This document shows positions 1 to 64,000 of a DNA stretch of 64,000 nt, piece after piece. A program made the position numbers and the translations under genes. Position 1 is the first letter of the stretch; each line of letters begins with the position of its first letter. This DNA is from Tubulanus polymorphus. Lineage: Eukaryota; Nemertea; Palaeonemertea; Tubulaniformes; Tubulanidae. Below the pieces are notes generated by a model. It worked only from the letters and a program-made list of their open reading frames with translations. It had not been told where the DNA came from and made no database searches. The DNA is taken from the NCBI RefSeq assembly GCF_964204645.1, contig NC_134030.1, positions 783,855 to 847,854 on the forward strand, in the 5' to 3' direction.

Positions 1-334
1 CTACTGTCACATTGTAACATTTGCAAACTATTTGAATATTGAACTTGAAATGAAATAAATGAATATCACAGATCCACAGATATCGGTGGGGGATTCATTC
101 AGTGTTCATTTCATTGACCGTGTTTCTGTACCGTCTTGTGGGGTGACTGGCCTCAAGGGGGTGAATGTAATCACTTTCGGTGGGGTGCAATTCTTTGATC
201 TGTGTAATGTTAACTTTTTGAAATTAACAAGTTTGCTTATTTCAACAAGTTAAATGGCCAGATTCACCCCGTTTTGGCCACAGTCACTCCTGCACGACGG
301 TAGTTCTCTGAGCTCTCCACCCTGACAATTGATA
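1..334. other. Stretch with no recognised feature
   Basis: I see no convincing exon, RNA gene or repeat here. Short open frames on both strands have no recognisable motif. Confidence 0.4.
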
Positions 335-497
335 GTTTGAATCCTGACAGTGACAGAGTTTCTTCTCTCAACTAGCCACACTAGGAGGGTTTGAATCCTG
401 ACAGTGACAGAGTTTCTTCTCTCAACTAGCCACACTAGGAGGGTTTGAATCCTGACAGTGACAGAGTTTCTTCTCTCAACTAGCCACACTAGGAGGG
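335..497. repeat. 54-bp tandem repeat, three units
   Basis: The unit starts GTTTGAATCCTGACAGTGAC at 335, 389 and 443, and a partial fourth starts at 497. The copies are nearly identical, so the array is recent. An open frame on the minus strand simply translates the repeat (54 is a multiple of 3) and is not taken as coding. Confidence 0.9.
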
Positions 498-551
498 TTT
501 GAATCCTATGTCGCATGCCATAGAAGGAATATAGATTTATGTGAAATCTTA

Positions 552-699
552 ACCGTCGTGTGCTGCCCCTATACATATCGTTGACGGTGAACGCGTGAAC
601 TAACTTATTACTCGCATGCCACAATAGGAACATTGTGCTGTAGGGTTAGTTCACACGATCGCCGCTTACGGTATATACAGAGACAGCACTTGACGGTCG
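552..699. mobile_element. Fold-back MITE, copy A (TIR core TGCTGCCCCT)
   Basis: The left end (552-570) and right end (681-699) are imperfect inverted repeats sharing the core GTGCTG and a flanking ACCGTC. The interior resembles the element at 21141-21285, including GAACTAA..TTACTCGC. It has no coding capacity. Size, TIRs and a second copy in the window fit a non-autonomous DNA transposon. The superfamily is not determined. Confidence 0.6.
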
Positions 700-1241
700 A
701 GATCTGTGACACCACTGACGGGTCGGATTGCGATTAGATAAAAGCTGACTGACACTACGAACATCGTCACAATTTGTTCTCATCGGAGTCAGCTTTCCAC
801 CTACTATGCAACCTTAGGCCTAACTTTTTAAGACAGATGAAATAAGTCAAAATCCATAGAAGCAACAACAGTACAAATCTCATTTTCTAATGAGTAATAT
901 ATATCTATTAAGCGAACGTTTTCGGGAGTTACATTATCCCCTCTTCAGGCATAGCGTGAGTGATTAAATTTACATATCATACTGGTATTTATATAGAATT
1001 AGACGAAGCTAATTACAAACAATTTCAATGAGTGAAATTAGAAATGAAATTCAATGAGATGAAATAAGTGCTTCGGAATTGCTACAATCTGCGGTACCCG
1101 GATCGTAGACGACCATGAGATCAGTCACATGGTCGTCAGGGCACATATACACCTTCTTAATGTCACATGACTTTAATAAAATCACTCCTAGAATAAATAC
1201 AATACAGGTCACGTGTACCGCGATACCGCGAGATAAGTTTA

Positions 1242-1545
1242 AATCACGTGGGTGTGAGTTTTTATTATAGGTCACGATATAAACGTTTATGGAAAAGATA
1301 AATATCTTCACTTGTTTTCTAATGAGTAATATATATATTTATCAAAGCGAACGTTTTCGGGAGATACCGAAAACATTCGCTATAATAAATATATATTACT
1401 CATTAGAAAATGATATTTGTGCTGTTTTTGCTTCTATGACTCTCTACCTAAGATCATCTTCACTTGTCTTGTGATAGCACCTACGAGAAATCTCGAGATA
1501 TGTATAAATCACGTGGGTGTGTGTTTTTTATAGGTCACCATGTGC
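1242..1545. repeat. Duplicated ~40-bp segment flanking a palindrome
   Basis: AAATCACGTGGGTGTG followed by a T-run and TATAGGTCAC occurs at about 1242-1275 and again at about 1504-1537. The two copies bracket the 1315-1410 palindrome. This may reflect a composite or nested insertion. Confidence 0.5.
1315..1410. mobile_element. Near-perfect 96-bp palindrome, MITE-like
   Basis: TTTTCTAATGAGTAATATAT reads inward from the left end and its reverse complement reads inward from the right end. The arms are about 45 bp with AACGTTTTCGG / CCGAAAACATTCG near the centre. One arm, without its partner, also occurs at about 882-935. A half copy and a complete palindrome of the same sequence suggest a small hairpin-type element. 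Confidence 0.6.
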
Positions 1546-1635
1546 CCTGATTGGAGTCCAACCATAAATATAACTTCGGTGATAGCACCTGATAATTCTA
1601 ATAGTTGTCTGTGGGTGTAAGCGTTGAAGTCGATC

Positions 1636-4469
1636 ATGATGGTTGAGATATCATCGATTCAGTGGCGTGGATTATTAATAACGGTTTGTTTAATCCTGGT
1701 TTATCATCTACAAATATGCTCGTCGTCAAAAGATTGTTTATGGACGGGTGGATGCAAGTGTAAAATGAGCGACGGGAGTGGTTTTATTGATCTGTCATCA
1801 ATTGACAGTAACAATCCTCATAAACCCGCGTAAGTCATTATTTTACTAGTTCATTGATACCCTACCAGGGGGAGTTATGAAGAGAGAATCCCACAATAAT
1901 AACGGAAAAACAAAGTCCAAAAATGTAACCGAAGCTAGTGGTTTATTTAACGTTTCGACTTTATCCTATTAGCAAATGACTATTATTTGGAAAAAGTCGG
2001 GGTTGAACAAACTGCACTAGCTCAAGGAATACAGTATTCCTGAAGATGACTATCAGGATAAAGTCGAAACGTTGAATAAACTACACTAGCTCAAGGAATA
2101 CAGTATTCCTGAAGATGACTATTAGGATAAAGTCGAAACGTTGAATAAACTACACTAGCTCAAGGAATACAGTATTCCTGAAGATGACTATTAGGATATA
2201 GTCGAAACGTTGAATAAACTACACTAGCTCAAGGAATACAGTATTCCTGAAGATGACTATTAGGATAAAGTCGAAACGTTGAATAAACTACACTAGCTCA
2301 AGGAATACAGTATTCCTGAAGATGACTATTAGGATATAGTCGAAACGTTGAATAAACTACACTAGCTCAAGGAATACAGTATTCCTGAAGATGACTATTA
2401 GGATAAAGTCGAAATGTTGAATAAACTACACTAGCTCAAGGAATACAGTATTCCTGAAGATGACTATTAGGATATAGTCGAAACGTTGAATAAACTACAC
2501 TAGCTCAAGGAATACAGTATTCCTGAAGATAACTATTAGGATATAGTTGAAACGTTAAATAAACTACACATAGCTCAAGGAATACAGTATTCCTGAAGAT
2601 GACTATTAGGTTAAAGTTGAAACGTTGAATAAACTACTAGCTCTGTACTTAAGCGGGGCGGGCTTGAAAGAACACAGGTCAAAATAGCATTTCAGCACAT
2701 ATAACGGTCCATTAGTCAACGAAAGACGCACGAAAAGTAGCCAGGACCTTTTTTTTCATTTTTAGATTTTCTGTTAAGAATGAGTTTGGGGACGCTACGT
2801 ATTATTACAACCCGTGTACACCTTTCACGCTCGGTGATCTGTGTAAAGATGTTGTTGTAAGTAATTCTAATGTCCGTCTATTTCAACTTGACTTAAGAGC
2901 ACATCAGGTGATATAGCTCAGTCAGTTTCGATGGTACTAATTAAAGTCTTATTAGCATCAGAAAGCACTGGCAGTTGATCTCGAGAACATTGATTTATAA
3001 TCCATTTTAAACTGTATTGAAGGATATCCAAAAAGTCATCATTGAAAGGGGTTAGATAAAGAAAAGTGACTGCATGATTTGAATTTATAACAATATGTTT
3101 CCATGCCTATAAACCAAACTTCAATACAGTCAGGAATAGATTAAAATCAATGTTCTTGGTCAACTGCTTTTCACCATAAAAGGGAGCCCTTTCCTATCGA
3201 AAGAGGACAGATCCGGGATAAATCATTTGAGAATGAATTTCTGGTCCTAAATAAGACTTTGTACTACCAAGACTGACTGAACTAGGCCACTCGATGTGCT
3301 TTCAATTCAAATTGATATAGTTTCATTCTGTGACACAAAGCGCGTCCGATATTTCTCGACAGAATTGAAGAAAGATATCATTATTTTCAGGTTTGTGAAC
3401 AAAGGAATTTTTATCTATTTGGTGAAGCGACAGCTCCTGCGTCCTGGGTGTACATCGAGGAAACTCAGAGGATCGTCCTAAAGTACTATAGTACATTGGG
3501 GTAGCTATATACCACTCCGTTATTTCCACTTACTATCCGCTATACTACTCCGTTATTTCCACTCACTATCCGCTATACCACTCCGTTATTTCCACTCACT
3601 TCCCGCTATACCACTCCGTTATTTCCACTCACTTCCCGCTATACTACTCCGTTATTTCCACTCACCATCCGCTATACCACTCCGTTATTTCCACTCACTT
3701 CCCGCTATACCACTCCGTTATTTCCACTCACCATCCGCTATACCACTCCGTTATTTCCACTCACTTCCCGCTATACCACTCCGTTATTTCCACTCACCAT
3801 CCGCTATACCACTCCGTTATTTCCACTCACTTCCCGCTATACCACTCCGTTATTTCCACTCACTATCCGCTATACCACTCCGTTATTTCCACTCACTATC
3901 CGCTATACCACTCCGTTATTTCCACTCACTTCCCGCTATACCACTCCGTTATTTCCACTCACTATCCGCTATACCACTCCGTTATTTCCACTCACTATCC
4001 GCTATACCACTCCGTTATTTCCACTCACTATCCGCTATACCACTCCGTTATTTCCACTCACTATCCGCTATACCACTCCGTTATTTCCACTCACTATCCG
4101 CTATACCACTCCGTTATTTCCACTCACTATCCGCTATACCACTCCGTTATTTCCACTCACTTCCCGCTATACCACTCCGTTATTTCCACTCACTATCCGC
4201 TATACCACTCCGTTATTTCCACTCACTTTCCGCTATACCACTCCGTTATTTCCACTCACTATCCGCTATACCACTCCGTTATTTCCACTCACTTTCCGCT
4301 ATACAACTCCGTTATTTCCACTCACTTTCCGCTTAATTCATCACTTTGAATTCTATAGTAATTTTCACGTTTCTTTTCGTGCAGGTTTTCCAGCACTGAA
4401 GTTACATTGATTTGTACAGATAGTCAATTCACCGAGCTGAACGTGATCGACGACGTCAAATTTCCTACT
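1636..4469 (+). CDS. MRH (mannose-6-phosphate receptor homology) domain protein, 5' exons
   Basis: Four exons join in frame: 1636-1829 (phase 2 end), 2766-2856, 3391-3500 (phase 2 end) and 4385-4469, all with GT donors and AG acceptors, giving 160 residues. ATG 1636 is chosen because it precedes a hydrophobic stretch (RGLLITVCLILVYHLQICSS) that looks like a signal peptide. The mature part shows the MRH cysteine pattern: CLWTGGCKC, DGSGFIDLS, YYYNPCTPF, LCKDVVVCEQ, LKYYSTLGFSST, EVTLICTD. Such domains occur in lysosomal sorting receptors and related secretory-pathway lectins. The final MRH segment with the last cysteine, any membrane anchor and the stop were not found, so the gene either continues through exons I could not see or is truncated near the DnaJ fragment at 5.5 kb. 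Two minisatellites lie in its introns. The specific family member is not identified. Confidence 0.7.
2021..2640. repeat. 69-bp minisatellite, about nine units, intronic
   Basis: The unit carries the palindrome GGAATACAGTATTCC and GGATAAAGTCGAAACGTT; starts are at 2021, 2090 and 2159. It lies between coding exons 1 and 2 of the MRH gene. An inverted single copy (AACGTTTCGACTTTATCC) sits at about 1949. Confidence 0.9.
3505..4331. repeat. 33-bp minisatellite, about 25 units, intronic
   Basis: The unit is CTATACCACTCCGTTATTTC plus CACTCACTATCCG, with TATCCG / TTCCCG / CATCCG variants interspersed. The variants are mixed rather than clustered, as expected from repeated unequal exchange. It begins four bases beyond the donor of coding exon 3 (GT at 3501-3502), so the array nearly abuts the splice site. 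Confidence 0.95.
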
Positions 4470-5207
4470 GTAAGTATGGAACAACGCTATCCATGGTTTT
4501 CTCGATTTTGTTGAAATAAGTAACGAGACGAGTAGTACTGTGTAGGTTCACTGTTTTTTGATACACGAGCTAAAAATAGCATTGTCGTTTATGGAAGAGG
4601 CCCGCGGCGTGTGAATTGCATAAAAACCTAAAGCATTTTAGAAAACTTAAATCTTCCAAACAGTTCTGATGTTGTAAAGAGTTTAGATGATCTTGTTACA
4701 GAAGATGGAATTGTCCGGTAAAAGTGTTTGTTTGCGAAAACAGGGGGCGTAGCGATGAACAAGAAAAGGCTTCATTTACGTAAGTAGGATGCAGTCTGCA
4801 ACTGTAGAGTTAATTTAAGAGAAATACAGAGGTAAATTGAACTATTTGGAGATTATATCATTTTTACTTCATTTTCTAGGAACGCCGATGCCGTGGATGT
4901 TACCCTCATGGAAAGACGGTATATCTGACGCACCTAGGAGTTTTGCTGGAGCAATTTTAACCCTCCCATCGATTATTCAAATCATATGTATACATGATCT
5001 AATAAAACTTTGTAAATCTATAAATGAATGCTCCATAGGCTTTGATTTTCAAGGAATATCGGAGTCCCTCGGGGGCGCGGATCAAGCAGGGAGGCCCCGT
5101 CGAAAATCCCTGGCGGTGCCCTAATTTGAAAAGTCACTTTCCCAGCCGCAACAAATAAAACAGCTGCCCAGTATGTATAGAAAATGTTTTTCTAATGGTC
5201 AATCTCA
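4470..5207. other. Non-coding stretch, no firm feature
   Basis: This region should contain the last MRH exon if the gene is compact, but no segment encodes the expected terminal cysteine motif. An acceptor-like CATTTTCTAG at about 4870-4879 precedes an open frame without recognisable homology. Confidence 0.3.
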
Positions 5208-5325
5208 GGGGCAGCACTTGACGCTCACGATCTGACCTGACTCAGTATTCCTACTTCGGTATGCGAGTAATTAGTTAGTTCGCAGTTTCACCGCTAATTT
5301 ACTTTTAGGGGCAGCACTTGACGGT
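5208..5325. mobile_element. MITE relic related to copy A, rearranged
   Basis: GGGGCAGCACTTGACG occurs twice in the same orientation, at about 5211 and 5309. The interior has TTCCTACTTCGGTATGCGAG and CACCGCTAATTT, matching the interior of the 21.1-kb element in part inverted. Because the ends are direct rather than inverted, this looks like two half elements or an internal inversion. Confidence 0.5.
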
Positions 5326-5545
5326 TAGCGAGAGATCCGACAGGTAAACCGTGGGTTCGAACTTGTTAGCATCGGAACTACTCAGACATACATACTTATA
5401 ACGAAGCAGAGTGCTGGAGAAACTGGATGGCATTCATTAAACACTTTTGAAAAAATGATAAAATTTGTTTTTTTTGTAATTTTGAAATGAATCAATGATT
5501 TACAAGGATTTGCAACATGTCTAGTCTTTTTCTTCCGTCTCCGGT

Positions 5546-5863
5546 GATGTAATAGAACACGGTACAATCAAAGCGATCCGAGGCGAGGGTATGCCGCTCT
5601 ACAAGAGTCCGTTCGAGAAAGGCAAACTGATCATCCACTTCGACGTGAAATTCCCGAAGAAAAATTTCCTATCGAAAGATCAAATCGAATCTCTAGAGAA
5701 GTGCGTCTGCCGCCTCGTACGGAGACGATCGTCTCTGACGGACGCCGAGGAACACAATCTGGACGATCGTCAACTCCGATTTTCGAACTATTTCCGGAAT
5801 ATAGTTCCGACTAATGGACATTCTGTTTCGTTTAGTTCGACTATAGTTAACCAACTCAGATAA
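5546..5863 (+). pseudogene. Fragment of a DNAJA-type (type I Hsp40) gene
   Basis: The translation contains GDVIEHGTIKAIRGEGMPLY followed by KSPFEKGKLIIHFDVKFP and FLSKDQIESLEK, the C-terminal substrate-binding region of DNAJA1/A2-like co-chaperones. J domain, Gly/Phe and zinc-finger regions are absent from the window. Downstream of SLEKC the frame slips: an alternative frame gives the expected LPPR, then the original frame resumes with LTDAEEHNLDD. The CaaX-like C-terminus of this family is missing and the stop follows an unrelated tail. No convincing acceptor precedes the homology. I infer a decayed or retroposed fragment; a divergent real last exon is less likely. Confidence 0.65.
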
Positions 5864-8650
5864 CCGAAGGTGGCCCTGGGTTCGTGAAAATGATTCACGG
5901 GACCGGCCGTGAAAAGCAGTTAATTTTACAGCAGGGCAGTGAAATGGGGGTGTTACTAAAAACTATGCGCACCGGTACTAAAACGAAGACCTATGCACTT
6001 TGAGGTTATTAAAACTATTCATGACTAAAAAGAAATCCAAGATACTCGAAATCATCACTTGGGGCGCTCTGTACCACCTCTGCCTGAAACGTTAATTGGT
6101 CGGTTTTCTCGGGTGCATATAGTCTTCGTTTTTAGTAGTGCTTCGTTTTAGTAACACTTGTTGCTTAACTAAAATGAATGACACATTTCAAAAACAATCA
6201 TATTTATTCTCATACAACAATTATACAAAATGCCAGGTTTGTGCTCGAGGAATTATAACTTAAGTTCCTCAAACACGTGGACTTTCAAAAACAACTAGTC
6301 CAACCACCATAGGCGTATAAACTATAAACTAGAGTTTATACATCCATGGTCCAACCATAGACTCTAAAACAGAAACGTCTATGGCCCACAACCATGGACT
6401 CTTAAACCGTGAGTCCATGGCTCCCCGCACTAAAACCAGAGATAAACCTGGCCAAATACTCTGGAAAGCGTAGGATTAATCAATCTGATTTACATTCTTT
6501 ACATCATTTTATTTCACATATCATATTATTAACTTTTAGCTTATTTTCTCAAATTTTAATAGTAATTTTATTTCTATTACTATGTATGAAATTGTACTAA
6601 CTTAAAAACAAAGTTACATGTAAGGTATTTAGAAGTCTTTATCTACGATACATTTCCACTACAGCTGATTTATACAATTTGCATCAATAGGAAAATAACA
6701 AAAATACACAAAGAATTATGAACTTTGATCCATAAAAAAACTGAAAATTGAATTAGTCTGAAAGTCTAAGATTATGAATTTGACAATTCATGAGATCAGT
6801 AGATCAATATAACCGACACTTTGTTATATTTCATGAAATATGAATCTATCATGTCAATTTTTCAAATGACATCGATTGAGGACATCTCATTTATCAAGAA
6901 AAACCTCAACTTTATTCGATAGGACCTTAATAAAACAATGTTTTATGAACAATTGACATGAACATGTCGTTTTATCTCCACAACAACAATTATACCTAAA
7001 TGACAGGTATTCATGTACTGGAGGAAGTGCGTCAGTCATTTACAAAAACGTGACCTGTATTTCAAAAAAGTCTCCAACATAAAAACATTATAACCGGAGA
7101 TAAATCCACAAATTCAAACTGGAAAGCGTAAGATTAGATTAACTAAACAGTCTTAGATTTAATTTTCATTAACATTATTTTACAAGATAATTAGTTTTGC
7201 CACCTTTGCCTTGTATTTAAGAGGTTTCAAGACATTATCAAATTGGTTATTTTCTCAAATGTTACATTTAATGCAAAGTATTTTGGAGGTATTCTCTTCT
7301 ATGCATTCAACAAGAGTATATAAATCGAGTACATAAATATTGTTCAACTGACAATTTGAATAGAGCTAGGGCAATTACTAATAACTAATGGCTTTGCTAC
7401 AATTAAGTGAAGATTCAATAACTTACTTTTTGAGGTGCTTCTTGTGCAGATATTTCAGAACCCATATAGACATTGTTAAACCATGGTTTTAGAGTCCATA
7501 GCTAGAATAATCTACTGATTAATACTGTTCTTTTATCCTCATTTATCAAGAGACTGCTGCTCTATTTTGCTACTCTATTTTCCGTAAGGGCCTTAATGAA
7601 AATAGTATTTTATGAACCATTGATGAGCACCGCAGTATGAATGACGAAACATATATATCATTTTATTCTTTACACAACGATTATACCTCGCTAAATGAGT
7701 TATTCAAAAAACAGTTCAACATAAAACCTACAAATTCACTCACTCTGGAAAGTGTAAGGTAAACTAATTAATATTAGTTATTACAAGAAAAATAAAAACA
7801 TTGCCAAAAATTTCCTCGTCTGAGAGATTTCTTTAATTATCAACTAGCTTATTTCACAAATGTTACATTTGAAACAAAGCAGGGTCTGATTTAAGCACTA
7901 GTCCAATTGCCCGGGACAAGTATATTTTCATTACGGCATGTAGGTTATCACAATCACTTGTCCACCGGGCTTGTGTAATTCTATGTCTCAAAGCGTTTAT
8001 CCCACTCAATGCAAGGGATGATTGTGTCACAATTGGACTGCTCATGTAGGGCAAGTTGATTTTTGAGGGGGGGGAAGTGATATTGCATATGCTTGCCCCA
8101 AGGTCAAGTGGCATTTATTCCTTAGATCAAACCCTGCAAACTATGATAACTAGGAGAATTGACCAATTAGCACTGTATCCTCGAGTTGGCCTATCAAGAA
8201 ACTGCTCGTTCTATTCTATGCTCCTGCTAATTAAATCAGTATTTTATGAACCGCTGAAAAGCACCACAGCGAAATTGTTGTTATAAAAATTAACAACTAA
8301 ATGTTACAACATGAATGATGAAAATGTACATCGTTTTATTCACACAACAATAATATCTTAATCGAGGAATCATCATGCAAATTCCTAATTTCCAAACATG
8401 CGTTATGTGTTACAATAATAGTCACCAACATAGAGCATTAAAACTAGAGATGGAACATACAGATTCACTCTGGAAATCTCAGTATCAACTAATCATTACT
8501 TCCACTAGAAAACTAGAATTTTGCCTACTTAACCTTGTCTTAAAGATGTCCAAGTACCTTGGCATTAAATACTAAGTATTCTGATGTTTTTTTTTCTGGC
8601 AGCTTCGAAAACATCAACATAATCATACAATCGGTAAATAATCAATTATA
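5864..8650. repeat. Degenerate tandem duplication, about four units of 0.65-0.75 kb
   Basis: Three landmarks recur in the same order: an ACAACAATTATAC-like block near 6205, 6975, 7675 and 8342; CTCTGGAAAGCGTAAG-like near 6460, 7110, 7742 and 8467; TTTTATGAACC-like near 6940, 7606 and 8236. The copies are strongly diverged, indicating an old duplication. No intact gene is seen. Confidence 0.55.
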
Positions 8651-9290
8651 TCAATAACTTAAGTTTATAGCTGTTTTACATTCTTTCTAAAAAGTAAAAT
8701 GTATGTACCAGATTTAAGATAGTAAGTCTACCCATGTATAACAATAAACAGTCACAGCAGTGATTGAGCGCGGCTAGTTGAAAGGACGGGTCGATCTTTC
8801 ATCACAGTTATTCAAAGCATTCTATCATATCAGTTATTTTTTATGTGTGTTCGATTTAGTTAAGATGTATGGTTATTTGTTTTGTTCATTACAATAACCG
8901 AGTCCGATAGAATGCTTAAAACAACAACAGAAAAGATATCGGGTTTTCGCTATACTTAGGGAAGGTTGTTCGATAAATGAAGAACCTTGTTGATAAATAT
9001 TTGAAAAAATGCCTATTCATGTAAATAGAGTATTAATTTGTTGTTTGTTTCTATTGTTGTTTATTATTTTTATCTATTTTCTAATATTATCTATTAATGT
9101 ATATATATTTATGTACTTGTATTTTGTATTATTTACTACTTATTATTTATTGGGTTTTTTTTTATTTACTTTTTATCAATTTATGTACTTGTAGTTTGTA
9201 TTATGTATTATTTATACTCCTCTATTTACAACTGCAGGCATTTTTTCACTGTAAAGTTCCTGGGCCCATTTTAGAAAAGCGCTACTGATT
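8651..9290. other. AT-rich stretch without a gene
   Basis: A T-rich segment at about 9020-9220 gives hydrophobic open frames on the plus strand, but these reflect base composition (TTT/TAT codons) rather than a protein. Confidence 0.4.
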
Positions 9291-9295
9291 CACTG

Positions 9296-9480
9296 CCACT
9301 CGTTGATAATCATTATACACCCAATTTGAAGCCAAGTGATTATTCACAAGAGCCATCTCGTGATATAGATTTACCCATTACAATAAAAGAAGTTCAAACA
9401 GCTATAAACAATGTTAAAACGTTCAAAATTAGTCCTAGCTATAACTTGTTATTCCTAGCTTTACCTCTCAAATGTAAATA
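9296..9480 (+). mobile_element. Probable non-LTR retrotransposon (LINE) RT remnant
   Basis: One frame reads DLPITIKEVQTAINNVKTFK then ISPSYNLLF, resembling the conserved start of LINE reverse transcriptase, where an EV..AI..LK motif precedes KSPGPD. The key SPGPD is degraded and a stop follows. Only a short relic remains. Confidence 0.4.
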
Positions 9481-9848
9481 ATGGTCTCCTTTCAAATAAA
9501 GCTTTTGATTTCAAATACGTAGCTATGATCATCTAACAGATTGATGGAGGCTCAAAATTAAAACTTGATGTGAAAATCGACATATACGATTCAATTTTGA
9601 AATCAGTAACGAGACCTACGAGTCCAAACAAGGCGCTCGACGCGACCATTTACCCCTAGTGACTAACCTAACTAGACTTCTCTATCAACCAAGGATCGAA
9701 GACCAATATCGTGAATTAATGGAGCTTAGCTTTTATTAGACTCTCACATTGCATTAAACATTATAAAATAATTTCCTTCAAAACACTATATCAGACTGGT
9801 TTGAAGGGTGATAAGTAAAAAAATCAATACTTTACTACAGAAATCCGC

Positions 9849-10050
9849 TATTGTCTTTGCCGCTCCTGGATCTCAGTATTTATAACATGCACTATTGTTT
9901 ATGCTGCTCCTAATAAGATACACTATTGTCTTTGCTGCTTTTAAAACAGTGTTTATCCTGAATCAGTGTTTACGAGATAATCCATTAGCTTTGTCGCTCG
10001 AATCAAGATTCATTATAGTCTCTGCAGCTCCTGATAAGATGTTTTATAGA
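9849..10050. repeat. Degenerate short repeats (CACTATTGTCTTTGCTGCTC)
   Basis: At least four imperfect copies of an ATTGTCTTTGCTGCTCCTGA-like block occur between 9849 and 10040. Spacing is irregular. Confidence 0.45.
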
Positions 10051-10099
10051 AATCAACCACCGTTTGTAGAAGAATCCATCGTTGAGTGATTAATCAGTT

Positions 10100-10990
10100 G
10101 CTGGCTCCTCAACTTCTAAAAATGGGTCGATCAGTATTCATCTACTTGTAGATTTTCTGATGAGTAGTTGATCTCAAGCTGGGTTTCTCCTTCGAGTTGA
10201 GCTGCAATAATTAAAAGAAGATATCCTGTAATGACCAAATATTTCAATAAGAATTAATCTTAATAATTTCATGAATATCAAGTTACCTTTTATGATTGCT
10301 GGGTTCGTTATCGGCGTGGATCATCTAAAGTTTGTTGGTTAATGAGTTCGATTCTGTTGGCTTAATCTGTGCACTGTTCAAATTGGTCGATTTTGGACGA
10401 GTAGTTGATCTCAAGCTGGGTTTTTTCGCATAGTTGAAATTTAGCTGCAATGATTAAAAGAAAATATTCTGTAATGACCAAATATTTCAATAAGAATTAA
10501 TCGTAATGATTCCATGTATATCAAGTTACCTTTTATGATTGCTGGGTTCGTTATTGGCGATTATCCTATTAGTTGGTTGGTTAATGAATTCGATTCTGTT
10601 GGCCTCATCTGTGCCCTGCTCCAGTTGGTGGATTTGGACGAGTAGCTGATCTCAAGCTTGGTTCTTTTTGATAGCTGAAATTTAGCTGCAATGAAAGATA
10701 TCCTGTAATGACAAAATATTTCATTTAGAATTAATCATAATGATTTCCATAAAAATAAACTTACATTTCAAGATTGATTGGTTGAGTATCGGTGACGATC
10801 TTCTGAGCTGGTTGGATTTTTCTGCGGGCGATTGGTAGATTTTGTTTGGTTGATTTGAGTTGGTGTCCCTTACAAACCCACCACACCTGCCGGGAGCGAA
10901 ACAGGCGGGGTTTTTTCAAAATCAGAAATCGAAGTACAGATATAGTTGTGTGATCGGCGGTCGAGTTTACATAATTTTCTTTCTTTAAAT
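10100..10990 (-). repeat. Tandem exon-like cassettes with splice consensus, minus strand
   Basis: On the minus strand, ~156-bp blocks start after a CATTGCAG-type acceptor and end at an AAAAG/GTAACTTG donor: 10287-10444 and 10530-10685. A third block has an acceptor at 10201, and a related last block ends at a GTAAG donor at about 10765. They share CTAAATTTCAACTATG and CTTGAGATCAACTACTCG. All frames acquire stops (for example LRSTTRPKSTNLNSAQ runs into a stop), so a coding role is doubtful. They may be exons of a non-coding RNA or of a decayed gene. A related block (CCCAGCTTGATATCAAC) lies near 14.4 kb. Confidence 0.5.
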
Positions 10991-13900
10991 CCAAGTAATT
11001 GCGAAATTCGGTTCCGGTTCATTCAAACAATCTTCCATCCAGTCAGAAAGCGACTGATTGGGGTTAACTTTTTTTTCTGCCTATTTTAATACATCGAGAT
11101 TTTGGATATCTATATTACAAGGTTGAAGATCATTTTGTACATTTTATGACTAATCGATTAGTAGTTTGGCTAAAAAAATAGCAGAATCTTGTGAGCAGAA
11201 AATCCTTTCGAATATCACTGATCATAATTAATGTGTCAATTCACATATAAGATCGGCAATGTGGGCCGATACGTAGATTTTGATAATAGTCAATTATTAA
11301 ATGATATTCATATGAAATTCAACTCATATTGTTATTCATCTATATTCTAGATATCTAAGCAATGGTTGATTATTATAGTTTAACAACAATTCAACTAAAG
11401 CATCTATAGTCATCTCTAGGAATACCAGAGTTACAACAAATTTAGTAATGCATAATCAATCTTATCAAATCGTTTTTGAACTGTTTTCTCTTCTATCTTC
11501 TTGAAATTCTTGATGTGTCTTTTATTGAAACCCAGGCCCATCATACAGTGCAAACCTGCTAGTAATATTGGCCTATATATATTTCGATTGTCAGCTAAAC
11601 CATGTTCGTATTATCAAATTGACTTCATCGTCAGTTAATAAACTTAAGAGATGTTTTCTACCCACAGATGGTGACATCTGTACCCAGTAATTGGTATTCT
11701 AATCCATTTCATTAATTCTATATATTGCTCCTAATATATACAATGATTTTGTAATTATGATAATATAACTAACTGAAGAGTGAGTGCGCTGCCAGCATTG
11801 AGCACACTGATCCTATAAGTAACATGGTTCTACAGATTTAAGAAACCTCGAATCATTCGCACAACTCGACAAATCCAGAATTCTGCAAAGCCTTAAAGAT
11901 TCAATAAATCCCACGCACTAGAGACAGAGTTAAAACATACCCAGTATTCTTTATATATCAATCAATATTAAATAAAACAGTTGTCTTATCAACCCCTATG
12001 GTTTAGATTTGAGCACTTTTGCCTTATATTAAGATGCTGAATTGGATACCAAATCAATTAGTTAATTGATAATGTCCTTAATGTCCTAGCTATAATTGAA
12101 ATTGTCTCGGACAATATTTTATATGGGGCTTGAAATTTCTACACGAGAAGAATTTCAGATCCGGTACGAATTTGAATTAATCACTATTTGAACTGCTGAT
12201 TTTGCATCAGAGCTTTTGATACCTAGCTTAACTAACCCAGAATCCCCCAAAACCTAACTGATTCAACAGATCCCACACACACATGTGGCCCAGTTAGACG
12301 CAGATGACATTGCACGATACAGTCGTCTCATCCACTGTGCAATTTTGAATAAGTTTCACTTATATTCATTACAATGAATTAATTTTAATTGAATTCTAGG
12401 TATCTAAGCGAACCATTAATTAGTAATCATACTAGCTATATTTTAATTGTCAGTGGAACAATATTTATATGGAGCCTGAAAATCTACATGAGTAGAATTT
12501 CAGATGTGGTGAATTCGTCACTATTTAAATTCATCAGAAATTAAAGATAAAAAAGCATATTTTTAGTGGTAAATTAGAAATTCCCTTAGCCGAATGGCTA
12601 TATAATCTTTATTTCCCTTATATAGTACACTGTGTATAAGGACCAAAAGACCTTGTTATGACTGGACCTCCCTGGTGCGGTGCAAGACATGATGCTAGAA
12701 AATAGTTTGAAGGAGAGGGGTTAGTAAAAGAGAGCTATTAGCAAGAGGAATAAGACCTAAATTTAGGATATCCTGTCAGAATAAGGCTCTCAATCTGACA
12801 TACACAGTGAAATTGAAATATTCCCCCTTCCAAATTCAGGAATGTATTTGTGCACAGATTTGTTTTATCTCCCTTCGATCGGAAGTAAATCTGCGTTAAT
12901 ACAGCTGTAAGAGACAATAGGTTCACTAGATACAGATAAATAAATGTGCTCAGATACACATGTATCAGCTTTAAATGTCCATGGACCTGAACTAAAAATA
13001 TTTTCACATAACAATTGGATTTACCTTAATTGTAGATATCTAAGTAATACGTTAATGAGTAATTCAAGCAATATTCTAATTGTCAGTTAAACTATATCTA
13101 TTATGCGTCACTCGACACACAGTATGGCTTTTAGATATTATTTGAATCAGTTAGGTTTCGGTAAATTTTGGCAATATTGAAGAGCATGACCAGTCGCCGT
13201 AAGTACGGCAGTTTGAGATGCAAGTACTGATCAGTCGATGAAACTGATTCAGATGTGCTCATACATATATCAGCTATATTTAATTTTCAGTTTAACGACA
13301 TTTATATTATGGACCTGTATTACATATAGTTTTTGATCTTACATGAAATATTGATTGTGGAATCTTAATTATGGATATCTAAGCCATTTGTTAATGAGCA
13401 ATTTGTCCTAGCTATATATATGATAATTGTCAGTTAATCAATAATCATAGCGTAAAACAAGGCACAAAGTATGGCTCTGGGGAATGATTTGGATCAATTT
13501 AAGCTTTGTTTCATTCTAGATTTGTCAAAGTGCTGAGACGTAATCATAGTTTCTAAAAGATCCACAGTCCATAGTTTACCCCATATTACACCAGATCTCG
13601 ATAGAGCCCTAGACACTATTTTATAGATCTTTCCGCGGAGAAATTCATTAATGCAATGGGTAAAGCAGCACATAATATATACTGTGAAGTGCCTGAATGT
13701 TTATAAATGTATCAATATACTATTTGTAAAAAAATCTATTAACCAACGATAAGTTTAATTGATATATATCTTTACAGGTAAAGCCAGCCTTAATGTATAC
13801 GGGGCCCTAAAATATCTACACCAGAAAAATTTGTCATCAAACATTATAAGATATTGAATGATTGCTAATATCTAAGCGATTGGTTGATTAGTAAATTGTC

Positions 13901-14100
13901 CTATCTCTATATCTTGATAGTCAGTTGAACAATAGTCGTATGAGGCCTGAAATATCTACGGTACATTCGGAAAATTTCAAATGTCACATAAGATAATGAA
14001 TTTATCTTAATTGTACATACTTAAAAAAATCTGAATTAATAACTGACCAATATTCATTTTAATTATCAGCCAAAGTAGGCCTATAATTATTTTATACATA
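10991..14100. repeat. AT-rich region with six or more degenerate dispersed repeats
   Basis: A motif combining TATCTAAGC, a GGTTGATTAGTAATT-like block, AATTGTCAGTTGAACAATA and GGCCTGAAATATCTAC recurs near 11345, 12395, 13030, 13375, 13865 and 14025. It probably represents several old copies of one element. A short (TA)n run lies at about 14098-14117. No gene is recognised. Confidence 0.5.
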
Positions 14101-14609
14101 TATATATATATATATAGTTATATTTCATTTTACTATCAACAATATACCGGCCACAGAGCCTCAATAAAGTAGTGCGGAGATGCCGAGCTTGACCAGCTCT
14201 ATCCTTTCCAGTGCCTATGCATTTTGCTCCAGGTATGAAAAATCAACTTAGCTTTATGTCCCGGTATGTATGCATTCCTGTTGCTTATGCAGAATGAGGT
14301 CAAGACTGCCAGGTTCGGTTGCAGCAGGTCTTTCGGTGGTTGGTTTAATCAAGGTGGAGTCTTTTGTGGTCACTTCTGGTGGGTAGATTTTAGGTTGATA
14401 TCAAGCTGGGCATTTCCAGATTAAGTTTAGCTGAAATGAGCAAAAGAATGATATTCTGTAGTTACACAATCCTTTCCATACATCGTAATTTACATGTGTA
14501 TCAACTTAACTTTCAATATTGCTGAGTTCAGTGTTCTTTTTTCGGCATCGTCTTCTTTGTAGTCGCCTTCAGCATCTTCTTCTTCATCTTGGGAATCCTG
14601 AAATAAAAA

Positions 14610-14800
14610 AAAAGAGAAGAGCGATGAAAACCTGGTACGGAACAAAACTAATGTCCGAAAGCTTTACAGCTCTCCATCGCCGGTCACATGCCCAGAACAC
14701 CAGACAATGAGCCAGCCAGGAATATACTGCCCTCTACACGCCCTCACACAGAACTCGAAAACCAGAATGACAACGCCTCACATTCCCCATCTAACTGCAG
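14610..14800 (+). mobile_element. LINE reverse-transcriptase C-terminal fragment, plus orientation
   Basis: Frames include NGTKLMSESF and GHMPRTPDNEPARN-like text followed by LYTPSHRTRKPE. This resembles the region after the RT domain in several LINE clades, where a GH-type motif precedes LLWTP and a GTRKPGRP-like run. It forms an inverted pair with 15265-15420. Confidence 0.4.
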
Positions 14801-14894
14801 GGTGTACTGGGCGACGTCAGTAACTGACACACCTGTAAAATTGCACGAAACACAAATAGCGCAGTACAACCAGCTTGACCGGGTTGAGATTCAG

Positions 14895-15175
14895 GATCTC
14901 AACTAGCACCCAAAAGCGTGACAAGAGACTTCATCCACTGACCGAGGTTGTCACAAGGACACAATGAAACTAGCACTCACAAGCCGACGAGAGACTTCAT
15001 CCACTGACCGAGGTTGTCACAAGGACACAATGAAAACTAGCACTCAAACTAGAAATCAAAGAGCGTGACAGTAGAATCATCCCTCAGCCGACTCAGAATA
15101 CCAGAAACAAAGAGCGTGACAGTAGAATCATCCCTCATCCGGGTGGTCACAAGGACACAATGAATGCTAGTAGCG
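14895..15175. repeat. Two small tandem repeats between inverted LINE fragments
   Basis: GAGACTTCATCCACTGACCG followed by AGGTTGTCACAAGGACACAA is repeated near 14925 and 14990. AAAGAGCGTGACAGTAGAAT occurs near 15058 and 15108. Confidence 0.7.
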
Positions 15176-15241
15176 TGACAATCCAGTATAACCGCTCCAC
15201 TTGTATCCCGCGCAATCCCACAGATATGCCCGTCATTGACA

Positions 15242-15706
15242 TCACTCGGCACACTTTGTAGATAGGTGGGGGCAGTGAGGCCTCGTCATCCTGGTTTCCG
15301 TGTTCCGTATGAGGGCGTGTAGAGGGCAGAATTTCCTGACCGACTCTTTGTCTGAAATCCTCGACACATGACCGGCGAAGGAGAGCTGACGCTTTCGGAC
15401 ATTAGTTTTGTTCCAGCAAACGTTGAAATTCGACAGAGAAATCGGCCCTGAAAAATAAAACGGGTTAATTGCTGAAAAATAGAACGGATTAATAAACACG
15501 GAACAGTACAGGACAGCACAGAGACAAACAGTAACACATAAAACATAAAGACGTCGTTCCTCAGGAAGCAGGAACAGGAGCAGGAGCGGGAGCGCAGCGA
15601 AAATCGCCAGGAGGAGAATCCACGGTAGCATGTTCACAGTGTGAGTGTGCAGAGGTGAATGAGGCCTATGCTTGTGTACACCGTGGTCAGCCGGTGACGT
15701 ATTCAA
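15242..15706 (-). mobile_element. LINE-derived ORF, second inverted copy, 154 residues
   Basis: The C-terminal part reads NKTNVRKRQLSFAGHVSRIS, then LHALIRNTETRMTRP-like text, matching the FAGH motif and following region of LINE reverse transcriptases. The N-terminal part is a hydrophobic stretch (LLLAIFAALPLLLLFLLPEE) with no link to a LINE. A splice-like TTTATTTTTCAG at about 15435-15455 sits between the two, so the ORF may join unrelated sequence by chance. The 15265-15420 part is the inverted partner of 14640-14800. Confidence 0.4.
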
Positions 15707-16985
15707 TAGCGCGTATAAATGATATCAACAACTCTGAAAACCCGCAATTGTGTCTCTATTGTTGAATGGATTTACATTATGAGGTTCCACTGCCGGGTTG
15801 AATACGCACCAGTAGTCAGCTGAACAATATAGTGGAGGAACTTTAATAAGGCCATGAAATAAATTACTTGATTCCCAACAGCTACTTCCGAATTTATAAG
15901 CATCCGCCAGTTTTTTTTCTTAAATTCTAGAATAATTTATAAATTATACCAACCGATAGCACTTCCAGTTAAAGATTCACACCAACACAGGTCTTCCTAT
16001 CATAGAAACCGCGTAAACATTTACTAATGAAATTAGTTTATTAGTCACGGACAGTTCATGCACCCCGAGATAACTACCTCACATGCACGAGGAAAGCGGT
16101 CTATTTGAGTCCTGGGGGAAAACCCACTAATACCATGTATTCACGATTATTCATCATTCTTACTGTTATCACAGAATCCCGTCAATAGACAGATTTTCAT
16201 TAAAAAAAACTCCTCGATTCAATTGAGGGGAGATATATGAGGCATTTTTAATTACTTGGAGCACAGATCCTCTGAAATTCTGCCAAAAACTTCATGCTTA
16301 CCACTCATAATTTAAAAAAAAAAACAAATTGTTTTCTTTAATTTTGATACTCAACTGGAGATTAAACGGTACATCGTCATGTAAATTTAGGAAAGTCCAT
16401 ATTAGAATTTCGTTTCTTGATGTTCCAATTTACTCTTATCCAAATTTTTGATTTTGGTCAGAGTATGGCGGTATCAAATCATGCGTACAGGGTCAGTCTG
16501 TCCATGAGGATACTAGTTGTGATAAGTCAGACAAGTCATGATTAGGCATTGATGCAATTCACTAAGTAAAAAACTGCCACCTGCCACTTTTTTCCACATT
16601 AAGTGTTAAATTCTACTTAAGCCTACAAAAATCCTCTGATAGAAGAAAAATAAACTCAAAAGAAAAACCATATAGTAAATGATAATAATGATATCGAGTT
16701 TATTAATAATCACAATGCAATAAAAGTGGTAATTTTCAATTTGCCTCGTGCAAATTCATACGCTCGCTGTTGTAATGTGGTCACATTTCTCTGGTGAAAT
16801 TAATCCCTTAAGTTCCTAATCTTTGTTTCTTGGTGAAATAATGTACGTTGCATATTGACCCTCGCCATCAATGACTCTTGCCTTTCTTTCCTGCCACCTG
16901 AAATAATAAAAAGAAAGTATTTCTTAGTGGTTAATTATTGATGTCGAAAAGTCTGTAAAACATTCTTAGAATCTAGAAAATTATA
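15707..16985. other. Stretch with no recognised gene
   Basis: AT-rich sequence. A short GAGGTTCCACTG run at about 15781 resembles one terminus of the mariner/pogo-like MITE described at 16986. Nothing else is assigned; part could be the 3' end of the TXNL1-like transcript. Confidence 0.35.
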
Positions 16986-17138
16986 CAGCGGAACCTCGTT
17001 GCAACGAACTTCAGGGCACCAGAAAATCTGTTAGTTATAATTCGTTATATCAAGTGTGGAAATAATTGATATTGTCTTATCTGGAATGAAATTCTAGTTT
17101 TGTAATAACTGATAAATTGTTAAAACGAGGTTCCACTG
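16986..17138. mobile_element. 153-bp mariner/pogo-like MITE, TA target duplication
   Basis: The left end is CAGCGGAACCTCGTTGCAAC, the right end is CGAGGTTCCACTG, and TA lies immediately outside both ends. Such CAGTGGAACCTCG-type termini with TA duplications are typical of pogo/Tigger-like Tc1-mariner elements. There is no coding capacity. Relatives lie at 49651 and 45913. Confidence 0.75.
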
Positions 17139-17396
17139 TAAACAGAGTTCTACAGATGGTGAAAATATCTCAGAATTCATTGTCTCAATTCAGGTTGAAA
17201 TTCCAAATAAATCCGTGACTGAAATATCTAATCATACGTGAAATAAACAATCACCAAATTTTACAAAACGTAAGTGGCCATAAGAAAAATGTAAATTTCA
17301 AAAATATCTTATCTGAATGGAGAAGTAAGGGGGAGCCTAACATCCACCAAATATCCTCATAAATCAACCCTTTCGGAAATTTGTCTATAAACTCTA

Positions 17397-20300
17397 CTAG
17401 GGCAGGGAGAAATAATGACCTAAGAAACTCGGTTGTCTAAATTCAATATTAAACCTCATAAAAATCCTTTGAAAATGCGTTTTAATAAATTCAGGTTCTT
17501 CCTCCTCGGTTAAATAATAATCATCATCATCATTGTTATCATCATTTGCGTTGCCGCAGCAACCGCATCCACCGTCGGCATCGTCAGCGTCATTTATCTA
17601 AATTATGCGAAAATAAAGATCTTCACCAATGGAAATAACATCTGACGAAATCATCTTGAAAATAACATCTTCAAATTGATCTACGCTGGTCGACGAAAAT
17701 AATAATCTTCAATCGTTAACGAAAACATCATCTTTTGAAATGATCTTGAAAATAACAATCTTAAAATCGATCAACACCGGGCGACGAAAAAAACAATCTT
17801 ACGACGGGCGCCTTCGTCGCCATTTGAAACTTACTTGTTTGAAGTCGGACATGTTCATAGCCATCACAGGTGAACCGATAAATCCTAAATAGTTAATAAC
17901 GGTCGTCTCTTCACCTCCTTGATTATCATTTACGAATATCTGGAAAATTAACATAATGTGTAGATAATTAACTCGAATAAAACTCAATGTCTCCAAAAAT
18001 TCCGAAAAATCTTTGAATTAACGACAAGTAGACTGTGCTTCAGGTGAAAAACTAAATTGTGTTGAAATCAGCCTTTTCTAGAGTCAATCTTTAAAAGAAT
18101 CTTAGAGAATCAATCTTTAACTTCCAATAAGCGACTAAATAAGACTTATAGAAATTCATTGAATTTGGCAGTTTTTTTTCAAACTCTTTCGAAGCAGCTG
18201 TAATTTTTCTATTTTTTTCGAATTTGAACTGTTACTGTTTTAACTGTTGAAATATGAGATGATTTTCATTCTCACCGAAACGGTGGAAAAATTTTTGAAT
18301 TTGACGTATCGTAGCGGTATTAAAGTTCCTTCTTTTACATCGTCTGGGGTCAATCTGCGATCAAAAAGAAAAAAGATGAAAGAGACTCAGGAAGAGAGAG
18401 ATGAGGAGACTCAAGGAGAGAGAGAGAGAGATGGGGAGACTCAGGGAGAGAGATTGGGGGAGGGGACAAACGTTTAAAACTTACTGTATTTTCTGAATTG
18501 CCTCCATACTCTCTGCCAAGTCCAAGTCTAAAGTTTGCGGTCGATTCGTGAAAAGTTTAATGGTTTTTGGTGCAGTTCCGTCTGAAAAATTCAGTTGAAT
18601 AATTTGAGCTTGAATGTAAGGAGTTTTAAGGCAGAAACTTTCAAATTGTGAGGAAGTGTCTGCATCACTTTCATATCCCAACTACTGTAGACTCCTCATA
18701 AATGGGTACTGTTTATCTCAGTAAGCCGTTAATTCAGTGTTTTGTAAGCAAGTTTTATCCTCAGCACTACCTTAACTTGGCTTCTAATTCAGTATCTGGC
18801 CTACCCAGTAATTGGGTAATGAAAAATCCTGGTCCCAACTTTACAGATTTAGGCATAGTCTAATGTACAATTACAAACATTTCTATTGCCTATTTCTCAA
18901 AATTGAAGGAGTTTCAAGCTCCTTTTAACAGCTTTTTCAGTTTAAAAGGAGTTTTGAAGGTATCAAGGAGACATGGGGACCCTGTTTAAAGGAATCAAGG
19001 AGTCTTAGGGACGCTGGAGTCTCTTACCGTCTGGGCGTACATCTTTAACGAACGTAGTTTAACAGGTTGTGAGAATTCCAGGGAAATTATCAACTGTTCT
19101 TCGCAGTCCGATTGTAAATATCCGCCTTTAGGAGAGAGAGCGTGTTTCAACGTGTGATCGTCCGATTCGTTTAAACATTCCCAACGGTTCATCTGTATCA
19201 TCTTAGATAAATCAATCCGTAAATATTCATGAGGTTCATTACAATATTTATGAGGTCTGTTTGAATATTCATGAGTTTAATCTTAAGTATTCATAATCGG
19301 CCAATCAGTTAACAGCTGAGGAATGAGACAGAGTCTACTGTTTTTCACAAACTCTTACTCAGTATTTGACGCCAACTCGGGGTAGAATTTTACAAGTATC
19401 AACTTTACCGCAGTAAGAGACAGAGTCTACTGTATTTCACAAACTCTTACTCAGTATTTGACACCAACTCGGGGTAGAATTTTACCAGTCTCAACTTTAC
19501 CGCAGTAAGAGACAGAGTCTACTGTATTTCACAAACTCTTACTCAGTATTTGACACCAACTCGGGGTAGAATTTTACCGGTGTCAACTTTACCGCAGTAA
19601 GAGACAGAGTCTACTGTATTTCACAAACTCTTTCTCAGTATTTGACACCAACTCGGGGTAGAATTTTACCGATGTCAACTTTACCGCAGTAAAAGACAGA
19701 GTCTACTGTATTTCACAAACTCTTTCTCTCAGTATTTGACACCAACTGGGGATAGAATTTTACAAGTATCAACTTTACCGCAGTAAGAGACAGAGTCTAC
19801 TGTATTTCACAAACTCATACGCAGTATTTGACACCAACTCGGGGTAGAATTTTACCGGTCTCAACTTTACCGCAGTAAGAGACAGAGTCTACTGTATTTC
19901 ACAAACTCTTACTCAGTATTTGACACCAACTCGGGGTAGAATTTTACAAGTATCAACTTTACCGCAGTAAGAGACAGAGTCTACTGTATTTCACAAACTC
20001 TTACTCAGTATTTGACACCAACCCGGGGTAGAATTTTACCAGTCTCAACGTTACCGCAGTAAGAGACAGAGTCTACTGTATTTTACAAACTAACGTAGCC
20101 TTTGATGACAAGGGCGCCTCCTAAAAGCGCCAGATAAATCAACAAATACAAACAGATCCATTAGTACACAGAGGTTAAGTGATAGGGTTAAGGTTAAAGC
20201 AAATACGGCATATGTTTTTCTTGACCTCTCAATCAATTTGTAAATAGTTTATCAAAAGAGCCACCGATTGACGGAAAAATCGGAATGGATTTTTGTTTAT

Positions 20301-20480
20301 TTTTTTGGTGGTGGCCCGGTCTGTCGGGCAACTTACCAGGTTGCGAAGAAATCTACAACGACCAGTTTTGAACCAGCGCAGTTCAGTTCAGCCTGAAATT
20401 CAGCATCATCGTTTAAATCTTTTAAATTACCAGATATCGCGGCTTCAGATCGATTTACCAATTCGCAATTCTTCGATATC
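17397..20480 (-). CDS. TXNL1: TXNL1-like gene (thioredoxin edge plus PITH domain), possibly a pseudogene
   Basis: PITH-domain exons on the minus strand: 19028 to about 19201 or 19256 (RWECLNESDD, LQSDCEEQLIISLEFSQPVK), 18485-18581 (DGTAPKTIKLFTNRPQ), 18276-18354 (LIPLRYVKFKN) and 17835-17939 (IFVNDNQGGEETTVINYLGF). Human TXNL1, a proteasome-associated thioredoxin, has the same order. A tentative last exon, 17397-17597, adds an acidic 66-residue tail. Upstream, 20337-20480 encodes DDAEFQAELNCAGSKLVVVD then FFATW, the start of a thioredoxin fold. Oddities: no in-frame ATG precedes it; the only candidate continuation (from 20120) gives W-R-R-P-C instead of W-C-G-P-C and then a stop; the remaining thioredoxin exons are absent; and the 19028/18581 junction is one base out of phase. 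Splice sites are otherwise intact. It is either decayed, misassembled, or expressed as a PITH-only protein. Confidence 0.7.
19325..20090. repeat. 92-bp tandem array, about eight units, inside the TXNL1-like gene
   Basis: GAGACAGAGTCTACTGTATT recurs at 19325, 19417 and 19509 and onward at about 92-bp steps to about 20090. Units also share TTGACACCAACTCGGGGTAG. The array fills the interval where the thioredoxin active-site exons would be expected. Confidence 0.95.
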
Positions 20481-20545
20481 CTATAGTAAAAACAAGAAAT
20501 CCGAGAGTTTAGTTCATATATAAGCGCGTGAATTCAGGAGAAATC

Positions 20546-20842
20546 CACAGGGGTTTGGCGATGGGCTTGGATTTTATTTCCGGGTTGTTGATAATCTCGC
20601 GAGAATGGCGCTAAATATGAACTGCGAATAAATTCAAAATATCACGGAAATACCTTGTGTTTATATTGTTTATTTATCCGCTATAAAGTTCTGATAAACA
20701 ATTGGTCGTTAAGAATCATTATCAGACGGTCGTCACGCTTTACTATATAAAATCACTTATTCGCAGTTCATATTTAGCGCCATTCTCGCGAGATTATCAA
20801 CAACCCGGAAATAAAATCCAAGCCCATCGCCAAACCCCTGTG
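20546..20842. repeat. 86-bp near-perfect inverted repeat carrying promoter motifs
   Basis: The left arm 20546-20632 and right arm 20757-20842 are reverse complements, separated by about 124 bp. Each arm holds TCTCGCGAGA (20595-20604 and 20784-20793), a motif common at animal housekeeping promoters, and an ETS-like CCCGGAAAT. The left arm lies just upstream of the first TXNL1-like exon, reading in the minus direction. An inverted duplication of a promoter, or a TIR-type element bearing promoter-like termini, would both explain it. Confidence 0.85.
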
Positions 20843-20959
20843 GGGAAATCCTGCTTATGGCTCATAGGCCAGCATCTTAGCTACGCATTGAAGTGGTTTT
20901 CGCCCCACATACCCAACCTAACTTTTGAAATAATCAAACCTTTAGAAAGGAGGGGTATC

Positions 20960-21140
20960 CCAGTACAGGTATGCCAGTACATCTAAGCCAAATATCTAAG
21001 GGAATCCCCCACCGTGTTTGGTACCCTTACTCCAAGCAAAAAAAGTCCAGGGATTCCCTTATTTCATCATCAATCTGTCCTCTCAGGATCAATGGATTTC
21101 ATACACTACTGCTAGTATTCAAAGCTCTTACCAGAATAGC
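20960..21140 (+). mobile_element. LINE RT C-terminal remnant
   Basis: One frame reads CPLRINGFHTLLLVFKALTR then IAPSS, resembling the LPVR.RI.FK.LLL.FKAL.GLAP motif downstream of the RT domain in many LINEs. The homology stops where the MITE at 21141 begins. Confidence 0.5.
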
Positions 21141-21285
21141 ACCGTCAAGTGCTGCCCCTATACATATCGTAGACGGCGAATATATGAACTAATTCATTAC
21201 TCGCGCGCCGCAGTAGGAAAATTGAACCATCATTTAGTTCACAAATTTACCGCTAATGATACGCATAGGGGCAGCACCTTACAGT
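21141..21285. mobile_element. Fold-back MITE, copy C
   Basis: The left end is ACCGTCAAGTGCTGCCCCTA and the right end GCATAGGGGCAGCACC, an inverted pair. Size and interior match copy A at 552-699. It is inserted in or next to a LINE remnant, so it is younger than that LINE. Confidence 0.7.
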
Positions 21286-21654
21286 AACAAATCCGACTGT
21301 ATGTCAAGACTGAATAAGAATTGAAAAGATTCGTAATTAAGAGAGTCAGAGCCATCACGGGATTCACTCACTCACACTACCGATCACTATTTGGGGCTGC
21401 TCTTATTGGCGTTTCAAATTATACCCTCTGAAATTACATCCGTCATCTGCAACATTCCTGTACGGCCAAAATTCCTGTTTTAAACATGGGTCAGTGGTGC
21501 TGTAATCTTTTTCCTAAATTAATGATCAACTAAATAAATTACTTCATCTTCAAATCTATATCACCGAATAGGTCAACCCCTCATCACAATCTGAAATATT
21601 ACAAAAAAAGAAACAGGCTTGGGGCAAATTAACAAGTCCCGTGAAGTAAAAAAA

Positions 21655-21745
21655 AGTGTTTGCGCTGCAGGACTCGAAACGGTGGTCTCTAGTACACCAG
21701 GCGGTCATTCTAACCACCAGACCATAGATCTGTGGTAATCACTTG
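21655..21745 (-). mobile_element. tRNA-like sequence, probable SINE head
   Basis: On the minus strand TCTGGTGGTTAGAATGACC (A-box-like) is followed by GTTTCGAGTCCTG (B-box-like) at tRNA-like spacing. The full cloverleaf does not pair well, so this is more likely a tRNA-derived SINE or tRNA relic than a working tRNA. Confidence 0.4.
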
Positions 21746-22030
21746 GGTGTGTAATTTAGTCTCATATGTGATTTTCTATTTGTTCAGTTTGCTCAGAATC
21801 GATTTTCAGAATCTATCTTAAACAGTTTGTCAAACGGATTAAGTAAAACAGTTACTGGGGTAAACTGAGGACACATCATGGTGAATATTAATTGAATTTG
21901 CGTGTATTCGAACCAGATGGAATATTTTTGTGTCGTTGATCAGGTTCGAATCCCACCAGAAAATGATTTTCTAATCTTGGCGGGAATATTAGTACTTTTC
22001 ATTGGTGAGGATCAGTGACGTCACACTGTC
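21746..22030. other. Stretch without a gene, isolated B-box-like motif
   Basis: CAGGTTCGAATCCCACCA at about 21942-21959 resembles a tRNA B box. The rest shows nothing I can assign. Confidence 0.3.
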
Positions 22031-22032
22031 AG

Positions 22033-22040
22033 TATAAAAA
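22033..22040 (+). promoter_or_regulatory. TATA box (TATAAAAA)
   Basis: TATAAAAA is followed about 25 bp downstream by the pyrimidine run CCTCTTTCTTTCC, a plausible TOP-like start, and then by a donor (CAG/GTAAGC) at 22090. The spacing is right for a core promoter on the plus strand. Confidence 0.6.
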
Positions 22041-22056
22041 CCCAGGTCACCTGATC

Positions 22057-22906
22057 CCTCTTTCTTTCCAGTTACGCCATATTTTTCAGGTAAGCAAACA
22101 TCATCCATTTTATTCGTTTCTTTCGATCGAACTTATTTATTAATCTTACTTGTAAATTTCATATAGACGTTAAAGGTTTCGCAAACGGTTGTATATTAGA
22201 CAATTTCAAAAGTTCCGAAAGTACGAACTATTGAATATAGGTGTTTAATAATGACATTTCCCTTGTGACATTCTTTTTGCCCAAAATTATCCAAATTGTG
22301 TTTTTGATATTTAGAAATAAATTACAACATTTGATGTTCAATTTCGCTCTCGTAATAATGAAGACGTTATTGTGATTTTATTGTTGAAATTTTCGGAAGT
22401 ATTTTTCTGGTGTTCAAACCTTGGCTTCGCGCTAAAGCGGCTAGTTGACATGCCTAGGTGTAATACACAGACAGCTCAGTCTATTCAACCGTGACTCGAA
22501 TCCATAGAAACTTTTCATTCGGGAAGCGTCGCCAACTGACTTTGAAATTGAGATTAACTCGTGTGGCTTCTTTGAATATCGAATATTTGAATAATCGTGA
22601 TAATTCTAATGTTGATTCATTAAATTATTTTTATTTCGATTTTTTTTGCTTGGTATCTATTGGTTAGGATATAAACTAGAGTTTGATGAAAATTCCTTAA
22701 AACTGGTCATTTTCGATTTAATTCTTGATTTTCATATAATGTCTTTTTTTACATTTCAGCAGCAGTAGCAGCAGTCATCAGTTAGCAGTCAGCAGTCAGC
22801 ATTCAGCAGTCAGCAGTCATTGGTCATCAGTCATCAGTCAGCAGTCATTGGTCATCAGTCATCAGTTAGCAGTCAGCATTCAGCAGTCATTGGTCATCAG
22901 TCAGCA

Positions 22907-22966
<60 letters not shown>

Positions 22967-23490
22967 TTGGTCATCAGTTAGCAGTCAGCAGTCATTGGTC
23001 ATCAGTCAGCAGTTAGCAGTCAGCAGTCAGCAGTCATTGGTCATCAGTCATCAGTCAGCAGTCAGCAGTCAGCAGTCATTGGTCTTCAGTCATTGGTCAT
23101 CAGTCAGCATTCAGCAGTCAGCAGTCTGCAGTCAGCAGTCTGCAGTCATTGGTCATCAGTCATCAGTCAGCAGTCAGCAGTCAGCAGTCAGCAGACAGCA
23201 GACAGCAGTAGGAGAAAATATAAAGAAAAAATAAAGATGTCAACTAAAACAGATTGTGGAAGCTGTTTGCACAGAGGTCCTGACCTTAGTGCTTTGTGAA
23301 TTAGTAAGTTCAAACTCATGACAATCTCAAATACCTCATATCATTTCTGTTTGATGACTCCTTAATTAGGAAAGATATCATGAAATATTTCTTTTATACT
23401 TTTTAAATTTTCTCATTTTGAAGAACTTTTTTATTTCGATGAATTCTGCAATTTGCAATCGATAGCTAAATAAAATAAAATTGAATTGAA
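22057..23490 (+). ncRNA. Predicted compact two-exon transcript with little coding capacity
   Basis: Predicted exon 1 (about 22057-22089) starts in a TOP-like pyrimidine run and ends at GTAAGC. Exon 2 starts at 22760 after TTTACATTTCAG and begins with the CAGTCAG-rich array. After the array a 20-codon ORF starts at 23237 (MSTKTDCGSCLHRGPDLSAL, stop 23297-23299). AATAAA follows at 23469-23474. This architecture suggests a real transcript, either non-coding or encoding a micropeptide. I do not recognise the peptide. A GTAAGT at 23305 could also be a further donor. Confidence 0.4.
22760..23215. repeat. CAGTCAG-rich compound minisatellite
   Basis: Runs of CAGCAGTCAG, CAGTCATTGGTCATCAGT and (GGTCAGC)n alternate without a fixed period. 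Long open frames through it (SAVSGQR and SQQSLVIS repeats) are a product of the repeat, not evidence of a gene. Confidence 0.9.
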
Positions 23491-23499
23491 TAGTGAGTA

Positions 23500-24040
23500 A
23501 GAGGCTCTGATGGATGAGAAATAACTCGAGGAAGTAAATTTATATCCGGATTCGATATCACGTTTCCGTCATTCAGAGGTCCTTTATATTAAATGCTGTT
23601 TCTGGTAAATAGAGAGAAAGTTAGTTTAGAAACTGTGTAGCCCTGAGTTGAATAATTCAACACTACAGAAAATTCACATTTTACTATTATTTTTGCTGCG
23701 CCAGCGCGCGTCAAAAGCAGAAGAAAAATCATAAATGTGCAAAGAAATTTTGATGATGGGCCAGCCGATATTTTGCCAATGCGGTATTATTCCTGTTAAC
23801 GCACTATTTTACCATTGGTACGTTCTGATTGGCTAATTGACGCCGCGCATGCGCGACTTAGAAAATTCAAGGAAAGTGTGGAGAACAGAGTTAGAGAAAA
23901 TAGTCCGATAATAGAGCGGGACACTAGACCATGCACCGGCTCACTGAAATCCAACCGTAAGTTTTAACTACATCACTCAACCTTACCCTAATCCTATAAC
24001 TAGGGGTAAAACAGACCCTAAACCTCACCCTCACCGTAAT
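23500..24040. other. Stretch before the Penelope-like fragment
   Basis: No gene is seen. Degenerate telomere-like text (TTACCCTAATCC, ACCCTAAACCTCACCC) lies at about 23982-24035, directly upstream of the GIY-YIG fragment. Confidence 0.4.
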
Positions 24041-24043
24041 GAG

Positions 24044-24427
24044 ATGCAATACACCGAGATGTCGCCGGTGTCCACTCGTCCGAGAAACAACTGTTTGCCG
24101 CAGCCACAACAAAATGCACGGATCCGCAGCACAATTAATTGCGCGACCCGTGAAATAATATACTGCACCAAGTGCAACATGCTGTACGTCGGCCAAACCG
24201 GAATGTCTCTACGAGAACGCGTCACGCATCACGTCTCACGCATCAGAACGAAGAATTCGACTCCAGTCTCGGACCACTTCAACCAGGTCGACCACACCCA
24301 CGAACACTTTCTGGTGTACGGTCTCCAACACCTACCAGGCTCGACGAGACCGATCCGCGAAGCAGCCGAACAAGACTGGATACGAGGACTCGACACGAAC
24401 ACGCCCCGAGGCATCAACGTCCCGTAG
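24044..24427 (+). mobile_element. Penelope-like element, GIY-YIG endonuclease fragment
   Basis: The 127-residue ORF ends at TAG 24425-24427 and reads IIYCTKCNMLYVGQTGMSLR, ERVTHHVSRI, VSDHFNQVDHTHEHF, AAEQDWIRGLDTNTPRGIN. This matches the GIY-YIG endonuclease at the C-terminus of Penelope-like retroelements: the CxxC pair before YVGQT, the catalytic-region arginine in LRER, the HF..H block and the EQ.WI glutamate. The reverse transcriptase is absent, so the copy is 5'-truncated; Penelope-like elements often truncate this way. The endonuclease reading frame itself has no internal stop, suggesting a fairly young insertion. Confidence 0.85.
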
Positions 24428-24819
24428 ACCGCCTCACTACAACAATGGGATACCGGCAACACCAGATGGCGCAACAAAACACTGGGTTACTCGTGGTGAA
24501 AATCAGTTCATTATCAATGAAATTTGAACATTATTTTTTAACTTCCAAATCCGGAAATTATCAAACGAGTCACCGAATTGATATACAATTTCTTTTCTCT
24601 CTCAGTATATGGTATTGATTTCACTGAAAATTGATTTACTAATCAGAAAGTTTGACTCAAAGTTCATTGAAATGTAGAAGAAATTGAAGCGCGGTAACCC
24701 AGTTCCACTAGCGATCCTGGCGGATTATCGCTGAATCCTCGCTTCCCTCAGTAGCCTTGCCGGTATCCCATTAATTCATACTTTTCTTTACAGGGATAAC
24801 ATGTACCCGTGCACTAGCA

Positions 24820-24900
24820 GGGTCTCCAAACCTAATCCTTACCCTCTGCACCCCCCTAGGCCCTAACCCTATCGAAACCCTAACCCTAAACCCAATATAA
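24820..24900. repeat. Interstitial telomere-like repeats (CCCTAA, degenerate)
   Basis: CCCTAACCCTATCGAAACCC followed by TAACCCTAAACCC and similar variants lie within about 400 bp downstream of the Penelope-like fragment. TTAGGG is the usual animal telomere unit. The run is short and impure. Confidence 0.65.
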
Positions 24901-25285
24901 TGACTTTATTGTTACTTTTATTAGTTTGTATTATAATTTATAGCCGCATTGGTAAAATATCCACTATCTAAACAAGATTTTAGAATTTGGTGGTGTGCAA
25001 CGGTTGCAGCCTCCAGCTTTGCTCATAAGAATATTTAGCATTATATTACGCATGGACATTATTTAGGCTTAATCCAGCTGAACTGGTTTTACATGGCTGC
25101 AGCTGTATTCATTGTGAATTATTCAACTGAAGGATCCAATATTCAAAATGTAAGTACTGACTATTTTGAAATATTTGATTAATAAAAAAAGGCCTATTTG
25201 AAAAAGGACTAGATTTTAAATATATTTCATTGTTTTCTGTTTAATGATATTCAGTTTCTATAAATAAAAAAATGTTTATTATTTA
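24901..25285. other. Stretch without a recognised feature
   Basis: AT-rich; nothing assigned. Confidence 0.4.
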
Positions 25286-25291
25286 TAGTAA

Positions 25292-25606
25292 AATGGTTTT
25301 TACCCCTGGTGGTTGTTTCTGAAGGTACAGCAGCGGACAGTGTCGTGTGAAATGGTTTGCACCCCTGGTGATTGTTTCTGAAGGTACAGCAGCGGGCAGT
25401 GTCGTGTGAAATGGTTTTTACCCCTGGTGGTTGTTTCTGAAGGTACAGCAGCGGGCAGTGTCGTGTGAAATGGTTTGCACCCCTGGTGGTTGTTTCTGAA
25501 GGTACAGCAGCGGACAGTGTCGTGTGAAATGGTTTGCACCCCTGGTGGTTGTTTCTGAAGGTACAGCAGCGGGCAGTGTCGTGTTAAATGGTTTGCACCC
25601 CTGGTC
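25292..25606. repeat. 58-59-bp tandem array, five units plus a partial
   Basis: AATGGTTTGCACCCCTGGTG starts units near 25292, 25351 and 25409 and so on, each ending CAGTGTCGTGTG. The minus-strand open frame through it is a repeat artefact. Confidence 0.95.
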
Positions 25607-26630
25607 AGAAAAGAAAACCCTCTTGGAATTCTGCTGATAGTTATTATTTTTCTCCCTTTCGAGACAGCAAATGTTTAAACAAATGTATATCCTCTCAGAT
25701 TCGACTACTAGCAGTTACAGGATGCTATAGATGTTGTTTCAGCGGTGCCACACATCATGTTCGAATCCCGACAATCCAATAATTTGGTTTTGTATAATTC
25801 CCTCAATCGTGATTAGCATGGCGCGGCTGATCAGAAAACCTGTTATCGCTGCCTTGCTGCTTTATTTGTTTGTGTTGTTATTTATATTGTAAAAAGTCAA
25901 GTCAATGATGTACGTAACAACATTTGTAATATTTTAGTCAGTATTTTTGGTTTGAAATACAATTTCGGAAAATATACCAGTATTTTTGTGGAAGATATGA
26001 GGAAAATTCTGGTTGATTATAACCTATTGTTTTGGTAGGTTATTTTACAAAACGTCCCCGGTATGCGCGCAGATGAAAGTTCATTAAGTATAATCTTGAT
26101 TTGTTTCAATATCGAATTGGCGCATAGTACCCGTCTACGGATGGATGTATTGGATATAGTTATAAAAGTAAAACCGAGGCTATTGCTGACTTAATGCGTA
26201 TGTGCCATTAAGCTTTAACTATATATGTAAAAAATAGTGTTTGGGTCCTATCGGATCTCGTTTGTTGCACCCTTGCACCCGCACTTCATTGTAAAGATAC
26301 GTTTGCGAATAAATTTATATACATAAAATCTACACTGAAAGATTTCATTATCTGCCTCATTTATGACCTACTATACTGTTGACTAACAATATGATTATTA
26401 CAGATAATGAGAGTGGTATAGTTGTATTTACAACAGCGTTAGAGAGTTGCCACCATCTCGTGCAATCAGCGACATGACAAATATGTGTCCAAACGTTCAA
26501 CTGGCCCTTCGTTCATTCTTCCATCACATCACCTTCCATTAACTATCGTGAATATCTCCTACATTATTTTATAGGTTACTTTTGACAGATATGATAATTG
26601 TACGCGTAATATTCGTGACCCTTAATGCTT
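25607..26630. other. Stretch without a recognised gene
   Basis: AT-rich. A tRNA-B-box-like GTTCGAATCCCG lies at about 25760. Nothing else is assigned. Confidence 0.35.
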
Positions 26631-26639
26631 TTTTTTTCA

Positions 26640-27017
26640 TTCCAGATTTGGATATTTTAACAGCAATACAGAGAAACAAGTGTGAAGCAGTCTGCCATCA
26701 CAAAAGACAAGTGTGAAGCAGCCCGCGAAGTTCGTAACATCTTCGGAGCCTTCGTTGACAGGTGCGTTGACTCCCGTCGTGGGCCTGAGGAGCGAGCTCC
26801 TCCTTAACATGTTATTGTGCCACCTTTTGAGCTTGCTATTCCGCAGGAGGTGGTCTCTGCTCCTGTACACGTGGAGCAGGAGGTCGCTCCTGCCGACGTG
26901 GGGACCCCGACAGAGGCCCCACCGCTTCAGATGCCTGCATTGCGTCGGTCACCCCGTCATGGAGAAGGAATAACATGGAAAAGGAACAGCTATGTTTCAC
27001 ATAGTGCGATTCCTTAG
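26640..27017 (+). mobile_element. Possible LTR-retrotransposon polyprotein tail
   Basis: The plus-strand frame from 26817 ends PALRRSPRHGEGITWKRNSY and then a stop at 27015-27017. A proline-rich run followed by LRRSPR and an aromatic-rich end resembles the C-terminus of retrotransposon polyproteins, where LRRSxRxRxxPxW is common. The GC-rich composition contrasts with the AT-rich flanks. No LTR or integrase core is seen, so this is tentative. Confidence 0.35.
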
Positions 27018-27590
27018 GAAACTACAGATTGTTCAATGTTCCATGTTGCCCCCTCCCACAAATACTATGACGTTTATACGTCAAGTGTAAAACCATTATA
27101 TCGTTATTAACCTATTTGTTTTTATAATTACAGAATTAAAGATTAATGTAATATGACGCGAAAACTTGAATGTCCTTCACATGTGATCAGAGGGATTGAA
27201 AATGGTTTACTCATACGGAATAGAAATATAGATATATCATGTGAGATTGCCTCGAAAAAAAATTGCGCAAGAAAGGAAACCACAGCAAAGACTACGGTAA
27301 TCAATTTCATTACATTTCTAAGGTGTGAAAGTTCACTGGATCAGTGATCAATCCATGAATTTACGAGTTCTTAATTGAACATGCAAAAATCTGCAAAAAT
27401 GCAATGATAAAGAATCTTGGATAAAAAAGAATAGAATATCTCGGATTAGAGAATTAGTCGTAATCACTTCAGTGATCAGGTTTTATTGATTGATGTTGAT
27501 CTCTACTGATCCTAACGATCACCGGGATGAAGATTTGAGTTTAAGACACTTGTTAGATTAATCTGCATCTCTTGTTGAAATCAATAAGGT
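27018..27590. other. Stretch without a recognised feature
   Basis: AT-rich; short open frames only. Confidence 0.35.
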
Positions 27591-27735
27591 ATATGAGAGA
27601 GGTCTGAGATATGAGAGAGGAGGTTAGGGAGGTATGAGAGTTTATGGAGATATGATAGAGGAGTTTAAGGAGATATGAGAGAGGAGTTTAATGAGATATG
27701 ATAGAGGAGTTTAAGGAGATATGATAGAGGAGTTT
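27590..27735. repeat. Short purine-rich tandem repeat
   Basis: GGAGATATGAGAGAGGAGTT and close variants recur about six times at 23-30-bp spacing. Confidence 0.75.
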
Positions 27736-28555
27736 AAGCACACGTCAGTTTAAGGCTGTTGAGAGTGAATTATCAATAGATTTAAGACATCTACGATGAA
27801 GTTGTTTTCAAGAGGTCGATTATTCATATAGCAGTTAATCAGATCAGGTTCTCAGGTGCTTCCTTGGTCCCCAAAAACTGCATAAGTTGTATCAAAGTAT
27901 GTGACATACCGGTAACCTACTAATTTATTACATGAAAAGAGGCTACTTGTAGTTTCTCAGCCACTTTGCAATTATTGTTGTTAAGAGGTCACAAAATCCT
28001 ACCAGCATCATTAATAGATTTCTACTGAATAGTTTGTGTTGTAATTTTTGTGGTTCCAGCTTTTTTTCACTTTCCGAGATAGAACACAATTCCTAAATTT
28101 TGAGTCCTTCAGCGCTTAAATTCCAATTTATTACAAATTTTAAGTTTCCTAATCTTAACTTTTCATAAATTTGAACTTTTCCTATTCTATTTCTTCTCGA
28201 AGATTTCATTCCAGTTCTCAAAATTATTTGCGGTTTTTGAATGTCTGCGAAATATCCTCAATTATTTTCCTGGTTTCGTTTTTATCATTGCCCAAAATCA
28301 TATCTCATATGAATCATTATTACTATGATTGTATTCTTTCACTGATTGATTACAGGTCTCTTGGGGTTTGGTTCGATATTATGATTGATCAAGGTGATCC
28401 ATCTAAAACTATTTCATCTGTATCAATTTTGAAATATTCATATCTGAACAATTTCATTGATACTTCTAAACTGGTAATTCTGAAAAAATTCTAAGAACAA
28501 TTTTACACGTATCTTAAGACTATTCTAGAAACGTTTTAGATTATTTCAATTTTAA
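27736..28555. other. AT-rich stretch without a recognised gene
   Basis: A plus-strand open frame at about 28171-28494 has no recognisable domain and follows base composition. Nothing assigned. Confidence 0.35.
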
Positions 28556-29060
28556 TGTAAAACTATTTTATCTGAATTTTAATCAAGTATTTTATATCTG
28601 AATTTTAAACTATTTTATCTGAATTTTAAAATACCTGTGATATCTAAAAAGAATTTTATCTGAATTTTAATCTATTAAAGAAACTATTTTATATCTGAAT
28701 TTTAAAATACCTGTGACATCTAAAAAGAATTTTATCTGAATTTTAATCTATTAAAGAAACTATTTTATATCTGAATTTTAAAATACCTGTGATATCTAAA
28801 AAAAATATTCTATCTGAATTTTAGTCTATCAAAGAAACTATTTTATATCTGAATTTTAAAATACCTATGATATCTAAAAACTATTTCATCTGAATATTAT
28901 ACTTACTATTCTTTTTTAAACTATTTCATTCATATATATTTTAAAAACTATTGAATTTGATTATATTTTAAAAACTATTTTATTTGTTTATATTTTAAAA
29001 ACTATTTCATTTGTATATATTTTAAAAACTATTTCATTTGTTTATATGCTTTTAGAACAA
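28556..29060. repeat. AT-rich tandem repeats (CTGAATTTTAAAATACCTGT)
   Basis: A TATATCTGAATTTTAAAATACC block is repeated with about 82-bp spacing. It grades into shorter ACTATTTCATTTGTATATAT units by 28900-29050. Confidence 0.8.
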
Positions 29061-30325
29061 TGTTTTATTTGTATTTTAATACTAACTAAAATATCAATTT
29101 GATGAAATATTTTATATTTGACTATCACTGTGTATATTCGAACCCCAGTGATTTCATGAGAATGGAATAACTGAAGGTCCAGGTTTTATCACCGAATACT
29201 CTTTGACACAATTACGTGGTCCACAACACAGATATAAATAGTGGTTATATAAAAGGCCCATGTTGTATATAGTGCACGCATAAAGAGCTTTTACTCGTAG
29301 TTGATATAGGCTTAGGAAATGTGAAATGTGATTGAGAACTTTTTCTCATACTTTCTTTTCCTTTTTTCTTATAGTTTTTTTTTCAATTTTCTATCAGCAA
29401 TAGAAAATCCACTCATTTTCAGTCGGTGTTTCACTTAAAAAAAACAGTCCAAGTGTATTTTTCATATGATAATTTCAGCGTCTCGACGTAAGAAATTGAC
29501 GTAGATTATTGAAGCGTAGATTCAGAAAATCACAACTAGGTGGCGTGTCAGATTATTAGTTCATTGATATCAGATAGATATAATAGTAATATAACCACTT
29601 ATAGTACAAACAATAACAACATACTTTATTTTCCTGCACAATACACAAATAGTAGTAAAGTCCAATACTATCTTTGAATTAGAATTTCCTCTAGCCTAAA
29701 TGCTAGCGGTCATGTTATTAGTTTTATTAGACGTTATGTCGGCTTTTTCAAAACTTGTCTTTGAACGTAATGATAATCTATAGTATTTTTGGAAATGATA
29801 TAAATCAACGCTAATTTGATGTCATCATAACAAAATATGTCGCTGAAAACATCATATAAAAAATACACTCGGATTTTCTTTTAGAATTTATTTCGTTCCA
29901 TACAAAACCGTACTCAGTTCCACAGTTTGATTTGGATACAAGAATTTAAATGCATAAAATTGCACAACTGTTTAACTGGGATTTGTTAAATTGTGAGCAT
30001 GACGTTTATAATTAATCACTAGTGTGTTTCAAGTTAGCCTTAGTTTAAAATAGTTAGTTTTGGTTTTTTTAATCAATTTTCACTGTTTTAAATTTAGTTC
30101 GTTCCAGTTGATTTAAGTGTAGTTTAGTTTAAGTTAAAGTTCGTTTAGGTCAAGTTGACTAAATTGTAACTAATGTAAGTAAAGTATAAACCTTTGATAA
30201 ACTGAGGGTCAATTTATCTTATGATAAGTTACACTCAGGTTATTAATCAATAATCCCATTTGAGGTCTCATTATTTTATGCAGTTCAGAGATTTTCACCG
30301 AATAAAATAGTAACGTTTTAGAATG
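29061..30325. other. Stretch without a recognised gene
   Basis: A TATA-like TTATATAAAAGG at about 29244-29255 could be a promoter or chance in AT-rich DNA. From about 30025 TTAGTTTAAGTTAAAGT-like text is low complexity. Confidence 0.3.
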
Positions 30326-30328
30326 TGA

Positions 30329-31680
30329 TGAACTGAGGGTAAATTCATCATTGTTGAAATTACTCTCAGGATCATCATTAAAACAATAAATGAACTGAGG
30401 TTAAATTCATCATTGTTGAAATCACTCTTAGGATCATCATTAAAACAATGAATGAACTGAGGGTAAATTCATCATTGTTGAAATAACTCTCATGATCATC
30501 ATTAAAACAATGAATGAACTGAGGGTAGATTCATCATTGTTGAAATTATTCTCAGGATCATCATTAAAACAATGGATGAACTGAGAATGAATTCATCATT
30601 GTTGAAATCACTCTCAGGATCATCATTAAAACAATGAATGAACTGAGGGTAAATTCATCATTGTTGAAATAACTCTCATGATCATCATTAAAACAATGAA
30701 TGAACTGAGGGTAAATTCATCATTGTTGAAATTATTCTCAGGATCATCATTAAAACAATAAATGAACTGAGGTTAAATTCATCATTGTTGAAATCACTCT
30801 CAGGATCATCATTAAAACAATAAATGAACTGAGGTTAAATTCATCATTGTTGAAATCACTCTCAGGATCATCGTTAAAACAATAAATGAACTGAGGTTAA
30901 ATTCATCATTGTTGAAATCACTCTCAGGATCATCATTAAAACAATAAATGAACTGAGGTTAAATTCATCATTGTTGAAATAACTCTCAGGATCATCATTA
31001 AAACAATAAATGAACTGAGGGTAAATTCATCATTGTTGAAATCACTCTCAGGATCATCATTAAAACAATAAATGAACTGAGGTTAAATTCATCATTGTTG
31101 AAATCACTCTCAGGATCATCATTAAAACAATAAATGAACTGAGGTTAAATTCATCATTGTTGAAATAACTCTCAGGATCATCATTAAAACAATAAATGAA
31201 CTGAGGGTAAATTCATCATTGTTGAAATCACTCTCAGGATCATCATTAAAACAATAAATGAACTGAGGGTAAATTCATCATTGTTGAAATCACTCTTAGG
31301 ATCATCATTAAAACAATGAATGAACTGAGGGTAAATTCATCAGTGTTGAAATCACTCTCAGGATCATCATTAAAACAATAAATGAACTGAGGGTAAATTC
31401 ATCATTGATGAAATCACTCTCAGGATCATCGTTAAAACAATGAATGAACTGAGGGTAAATTCATCATTGATGAAATCACTCTCAGGATCATCGTTAAAAC
31501 AATGAATGAACTGAGGGTAAATTCATCATTGTTGAAATCACTCTCAGGATCATCGTTAAAACAATGAATGAACTGAGAATGAATTCATCATTGTTGAAAT
31601 CACTGTCAGGATCATCATTAAAACAATGAATGAACTGAGGGTAAATTCATCAGTGTTGAAATTACTCTCAGTTCATTGCA
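30329..31680. repeat. 62-bp tandem array, about 22 units
   Basis: TGAACTGAGGGTAAATTCAT starts units at 30329, 30391 and 30453, then regularly. Each unit also has GTTGAAATCACTCTCAGGAT. GGTTAAA and GGGTAAA variants form local blocks (30.77-31.14 kb is mostly GGTTAAA), showing that segments of several units were duplicated together. Confidence 0.97.
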
Positions 31681-32186
31681 AATATTTTAGCATTAACAGC
31701 AGTTTTAATTAATCCACTGTTTTCGTGTTATTGATAGTTACATCACAAGTTATAGAATAGATTGGGTTTTTTATTGTTGGATGAACTTGCAGTTAATTAG
31801 ATTAATTGATAATGAAATTACTCCCAGGTCATTGAAACATAATATTTAATGTTATCTTAATTTTAAGGATCTAGGGTTTACTAAATTATAATTGAAAGAA
31901 CCAATAGAATTTTAAATCAGTATATTTTACTTTTTCTTAGGTTTACTGTTTCTTAGGTTTACTGTTTCTTAGGTTTACTGTTTACCCCTTGTTTTTATAT
32001 TTTCTCACTGCTTTCAAGGTTCTCTTACACATTTCATGCAGCTTTTTCATTCAATATCAATATCATCCTCACTTGCCAGGTTTAAATTGTCGTCTGCCGA
32101 AGCTCATGCCAACATAAAGCCTGCCTGCTAGCTCTTCATTGGTCTACTACATTGCTCAAGATTTCTTGGGTAGACTGGTTACCACT

Positions 32187-32295
32187 GAGCGGCCACCAGT
32201 CTATGTATTAAGTCAATCAGATGCGTTGTTTTTCACCGGCAGTTTCGCTACACATCTGATTGACTAGATATAAAGATTGGTAGCCGCTTAGCAGC
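32187..32295. mobile_element. Hairpin with about 36-bp imperfect arms
   Basis: AGCGGCCACCAGTC...GTCAATCAGATG is answered by CATCTGATTGACTAG...GATTGGTAGCCGCT. The loop is about 35 bp. A small MITE or one end of a larger element is possible; the following 300 bp up to about 32620 are unassigned. Confidence 0.5.
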
Positions 32296-33424
32296 AACCT
32301 GTCGACCAGTGATATCTTGGACAATGTAAGACACCAATGAAGGGTTTGTAACCAGGGTTTGTGTAAGCGTGAGTGCCGGTGGGCGACAATAAAACCCTGG
32401 TGATTGAGGATGTATCGATGTACATATCAACACACAAAAAGCCAACCATAATAGGCGGCATTATTAGTGGGAGGTGCACCTGGCCTAATATGCCGCGCGG
32501 TAAAAACCACTCTTTCTGTGGTTGTGTAGTACCAGTAATTGGTGATCATCGAGTGAGTGATTGGCCTGGCCCAGTTATTCCATTCCGAAATCACTTGGGT
32601 TCCCATTATGATTGACATATATATGATATTTCATCAAAATGATCGACACATTTTATCTGTGCTAACACTATACTTGTACGTATTGTAACTTTTTGAATAG
32701 CTTTTTATTTGTATATATATAATATTTCTTTTTAGATTTTTCATTGATTTTGAGTTCTATTTGTTTATATTTTTTAGATATCTGTCAAACTTTGGATTTT
32801 AATGATTATTTCAAATATAATCTTTTAAAAACCTTTTTAATTTTCTAAACTTCATAATATCTATACATCAAATCGAACTATTTTAGTGCAAATTTTGATA
32901 TAGATTTAATTGATAATTAATATTTTTAATTCTATCGAATAATTTTAATATTCAAAACAACAGAATGAATGCATTCAATCTTAGTTTAATACTGATATCA
33001 CTTGCTGCATCTATTGTTTTAACAAGATTTTAACCTATAAGTTTGGAGCATTGATATTATTTCATTGCATTAGTCTCGCCTCCTCATTTATGGCTGGTGG
33101 TTGATTTCAGATTTACAACTCCTGATTACATTAATATTAATTCAATGCTACGTTATGTTTTGTTAGTTTATCTCATATAAACGTTTTCAAAGATGACTTG
33201 TAGAATTAAAATTGCAGAGGTTGAAATAATTATAGAATTTTATAGAATTGTCTAAAATACCTAGTAACATATAAGTAGTATAGCTAGTGTTCCTCTGTTT
33301 ACAAGTTGTCCTGTAGTACAACGTTAAACTGCCTCTTTTTAACAATACGTTTTATCCATACATTTTATCAGTGATTTTTATCTATTTGTCCTGTGGTATG
33401 ACGTTAAACTGCCTCTTTTTAACC

Positions 33425-33758
33425 CCTTCTTTTTTTACCTCTATCCTTTCCCTTTCTACCTCTATCCTTTCCCTTTCTGTCTCTATCCTTTCCCCCTCTG
33501 TCTCTATCCTTTTCCTCTCTCTATCCTTTCCCTCTCTCTATCCTTTCCCTTTGTCTCTAACCCACTAACTCTCTTCCTCTTTCTCTAACCCACTAACTCT
33601 CTCCCTCTTTCTCTAACCCACTAACTCTCTCTTCCTCTCTCTCTAACCCACTAACTCTCTCCTCTCCTTTCTTCCTCTCACCGCTCTCCTTCCTCCCTTC
33701 TCTCTCCCTTCTCTCTCTCTCCACACTCTCCTCTCTCTCTCTCTCTTTCTCTCTCCTA

Positions 33759-33785
<27 letters not shown>
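33425..33785. repeat. Pyrimidine microsatellite of macrosatellite unit 1
   Basis: Long CT-only strand: TCTCTATCCTTTCCC units, then CTAACCCACTAACTCTCT, then (CT)n. Equivalent tracts lie near 36195-36555 and 39065-39425. Such tracts can adopt triplex structures. Confidence 0.9.
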
Positions 33786-33789
<4 letters not shown>

Positions 33790-34477
33790 TGTAAATATTG
33801 TAAATATGTAGATAGTAGTTTTTATTTCTCTTGTAAATATTGTAAATTTGTAAATAGTAGTTTTTATTTCTCTTGTAAATATTGTAAATTTGTGAATAGT
33901 AGTTTTTATTTTTCTTTTAAATATTGTAAATATGTAAATAGTAGTTTTTATTTTTCTTGTAGATATTGTAAATTTATAAATAGTAATCCATTTTTTTTAT
34001 TAGTGTATATATATATATATTTATGATTTTAATTTTTTCTTTATATTATATTCCGGAATATTTTCTTTTTAAAACAATAATTTGTACTTTTTAAAGAAAA
34101 CGTTTCAAATTTTCAAACTAAAGTATTTATTTTTTAATTGAAACTATTTTAGAGGCGATTTTAATCATTTTCATCGGAACACACTTTATTCAATACAACA
34201 AAATGAATGCATTCAATCTTGGTTTCAAACTATTACTTTTCACTTTTTACATACATTCGTAGCATTGATACCATTACATTAGATAAGTCCCTCCTCCTTT
34301 TGATTTAATATTTGAAAGAAGATTCTAGTTAAGCATATATTACTAAGCGATTTACATCGAAGGCATTTTGTCACAGGCAAAAGAGAATTTGTCAAGTAGT
34401 AAGGATTGGATTGATGTTGCTTCCTGTGATCTCTGATTGTTAGCTTGCAAGTGTATTTAACCATCACTTGTTTGTAA

Positions 34478-34925
34478 ATGACTGTGCATACTTTCCCCTC
34501 ACTGGTCGCTGTTCACTTCATTGGTTGCAGCTATGAACAATCATCTCATCGATTGTGCATACTTCCCCCTCACTGGTTGCAGTTCACTTCATTGGTTGCA
34601 GCTATGAACAATCATCTCATTGATTGTGCATACTTTCCCCTCACTGGTCGCTGTTCACTTCATTGGTTGCAGCTATGAACAATCATCTCATTGATTGTGC
34701 ATACTTTCCCCTCACTGGTCGCTGTTCACTCCATTGGTTGCAGCTATGAACAATCATCTCATCGGTTGTGCATACTTTCCCCTCACTGGTTGCAGTTCAC
34801 TTCATTGGTTGCAGCTATGAACAATCATCTCATTGGTTGTGCATACTTTCCCTCACTGGTTACAGTTCAATCCATTGGTTGCAGCTATGAACAATCATCT
34901 CATTGATTGTGCATACTTTCCCCTC
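34478..34925. repeat. 71-bp array in unit 1 (CAGCTATGAACAATCATCTC)
   Basis: Units combine GGTTGCAGCTATGAACAATC, ATCTCATTGATTGTGCATAC and TTTCCCCTCACTGGTTGCAG. Homologous arrays: 37250-37625 and 40235-41370, with different unit numbers in each macrosatellite copy. Confidence 0.92.
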
Positions 34926-36524
34926 ATTGGTTGTAGTTTTCAGCTTAGGTTTGATGATGATAAATGCTGGTTTTATCAACGGCTCTACACGAGCAGTTGT
35001 CAAAATGTTCGAAGTCTTTGCCAGACTTCTTGTGGGTTCAATCTCTATAAGAAGACGCTTAAAGGGTTTCAATAGGAATACAGTTTGTTTACTCCAGCAA
35101 CAGATGTTCAAAGTCTAGAAAAGACTTGATATTTGCATATGATTCCTCTCTTCTCTCCTCTCTCATGAATAAGACACAAATCTGTTGTTGACTGCTGAAT
35201 CAATATTGATAGTAGCGAACGTTTAGTGTTCAGATATGATGAAAGTGTGTAAATTACTGCTAAATCAATTGGTGGTGATGAAAGTTTAGTGTTACAAAAC
35301 ACTGTGGGTGAATTACTGCTAAATCAATTGGTGGTGATGAAAGTTAAGTGTTACAAAACACTGTGGGTGAATTACTGCAAAATCAATTGGTAGTGATGAA
35401 AGTTAAGTGTTATAAAACATTGAAAGTGGGCGTCTTGAAACATTGATACGTGTACTTAAACAATGATAGATGTATTGAAACATTGATTTTAATGATTATT
35501 TAAACATTTTAAATATAATCTTAAAACTTTTTAATTTTCTAAACTTCATAGTATCTATTCATCAAATCTATTTCAGTTCAAATTTTGATATAGATTTAAC
35601 TGATATTCAATATTTTTAATTCTATCGAATAATTTTAATATTCAAAACAACTGAATGAATGCATTCAATCTTAGTTTGATCCGGATATCACTTGTTGCAT
35701 CTATTGTTTTAACAAGATTTTAACCTATAAGTTTGGAGCATTGATATTATTTCATTGCATTAGTCCCGCCTCCTCATTTATGGATGATGGTTGATTTCAG
35801 ATTTACAGCTCCTGATTACATTAATATTAATTCAATGCTACGTTATGTTTTGTTAGTTTATCTCATATAAACGTTTTCAAAGATGACTTGTAGAATTAAA
35901 ATTGCAGAGGTTGAAATAATTATAGAATTTTATAGAATTGTCTAAAATACCTAGTAACATATAAGTAGTATAGCTAGTGTTCCTCTGTTTACAAGTTGTC
36001 TAGTAGTACAACGTTAAACTGCCTCTTTTTAACAATACGTTTTATCCATACATTTTATCAGTGATTTTTATCTATTTGTCCTGTAGTACGACGTTAAACT
36101 GCCTCTTTTTAACAATACGTTTTATCCATACATTTTATCAGTGATTTTTATCTATTTGTCCTGTGGTACGACGTTAAACTGCCTCTTTTTAACCCCTTCT
36201 TTTTCTACCTCTATCCTTTCCCTTTCTACCTCTATCCTTTCCCTTTCTGTCTCTATCCTTTCCCTCTCTGTCTCTATCCTTTTCCTCTCTCTATCCTTTC
36301 CCTCTCTCTATCCTTTCCCTTTGTCTCTAACCCACTAACTCTCTTCCTCTTTCTCTAACCCACTAACTCTCTCCCTCTTTCTCTAACCCACTAACTCTCT
36401 CTTCCTCTCTCTCTAACCCACTAACTCTCTCCTCTCCTTTCTTCCTCTCACCGCTCTCCTTCCTCCCTTCTCTCTCCCTTCTCTCTCTCTCTCCACACTC
36501 TCCTCTCTCTCTTTCTCTCTCCTA

Positions 36525-36555
<31 letters not shown>

Positions 36556-39500
36556 TGTAAATATTGTAAATATGTAGATAGTAGTTTTTATTTCTCTTGT
36601 AAATATTGTAAATTTGTAAATAGTAGTTTTCATTTCTCTTGTAAATATTGTAAATTTGTAAATAGTAGTTTTTATTTTTCTTTTAAATATTGTAAATATG
36701 TAAATAGTAGTTTTTATTTTTCTTGTAGATATTGTAAATTTGTAAATAGTTATCCATTTTTTTTTATTAGTGTATATATATATATATATTTATGATTTTA
36801 ATTTTTTCTGTATATTATATTCCGGAATATTTTCTTTTTAAAACAATTATTTGTACTTTTTAAAGAAAACGTTTTAAATTTTCAAACTAAAGTATTTATT
36901 TTTTAATTGAAACTATTTTAGAGGCGATTTTAATCATTTTCATCGGAACACACTTTATTCAATACAACAAAATGAATGCATTCAATCTTGGTTTCAAACT
37001 ATTACTTTTCACTTTTTACATACATTCGTAGCATTGATACCATAACATTAAATTAGTCCCTCCTCCTTTTGATTTAATATTTGAAAGAAGATTCTAGTTA
37101 AGCATATATTACTAAGCGATTTACATCGAAGGCATTTTGTCACAGGCAAAAGAGAATTTGTCAAGAAATAAGGATTGGAGTGATGTTGCTTCCTGTGATC
37201 TCTGATCTGTTAGCTTGCAAGTGTATTTAACCATCACTTGTTTGTAAATGACTGTGCATACTTTCCCCTCACTGGTCGCTGTTCACTTCATTGGTTGCAG
37301 CTATGAACAATCATCTCATCGATTGTGCATACTTCCCCCTCACTGGTTGCAGTTCACTTCATTGGTTGCAGCTATGAACAATCATCTCATTGGTTGTGCA
37401 TACTTTCCCTTACTGGTTACAGTTCAATCCATTGGTTGCAAGTATGAACAATCATCTCATCGATTGTGCATACTTTCCCCTCATTGGTTGTAGTTCACTT
37501 CATTGGTTGCAGCAATGAACAATCGTCTCATTGGTTGTGCATACTTTCCCTCACTGGTTACAGTTCAATCCATTGGTTGCAGCTATGAACAATCATCTCA
37601 TTGATTGTGCATACTTTCCCCTCATTGGTTGTAGTTTTCAGCTTAGGTTTGATGATGATAAATGCTGGTTTTATCAACGGCTCTACACGAGCAGTTGTCA
37701 AAATGTTCGAAGTCTTTGCCAGACTTCTTGTGGGTTCAATCTCTATAAGAAGACGCTTAAAGGGTTTCAATAGGAATACAGTTTGTTTACTCCAGCAACA
37801 GATGTTCAAAGTCTAGAAAAGACTTGATATTTGCATATGATTCCTCTCTCTCCTCTCTCATGAATAAGACACAAATCTGTTGTTGACTGCTGAATCAATA
37901 TTGATTGTAGCGAACGTTTAGTGTTCAGATATGATGAAAGTGTGTAAATTACTGCTAAATCAATTGGTGGTGATGAAAGTTTAGTGTTACAAAACACTGT
38001 GGGTGAATTACTGCTAAATCAATTGGTAGTGATGAAAGTTAAGTGTTAGAAAACACTGTGGGTAAATTACTGCAAAATCAATTGGTAGTGATGAAAGTTA
38101 AGTGTTAGAAAACACTGTGGGTGAATTACTGCAAAATCAATTGGTAGTGATGAAAGTTAAGTGTTAGAAAACACTGTGGGTAAATTACTGCAAAATCAAT
38201 TGGTAGTGATGAAAGTTAAGTGTTAGAAAACACTGTGGGTGAATTACTGCTAAATCAATTGGTAGTGATGAAAGTTAAGTGTTATAAAACATTGAAAGTG
38301 GGCGTCTTGAAACATTGATACGTGTACTTAAACAATGATAGATGTATTGAAACATTGATTTTAATGATTATTTAAACATTTTAAATATAATCTTAAAACT
38401 TTTTAATTTTCTAAACTTCATAGTATCTATACATCAAATCTATTTCAGTTCAAATTTTGATAAAGATTTAACTGATATTCAATATTTTAATTCTATCGAA
38501 TAATTTTAATATTCAAAACAACTGAATGAATGCATTCAATCTTAGTTTGATACTGATATCACTTGTTGCATCTATTGTTTTAACAAGATTTTAACCTATA
38601 AGTTTGGAGCATTGATATTATTTCATTGCATTAGTCCCGCCTCCTCATTTATGGCTGATGGTTGATTTCAGATTTACAGCTCCTGATTACATTAATATTA
38701 ATTCAATGCTACGTTATGTTTTGTTAGTTTATCTCATATAAACGTTTTCAAAGATGACTTGTAGAATTAAAATTGCAGAGGTTGAAATAATTATAGAATT
38801 TTATAGAATTGTCTAAAATACCTAGTAACATATAAGTAGTATAGCTAGTGTTCCTCTGTTTACAAGTTGTCTAGTAGTACAACGTTAAACTGCCTCTTTT
38901 TAACAATACGTTTTATCCATACATTTTATCAGTGATTTTTATCTATTTGTCCTGTAGTACGACGTTAAACTGCCTCTTTTTAACAATACGTTTTATCCAT
39001 ACATTTTATCAGTGATTTTTATCTATTTGTCCTGTGGTACGACGTTAAACTGCCTCTTTTTAACCCCTTCTTTTTCTACCTCTATCCTTTCCCTTTCTAC
39101 CTCTATCCTTTCCCTTTCTGTCTCTATCCTTTCCCTCTCTGTCTCTATCCTTTTCCTCTCTCTATCCTTTCCCTCTCTCTATCCTTTCCCTTTGTCTCTA
39201 ACCCACTAACTCTCTTCCTCTTTCTCTAACCCACTAACTCTCTCCCTCTTTCTCTAACCCACTAACTCTCTCTTCCTCTCTCTCTAACCCACTAACTCTC
39301 TCCTCTCCTTTCTTCCTCTCACCGCTCTCCTTCCTCCCTTCTCTCTCCCTTCTCTCTCTCTCCACACTCTCCTCTCTCTCTCTCTTTCTCTCTCCTATCT
39401 CTCTCTTTCTCTCTCTTTCTCTTTGTCTTGTAAATATTGTAAATATGTAGATAGTAGTTTTTATTTCTCTTGTAAATATTGTAAATTTGTAAATAGTAGT

Positions 39501-41689
39501 TTTTATTTCTCTTGTAAATATTGTAAATATGTAAATAGTAGTTTTTATTTTTCTTGTAGATATTGTAAATTTGTAAATAGTAGTTTTTATTTCTCTCTTG
39601 TAAATATTGTAAATTTGTAAATAGTAGTTTTTATTTCTCTCTTGTAAATATTGTAAATTTGTAAATAGTAGTTTTTATTTCTCTTGTAAATATTGTAAAT
39701 ATGTAAATAGTAGTTTTTATTTTTCTTGTAGATATTGTAAATTTGTAAGTAGTAATCCATTTTTTTTATTAGTGTATATATATATATACATTCCGGAATA
39801 TTTTCTTTTTTAAACAATTATTTGTACATTTTAAAGAAAACGTTTTAAATTTTCAAACTTAAAATATTTATTTTTTAGTTGAAACTATTTTAGAGGCGAT
39901 TTTAATCATTTTCATCGGAACACACTTTATTCAATACAACAAGATGAATGCATTCAATCTTGGTTTAAAACTATTACTCTCTTTTTACATACATTCGTAA
40001 CATTAGATTAGTCCCTCCTTTTGATTTAATATTTGAAAGAAGATTCTAGTTAAGCATATATTACTAAGCGTTCTACATCGAAAACATTTTGTCACAGGCT
40101 AAAGAGCATTTTATATTATATGTCAAGAAATAAGGATTGGATTGATGTTGCTTCCTGTGATCTCTGATCTGTTAGCTTGCAAGTGTATTTAACCATCACT
40201 TGTTTGTAAATGACTGTGCAAATTTTCCCCTCACTGGTCGCTGTTCACTCCATTGGTTGCAGCTATGAACAATCATCTCATTGATTGTGCATACTTTCCC
40301 CTCACTGGTTTGCGATATAATTCCCCCTCACTGGTTGCTGTTCACTCCATTGGTTGCAGCTATGAACAATCATCTCTTTTGATTGTGCATACTTTTCCCT
40401 CACTGGTTGCAGTTCATTCCATTGGTTGCAGCTATGAACAATCATCTCATTGATTGAGGATTCTTCCCCCTCACTGGTTGCAGTTCTCTCCATTGGTTGC
40501 AGCTATGAACAATCATCTCATTTATTGTGCATACTTTCCCCTCACTGGTTGCAGTTCACTCCATTGGTTGCAGCTATGAACAATCATCTCATTGATTGTG
40601 CATACTTTCCCCTCACTGGTTGTCACTTCATTCGTTGCAGCTATGAACAATCATCTCATTGATTGAGGATACTTCCCCCTCACTGGTTGCAGCTCACTCC
40701 ATTGGTTGCAGCTATGAACAATCATCTCATTGATTGTGCATACTTCCCCCTCACTGGTTGCAGTTCACTCCATTGGTTGCAGCTATGAACAATCATCTCA
40801 TTTATTGTGCATACTTTCCCCTCACTGGTTGCAGTTCACTCCATTGGTTGCAGCTATGAACAATCATCTCATTGATTGTGCATACTTTCCCCTCACTGGT
40901 TGCAGTTCATTCCATTGGTTGCAGCTATGAACAATCGTCTCATTGATTGAGCATACTTCCCCCTCACTGGTTGTCACTTCATTGGTTGCAGCTATGAACA
41001 ATCATCTCATTGATTGTGCATACTTCCCCTCACTGGTTGCAGTTCACTCCATTGGTTGCAGCTATGAACAATCATCTCATTGATTGAGCATACTTCCCCC
41101 TCACTGGTTGCAGTTTGCTCAATTGGTTGCAGCTATGAACAATCATCTCATTGATTGTGCATACTTCCCCCTCACTGGTTGCAGTTCATTCCATTGGTTG
41201 CAGCTATGAACAATCATCTCATTGATTGTGCATACTTACCCCTCACTGGTTGTCACTTCATTGGTTGCTATGAGCTATGAACAATCATCTCATTGATTGT
41301 GCATACTTCCCCCTCACTGGTTGTCACTTCATTGGTTGCAGCTATGAACTATCATCTCATTGATTGTGCATGGGTAAATTACTGCAGAATCAACATCTCC
41401 TTCGAATGTAAAGACGAAATGTGACATTGACGAACAGTCAGTAACTTCAGGCGAGGCTGATATTGAGTTTTCTTCCTTTACCTTCTTCAAGTGTCAAAAT
41501 AGATGTGACATTTACTGAATTGTTGGTGACAAACAACACTGATTGCTGCTTTAGTTGATTACGGGTTGTTGATTACTGCTGCATCTCAATGGCGTCGCTG
41601 ATAACTGCCATAAACTACATCTCTCCTTTGGTGTAAGTGAAAATGTTAACATTCACATTTTCATCATTTCATTTGAATGTACAGTCACT

Positions 41690-42050
41690 CTGCGATATAT
41701 CTTAAATCTTCAGTTGGTAGTTCCATGTATACTGGCAAATCGTGTACAGTTAAAATGGAAAATCGCAATTGAGCAAACATGATTAAGTATCACAATTTGC
41801 CAGCATCTGTATACATGGAACCACCACCCGAAGATTGACATATTTACGTAGCTATCACATGACAGCATCTTTGACTATATACAGTTAAAATGGTAAAACG
41901 CAATTGAGCAAACGTGATTAAGGATCACAATTTGCCAGCATCTGTACACATGGAACCACCACCCGAAGATTGGCATCTTTGACTATATACAGTTAAAATG
42001 GAAAATCGCAATTGAGCAAATGTGATGAGGTATCACAATTTCTATACAGA
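41690..42050. repeat. About 118-bp repeat, three copies
   Basis: TACAGTTAAAATGGAAAATC then GCAATTGAGCAAAC and TGGAACCACCACCCGAAGAT recur near 41745, 41880 and 41988. It separates the macrosatellite from the next 59-bp array. Confidence 0.8.
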
Positions 42051-42057
42051 AAATGAT

Positions 42058-42835
42058 TGGTGATGAAAGTTAAGTTAAAGAAAGTTAAGTGTTACAAAAC
42101 ACTGTGGGTGAATTACTGTTAAATCAAAAGTTGGTGATGAAAGTTAAGTGTAACAAAACACTGTGGGTGAATTACTGCTAAATCAAAAGTTGGTGATGAA
42201 AGTTAAGTGTTACAAAACACTGTTGGTGAATTACTGTTAAATCAAAAGTTGGTGATGAAAGTTAACTGTTACAAAACACTGTTGGTGAATTACTGTTAAA
42301 TCAAAAGTTGGTGATGAAAGTTAAGTGTTACAAAACACTGTGGGTGAAATTCTGTTTAATCAATAGTTGGTGATGAAAGTTAAGTGTTACAAAACACTGT
42401 TGGTGAATTACTGTTTAATCAAAAGTTGGTGATGAAAGTTAAGTGTTACAAAACACTGTGGGTGAATTACTGTTTAAATTAAAAGTTGGTGATGAAAGTT
42501 AAGTGTTACAAAACACTGTGGGTGAATTACTGTTAAATCAAAAGTTGGTGATGAAAGTTAAGTGTTACAAAACACTGTGGGTGAATTACTGATTAATCAA
42601 AAGTTGGTGATGAAAGTTAAGTGTTAAAAACACTGTTGGTGAATTACTGTTAAATCAAAAGTTGGTGATGAAAGTTAAGTGTTACAAAACACTGTGGGTG
42701 AATTACTGTTAAATCAATTGTTGGTGATGAAAGTTAAGTGTTAAAAAACACTTTTGGTAAATTACTGCTAAATCAGTCAGTAGTGATAAATTAGTGATTA
42801 AATAAGTTAAATGTTACAAAACACTGTGGTTGAAT
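42058..42835. repeat. 59-bp array with AGTGTT/AACACT hairpin
   Basis: GTTGGTGATGAAAGTTAAGT then GTTACAAAACACTGTGGGTG repeats at 59-bp steps (42130, 42189 and onward), about 13 units. Each unit holds the inverted pair AGTGTT-N4-AACACT. Closely related units lie at 35270-35420 and 37930-38290 in the macrosatellite. Confidence 0.93.
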
Positions 42836-43114
42836 TAGTAAGAAGTTTAGTGTTAAAATTTAAGTTTAATCCCTTCTCCTTCCCTTCTTGAATTGACAAG
42901 TAAATTCTGACATTAACTGAATTGTCAGTGACTTGTACTCCACTTAAGGAGTGATAAAATTGTCAGCATCTAAACTCTGATGATGAGGTTAACCAGTTTC
43001 TAAGTCTGTGAGCCGACAGTGTAAAAAACTGTTAGAATTCAAATTGTTTTAAACATCTTCAGAAAGATGGTTGATCATCGTAAACACTGGTGAAAACAAT
43101 TGACATCTCAATTT

Positions 43115-43255
43115 GCACTTGACTTCCCACTTTGCACTTGACGTCTCACTATGCACTTGACGTCCCACTATGCACTTGACGTTTCACTTTGCACTTGACG
43201 TCTCACTTTGCACTTGATGTCTCACTTTGCACTTGACGTCTCACTTTGCACTTGC
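43115..43255. repeat. 19-bp tandem array with TGACGTC
   Basis: CACTTGACGTCTCACTTTG recurs at 19-bp steps (43211, 43230, 43249 among about eight units). Each unit presents a CRE-like TGACGT half site. Confidence 0.88.
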
Positions 43256-43559
43256 ACCGACGCATCAATTGCACTAAACAGCACTGGCACACCCGCGGGT
43301 CCATGCGCATGGTAAGCAAATTGATCAGCATGCAGCATGCCATCTTTGTGTGTGGAAAGAATTTACAAACAGCTGTGAGTTTAAAATTAAGGAACATTAA
43401 GAAACGTATTATTTGTATCATTCCTTGTACAATCTCAAATAACGATGATGTAAAGAAAAATATAATAGCAATTTTATGATAGTAAAAATATCAAAATGTC
43501 AAATAGTTAAATATCAATTTGTAAAACAAGAGGAAAGAGGAAGATGAAAGTACCAGAAA

Positions 43560-45190
43560 GAGAAGTGTTGGATTGGTGTCTGTTGTCAGCAGAAATCTGA
43601 GGTACTCTACTGAGGAATCTCCACGCCCCAAACAGAGAGTTCAAGATGATACTGAAAGTTCCTGAGGTTCTGAGAAATTTCACTAAGTAAAGACTATAAA
43701 TCAGGTATAGTATAAATTGCTATAAATTTCTTTGTTGATAAGAATGTTCTCAACTAGGACGGTAAGTTAGTATTACATGTATTTCATATTTCCCTGTTGT
43801 AGCGTGTATTGATTTGGTCATCAAGTACAAAATACCAAACGATTGACAGGAAACATTCAGGATTGTTCCAGTTACTGTTGAGAAATATTCAAGGTGTCAC
43901 GAGTGTGAATCAACTATAAGTCAGGTAAATGTGTACTTGATATAAATTTCTTTGCAGGAACAGTCGACTCAAAGAAGATGGTTACTTTTATTTTATGTAT
44001 TTTTGTTGTAGCCAGTGGACTGTTGTTGTTAGAGACGCTCAAAACCAGAGGAAAGGAAACATCAGAGTTCAGGAAGTGTTGAGCAAATTCCTCAAGGTCC
44101 GAGTCATGAATCTGAATTGACTATAAATCAGGTAAAATTGAAATTAGATGAATTTTGTTTTTATGAAGAGTCATGAATGAAAATCATAGTTTATATTTAG
44201 TACATTGTTGTTGTAGTTAGTATTGAGTTATTCGTCACACAATACCAGATATCAAGATGGAAACGATACCAATGATGCAGATCAATTTGTTCATGAAAAA
44301 CCTAAGAGTCATGTGTCTGAATCTACTAAAAATCAGGTATAATCGAAATCTATTTTCAAGAAGAGCCTCAAAAATGATATCATTATTCATATTTTGTGTT
44401 TTGTCATTGTAGTTTTGAGCTTGTGGTTGGCTGTAGAATATCAGCTGACAGGAAAAGATCAAATCAGAGATGCTGACCATTTTCTCTGTCAATTCAGTGA
44501 CTGTTACCACGAGTTATCGTAGTTCCAGAGATGCCGACCAATTTCTCCGTCAAATCGGAACTTTCAGTGTTTGTTACCGCACGTAGTTCCAGAGATGCCG
44601 ACCAATTTCTCCGTCAAATCAGAACTTTCAGTGTTTGTTACCGCGAGTTATCGTAGTTCCAGAGATGCCGACCAATTTCTCCGTCAAATCAGAACTTTCA
44701 GTGTTTGTTACCGCGAGTTATCGTAGTTCCAGAGATGCCGACCAATTTCTCCGTCAAATCAGAACTTTCAGTCATTGTTACCACGAGTTAGCGCAGTTCC
44801 AGAGATGCCGACCAATTTCTCCGTCAAATCGGAACTTTCAGTGTTTGTTACCACGAGTTATCGTAGTTCCAGAGATGCCGACCAATTTCTCCGTCAAATC
44901 GGGACTTTCAGTGTTTGTTACCGCACGTTAACGTAGTTCCAGAGATGCCGACCAATTTCTCCGTCAAATCAGAACTTTCAGTGTTTGTTACCGCGAGTTA
45001 GCGTAGTTCCAGAGATGGCGAGGAATTTCTCCGTCAAAAAGCAGAGAGATATTTCACTGTTGAGGAATTCTCTGTGTTAATAATCATGACTTGTCATTTT
45101 AAGTTTATTTATCATAAGAGCTGATTGATAGCTTCAGTATAGGTTGAATGTAAATACAAATTGTACATCTATTGAAAAATAAATATGAAT
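43560..45190 (+). ncRNA. Predicted non-coding transcript made of duplicated exon cassettes
   Basis: Cassettes of about 120 bp lie between GTTGTAG acceptors and AATCAG/GTA donors: 43803-43924, 44012-44131, 44217-44336, with a first ending at donor 43705 and a terminal one from 44413. Cassette-plus-intron spacing is about 205-220 bp. Frames are interrupted (for example the second ends in CAACTATAA), so protein coding is unlikely. The terminal exon would run through the 70-bp array to AATAAA at 45178-45183. Splice sites are preserved across the copies while the cassette bodies have diverged, which suggests selection for splicing. Confidence 0.45.
44510..45035. repeat. About 70-bp array, eight units
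   Basis: AGTTCCAGAGATGCCGACCA then ATTTCTCCGTCAAATCAGAA repeats at 64-70-bp steps. The last unit is mutated (GATGGCGAGGAATTTC). Confidence 0.93.
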
Positions 45191-45912
45191 TGATGGTTTG
45201 ATTGGCTGGATTGTTGTTGAATCTGATTGTGGGTTATCAATTACTGATTTGCTACGACTTGTTTTAAATGCATACATTTCAAGGAGCTTATTTTTGTTGT
45301 GTTGGTTAAATAATTTTGTAAATGATAATTGAGGACGTCAAACGTTGGTTTAGAGTTTTGTTACAGTGATTAATGTGAGCACTGTGAGATTGTACTCATA
45401 ACTTTGCGTTTGTTTTTGTAAATACATTTATTTCTTTAAAATGATTGTTTTTGTGTTGCATCACATTCTGACGATGTTAAACTCTTAACTCAAGATACAC
45501 AGTTTGCTCTTGACTTGTTTGATTATTATATTGATGAATACATTGATTTTATGGTGTTTGATTATCTGTTGAACTATTGTTTATGAATTCCAATTGAACT
45601 ACTAACCACTAGTTGTTTTAACATCAGTATCATCAGTGGTCAGTTGTTCGCTACAAATTGTATGTGTTATTTTTTCTTTATATAATGTACGGTGGACTCT
45701 CTCTTAACTGGAATCATTTCAAGTCTTGTTACTTTTATCCTGGAGTTATCATTCTCCAAGCTTACATCGGACTAAACACATTGAACTATTTCATTGAAAT
45801 TCTTTTATCTGCAGGTGACAATTATCACCTTGTCTTAATTGATTCGAGTTAGTCAAGTCTATTGTAGATAGATTCTTTTTTCTCTGGAAGTGAATTGAAT
45901 GAAATGAGACGA
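45191..45912. other. Stretch without a recognised gene
   Basis: AT-rich. A plus-strand open frame at about 45658-45852 is hydrophobic, without recognisable features. Confidence 0.35.
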
Positions 45913-46071
45913 CAGTTGAACCTCATTGAACCCTCGATTCTGTTCAAGACAAAACCTGTTTATTACGATCAGATTTCCAGCAGGTCCCGGCAAATTTACA
46001 TCGATCCTTATTTGGATAATACAACAATTTCACTTCGCCCATAATATTTGTAGTTAACTAAGGTTCCACTG
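45913..46071. mobile_element. Degenerate mariner/pogo-like MITE
   Basis: The left end CAGTTGAACCTCATTGAAC and right end AAGGTTCCACTG plus TA match the family at 16986 and 49651, with more decay and no clear left TA. Confidence 0.5.
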
Positions 46072-46128
46072 TAAAATGAGGACTTCAAACCATTCTCACT
46101 GTTGTAGAGACTTTCTTTATTAAAGTTA

Positions 46129-46361
46129 TCAGTCTGATTACTCCTAGATTATATTAATGCATGTATCAATCTGCAGCAGCTTGGCACTACCCTGAGGATA
46201 CTACAGTGCCCACCCATACCCTTCGGACTTGTCACCTTCTACATAATCTGAAGTGATCTTGAAACACAGCTTGAACCATCCACCCCTTTCAGAATGTCTG
46301 GGGTCCAGGTTACAGATTGACACCTTTCACTACGACTCGGCTAGGAGTAATCGGACCGATC
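46129..46361. mobile_element. About 230-bp element with 20-bp terminal inverted repeats
   Basis: TCAGTCTGATTACTCCTAGA at the left is answered by CTAGGAGTAATCGGACCGAT at the right. The interior is not coding. A MITE of unknown superfamily is the simplest reading. Confidence 0.5.
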
Positions 46362-46559
46362 TTGTCCCATTACTCTAAGGTCTCGGAGACTTTCATGTAT
46401 TTGACTATTTATGCAGCTACCAACCTGCATTTAGGACACTAATTCATCCTTTAATGGAATAATAATCAATTTGTCTTTTCTCAATTGTTTCCTTGAGTAT
46501 ATTCTGTACTACACTGAAAAATAACTGTACCCGGTACAAACTCCATCGATAGTTACTCT

Positions 46560-46885
46560 AGCTATTTCTGATCGGCCCTGATGCTGTTTAGAGGATGTAC
46601 AGGGGTGTCCCGGGTTCGAACTCAGTAATTACTGATACTGATTCCGAGTGGTCCTGATGCTGTATAGAGAAGAACAGGAGTGTCCCGGGTTCGAACCTAG
46701 TAATTACTGACACTGATTCAGATTGGTCCTGATACTGAATAGAGGATGTACAGGGGTGCCCCGGGTTCGAACCCAGTAATTACTGACACTGATTCAGAGT
46801 GGTCCTGATGCTGAATAGAGGATGTACAGGGGTGTCCCGGATTCGAACTCAGTAATCACTGATATTGATTCAGAGTGGTCCTGGT
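46560..46885. repeat. 76-bp tandem repeat with tRNA-B-box-like core, four units
   Basis: TTCGAA lies at 46615, 46690, 46766 and 46842. Each unit reads GGATGTACAGGGGTGTCCC then GGGTTCGAACCCAGTAATTA. GGTTCGAACCC is a good RNA polymerase III B-box match, so the unit may derive from a tRNA-type SINE. Confidence 0.8.
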
Positions 46886-47145
46886 GGAGGCCGGTGTCCC
46901 GAGAGGCATTTCCTTATGATTCCAATAAGAGTAAAGACAACGATGCAGTTAAAAGATAACGACAGTTGTAACGATTTGGAATATTAGTTTTTTTCTGAAA
47001 TTAGAATTATTTAGACACGATTTGAATTGTTGAAGTCACGGATCCCAGACGCCGGATCATCGTGGCGTTACCACCTAACTTCTTTATTCAATATAGTATA
47101 TTTGTATTGACTTTGACTGTACCGTGCTGCCACCGTTTCTAAAAT
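46886..47145. other. Stretch upstream of NKAPD1 promoter
   Basis: No feature assigned before the YY1-like motif. Confidence 0.3.
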
Positions 47146-47159
47146 CCAAGATGGCCGCG
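47146..47159 (+). promoter_or_regulatory. YY1-like promoter motif (CCAAGATGGCCGCG)
   Basis: CCAAGATGGCCGCG matches the AAGATGGCGGC-type YY1 site found at many animal housekeeping promoters, often just downstream of the start site. It lies about 370 bp upstream of the NKAPD1 start codon in GC-richer DNA. The transcription start is not determined. Confidence 0.5.
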
Positions 47160-47249
47160 CCCACGAACCTGCGAAAAAAATAAGCATGGCGAAAGCGCAA
47201 CTTGCTAATTAACATGTTTGACCTTATTTGACATGCATCGAGAATGTAA

Positions 47250-47370
47250 AATGGAGGATGGGCACCCGGTAACCAGTCTAGATAGAGACCGCTAACCAGT
47301 ATAAAGAAGACAGAGACCGGTAACCAGTCTACATTCAGTATTCTTCTAGAGACCGCTAACCAGTCCGATT
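47250..47370. repeat. Short repeats GAGACCGCTAACCAGTC
   Basis: Four close copies of AGAGACCG(C/G)TAACCAGT lie between 47262 and 47365, in the likely 5' region of NKAPD1. Confidence 0.7.
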
Positions 47371-47526
47371 AAAATCAGGCTCTGGCGGCTTGCATCGAGC
47401 CGTATATTTGAATTGAATTGGGTTAATATTGCGCATGCGTAAAGAGTGTATTTCCGTATTTCCGTGTCTGATTCTCCTCTCAGAAGTGGATTTGTGTGGA
47501 ATTGTGGAACTGTGTTGATATCTTTG

Positions 47527-50500
47527 ATGTTGTCACGACATTCAAAGGTTTATCTTAAAAACGTTATTCGTCACACTGATGCCCATAACAAGGTAATCCG
47601 CCGTGCGGCCCCTCCCCTCGCTCTCCCTCCCGACCCGGCGCCGTCGCGTCATACCAAATCATCAAAGTCGCAAACGGCAACGCTGTAGTCAGTAACCTGT
47701 CTGTGGTTTAGTTTCACAATCGGATATTTTTGTATGAAATCTTTGTCAGCCAATTTGACTGACGAGTAATTTGCCTGGCATTTCATTGTCTCTTAAGATA
47801 TCCGTCTAATTTTTGTTGTAATCGACGCACAACAGATTCGTAGTTTGTCTGATACCTATAACACCTCACCTGACGATCTTAATCCATGTGCAAATCGGCC
47901 GTAAAGTGAGAGTAAATTTCCGTCGGGTCAACAGCTGCCATTTTGAAAATTACTGGAGGTGCTGGCACCTGTGGACTGAGGCCAGGACAACAGCACAAAC
48001 TAACGAAGCGAAACGACGAAATTGAAAAAAATTAAGAAATCAACACTTATTCACATTTTTCTTTTACCAGAATTTATTATAATATAATTTAATATGGAAA
48101 ACCTGAAGATTTGAAATATAAGTTGGAAAACCATCAAAAATAAAAATTGTCGTTTCGTCTTGAAAGTTTTATATAAATCCTTGTAGGTCCCCTTGTCTTA
48201 TCATGCCACATGTGCAATACAGAGAAATGGCGGCCAATGGCGAAATTGGTGGAGAAATTAATTAATTTCTCAAAATAATGTTGATTAACCACTCGAAACA
48301 TACATAAAATTGGATTATTTCGAAAGGTACCTGTGTTAGATTGTGAATTAAGCCATTAATTGTGGACTGAAGTGAAAAGAAAGTATATTTTTGAAGTGTT
48401 ACTTTTTTCAACCGTGTTTTGGTCCTTGTCATCCCTAACGTTGGTATAAGCCCATCCGATTATAAAAAGCTTACCACCAACGATTAGGTAACTAACTACA
48501 AACGCTGCTGACACTGAAGTGAACGCCAATCGGTTCCATCGATCCAGGCCAGAGCCTGCTCGGCCCTGACGCACTCGTCGACATAGGCATGTTTGATGTT
48601 GTTGGTAACGAAGTTAATATGTTGTTGGTTATTAAAAACCTATTCTCGCGTTGCATATTCGAAAATTTGTTTTCTAGTCCACCACCCCCTAAATCCACCT
48701 TGACTGTTGGTCAAAGCCAAACGTGTGGTTTTGAACCTGATGGCATCGAGACTCGACCCGACAAACAAGACTCGAACGCTTATTAGCCAATCAGATATCC
48801 CGTTTTATTTGAGCCCGGGATTTCCCAATTTATAGTTCTTCCGTGAAATTTACCTCAGCGATTATACAACGTGCGGACGGTCTAGTGTGGTTCAGTGAAG
48901 CGATGCCTATAGGTTCGAATCCCCGTCAGAGGGAGGAACATGGCAGAGTCAAACGTTGTCATCAGGTTCGAATCCCTGCCAGGGATCATGGATGAAGTGA
49001 CATTTAAAATTATATCGGCATATTTTATAATCTCTTTATAATTGCGTTTCTAAAAATGGTTAAATTTGTCGATAGATAAATAAAATATTGAATTGTATTT
49101 AATTGAAGGTCGTTGAAGAAGACGAAATGTGGAAAGATCATCATAAACGTAAACATCATGGTCGTCACGGCGATAGGAGTCGTTCTCCTGCGTCCTCGGG
49201 GAGACTGTGGTCGCGATCGAGCGGCGGAGTGAGGTCGCGAGTCGACGAGGTTCCTCACACGTACATGGATCGTATTGTATCTCCGATATCTACGAAAAAA
49301 CTCAGCGTCGCCAAAAACAATCGTCTCATCGCCCCCGACGACAAGTATGTATCTCGTATTGTTGCGTAATGTTTGACGAAATCTTCGTACGCTTTCTAGT
49401 ACGACATTTAAAACAGCGAGGCAGAAAACCCTACTGATCTTCTTAGTTATTTGTGAACAGCTAATTTAATTGCGTTGAATGTAATATTTCATGGGGGGAT
49501 AAATTCACCCTTCCAACCCCTTCTAATTTTGCGCAGAAAATTCAACAAACGAATGAATTCAGATGACCTGAAAATGGTCAGAAACCCCCCCCCCCCCTCC
49601 CCCCTTTTATACTAGATTAAGTTCTCAAGGGTGAGCCCCAAAGCCCGCTACAGTGGAACCTCGTAACAGTGAACTTCACTGGACCTGAAAATCTGTTTGT
49701 TATGAATATGATAGTTTGTTATATCCCAGTACGAAATTAATCGGATTGTCTTAATATCGTTGAATGCAAGTTTGTTAAGAGGTTCCACTCTACGATGACC
49801 TGTGGCGCTCGCGTGGCCAAATTTGCCCTTTTCTTGACAAATAAAGAGTTCACCCCTTCAAACAATCCTATAGATCCACCCTTGTATTAATCCACCAGTT
49901 TAGAACAGTAACATTTTAAGTTTGTAGTTGACTTTTATTAAACGCCCCTCAAATTGAATACCGGTAATTGTGGTCCTGGTGGAACGCTGATCGGTAAATA
50001 ATTATATCTCTGATTTGTGTTTATTATTTTTGAAGGTGGGGTCATAGCGGTTTCGCCGAGTTATATCCTGAAGATTGTCCCGAATCTGACAGACCGGCGT
50101 CGTCGAACCAACAACAATCGGACGAACCGATAAAACATCGTCGTGCGCGCAAACGCTCGTCGTCGCCGCCGTCGAATTTCAACTCGGGTGCACCGGCGGC
50201 AGCGCCACCTCGTGGACGACGCCCGAAACATTTACAACAACCGTGGAACGATCGTATTCATAGCGCGTTCCGCGGCGTTGAGCCGAGCGAGAGAGAGAAA
50301 AAAGAGGAGAAACGTTTGAAGAGTAAAATAGTGATGAAAACTACGACAACGACGAAACAATCGCAAGAGTCGACGCCGGTGACACCAGCAGCAGCGGCGG
50401 ATACTTCACGGGAACGAGGCGAACGTAAAGATCGTAATTATAGACGACAAAATAGAGATAAGAGTTTGGATAATGAGAAATCCCGGAAACAGAGCCAACA

Positions 50501-52298
50501 GTCCGGGGAACGTGGTGGTAGATCAGAGGAACGTGGTGGTAGATCGGAGGAACGTGGTGGTAGATCAGAGGAACGTAAAGATAGATCAGGGGAACGTAAA
50601 GATCGGTCAGGGGAACGTAGAGATCGGTCAGGGGAACGTAAAGATCAGTCAGAGGAACGTAGAGATTTGTCAGGGGAACGTAAAGATCGGTCAGAGGAAC
50701 GTAAAGATCGTTCAGGGGAACGTAAAGATCGGTCAGAGGAACGTAAAGATCGTTCAGGGGAACGTAAAGATCGTTCAGGGGAACGTAAAGATCGTTCAGG
50801 GGAACTACGACGGTCTCTACGTAAACGTGATGACCGTTCACGGAGTTCCGATCGGAAAAAGACTGTCGATTCTTCCTCGAAATCGAGTAGTAACCGTGGC
50901 GATACAGGAGACCCCCCACGGAGTAAAACAACATCTCATCATCATCACGAACATCAAAAAACATCATCACAGATCAACAAGAAAACTGACGAAAATTCAT
51001 TGAAAAATGGTGATAGTCATCACGACGACAATCGCCAAGGTGATAGTCGCCATGGCGATTCGTCTAAAGAGAAGAAACGGCGTATTGTTGCGCGTAGTCC
51101 GTCTCAGTCACCACCACCTTCTCCCCCTACCAGTCCTATAGCTTCTCCCCCTTCATCGCCGCAATCGAATATTCCAATCGAACGCAACAGTTCAAAGCGT
51201 AAACGATCTAAAAGTCCGCGGCAACATCGCAACAATCGGCAACAATTGAATAAACAATGTTTGTCAGCGGATGCATCATCAATGGCAACAAAACGTCTTG
51301 CGAGAACTGATAGTTTGTCGGAGGGTGAAATTATTGATTCAGAGGAGGAGCAGCTGAGAGCAGTAACTAATCTATCGGATATTACGTTACCTCCTCCCGC
51401 TGTGGCTCCTCCCGCTACTGTACCGATAGTGGCTCCACCTACACCTCAAATAGAGAAACACATCGCCGCCACGGAGCCCGTTGACACCATCGTCATAGCA
51501 GCGAAATCAGAAATCAATTTTACCGGTTTTAAAATCTCTGGTAAAACTAAAAAACTGAAATTGGATTGTAAATATTCGATAGAGAGCGACGAAGGGGAAG
51601 GAGGAGAGGGCGACTCGATAAAACAAAAACCATTAGATTCAACAACCGCAAAACAAGAAGAGATCACACCCGCAAAAAAAGAGATCACAACAGAAAAACA
51701 AGAGGAGTTAACACCAGCAAAACAAGAGTTTACAACAGCAAAACAAGAGTTACAACTCATGAAACAAGAGGAAGAGACAAAAGAGCCGAAAGTCTTGCAG
51801 CCGGAAAAACCGTCGAGACAAGAAATTCCTTCGAAAAAAGAGAATCTTTCTAGGGATAAATCCACGAAATCCGACGGTTCGACGTCGCGAAGACATAAAG
51901 ATAAAACACTGGCGCCCCCGGCGGAGAAAACGAGAACTAGTAAAACATCGAAACAAGAAACGACGAAACAGAAGAAATCGAAATCGTCGGAAAAAGCGAA
52001 GAATAAAATTCACGATCGTCGCACGAAAAACAGGAAACGTAAACTGAGTTCGTCGAGTTCCAGTTCGAGTAGCAGCAGCAGCAGCAGCGGCAGCAGCAGC
52101 AGCAGCGGTAGTAGTTCAGATTCCAGTCAGTCGGATAGTTCAACACAACTGACTAAACCACGACCACCACAACCAGCAGCAGCAGCAGCATCCAAGAAAA
52201 AACAACGTCATTATTCATCATCATCTTCATCTTCTACATCCTCAGCAGCAGCATCTCCATCTCCTCGCAAAAAACATAAAACTCTTAAAAAACGATAG
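47527..52298 (+). CDS. NKAPD1: NKAPD1 (NKAP domain-containing protein 1), complete
   Basis: Exons 47527-47592, 49109-49344 and 50036-52298 join in frame (phases 0 and 2), giving 854 residues; stop TAG 52296-52298. Diagnostic blocks: VYLKNVIRHTDAHNK (residues ~8-22), EEDEMWK at the start of exon 2, and WGHSGFAELYPEDCPES at the exon 2/3 junction. These match vertebrate NKAPD1 (C11orf57) closely, including the block order. The vertebrate protein is about 290 residues, so this one is nearly three times longer. The extra length is low complexity: a heptad array (GERKDRS) near residues 260-365, proline/serine and Lys/Glu runs (AKQEE), a polyserine stretch and a basic C-terminus. The family is nuclear and poorly characterised; a link to RNA processing is my inference from its RS-like composition. 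In-frame methionines upstream of 47527 are not used because the family starts just before the conserved block. Confidence 0.92.
47593..49108. other. NKAPD1 intron 1
   Basis: GT at 47593 and AG at 49107-49108. It holds a SINE-like B-box pair near 48919-48985. A minus-strand hydrophobic open frame (48356-48574) could not be assigned. Confidence 0.6.
48885..48990 (+). mobile_element. tRNA-derived SINE-like remnant, duplicated B box
   Basis: GGTTCGAATCCCCGTCAG (about 48912) and GGTTCGAATCCCTGCCAG (about 48965) are two good B-box matches in tandem, preceded by GTGGTTCAGTGAAGC, an A-box-like stretch. Confidence 0.45.
49345..50035. other. NKAPD1 intron 2, with an embedded MITE
   Basis: GT at 49345 and AG at 50034-50035. 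It contains a C-run near 49590-49600 and the element at 49651-49790. Confidence 0.7.
49651..49790. mobile_element. 140-bp mariner/pogo-like MITE, TA flanked
   Basis: TA precedes CAGTGGAACCTCGTAAC and TA follows the imperfect right end AGAGGTTCCACTC. The interior shares ACCTGAAAATCTGTTTGTTA-like text with the copy at 16986 (CCAGAAAATCTGTTAGTTAT). Confidence 0.75.
50515..50812 (+). repeat. 21-bp coding repeats (GERKDRS) in NKAPD1
   Basis: GAACGTAAAGATCGGTCAGG and near copies, about 14 units, each adding seven codons. Diverged first units read SEERGGR. The repeat also creates long open frames in the other five readings, which are shadows. Confidence 0.95.
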
Positions 52299-52990
52299 AC
52301 GAACAGTTATAAACCGGCTACCGCCCGATAACATTGTTACTATGGTAATTGACTTGCTAATGCGGTTGTTGCTATCGACGATGGTTACTGCGGGTGATAC
52401 GTCTACTGTTTTATATTTATCGCATTTATAAAGACAGATGGCTGCCGCAGGTTTAGTTCTATATTTCACCAGTAGATGGCTGCGGCGTGGTTTAGTTATA
52501 TAATTATGTATATATATTTTTAATTCCTGCTCATCTTTGCTTTTTAACGTATTACGTGTAAATTTATTAATTGAATTCAAATGAAGATATTTTTTTTTAA
52601 TGAAATTTTCCCTCACTTAATAACGGGTGAATGCAGTTTATTTGTGTGAACACTAGAGGTCACCGCTGGTCTTACTCTGTACAGTAACTGTATATCATGT
52701 ACACAACTTGTACAAATTTGACGTATTTGTAAAATGTAAATGAAGTTTTAAATTAGGTCGATGTTAATTCGTACCGGGTGTATTGAGAATAGAATTCCAA
52801 TACATTGTATCTCGATATCGGTATCGGATATAAGTGTCTCGATATCAGTATCCGATACAAGTATCATATCAGTATCCAATACAAATATCGAGACATCAAT
52901 ATCCGATACAAGTATCTCAATACCAATATCCGATATCTGGATGATGTGACTCTTTAGATAAATGAATAAATGTGACTCAACATTCATCAA
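52299..52990 (+). other. NKAPD1 3' UTR
   Basis: From the stop to a likely polyadenylation signal AATAAA at 52965-52970. GATATC-rich short repeats (CTCGATATCGGTATCGGATA) at about 52808-52940 give open frames on both strands with no coding meaning. Confidence 0.5.
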
Positions 52991-52999
52991 ATATCTTTT

Positions 53000-53420
53000 T
53001 AAGAGTTTGTTGTATTTTTTATAGTTACCTTAAGAGGATCCAGTAGAACATTATTACAACCAGATACAGCCGACCAGAGACTATTTTGCGTTACATATTC
53101 CTTGAATCCCTGACTGAGGTGGTTTGAGTGACAACTGGTCATTATCACACGAGTTGAATTGAAGTTGGAAATTCAGTCCATAACTCACAAACCACAGTGG
53201 AACTGACACAATGAACTTCAGGATCCTGTTCCACAGTAGTGAGTTTGGCTCCAATTAAATTAGTTCATTTTCGATCAACTCAACTCGGTCAAATCTTAAC
53301 TGGGACCCGGAGACCAGCAGCAAACCGGACCGATAGTTCCATTATCGTACACTAGACGGCGTTGTCAATTCAACGAATACAAACGATTGTTGTAATTATT
53401 TTTGTAAAATGTGATAACAG
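53000..53420. other. Intergenic stretch between convergent NKAPD1 and ATP5PF
   Basis: Nothing coding is seen. CACAGTGGAACTGACACAAT at about 53200 resembles one end of the mariner/pogo-like MITE family, degraded. Confidence 0.35.
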
Positions 53421-53537
53421 ATTTTTATTGAAGGCAACAGTAAGAGATGACATTCACTGCCTCGCGCCACATTAAATATATATACACACTACTACAGAAT
53501 TAATCCAATCAAATTTATCTAATTAATTAAATACTCG

Positions 53538-54462
53538 TTAATAAGAATAATAAGGAGTGTCTGGATCGATGGCTTCTTGCTGCTGATTGGCCGCAGCATG
53601 CTGTTCCCGTTCAGCGGCCAATAGTTTTTCGTGTTTGGCTTGAGCCTCTTGTTGGTCGACGCCGATATCAACCTTCTGTAAATCGGGATCTGAATAGAGA
53701 AATAATCAAACGTTTAGATCGAGACAACATCTGTTTAAACAGACAATCCACGCGTGGTTCGAATGAGGTTTACTCAGAACTTTGTATTCAGAGATTCTCA
53801 GAAAATTAATCGTCTGCAAACACAATCTGGAACAACAGGGGCTGCAGTTGGTCAATAGTTGGTTCGAGTTGACCGGTTGATAGTCGATATAGTTACAATT
53901 GAAAGTTCATTGTTACTAAGGTATTTATCAGGAAATGGTCGAGATTTTTTTTCTAGGGAGAAATTCCATTTTCTATGTATACAACAGATGTTAAGACACA
54001 ACCTCCTTCAAAGAGCCCCCATCCCCTGAAACGCGTTTCATAAATTTGGAACAGCATCTCTTAAATACTAAATGTATTTTTACCTGTGAAGTTAAATACA
54101 GGGAATTTAGTCATATCCTGTCCGGTCGCCTGATACGCTTTTTCTATTTTACTCAATTCAGCGTTCAGGTTTTTTTCTACGTCCGGAGTGACATCAACCA
54201 TAGCGCCACCTGCCGACCTAAAAAAATAAAACAACAATACACATTACAGTTACCATAGAAACAGCCGACGTACGTTAGTTACGTCCGATACGTACTTGCT
54301 AGCTTTTCCGTATTCGCGGATTTTGTCGACGAATAATTTCTGAATCGGGTCCATGTCCGTTTTCTGGTACGTCGCCGCGGTTACGCCGATGTTTCGTTTC
54401 ATCGTTACCGTGACTACGCGGTGTACCTGGCGTAAATTGTTGATTACGACTTTTCCCAACAT
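53538..54462 (-). CDS. ATP5PF: ATP synthase coupling factor 6, mitochondrial, complete
   Basis: Coding exons (minus) 54296-54462, 54084-54217 and 53538-53689 join in frame to 150 residues, stop TAA 53538-53540. F6 is part of the peripheral stalk of mitochondrial F1Fo ATP synthase. MLGKVVINNLRQVHRVVTVT is a basic, amphipathic presequence; MKRNIGVTAATYQ and DPIQKLFVDKIREYGK match animal F6 almost exactly. VEKNLNAELSKIEKAYQATG and MTKFPVFNFTG correspond to the C-terminal half. The vertebrate precursor is about 108 residues; here a further ~40 residues follow (QQEAQAKHEKLLAAEREQ...PDTPYYSY), Gln/Ala-rich and probably helical. A 5' UTR exon ends at donor 54694 and AATAAA (minus) lies at 53423-53428. 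Confidence 0.93.
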
Positions 54463-54693
54463 GATTGAAACCTATAACAACAGAGCGAGAGAACGATGAT
54501 AACTGAACGAGGGTCACACAGACTAGAATCAGTGGATTCTCTGTGGATTTCAGTTGGGATTTTGCAGCCATTTTTGAATCATGAATCCCGATCGAACCGG
54601 TAGGATAAACTCAATGAATATCTCCTCGATCGATTTCGTCAGTAAAATTGATCCGTTTATGACAAATAATCGGCGATTTATGAGTTTTATTAC

Positions 54694-54775
54694 CTGAATT
54701 TGGAGGCAGCAATGCGGAAATAACCTTGTAGTGCGTCGATTTACCGAGAGAGCGGCGCCACAGTACGGCACAGAG
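54694..54775 (-). other. ATP5PF 5' UTR exon (predicted)
   Basis: On the minus strand CTCCAAATTCAG/GTAATA gives a donor at 54693-54692. The downstream acceptor is probably ATAG just before the ATG at 54462. The upstream end is estimated; no TATA box is seen. Confidence 0.45.
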
Positions 54776-54779
54776 CTTT

Positions 54780-55165
54780 TTAACCCACTTGTTTTATCAA
54801 CCGTTTCTAAAGTATTTTTTTCGCTACCGTTTCCTGAATTCGATTCATCGTTTTATAATTGTGTATTCTGATATGATATGTTAACATGGTTGTGATCACA
54901 AAAAAATCAAAAAAATTCAAATTTGTGGTCTAAATTCAATACAAATTTCTTTTTATTGATACGGATTACCAATTTGTGATAAGACAATAAGATAGTCGAA
55001 TTTGATGAATCAGTATCATTTAAGAAAATGACAGTCCATAGCTTCACAAAATTGTATAAGAATGATATTCCTAAAATTGACCAGGGTCCTCTCCGCCCTA
55101 GAGGTCCAGTCCTGGGATTTAATCATCCTCGTTAAGAAATATCCACAAAACATTTTTGAATACAA
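54780..55165. other. Intergenic stretch between SMARCE1 and ATP5PF
   Basis: About 0.4 kb between the predicted SMARCE1 polyadenylation signal and the ATP5PF first exon. No feature seen. Confidence 0.4.
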
Positions 55166-55170
55166 AAGAT

Positions 55171-55717
55171 TTTATTTCACGAAACGATTTTATATTTGAT
55201 GATTACAGGAAAAACTACAAATGATAGAAGTGAATACACAGAACACATGGATAAATACAAACATGAGATCTCACTCACACTGAGGGGAAACCTCAGATCC
55301 ATGAGGATAGACCTCAAGAGCCAGGGGACCACAGACTCATGAGGACAAACACCTCACATTCTCAGGAGACCTCAGAACCAGGGGGACCTCAGACTCATGA
55401 GGACACCTCAGATTCTCAGGGACCTCAGAGCAAGAGGAGACCTCAGATTCAGGAGGAGACCTCCAAACCTTGGAGACCTCAGACCCATGAGGACACCTCA
55501 GAGCCAGAGGAGACCTCAGAGCCAGGAGACCTCAGATTCAAGAGACCACAGAGCCAGAGGAGACCTCAGATACAGTAGGAGACCTCAGATACAGGAGACC
55601 TCAGATTCAGGAGGAGACCTCAGAGCCAGGGGGACCTCAGATTCAGGAGACCTCAGATACAGGAGGAGACCTCAGATTCTGGAGGAGACCTCAGAACCAC
55701 TGGACACTGATATCAAA
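55171..55717 (-). other. SMARCE1 3' UTR with a GAGACCTCAG array
   Basis: From the stop at 55718 to AATAAA (minus) at 55171-55176. Most of it (about 55270-55700) is an irregular tandem repeat of GGAGACCTCAGATTCAGGAG-like units, 11-25 bp apart. Open frames through it are artefacts. Confidence 0.6.
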
Positions 55718-58700
55718 TCAAGCATCACCTCCACCAGGAGCGGTAGGGTTCTCATTATTACTAGGTGGAGCTACTGGTTCAATCGATTGTTGATCAGTTT
55801 TCAGGGGTGGTTCATCAGTGACAGGTGGAGCCGTCTGTTGTACAGCAGGTGCTGCTGCTGCTGCTGCTGCTACTGGTGGTTCGCTCACTTCCATAGGTTC
55901 TGCAGGGGCTGGAGCAGTCGTGGCAGGTGAGGATTGTTCTGTGCCATCTGCTGCTGGTTTACTATCAGTGCTGCCCTCTTCAGACTGAAATCATAATTAC
56001 ACGAACCAATTAATGAGTTCGAAGAGTAAAGGAGAGAAGAGCCATTAGAAAAACAATTTACCTTGGATTCAGATTTGACGGGTTGCTCACCAGTAGGGGG
56101 CGCTGTAGTGGCTAAAAATATAAATATAAATCAGTTACAGATATCCACAATCTCGATTTCGGTTAAAGTTTGAAACTTCCGGCATCGGAAACCGTGGAAT
56201 TCAGAACAGATTTTTATCCTCAAGTCAAACCTGTTTAGTATGGTAGGTCTTCTGCACTAACGGGTAAAAAAAAGTATGACTTCACGTGGAGCGCCCTCTA
56301 TTGCTTACCGGTGGTAGTAGAATCGGTGTGTTGCGTAGGTGATGGTTCGTTCACGGTCGCTACAGTCTCGTCTTGTGTATCCATCGGTTGTTCCGCGCTT
56401 TCATTCTTCACAACGGTATCGCCATCTATCGGTGCTGTATCTTCACTAGGTTTACTTTCAGACGCTTCCTGGAAATCATTTCGTTAACAAATTCTGTTAT
56501 AGGTCCTACAAATTTCCCTGACGCTTGACCAGAAATTGTCTGATTAAATTTTAAGATATCCTCAGTGAGGGCAGTTTCTTATCAGGAGGTTCCTAGACTA
56601 GGCACTAGACGAGTGGCCCTAGTAGTGCCACTCGTCACCAGCAAAAACAACAAGACAACCAAAAATCAAATTGCCTGATTAAATTATAAGATATTCTCAG
56701 TGTTTCTTAACAAGAGGTTCCTTGTGTCACTCATCACCAGCAAGAGAACAAGACACCAAAAATTCAAATTCCCTGATAAAATTATAAGATATCTTCAGTA
56801 TTTCTTATCAAGAGGTTCCTTGTGTCACTCGTCACCAGCAAGAACAACTAGACACCAAAAATTCAAATTCCCTGATCAAATTATAAGATATCCTCAGTGG
56901 GGTTGTTCCTTATCAAGAGGTTCCTTGTGTCACTCATCACCAGCAAGAACAACTAGACATCAAAAATTCTAATTCCCTGATTTCGGAATTCGCAGATATT
57001 TCCCCATTCTTTTTAGACTAAACGAAAAATTTAAAAAATCATTGTTTTCCCCAACAACATCAAATCTACCTTTTCTTTCTTCTCATTTTCCTCTTTCATC
57101 CTTTGCTGTTCTTCTTCCTCTAGTTTCCTCCTTCGTTCTTCCTCCTCAGCGGCGCGTTGTTTCTCCTCTTCAGCCTGCTTCGCCAATAACTCTTGACGTT
57201 CTTTGATCATCTGTTGTTGCCGTAGTAACAGATCGTCTCGTGCCTTCAGGACCATGTTTTTGAACATTGCGTCCGTTATTTCAGGTTTATTCGAACACAA
57301 CTGCAAAAAATAACACGTCAAAATTTATTATTAAAATTTTCATGAGTGTTTTATTTATGAGACACATTTTGTCCGTTCCTGAGGCAGGATTCGTTTCACC
57401 TTTACTCCTTCCCCCAGGAGGTTGTATTTTTACCAGATTGCAGTAACCCCTGGCCCTAGGGGTTCATCTCTTGTCTCCGTTCCATGATGCTTGATTTTTT
57501 GCGAGGTTGCACTTTCCTCTCTACTATCTCCTAGACCTAGGGGTATCGAGTACCCCCAGGTCTAGGAGATAGGAGGAGTAACCCCTCCTATCTCCTAGAC
57601 TTAGGGGTTCTCCTCTATTCAAGGCATATGTCGTTAATCTTGACTCCATTTCCTGGTCCAAGTCCCCTAGGGATGCTAGTTTTGTAAATTCCAGTTAAAG
57701 GGTTTACTGACCCACCCCTCCCCTGGTGTTCCCAGTTTTACCCCCCCCCCCCTGGTGTTCCCAGTTTACCCCCCCCCCCCCCCGGTGTTCCCAGTTTTAC
57801 CCCCTCCCTTGGTGTTCCCAGTTTTACCCGAATCTAAATTACCTTTTTAAGTTCACCGTGAAACTCTTCGCTGGAATCGACAAATTTACGTTTCTTCGTT
57901 TCGTGTTTCTCTTCGATGTCCTGAAGTTCGTCTTCGAGTTTTTTCTGATGTTTCTGAAGAGATTGAACCTGTTTACGGAGTACGTCTAACCGACTTGTCG
58001 TGACGACTGTTCTCACGTCCGGTACGCAACTCTCGCTGAATATTTCGTTGATTAAACGATGGTTTCTATGGTAACGACTTGCGGAGATATGTTTCACCGA
58101 AAATCCCTCGTCATTATCTACAAATGAAACGCGAATCGTTATCAGTGCTGCCCTCTGGTGTTACGTTGACAATACTTAGCACAGTCAATACTGAGTGCTA
58201 CCACCCGCGACAGGTTCCAGTTAAGTCAAAAAACAGTCTTAAGACTTTAGTTGTTAGATTGGCTATAGAGATCTGGAGCCAGATGCATAGTCACGACTTG
58301 GACTTAAAACTAATCTTAAGAATTAAGACCACTTTTGGACTTAAGTCACAACTGTGCAATTGAACCAGGGGTTAAACACAACTGGCGGATAGATTCCATA
58401 GTAGTAACGATGAACTTCTAATTGTCCAAATATCAACTATCCACTGGTTAATTCTAACCAGCTTTTGAGCAACAGCAGCCATGATTACGGAACTGGCCCA
58501 TAGTGTTCGGTTTATTGACAGTGCTGCCCCCTAGTGACTAATTACCATCATCATCGTCTGCCGGTTGAATACTAATACGAGATTCTTGTTGTTGCTGTTT
58601 AGAACCTCTTCCTCGTCTTTGTTCTTCCTCTTCTTCCATCACTTCCAAAACTGCAAAATTACACGTCAGAAAGAAAAAACTTCAGAATAGTAAAACCCGA

Positions 58701-61157
58701 CCTGCGCATTCAAACACCCCTCATGTCCCGCATCTCTATCCCTCATCTCTGTCCCTCATCTCCGCTTGAGGTTCATTCAATCCCTCTCTAAGGGCGGCCG
58801 CTTTTAAGGCTAAACAAAAATGATACCTCGTTTCTCCGCAGCGGCCGGGTCATTTTTGTAAAATATGATAAAATTTATAAACAGTTCATTTCTATAGCGG
58901 CCGGGTCTGTTACGGTAAAATTGATCACGATTTTAAAAAAAAGTAATGTAAAGGGTAGATAGGCGGCCGGCCGGGTCAACATTTAAGCTCAGCAGAGCGG
59001 AGAAACAAGGTATCAATTTTTTTTAGCCTAATTGACTAGCTTTTTTCCCTGACATAGTTTTCACTGACTTGATCTGCTAAGAATCCAATCAATTAACAGT
59101 CAAATACATAATACAAAGATGAAATGATTTTACACGCAAGCATTCTCAACAAATATTCCTGACTTTTACCTCATTTTTAGCTTTTTCTTTTTACAAAATT
59201 CCCTGACTTTTTTAAAGATCCAACTGAAGCTTCAACCGTTTTTAATTTGTGAACTCAGTAGAATTCAATAGAAAATTTGTTATATTTTCAACCGAGATTT
59301 TATGAATTTTGAAACTTACGTTTGCCTTTAGCAGCGACCCACGCCTGATAGGCCGGTGAATGCTGGTAAGCTTTCATATTCTCAGCATATTGCGTCTGAA
59401 ATAGAATAACATTTAAACTTCAAACCCCTTAAATTCATCGGTTAAACACAGTTGTGAGTTCAGACTGACTTCAACTCATTACGAGGCAAACTGAACCCAG
59501 ACCCACAAAAAGAATTATCTCTTAAATCTATTTAATTTCCTCAATTCACTTCAGCTTAAATTGTTTAAGAGTTTTAATCATTTTTGTAAAACTTGGCGCA
59601 GGACTATAGAACTGGATACACGGAATATCAATCTGCCTGGACTATACAAACATTTCTATGTATCAAATATTGCCTGGCGTATAGCGACATGTTGATCTCT
59701 CTCTCTCCTCTCACACTATACTTCACTTCCTCGTTTTAAAATTAACACTTTATTAGTCACATGTTACACTCATTATCATAGTACAACAGTCGGCCATGGC
59801 ACAATTTACTGATTTCAAAAAGGAAGAAATTTGAATTGATTTCTGAACGAAACTTTTAACAGATGTACAACTGATGCACTGTTTGATGATGTCATAGGGG
59901 GATTCAGGAAGCACAGTGGATCTTTATATCAAACAGGTTATAGTAGGTATTTCGATCTCGTAGGGTGATTTTGTGGACAGCCTGAAACTGGTGTATATCA
60001 GTGCACCGGTTTGATGATGTCATAGGGGGAATTGCATCGACAGCTAGGATTGGGTCACAGTACCAGCTTGATGATGTCATAGGGGGATTTATGGAGTTTA
60101 TCGGAAGAGTCTATTTCACAGCATCAGTTCGATGATGTCATAAAGGGATTTATGGAGTTTAATGGAAGAGTCTATATCAGTTTGATGATGTCATAGGGGG
60201 AATTTTACCTTCTCAGCGTCGTATTCGTCCATGTATTCTTGTTTTTCACTCTCCGGAAGTTCTCTCCACATTTGACCAATGATTTTTCCGATTTCCCACA
60301 ATTTTAATTCGGGGTTCGAAGCCTTCACTTGATCCCATATTTTTCGACTGTATCTCATATACGGCATCAGGGGTTTATCCGGGGCTTTCGGAGGTTTCGG
60401 GATCCGTGAATCCTGAAATATTTTACGGTCAATCTGCGCCCATAAAATATTCAAAACACAACATATTCATTAGATACAAGACAAACTTGAATCGATATTT
60501 TTTTTTTAGAATATTTTTTCGAACAAATGAATACGGATTGAGATATTTTTAGTAGAAACTGACCATGACTGTGTTACGAACACTCGATGATTTAGAGCCT
60601 GAACCTTTAACGGGGTTAAACGCTGGGTGACCATGGCTACTCGTAATAAACGGCGTCGATCCCGATGTTACTCCCAGCGGTCGGTAACGAGCTGTAAATA
60701 ATCAACAATATATCAATTAAAACATTTTTGCTTTTTCGTTGAAGTTTCTCGTTGAGAAAACAAAAGTAAGAATTAGATTAAAATATCCTCTATTGGTGAA
60801 ATAAGATTCATGGGAAAACATTAATTTCTGATAGTACTTTGAAGCACAGATACTGAAATATTCAATCTTCATTTGGAATTCATCCTTTATCTGAATTCAA
60901 ACTGCGGCTCCCGAGGGGAACTTGTCAAATATTTTTGAGTGCCTTCAAATTGTCTTTTTGGACATCAAAGTGCCTTTTAGTGATGGAACAACTTCGTCAA
61001 ATGTGGCCTCCCTGGGTCAGCCCCCGAACCCGCTTTATCTAAAAGTAAATCCTTAAAATCTGAAAGTTAAAGCCGCCCAACGAGAGGGGGGTTCAGCATG
61101 ATACTTACACGAAGGGTAGCTGCCCAATGAGGGAGCCCGGTAGTTTGGTAGAGACAT
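55718..61157 (-). CDS. SMARCE1: SMARCE1 (BAF57), SWI/SNF chromatin-remodelling subunit, complete
   Basis: Ten coding exons (minus): 61109-61157, 60564-60691, 60209-60412, 59320-59395, 58546-58650, 57843-58117, 57070-57300, 56309-56468, 56062-56111, 55718-55984. All junctions keep frame; 514 residues, TGA at 55718-55720. The HMG box (residues ~62-130) reads [20 protein letters not shown] then [20 protein letters not shown], almost identical to vertebrate BAF57. After it come [13 protein letters not shown], then the conserved [22 protein letters not shown] and a long coiled coil (residues ~215-350) ending in Glu/Arg-rich repeats. The C-terminus is acidic and Pro/Ala-rich with a run of seven alanines, weakly conserved as in other animals. 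BAF57 binds DNA through its HMG box within BAF/PBAF complexes. The vertebrate form has 411 residues; the excess is mainly in the C-terminal tail. Confidence 0.95.
56560..56985. repeat. About 118-bp tandem repeat in a SMARCE1 intron
   Basis: CAAGAGGTTCCTTGTGTCAC then TCATCACCAGCAAGAACAAC and a CAAAAATTCAAATTCCCTGA block recur about four times, between exons 56309-56468 and 57070-57300. Confidence 0.85.
57520..57600. repeat. Strong hairpin/cruciform in a SMARCE1 intron
   Basis: CTATCTCCTAGACCTAGGGG and its complement CCCCAGGTCTAGGAGATAG flank a short ATCGAGTA loop. A further copy (CTATCTCCTAGACTTAGGGG) follows at about 57588. Poly-C runs lie close by at 57740-57783. Confidence 0.85.
59880..60205. 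repeat. GATGATGTCATAGGGGGA repeats in a SMARCE1 intron
   Basis: Five to six copies of TTGATGATGTCATAGGGGGA at irregular 55-120-bp spacing, the last ending three bases before the donor of exon 60209-60412. Each contains TGATGTCAT, an ATF/CRE-like palindromic core. Confidence 0.85.
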
Positions 61158-61760
61158 CTTGTAAGCCACAACCACTCAAACACAATCTCTTACTGATCAC
61201 TGTCAAAACTGAAATGAATCGAATGAATGAATGAAGCATTTTCTTCACACATTTGATTTATCAAATCCAGTTTCTGACATCAAGATGTTTAAGGGAGGTT
61301 TTGATTGGTGTTTTATCAATCCAGAATTCACTTCTGGCGCATTTGTTTCCACCAGAATACACTCCTATGCCTATTCTGGAATAGTTTAATCTGTAAACCT
61401 TAAAGAAGCGGCACTTAAAAACTGAACAGATTATGAACAGACTACCATTTTATTTCATGTTGACATTCTCAGGTATAAAATGAACTCAGTTTAAAAGGAT
61501 TCGAGTTTAAATAATTCAACTCTTTTCAGTTCAATATTTTAATGATTTATTTAACGAATTTTTTCACGTATTTTCAGCAGATTTTAGTAAATAAAGCGGC
61601 TTACCTTTGTCCGCGGTTTCACTAACTACCGCCTGTAAACAGCCCGACACATCACCTGCGAGTGCGAGTTGGAGGCGGCGGCGAAATCAATCACTGGACA
61701 ACTAGACAATCTACAGATGAACAGACAGCGGCGTCGCGTCCACTCGCGGCACGAACCAGC
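61158..61760 (-). other. SMARCE1 5' UTR exon(s) and intron (predicted)
   Basis: On the minus strand a donor AAAG/GTAAGCC at 61604-61603 ends a first exon lying upstream of 61605. The acceptor TTTCAG/TTTTGAC at about 61210 starts the exon carrying ATG 61157. The 5' end is not fixed. Confidence 0.5.
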
Positions 61761-61821
61761 ACCAGCACAGTCTTTACAACTGTTTTGATGGGAGAAAAGT
61801 AGGAAATAAAAATCCGTCAAA
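61606..61821. promoter_or_regulatory. Bidirectional promoter between SMARCE1 and VPS26C
   Basis: About 215 bp separates the SMARCE1 first-exon donor from the VPS26C ATG; both transcripts must start inside it. The segment is richer in CpG (GGCGGCGGCG, GCGGCGTCGCG) than its flanks and lacks a TATA box, typical of shared housekeeping promoters. Confidence 0.65.
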
Positions 61822-63464
61822 ATGTCGAACGCCGCTTTAGACATCCGTTTAAAAAAGGTCAATAAAATCTACCACGAAGGGGTAAGTTAAATCTTTAGTT
61901 TGAAATCAAATTTTATCAATTCGATCAAAGGGTAAACCGTGAATCTGCTTTAAAAGTGAGTTCTTGCTTAGTCTGTGCTCACAACGTTCACTCGTTGAGA
62001 TGTCAATTCTCTGTTTATTATCGGTTAAGACGATATTTTGAGTTGTTTGATAATGATCCGGTGTAAGATAGATCGCGTAGATTTAATGATTGATAACTAT
62101 GTTTGTTGAATGTTTTATTATTAGGAGATTTTGACTGGTTTTGTTGTTATAACGAGTAAAGGTGAACTTCAACACCAGGGAATCACGTTAACCGTCGATG
62201 GTAAAGTCGATCTTCAACTCAGCGCTAAAAGTGTCGGGCTGTTTGAAGCATTCTATAATTCATTAAAGGTAAATGACATTGTCATTTGGATAAGTCGTCA
62301 CTTTAACTGAAGTTATCTCTACTTTTTTGGGTCTCAATTTGTATTTCTAATTCAAAATTTAATTCACTAAGTCTAAGTCCTCATTTGGATAAGTCGTCAC
62401 ATTTAACTGAAGTCATCTCTACTATTGAGTCTCAATTTGTATTTCTAATGCAATTTACTAAGTGTAAATCAACATCAAGATAGTCCCATTGCATCATTTT
62501 AAGGTGAAATTTTCTTTTGAAAATATCCGATCGTTGGTTCAGTAACTAGAATTGACCGTTTAGTGTTTTACTTGCAGCCGATACAGTTGATGATAGTAAA
62601 CATGGAGATTGCGAAACCGGGTCGTCTGCCGTCCGGTCGAACTGAGATACCGTTTGAAATACCGGTTAAAGGTAAAACCGGGCGCAAGCTGTACGAGACG
62701 TATCACGGTGTATTTGTTAATATACAGGTTAGATATCACTCCCTCTCTACCTCCCCCTAAACATCCTCTCCCTCTAAACAACCTTCTAAGCAACCTCTCC
62801 CTGCCTCCCTCTCTACCTCAGTGAGGATTCCCGGTGTAAATCTAGCCTCCCTCTCTACCTCAGTGAGGATTCCCGGTGTAAATCTAACCCCGCACCACCC
62901 TCTTCCCTTAAATACCCGACCCCTTTTAAGACACCAATCTTTCTAAACACCCTCTCCCTGCCTCCCTCTCTACATCCCCCCTAAACACCCTCTTCCCTAA
63001 AACACCCACCCCAAGACACCACTCCCTCTAAACACCCTCTCCCTGCCTCCCTCTTCAACACCCCTCTCCCTCTGCACCCCTCCCCTAAAAAAACTCCCCA
63101 TACCCCTCCCCCTTTTCCCCTATGTCATCTCTCCCCAAACGACCCTTCCTACATCCCTCTTTTAACGACCTCTCCCTGCCTCCCTTTAAAACGCTCCCCG
63201 ACCTCCATCTCCCCGTCCCATATAACAGTCTCTCCGCTCGCCATTTAATTCAATCATCCAGATACTGATTTAATGATTTATTATAATTGTGTTGTTTTAC
63301 AGTATTTGATTAGAGTTGATATGAAACGATCGTTGTTAAATAAAGATCTACAAAAACAATGTGAATTCATCGTGGAAATGAACGATGCCGAGGGACAAGA
63401 GAAAGCTGTTTCTAAACCTTTACAATTCAATATTACACCGAGCACTTTACAGAATGTCAAAGAT
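61822..63464 (+). CDS. VPS26C: VPS26C (DSCR3), retriever complex subunit, 5' four coding exons
   Basis: Exons 61822-61881, 62125-62268, 62578-62727 and 63303-63464, all phase 0, encode 172 residues; the rest of the gene lies past the right edge. Matches to vertebrate VPS26C: ALDIRLKKVNKIYHEG, LQHQGITLTVDGKVDLQLSA, KSVGLFEAFYNSLKPIQ, PSGRTEIPFE, LYETYHGVFVNIQY, DMKRSLLNKDLQKQCEFIVE, ITPSTLQNVKD. VPS26C has an arrestin-like fold and works with VPS35L and VPS29 in retriever, which recycles endosomal cargo to the plasma membrane. The vertebrate protein has about 297 residues, so roughly 125 should follow. The last donor is GAT/GTAAGT at 63465. It shares a promoter region with SMARCE1. Confidence 0.94.
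62735..63240. repeat. C-rich low-complexity tract in a VPS26C intron
   Basis: Imperfect CCCTCTCCCTGCCTCCCTCT and CCTAAACACCCTC units on a nearly pyrimidine-only strand. It lies between exons 62578-62727 and 63303-63464. Confidence 0.85.
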
Positions 63465-63479
63465 GTAAGTGGTTTATGG

Positions 63480-63745
63480 GGTCATTCATTTATTACGTAC
63501 GCATTAGGGGAGGGGGAGGTGTCAGTGCAATTGTGTACTGTAATGCTTTATGGATATGAAAAATGGCTGATTTTGCGTACAGAGGGGGAGGGGGGGTTGA
63601 GAAATCTCTGCTGACTTTGGGATCATTTATTCATTACGTACGCATTAGGGGAGGGGGAGGGGTCAGTGCTATTGCGTACTGTAATGCTTAATGTATATGA
63701 AAAATGGCCCATTTCGCGACCGGAGGGGGAGGGGGGTTGAAAAAT
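63480..63745. repeat. Two tandem copies of a ~140-bp G-rich element
   Basis: CATTTATTACGTACGCATTA then GGGGAGGGGGAGG and TACTGTAATGCTTTATG-like text, ending GGGGGAGGGGGGTTGA, occur at about 63485-63600 and 63625-63740. This type of sequence looks like part of a DNA-transposon end, but I cannot assign it. It lies in the next VPS26C intron. Confidence 0.7.
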
Positions 63746-63856
63746 TCAAATTTTATGCATATTTAATGCCTGATATTTAATGACTGATCCCTATGGAAAT
63801 AATCCAACATTTGTGATTTAACATTTCACTGAAAACTCAGTTAACTTAATCTTCAG

Positions 63857-63998
63857 TTAGGGAACATCTCAAAATTTCAATAGTTCCGTCAATTAGAATA
63901 ACTGTCTAATTGGTTTTACACCATTGGTTTTTACCCAACCCCCTTCTGCGAGTTATTCTAATTGAAGTAACTATCAAAATTTTGAGATGCTCCCTTAA
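63857..63998. mobile_element. MITE with about 46-bp terminal inverted repeats
   Basis: The left end TTAGGGAACATCTCAAAATT is answered at the right by AAAATTTTGAGATGCTCCCT; arms match over about 46 bp with few mismatches. It is in a VPS26C intron at the window edge, so the right boundary could extend. Confidence 0.65.
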
Positions 63999-64000
63999 CA

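Follow-up and report, generated by a model that had tools for sequence, protein, structure and literature searches.

The region studied here probably (with a likelihood of about 70%) belongs to a multicopy family of RNA genes which are spliced, do not code for protein and carry repeats. It lies in a window of 64,000 nucleotides (C6:783855-847854) of the Tubulanus polymorphus genome (267.8 Mb, 77 contigs), in which some 61 related loci were recognised, an approximate number taken from the best-scored matches. The loci form three families and are mostly located near chromosome ends. The layout common to the three families consists of a promoter-like element, cassettes, a terminal exon with a tandem array, a poly(A) signal and a 76-bp array carrying a B-box-like motif. 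Transcription, splicing and function of the loci are what we infer from their comparison, conservation being judged between copies within one genome.

The original prediction had proposed at least three cassettes of 120-122 bp with a period of 205-220 bp. Three complete cassettes of that size are indeed present (Table 1), but they belong to a total of four homologous exon-intron units, extending over 43.6-44.4 kb, and the unit as a whole begins earlier, at the promoter-like element; the measured spacings of 220, 207 and 205 bp agree with the proposed period. All four exon ends read ATCAG or GTCAG in front of GTA, much as expected from the AATCAG/GTA donors first described, while the GTTGTAG acceptor was found at three positions, the remaining one being CATTGTAG. 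As had also been proposed, the series ends in a 70-bp array and an AATAAA. All four units proved to be mutually alignable across exon and intron. The first exon has no acceptor-like end in register upstream of it and finishes in the motif common to the cassette ends; paralogous copies of this 32-nt motif end at 43704, 43924 and 44336, with just the last ~14 nt kept at 43704.

Table 1. Coordinates of the predicted gene and of the associated repeats in the window. Donors lie at the first position of each intron, and acceptors end at its last position.
Feature	Position	Strand	Remarks
~20-kb minisatellite-rich block	26969..47196	+	Common to the family-1 copies compared (blastn of four other copies vs. 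the window)
19-bp array TTGACGTCTCACTTTGCAC	43100..43254	+	Upstream of the promoter-like element; families 1 and 2, partly family 3
Promoter-like 16-mer ACACCCGCGGGTCCAT, palindromic core ACCCGCGGGT	43289..43304	+	Genome-wide exact matches
First exon	43305..43704	+	3' end set by donor; start inferred
Second conserved element TTTGTGTGTGGAAA	43345..43358	+	Downstream of the 16-mer, families 1 and 2; alignment of 31 upstream regions
Intron 1	43705..43802	+	98 nt
Cassette exon 2	43803..43924	+	122 nt
Intron 2	43925..44011	+	87 nt
Cassette exon 3	44012..44131	+	120 nt
32-nt exon-end motif CGAGTCATGAATCTGAATTGACTATAAATCAG	44100..44131	+	Mean identity of 74-80% between families
Intron 3	44132..44216	+	85 nt
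Cassette exon 4	44217..44336	+	120 nt
Intron 4	44337..44412	+	76 nt
Terminal exon	44413..45200	+	Runs to just beyond the poly(A) signal; 3' end inferred
70-bp minisatellite	44493..45038	+	7.9 copies, within the terminal exon
AATAAA poly(A) signal	45178..45183	+	Intact in 22/24 readable family-1 copies
76-bp array with tRNA B-box-like GGGTTCGAACCC	46577..46883	+	3' of loci in all three families

Some 30 additional copies of the 856-bp cassette region were found in the genome, with identities of 80-96%, and the copies of family 1 are ~90% identical to each other. Families 2 and 3 were reached by following the sites of the exon-end/donor 16-mer GACTATAAATCAGGTA, which occurs 168 times in 267.8 Mb vs. 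0 and 1 times for the reversed control. Family 2 comprises ~28 loci, including a tandem series of seven at C6:3.90-4.09 Mb with a spacing of 28-34 kb, and family 3 has two loci, both on C8. The arrays of the terminal exon are family-specific, with units of 70 bp in family 1, 28 bp in family 2 and 29/60 bp in family 3. Most copies possess six introns, and four are found in the window copy and its two nearest relatives; such differences indicate that cassettes are gained or lost as exon-plus-intron units. One locus (L036) has three nearly identical 206-bp units consecutively, which shows the duplication process to be recent.

Family 1 has 29 loci on contigs whose length is known, and none of them is more than 4.9 Mb away from an end, where 44% would be expected within 5 Mb; for family 2, 88% of the loci are within 5 Mb. 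These figures count loci rather than independent events, many loci having arisen by segmental duplication. The loci point both towards and away from their nearest end. An internal-chromosome locus at C2:9.70 Mb (L042), considered as a parent gene, was rejected, being a short, 5'-truncated family-1 fragment with an intron; adjoining it, at 1661-2281 of this locus, are fragments which on visual inspection are reminiscent of a Penelope-like reverse transcriptase.

The gene sits close to the right end of the ~20-kb block, and the dispersal of such blocks in mixed orientation, together with the ~90% identity within family 1, would suit a selfish, non-autonomous element with its own promoter, whose splice signals are kept through youth or because they aid its spread. 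However, neither terminal inverted repeats nor target duplications nor an enzyme encoded by an element were found in the block, and copy boundaries are ragged, with no sharp common ends, as far as the ends of four copies tell. Moreover, family 2 has its tandem cluster on C6, and between-family conservation is concentrated in gene signals instead of unit ends. We consider such an element unlikely.

Concerning the splice sites, all 22 testable columns are invariant among the 16 aligned copies of family 1, vs. 75% of 1139 neighbouring columns, with P values (0.0017; 0.0009 when base-matched) that are modest at the column level. In the same copies, GT dinucleotides elsewhere in the region are invariant in 46/81 cases and AG dinucleotides in 50/86. 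Over all families, the 173 unit matches gave 172/172 GT and 153/153 AG, counts biased upwards since the model by which the matches were detected includes the splice sites. In family 2, L031 and L032 share one cassette without donor (GT to TC, position 4652 of L031), in which the exon-end motif is kept; as the loss is identical in both loci, it must be old. The last acceptor of L018 is also lost. Splice-site retention is strong, not absolute, and the sites appear to be under constraint.

These results bear on the notion of a degenerate minisatellite with splice-like motifs arising by chance, which might be entertained in a window with 101 tandem-repeat rows. It is most improbable given that the splice columns are invariant, the promoter-like element is linked and the AATAAA is intact, and that three families with unrelated arrays share the gene layout.

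The promoter-like element is tightly associated with the family. The sequence ACACCCGCGGGTYCAT has 42 exact matches genome-wide, and each of the 42 precedes a family locus by 68-320 bp in sense orientation, with 22 belonging to family 1, 18 to family 2 and two to family 3. In its 16-mer context, the core is fully family-specific (42/42). The absence of the 16-mer elsewhere and its fixed place in families whose exons are no longer alignable suggest that it may be the promoter of the gene family.

The original prediction held every frame to be interrupted. This applies in general, but one frame of cassette exon 4 is open. A conserved protein frame joining the cassettes, named beforehand as contrary evidence, was sought and none was found. 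Protein coding was rejected on stop-to-stop ORFs, spliced-ORF lengths vs. shuffles, codon phase and pN/pS, all without signal: the longest spliced ORFs exceed the 95% level of shuffles in a few single copies, with no shared constrained frame, and codon-phase variation in the aligned copies has no third-position excess. Of the 23 exon indels, just 3 have a length divisible by three, the reading frame being ignored. For four ORFs of the window, Pfam gave just two matches, Vps26 and DUF4131, both below threshold. There is no conserved protein-coding frame.

In several copies, a short ORF (METIPMMQINF...) nevertheless recurs, extending from exon 4 into the terminal exon. It was rejected as coding: several indels keep its frame, yet its pN/pS of 0.79 is the same as in the other two frames (0.85 and 0.76). 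This ORF could be seen as a trace of a protein-coding family with duplicated exons of ~40 codons, a family which has since decayed and been dispersed through segmental duplication, in which case the exon size near 120 nt would be a phase-0 length and the recurring ...SELTINQ/...STKNQ peptide, in which one frame ends, a remnant. Such a decayed origin is quite unlikely: besides the uniform pN/pS and the paucity of frame-keeping indels, stops occur in the exon bodies of all three families, and decay is not expected to erase exon bodies yet spare the promoter, splice sites and introns.

When families are compared, the similarity of exon bodies does not exceed that of shuffles (mean z of 1.6-1.8), the last 32 exon nt reach z values of 7.3-8.8, and introns are clearly homologous (3.8-8.1). 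Together with the invariant splice columns, this agrees with the earlier statement that splice sites were kept while bodies diverged. Within family 1, divergence is 3.2% for introns vs. 4.1% for exons, the introns being not more diverged, and among its recent copies, the last 12 exon nt are not better conserved than the remaining exon.

The conservation of introns between families led us to consider an intron-encoded RNA. A host gene with an intron-borne small RNA product, as in snoRNA host genes, would account for introns being conserved and exon bodies not. Against it, Rfam gave nothing at gathering score (the best sub-threshold, snoRNA-like matches had an E value of about 3), a search of 13 aligned introns revealed no consensus structure, the introns measure a mere 76-98 nt, and conservation extends to the exon-end motif. 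We regard such a host gene as highly unlikely. A tRNA scan gave no match. Known snoRNA host genes (SNHG) are spliced and non-coding; their transcripts show poor conservation and their introns are valued (PMC11405852, PMC7719101); they carry intronic snoRNAs, whereas no snoRNA or structured RNA was detected in the introns of the window family.

A non-coding gene grown by exon duplication, as originally put forward, fits the tests run (splice-site invariance, no frame, a linked promoter-like element and exon-body drift); duplication stands, except that the duplicated unit is the exon plus its intron and that the locus is one of about 61. In such a spliced RNA gene, RNA polymerase II would start slightly 3' of the ACCCGCGGGT element, at ~43.29 kb. 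The primary RNA would be spliced via tandemly duplicated exons of ~120 nt into the minisatellite-bearing terminal exon and be cleaved after the AATAAA, at 45.18 kb. Cassettes would increase in number by unequal exchange of the exon-plus-intron unit, and selection would retain the introns with their splice sites, the promoter element and the final ~32 nt of every exon, but neither exon bodies nor frame. The mature RNA would then contain one short exon-end motif for each cassette and, behind these, a tandem array.

Most likely, such an RNA would serve RNA-binding proteins, or chromatin close to chromosome ends, as a multivalent platform. For repeat-bearing architectural RNAs, multivalent binding of RNA-binding proteins is discussed in PMC7151548. 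A bolder proposal, which we regard as possible rather than probable, is that of a chromosome-end RNA gene superfamily in which the palindromic promoter element, the introns and the 32-nt motif are functional, exon bodies and minisatellites are free to change, and cassette number sets valency. No description of such a gene family was found in the papers searched, and it may have been annotated previously.

Single loci such as hsr-omega have already shown that the architecture of a non-coding RNA gene can outlive its sequence. Here, ~60 copies in three diverged families represent natural replicates of which parts a gene must keep and which it may lose, and they offer direct tests of whether a structural RNA owes its valency to repeated exons and of whether genes of this kind act near chromosome ends. 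In layout, the family resembles hsr-omega of Drosophila and mammalian Firre, and in placement and copy number lncRNA-TARE of Plasmodium, no homology being claimed; to our knowledge, none of the three combines all the features of the window family.

The hsr-omega gene (93D) is non-coding, is spliced and ends in a tandem-repeat tract, and its architecture is kept as its sequence diverges (PMC9865238). The window family likewise has terminal-exon arrays, in all three families, and introns better conserved than exons. However, hsr-omega is a single locus with one main intron and no repeated cassettes, vs. ~61 loci and tandem exons here, and it is a proven, heat-shock-inducible RNA, whereas the window family, compared by architecture alone, is a predicted one. 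In Firre, many exons consist of the local repeat RRD (in human, 7 of the 13; PMC4820808), just as a repeated unit makes most exons here (four units in the window copy, six in most copies). Firre differs in being a single locus with repeats over a long stretch and RRD kept inside the exon, while in the window family the exon bodies drift, and it is the exon ends, splice sites and introns that persist. As for lncRNA-TARE, Plasmodium falciparum has multicopy homologous loci at its chromosome ends, with 22 telomere-associated lncRNAs (PMC3218844). These are transcribed towards the telomere, whereas the window family has mixed orientation and copies up to several Mb from the ends.

Among the surroundings of the gene, the motif of the 76-bp array is what we take to be the consensus of the tRNA B box, and the array could bind TFIIIC. 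It was rejected as a family-specific part, with ~1153 sites scattered genome-wide. Elsewhere in the window, an open frame of 660 aa rich in Arg/Ser/Lys/Glu repeats (50316-52298), without Pfam match, resembles on visual inspection an exon from a gene for an SR-rich nuclear protein, and an exon-like ORF at 63273-63614 has a Vps26 match below threshold. An inverted repeat at 32064-32412, with 163-nt arms that are 72% complementary and a 23-nt loop, lies inside the 20-kb block. A unit of ~2.7-2.9 kb is present in three tandem copies at 33198-42000 (markers at 33198, 35888 and 38759), each with the same minisatellite set, and ~65 copies of the 7-bp unit TCAGCAG occupy 22756-23209.
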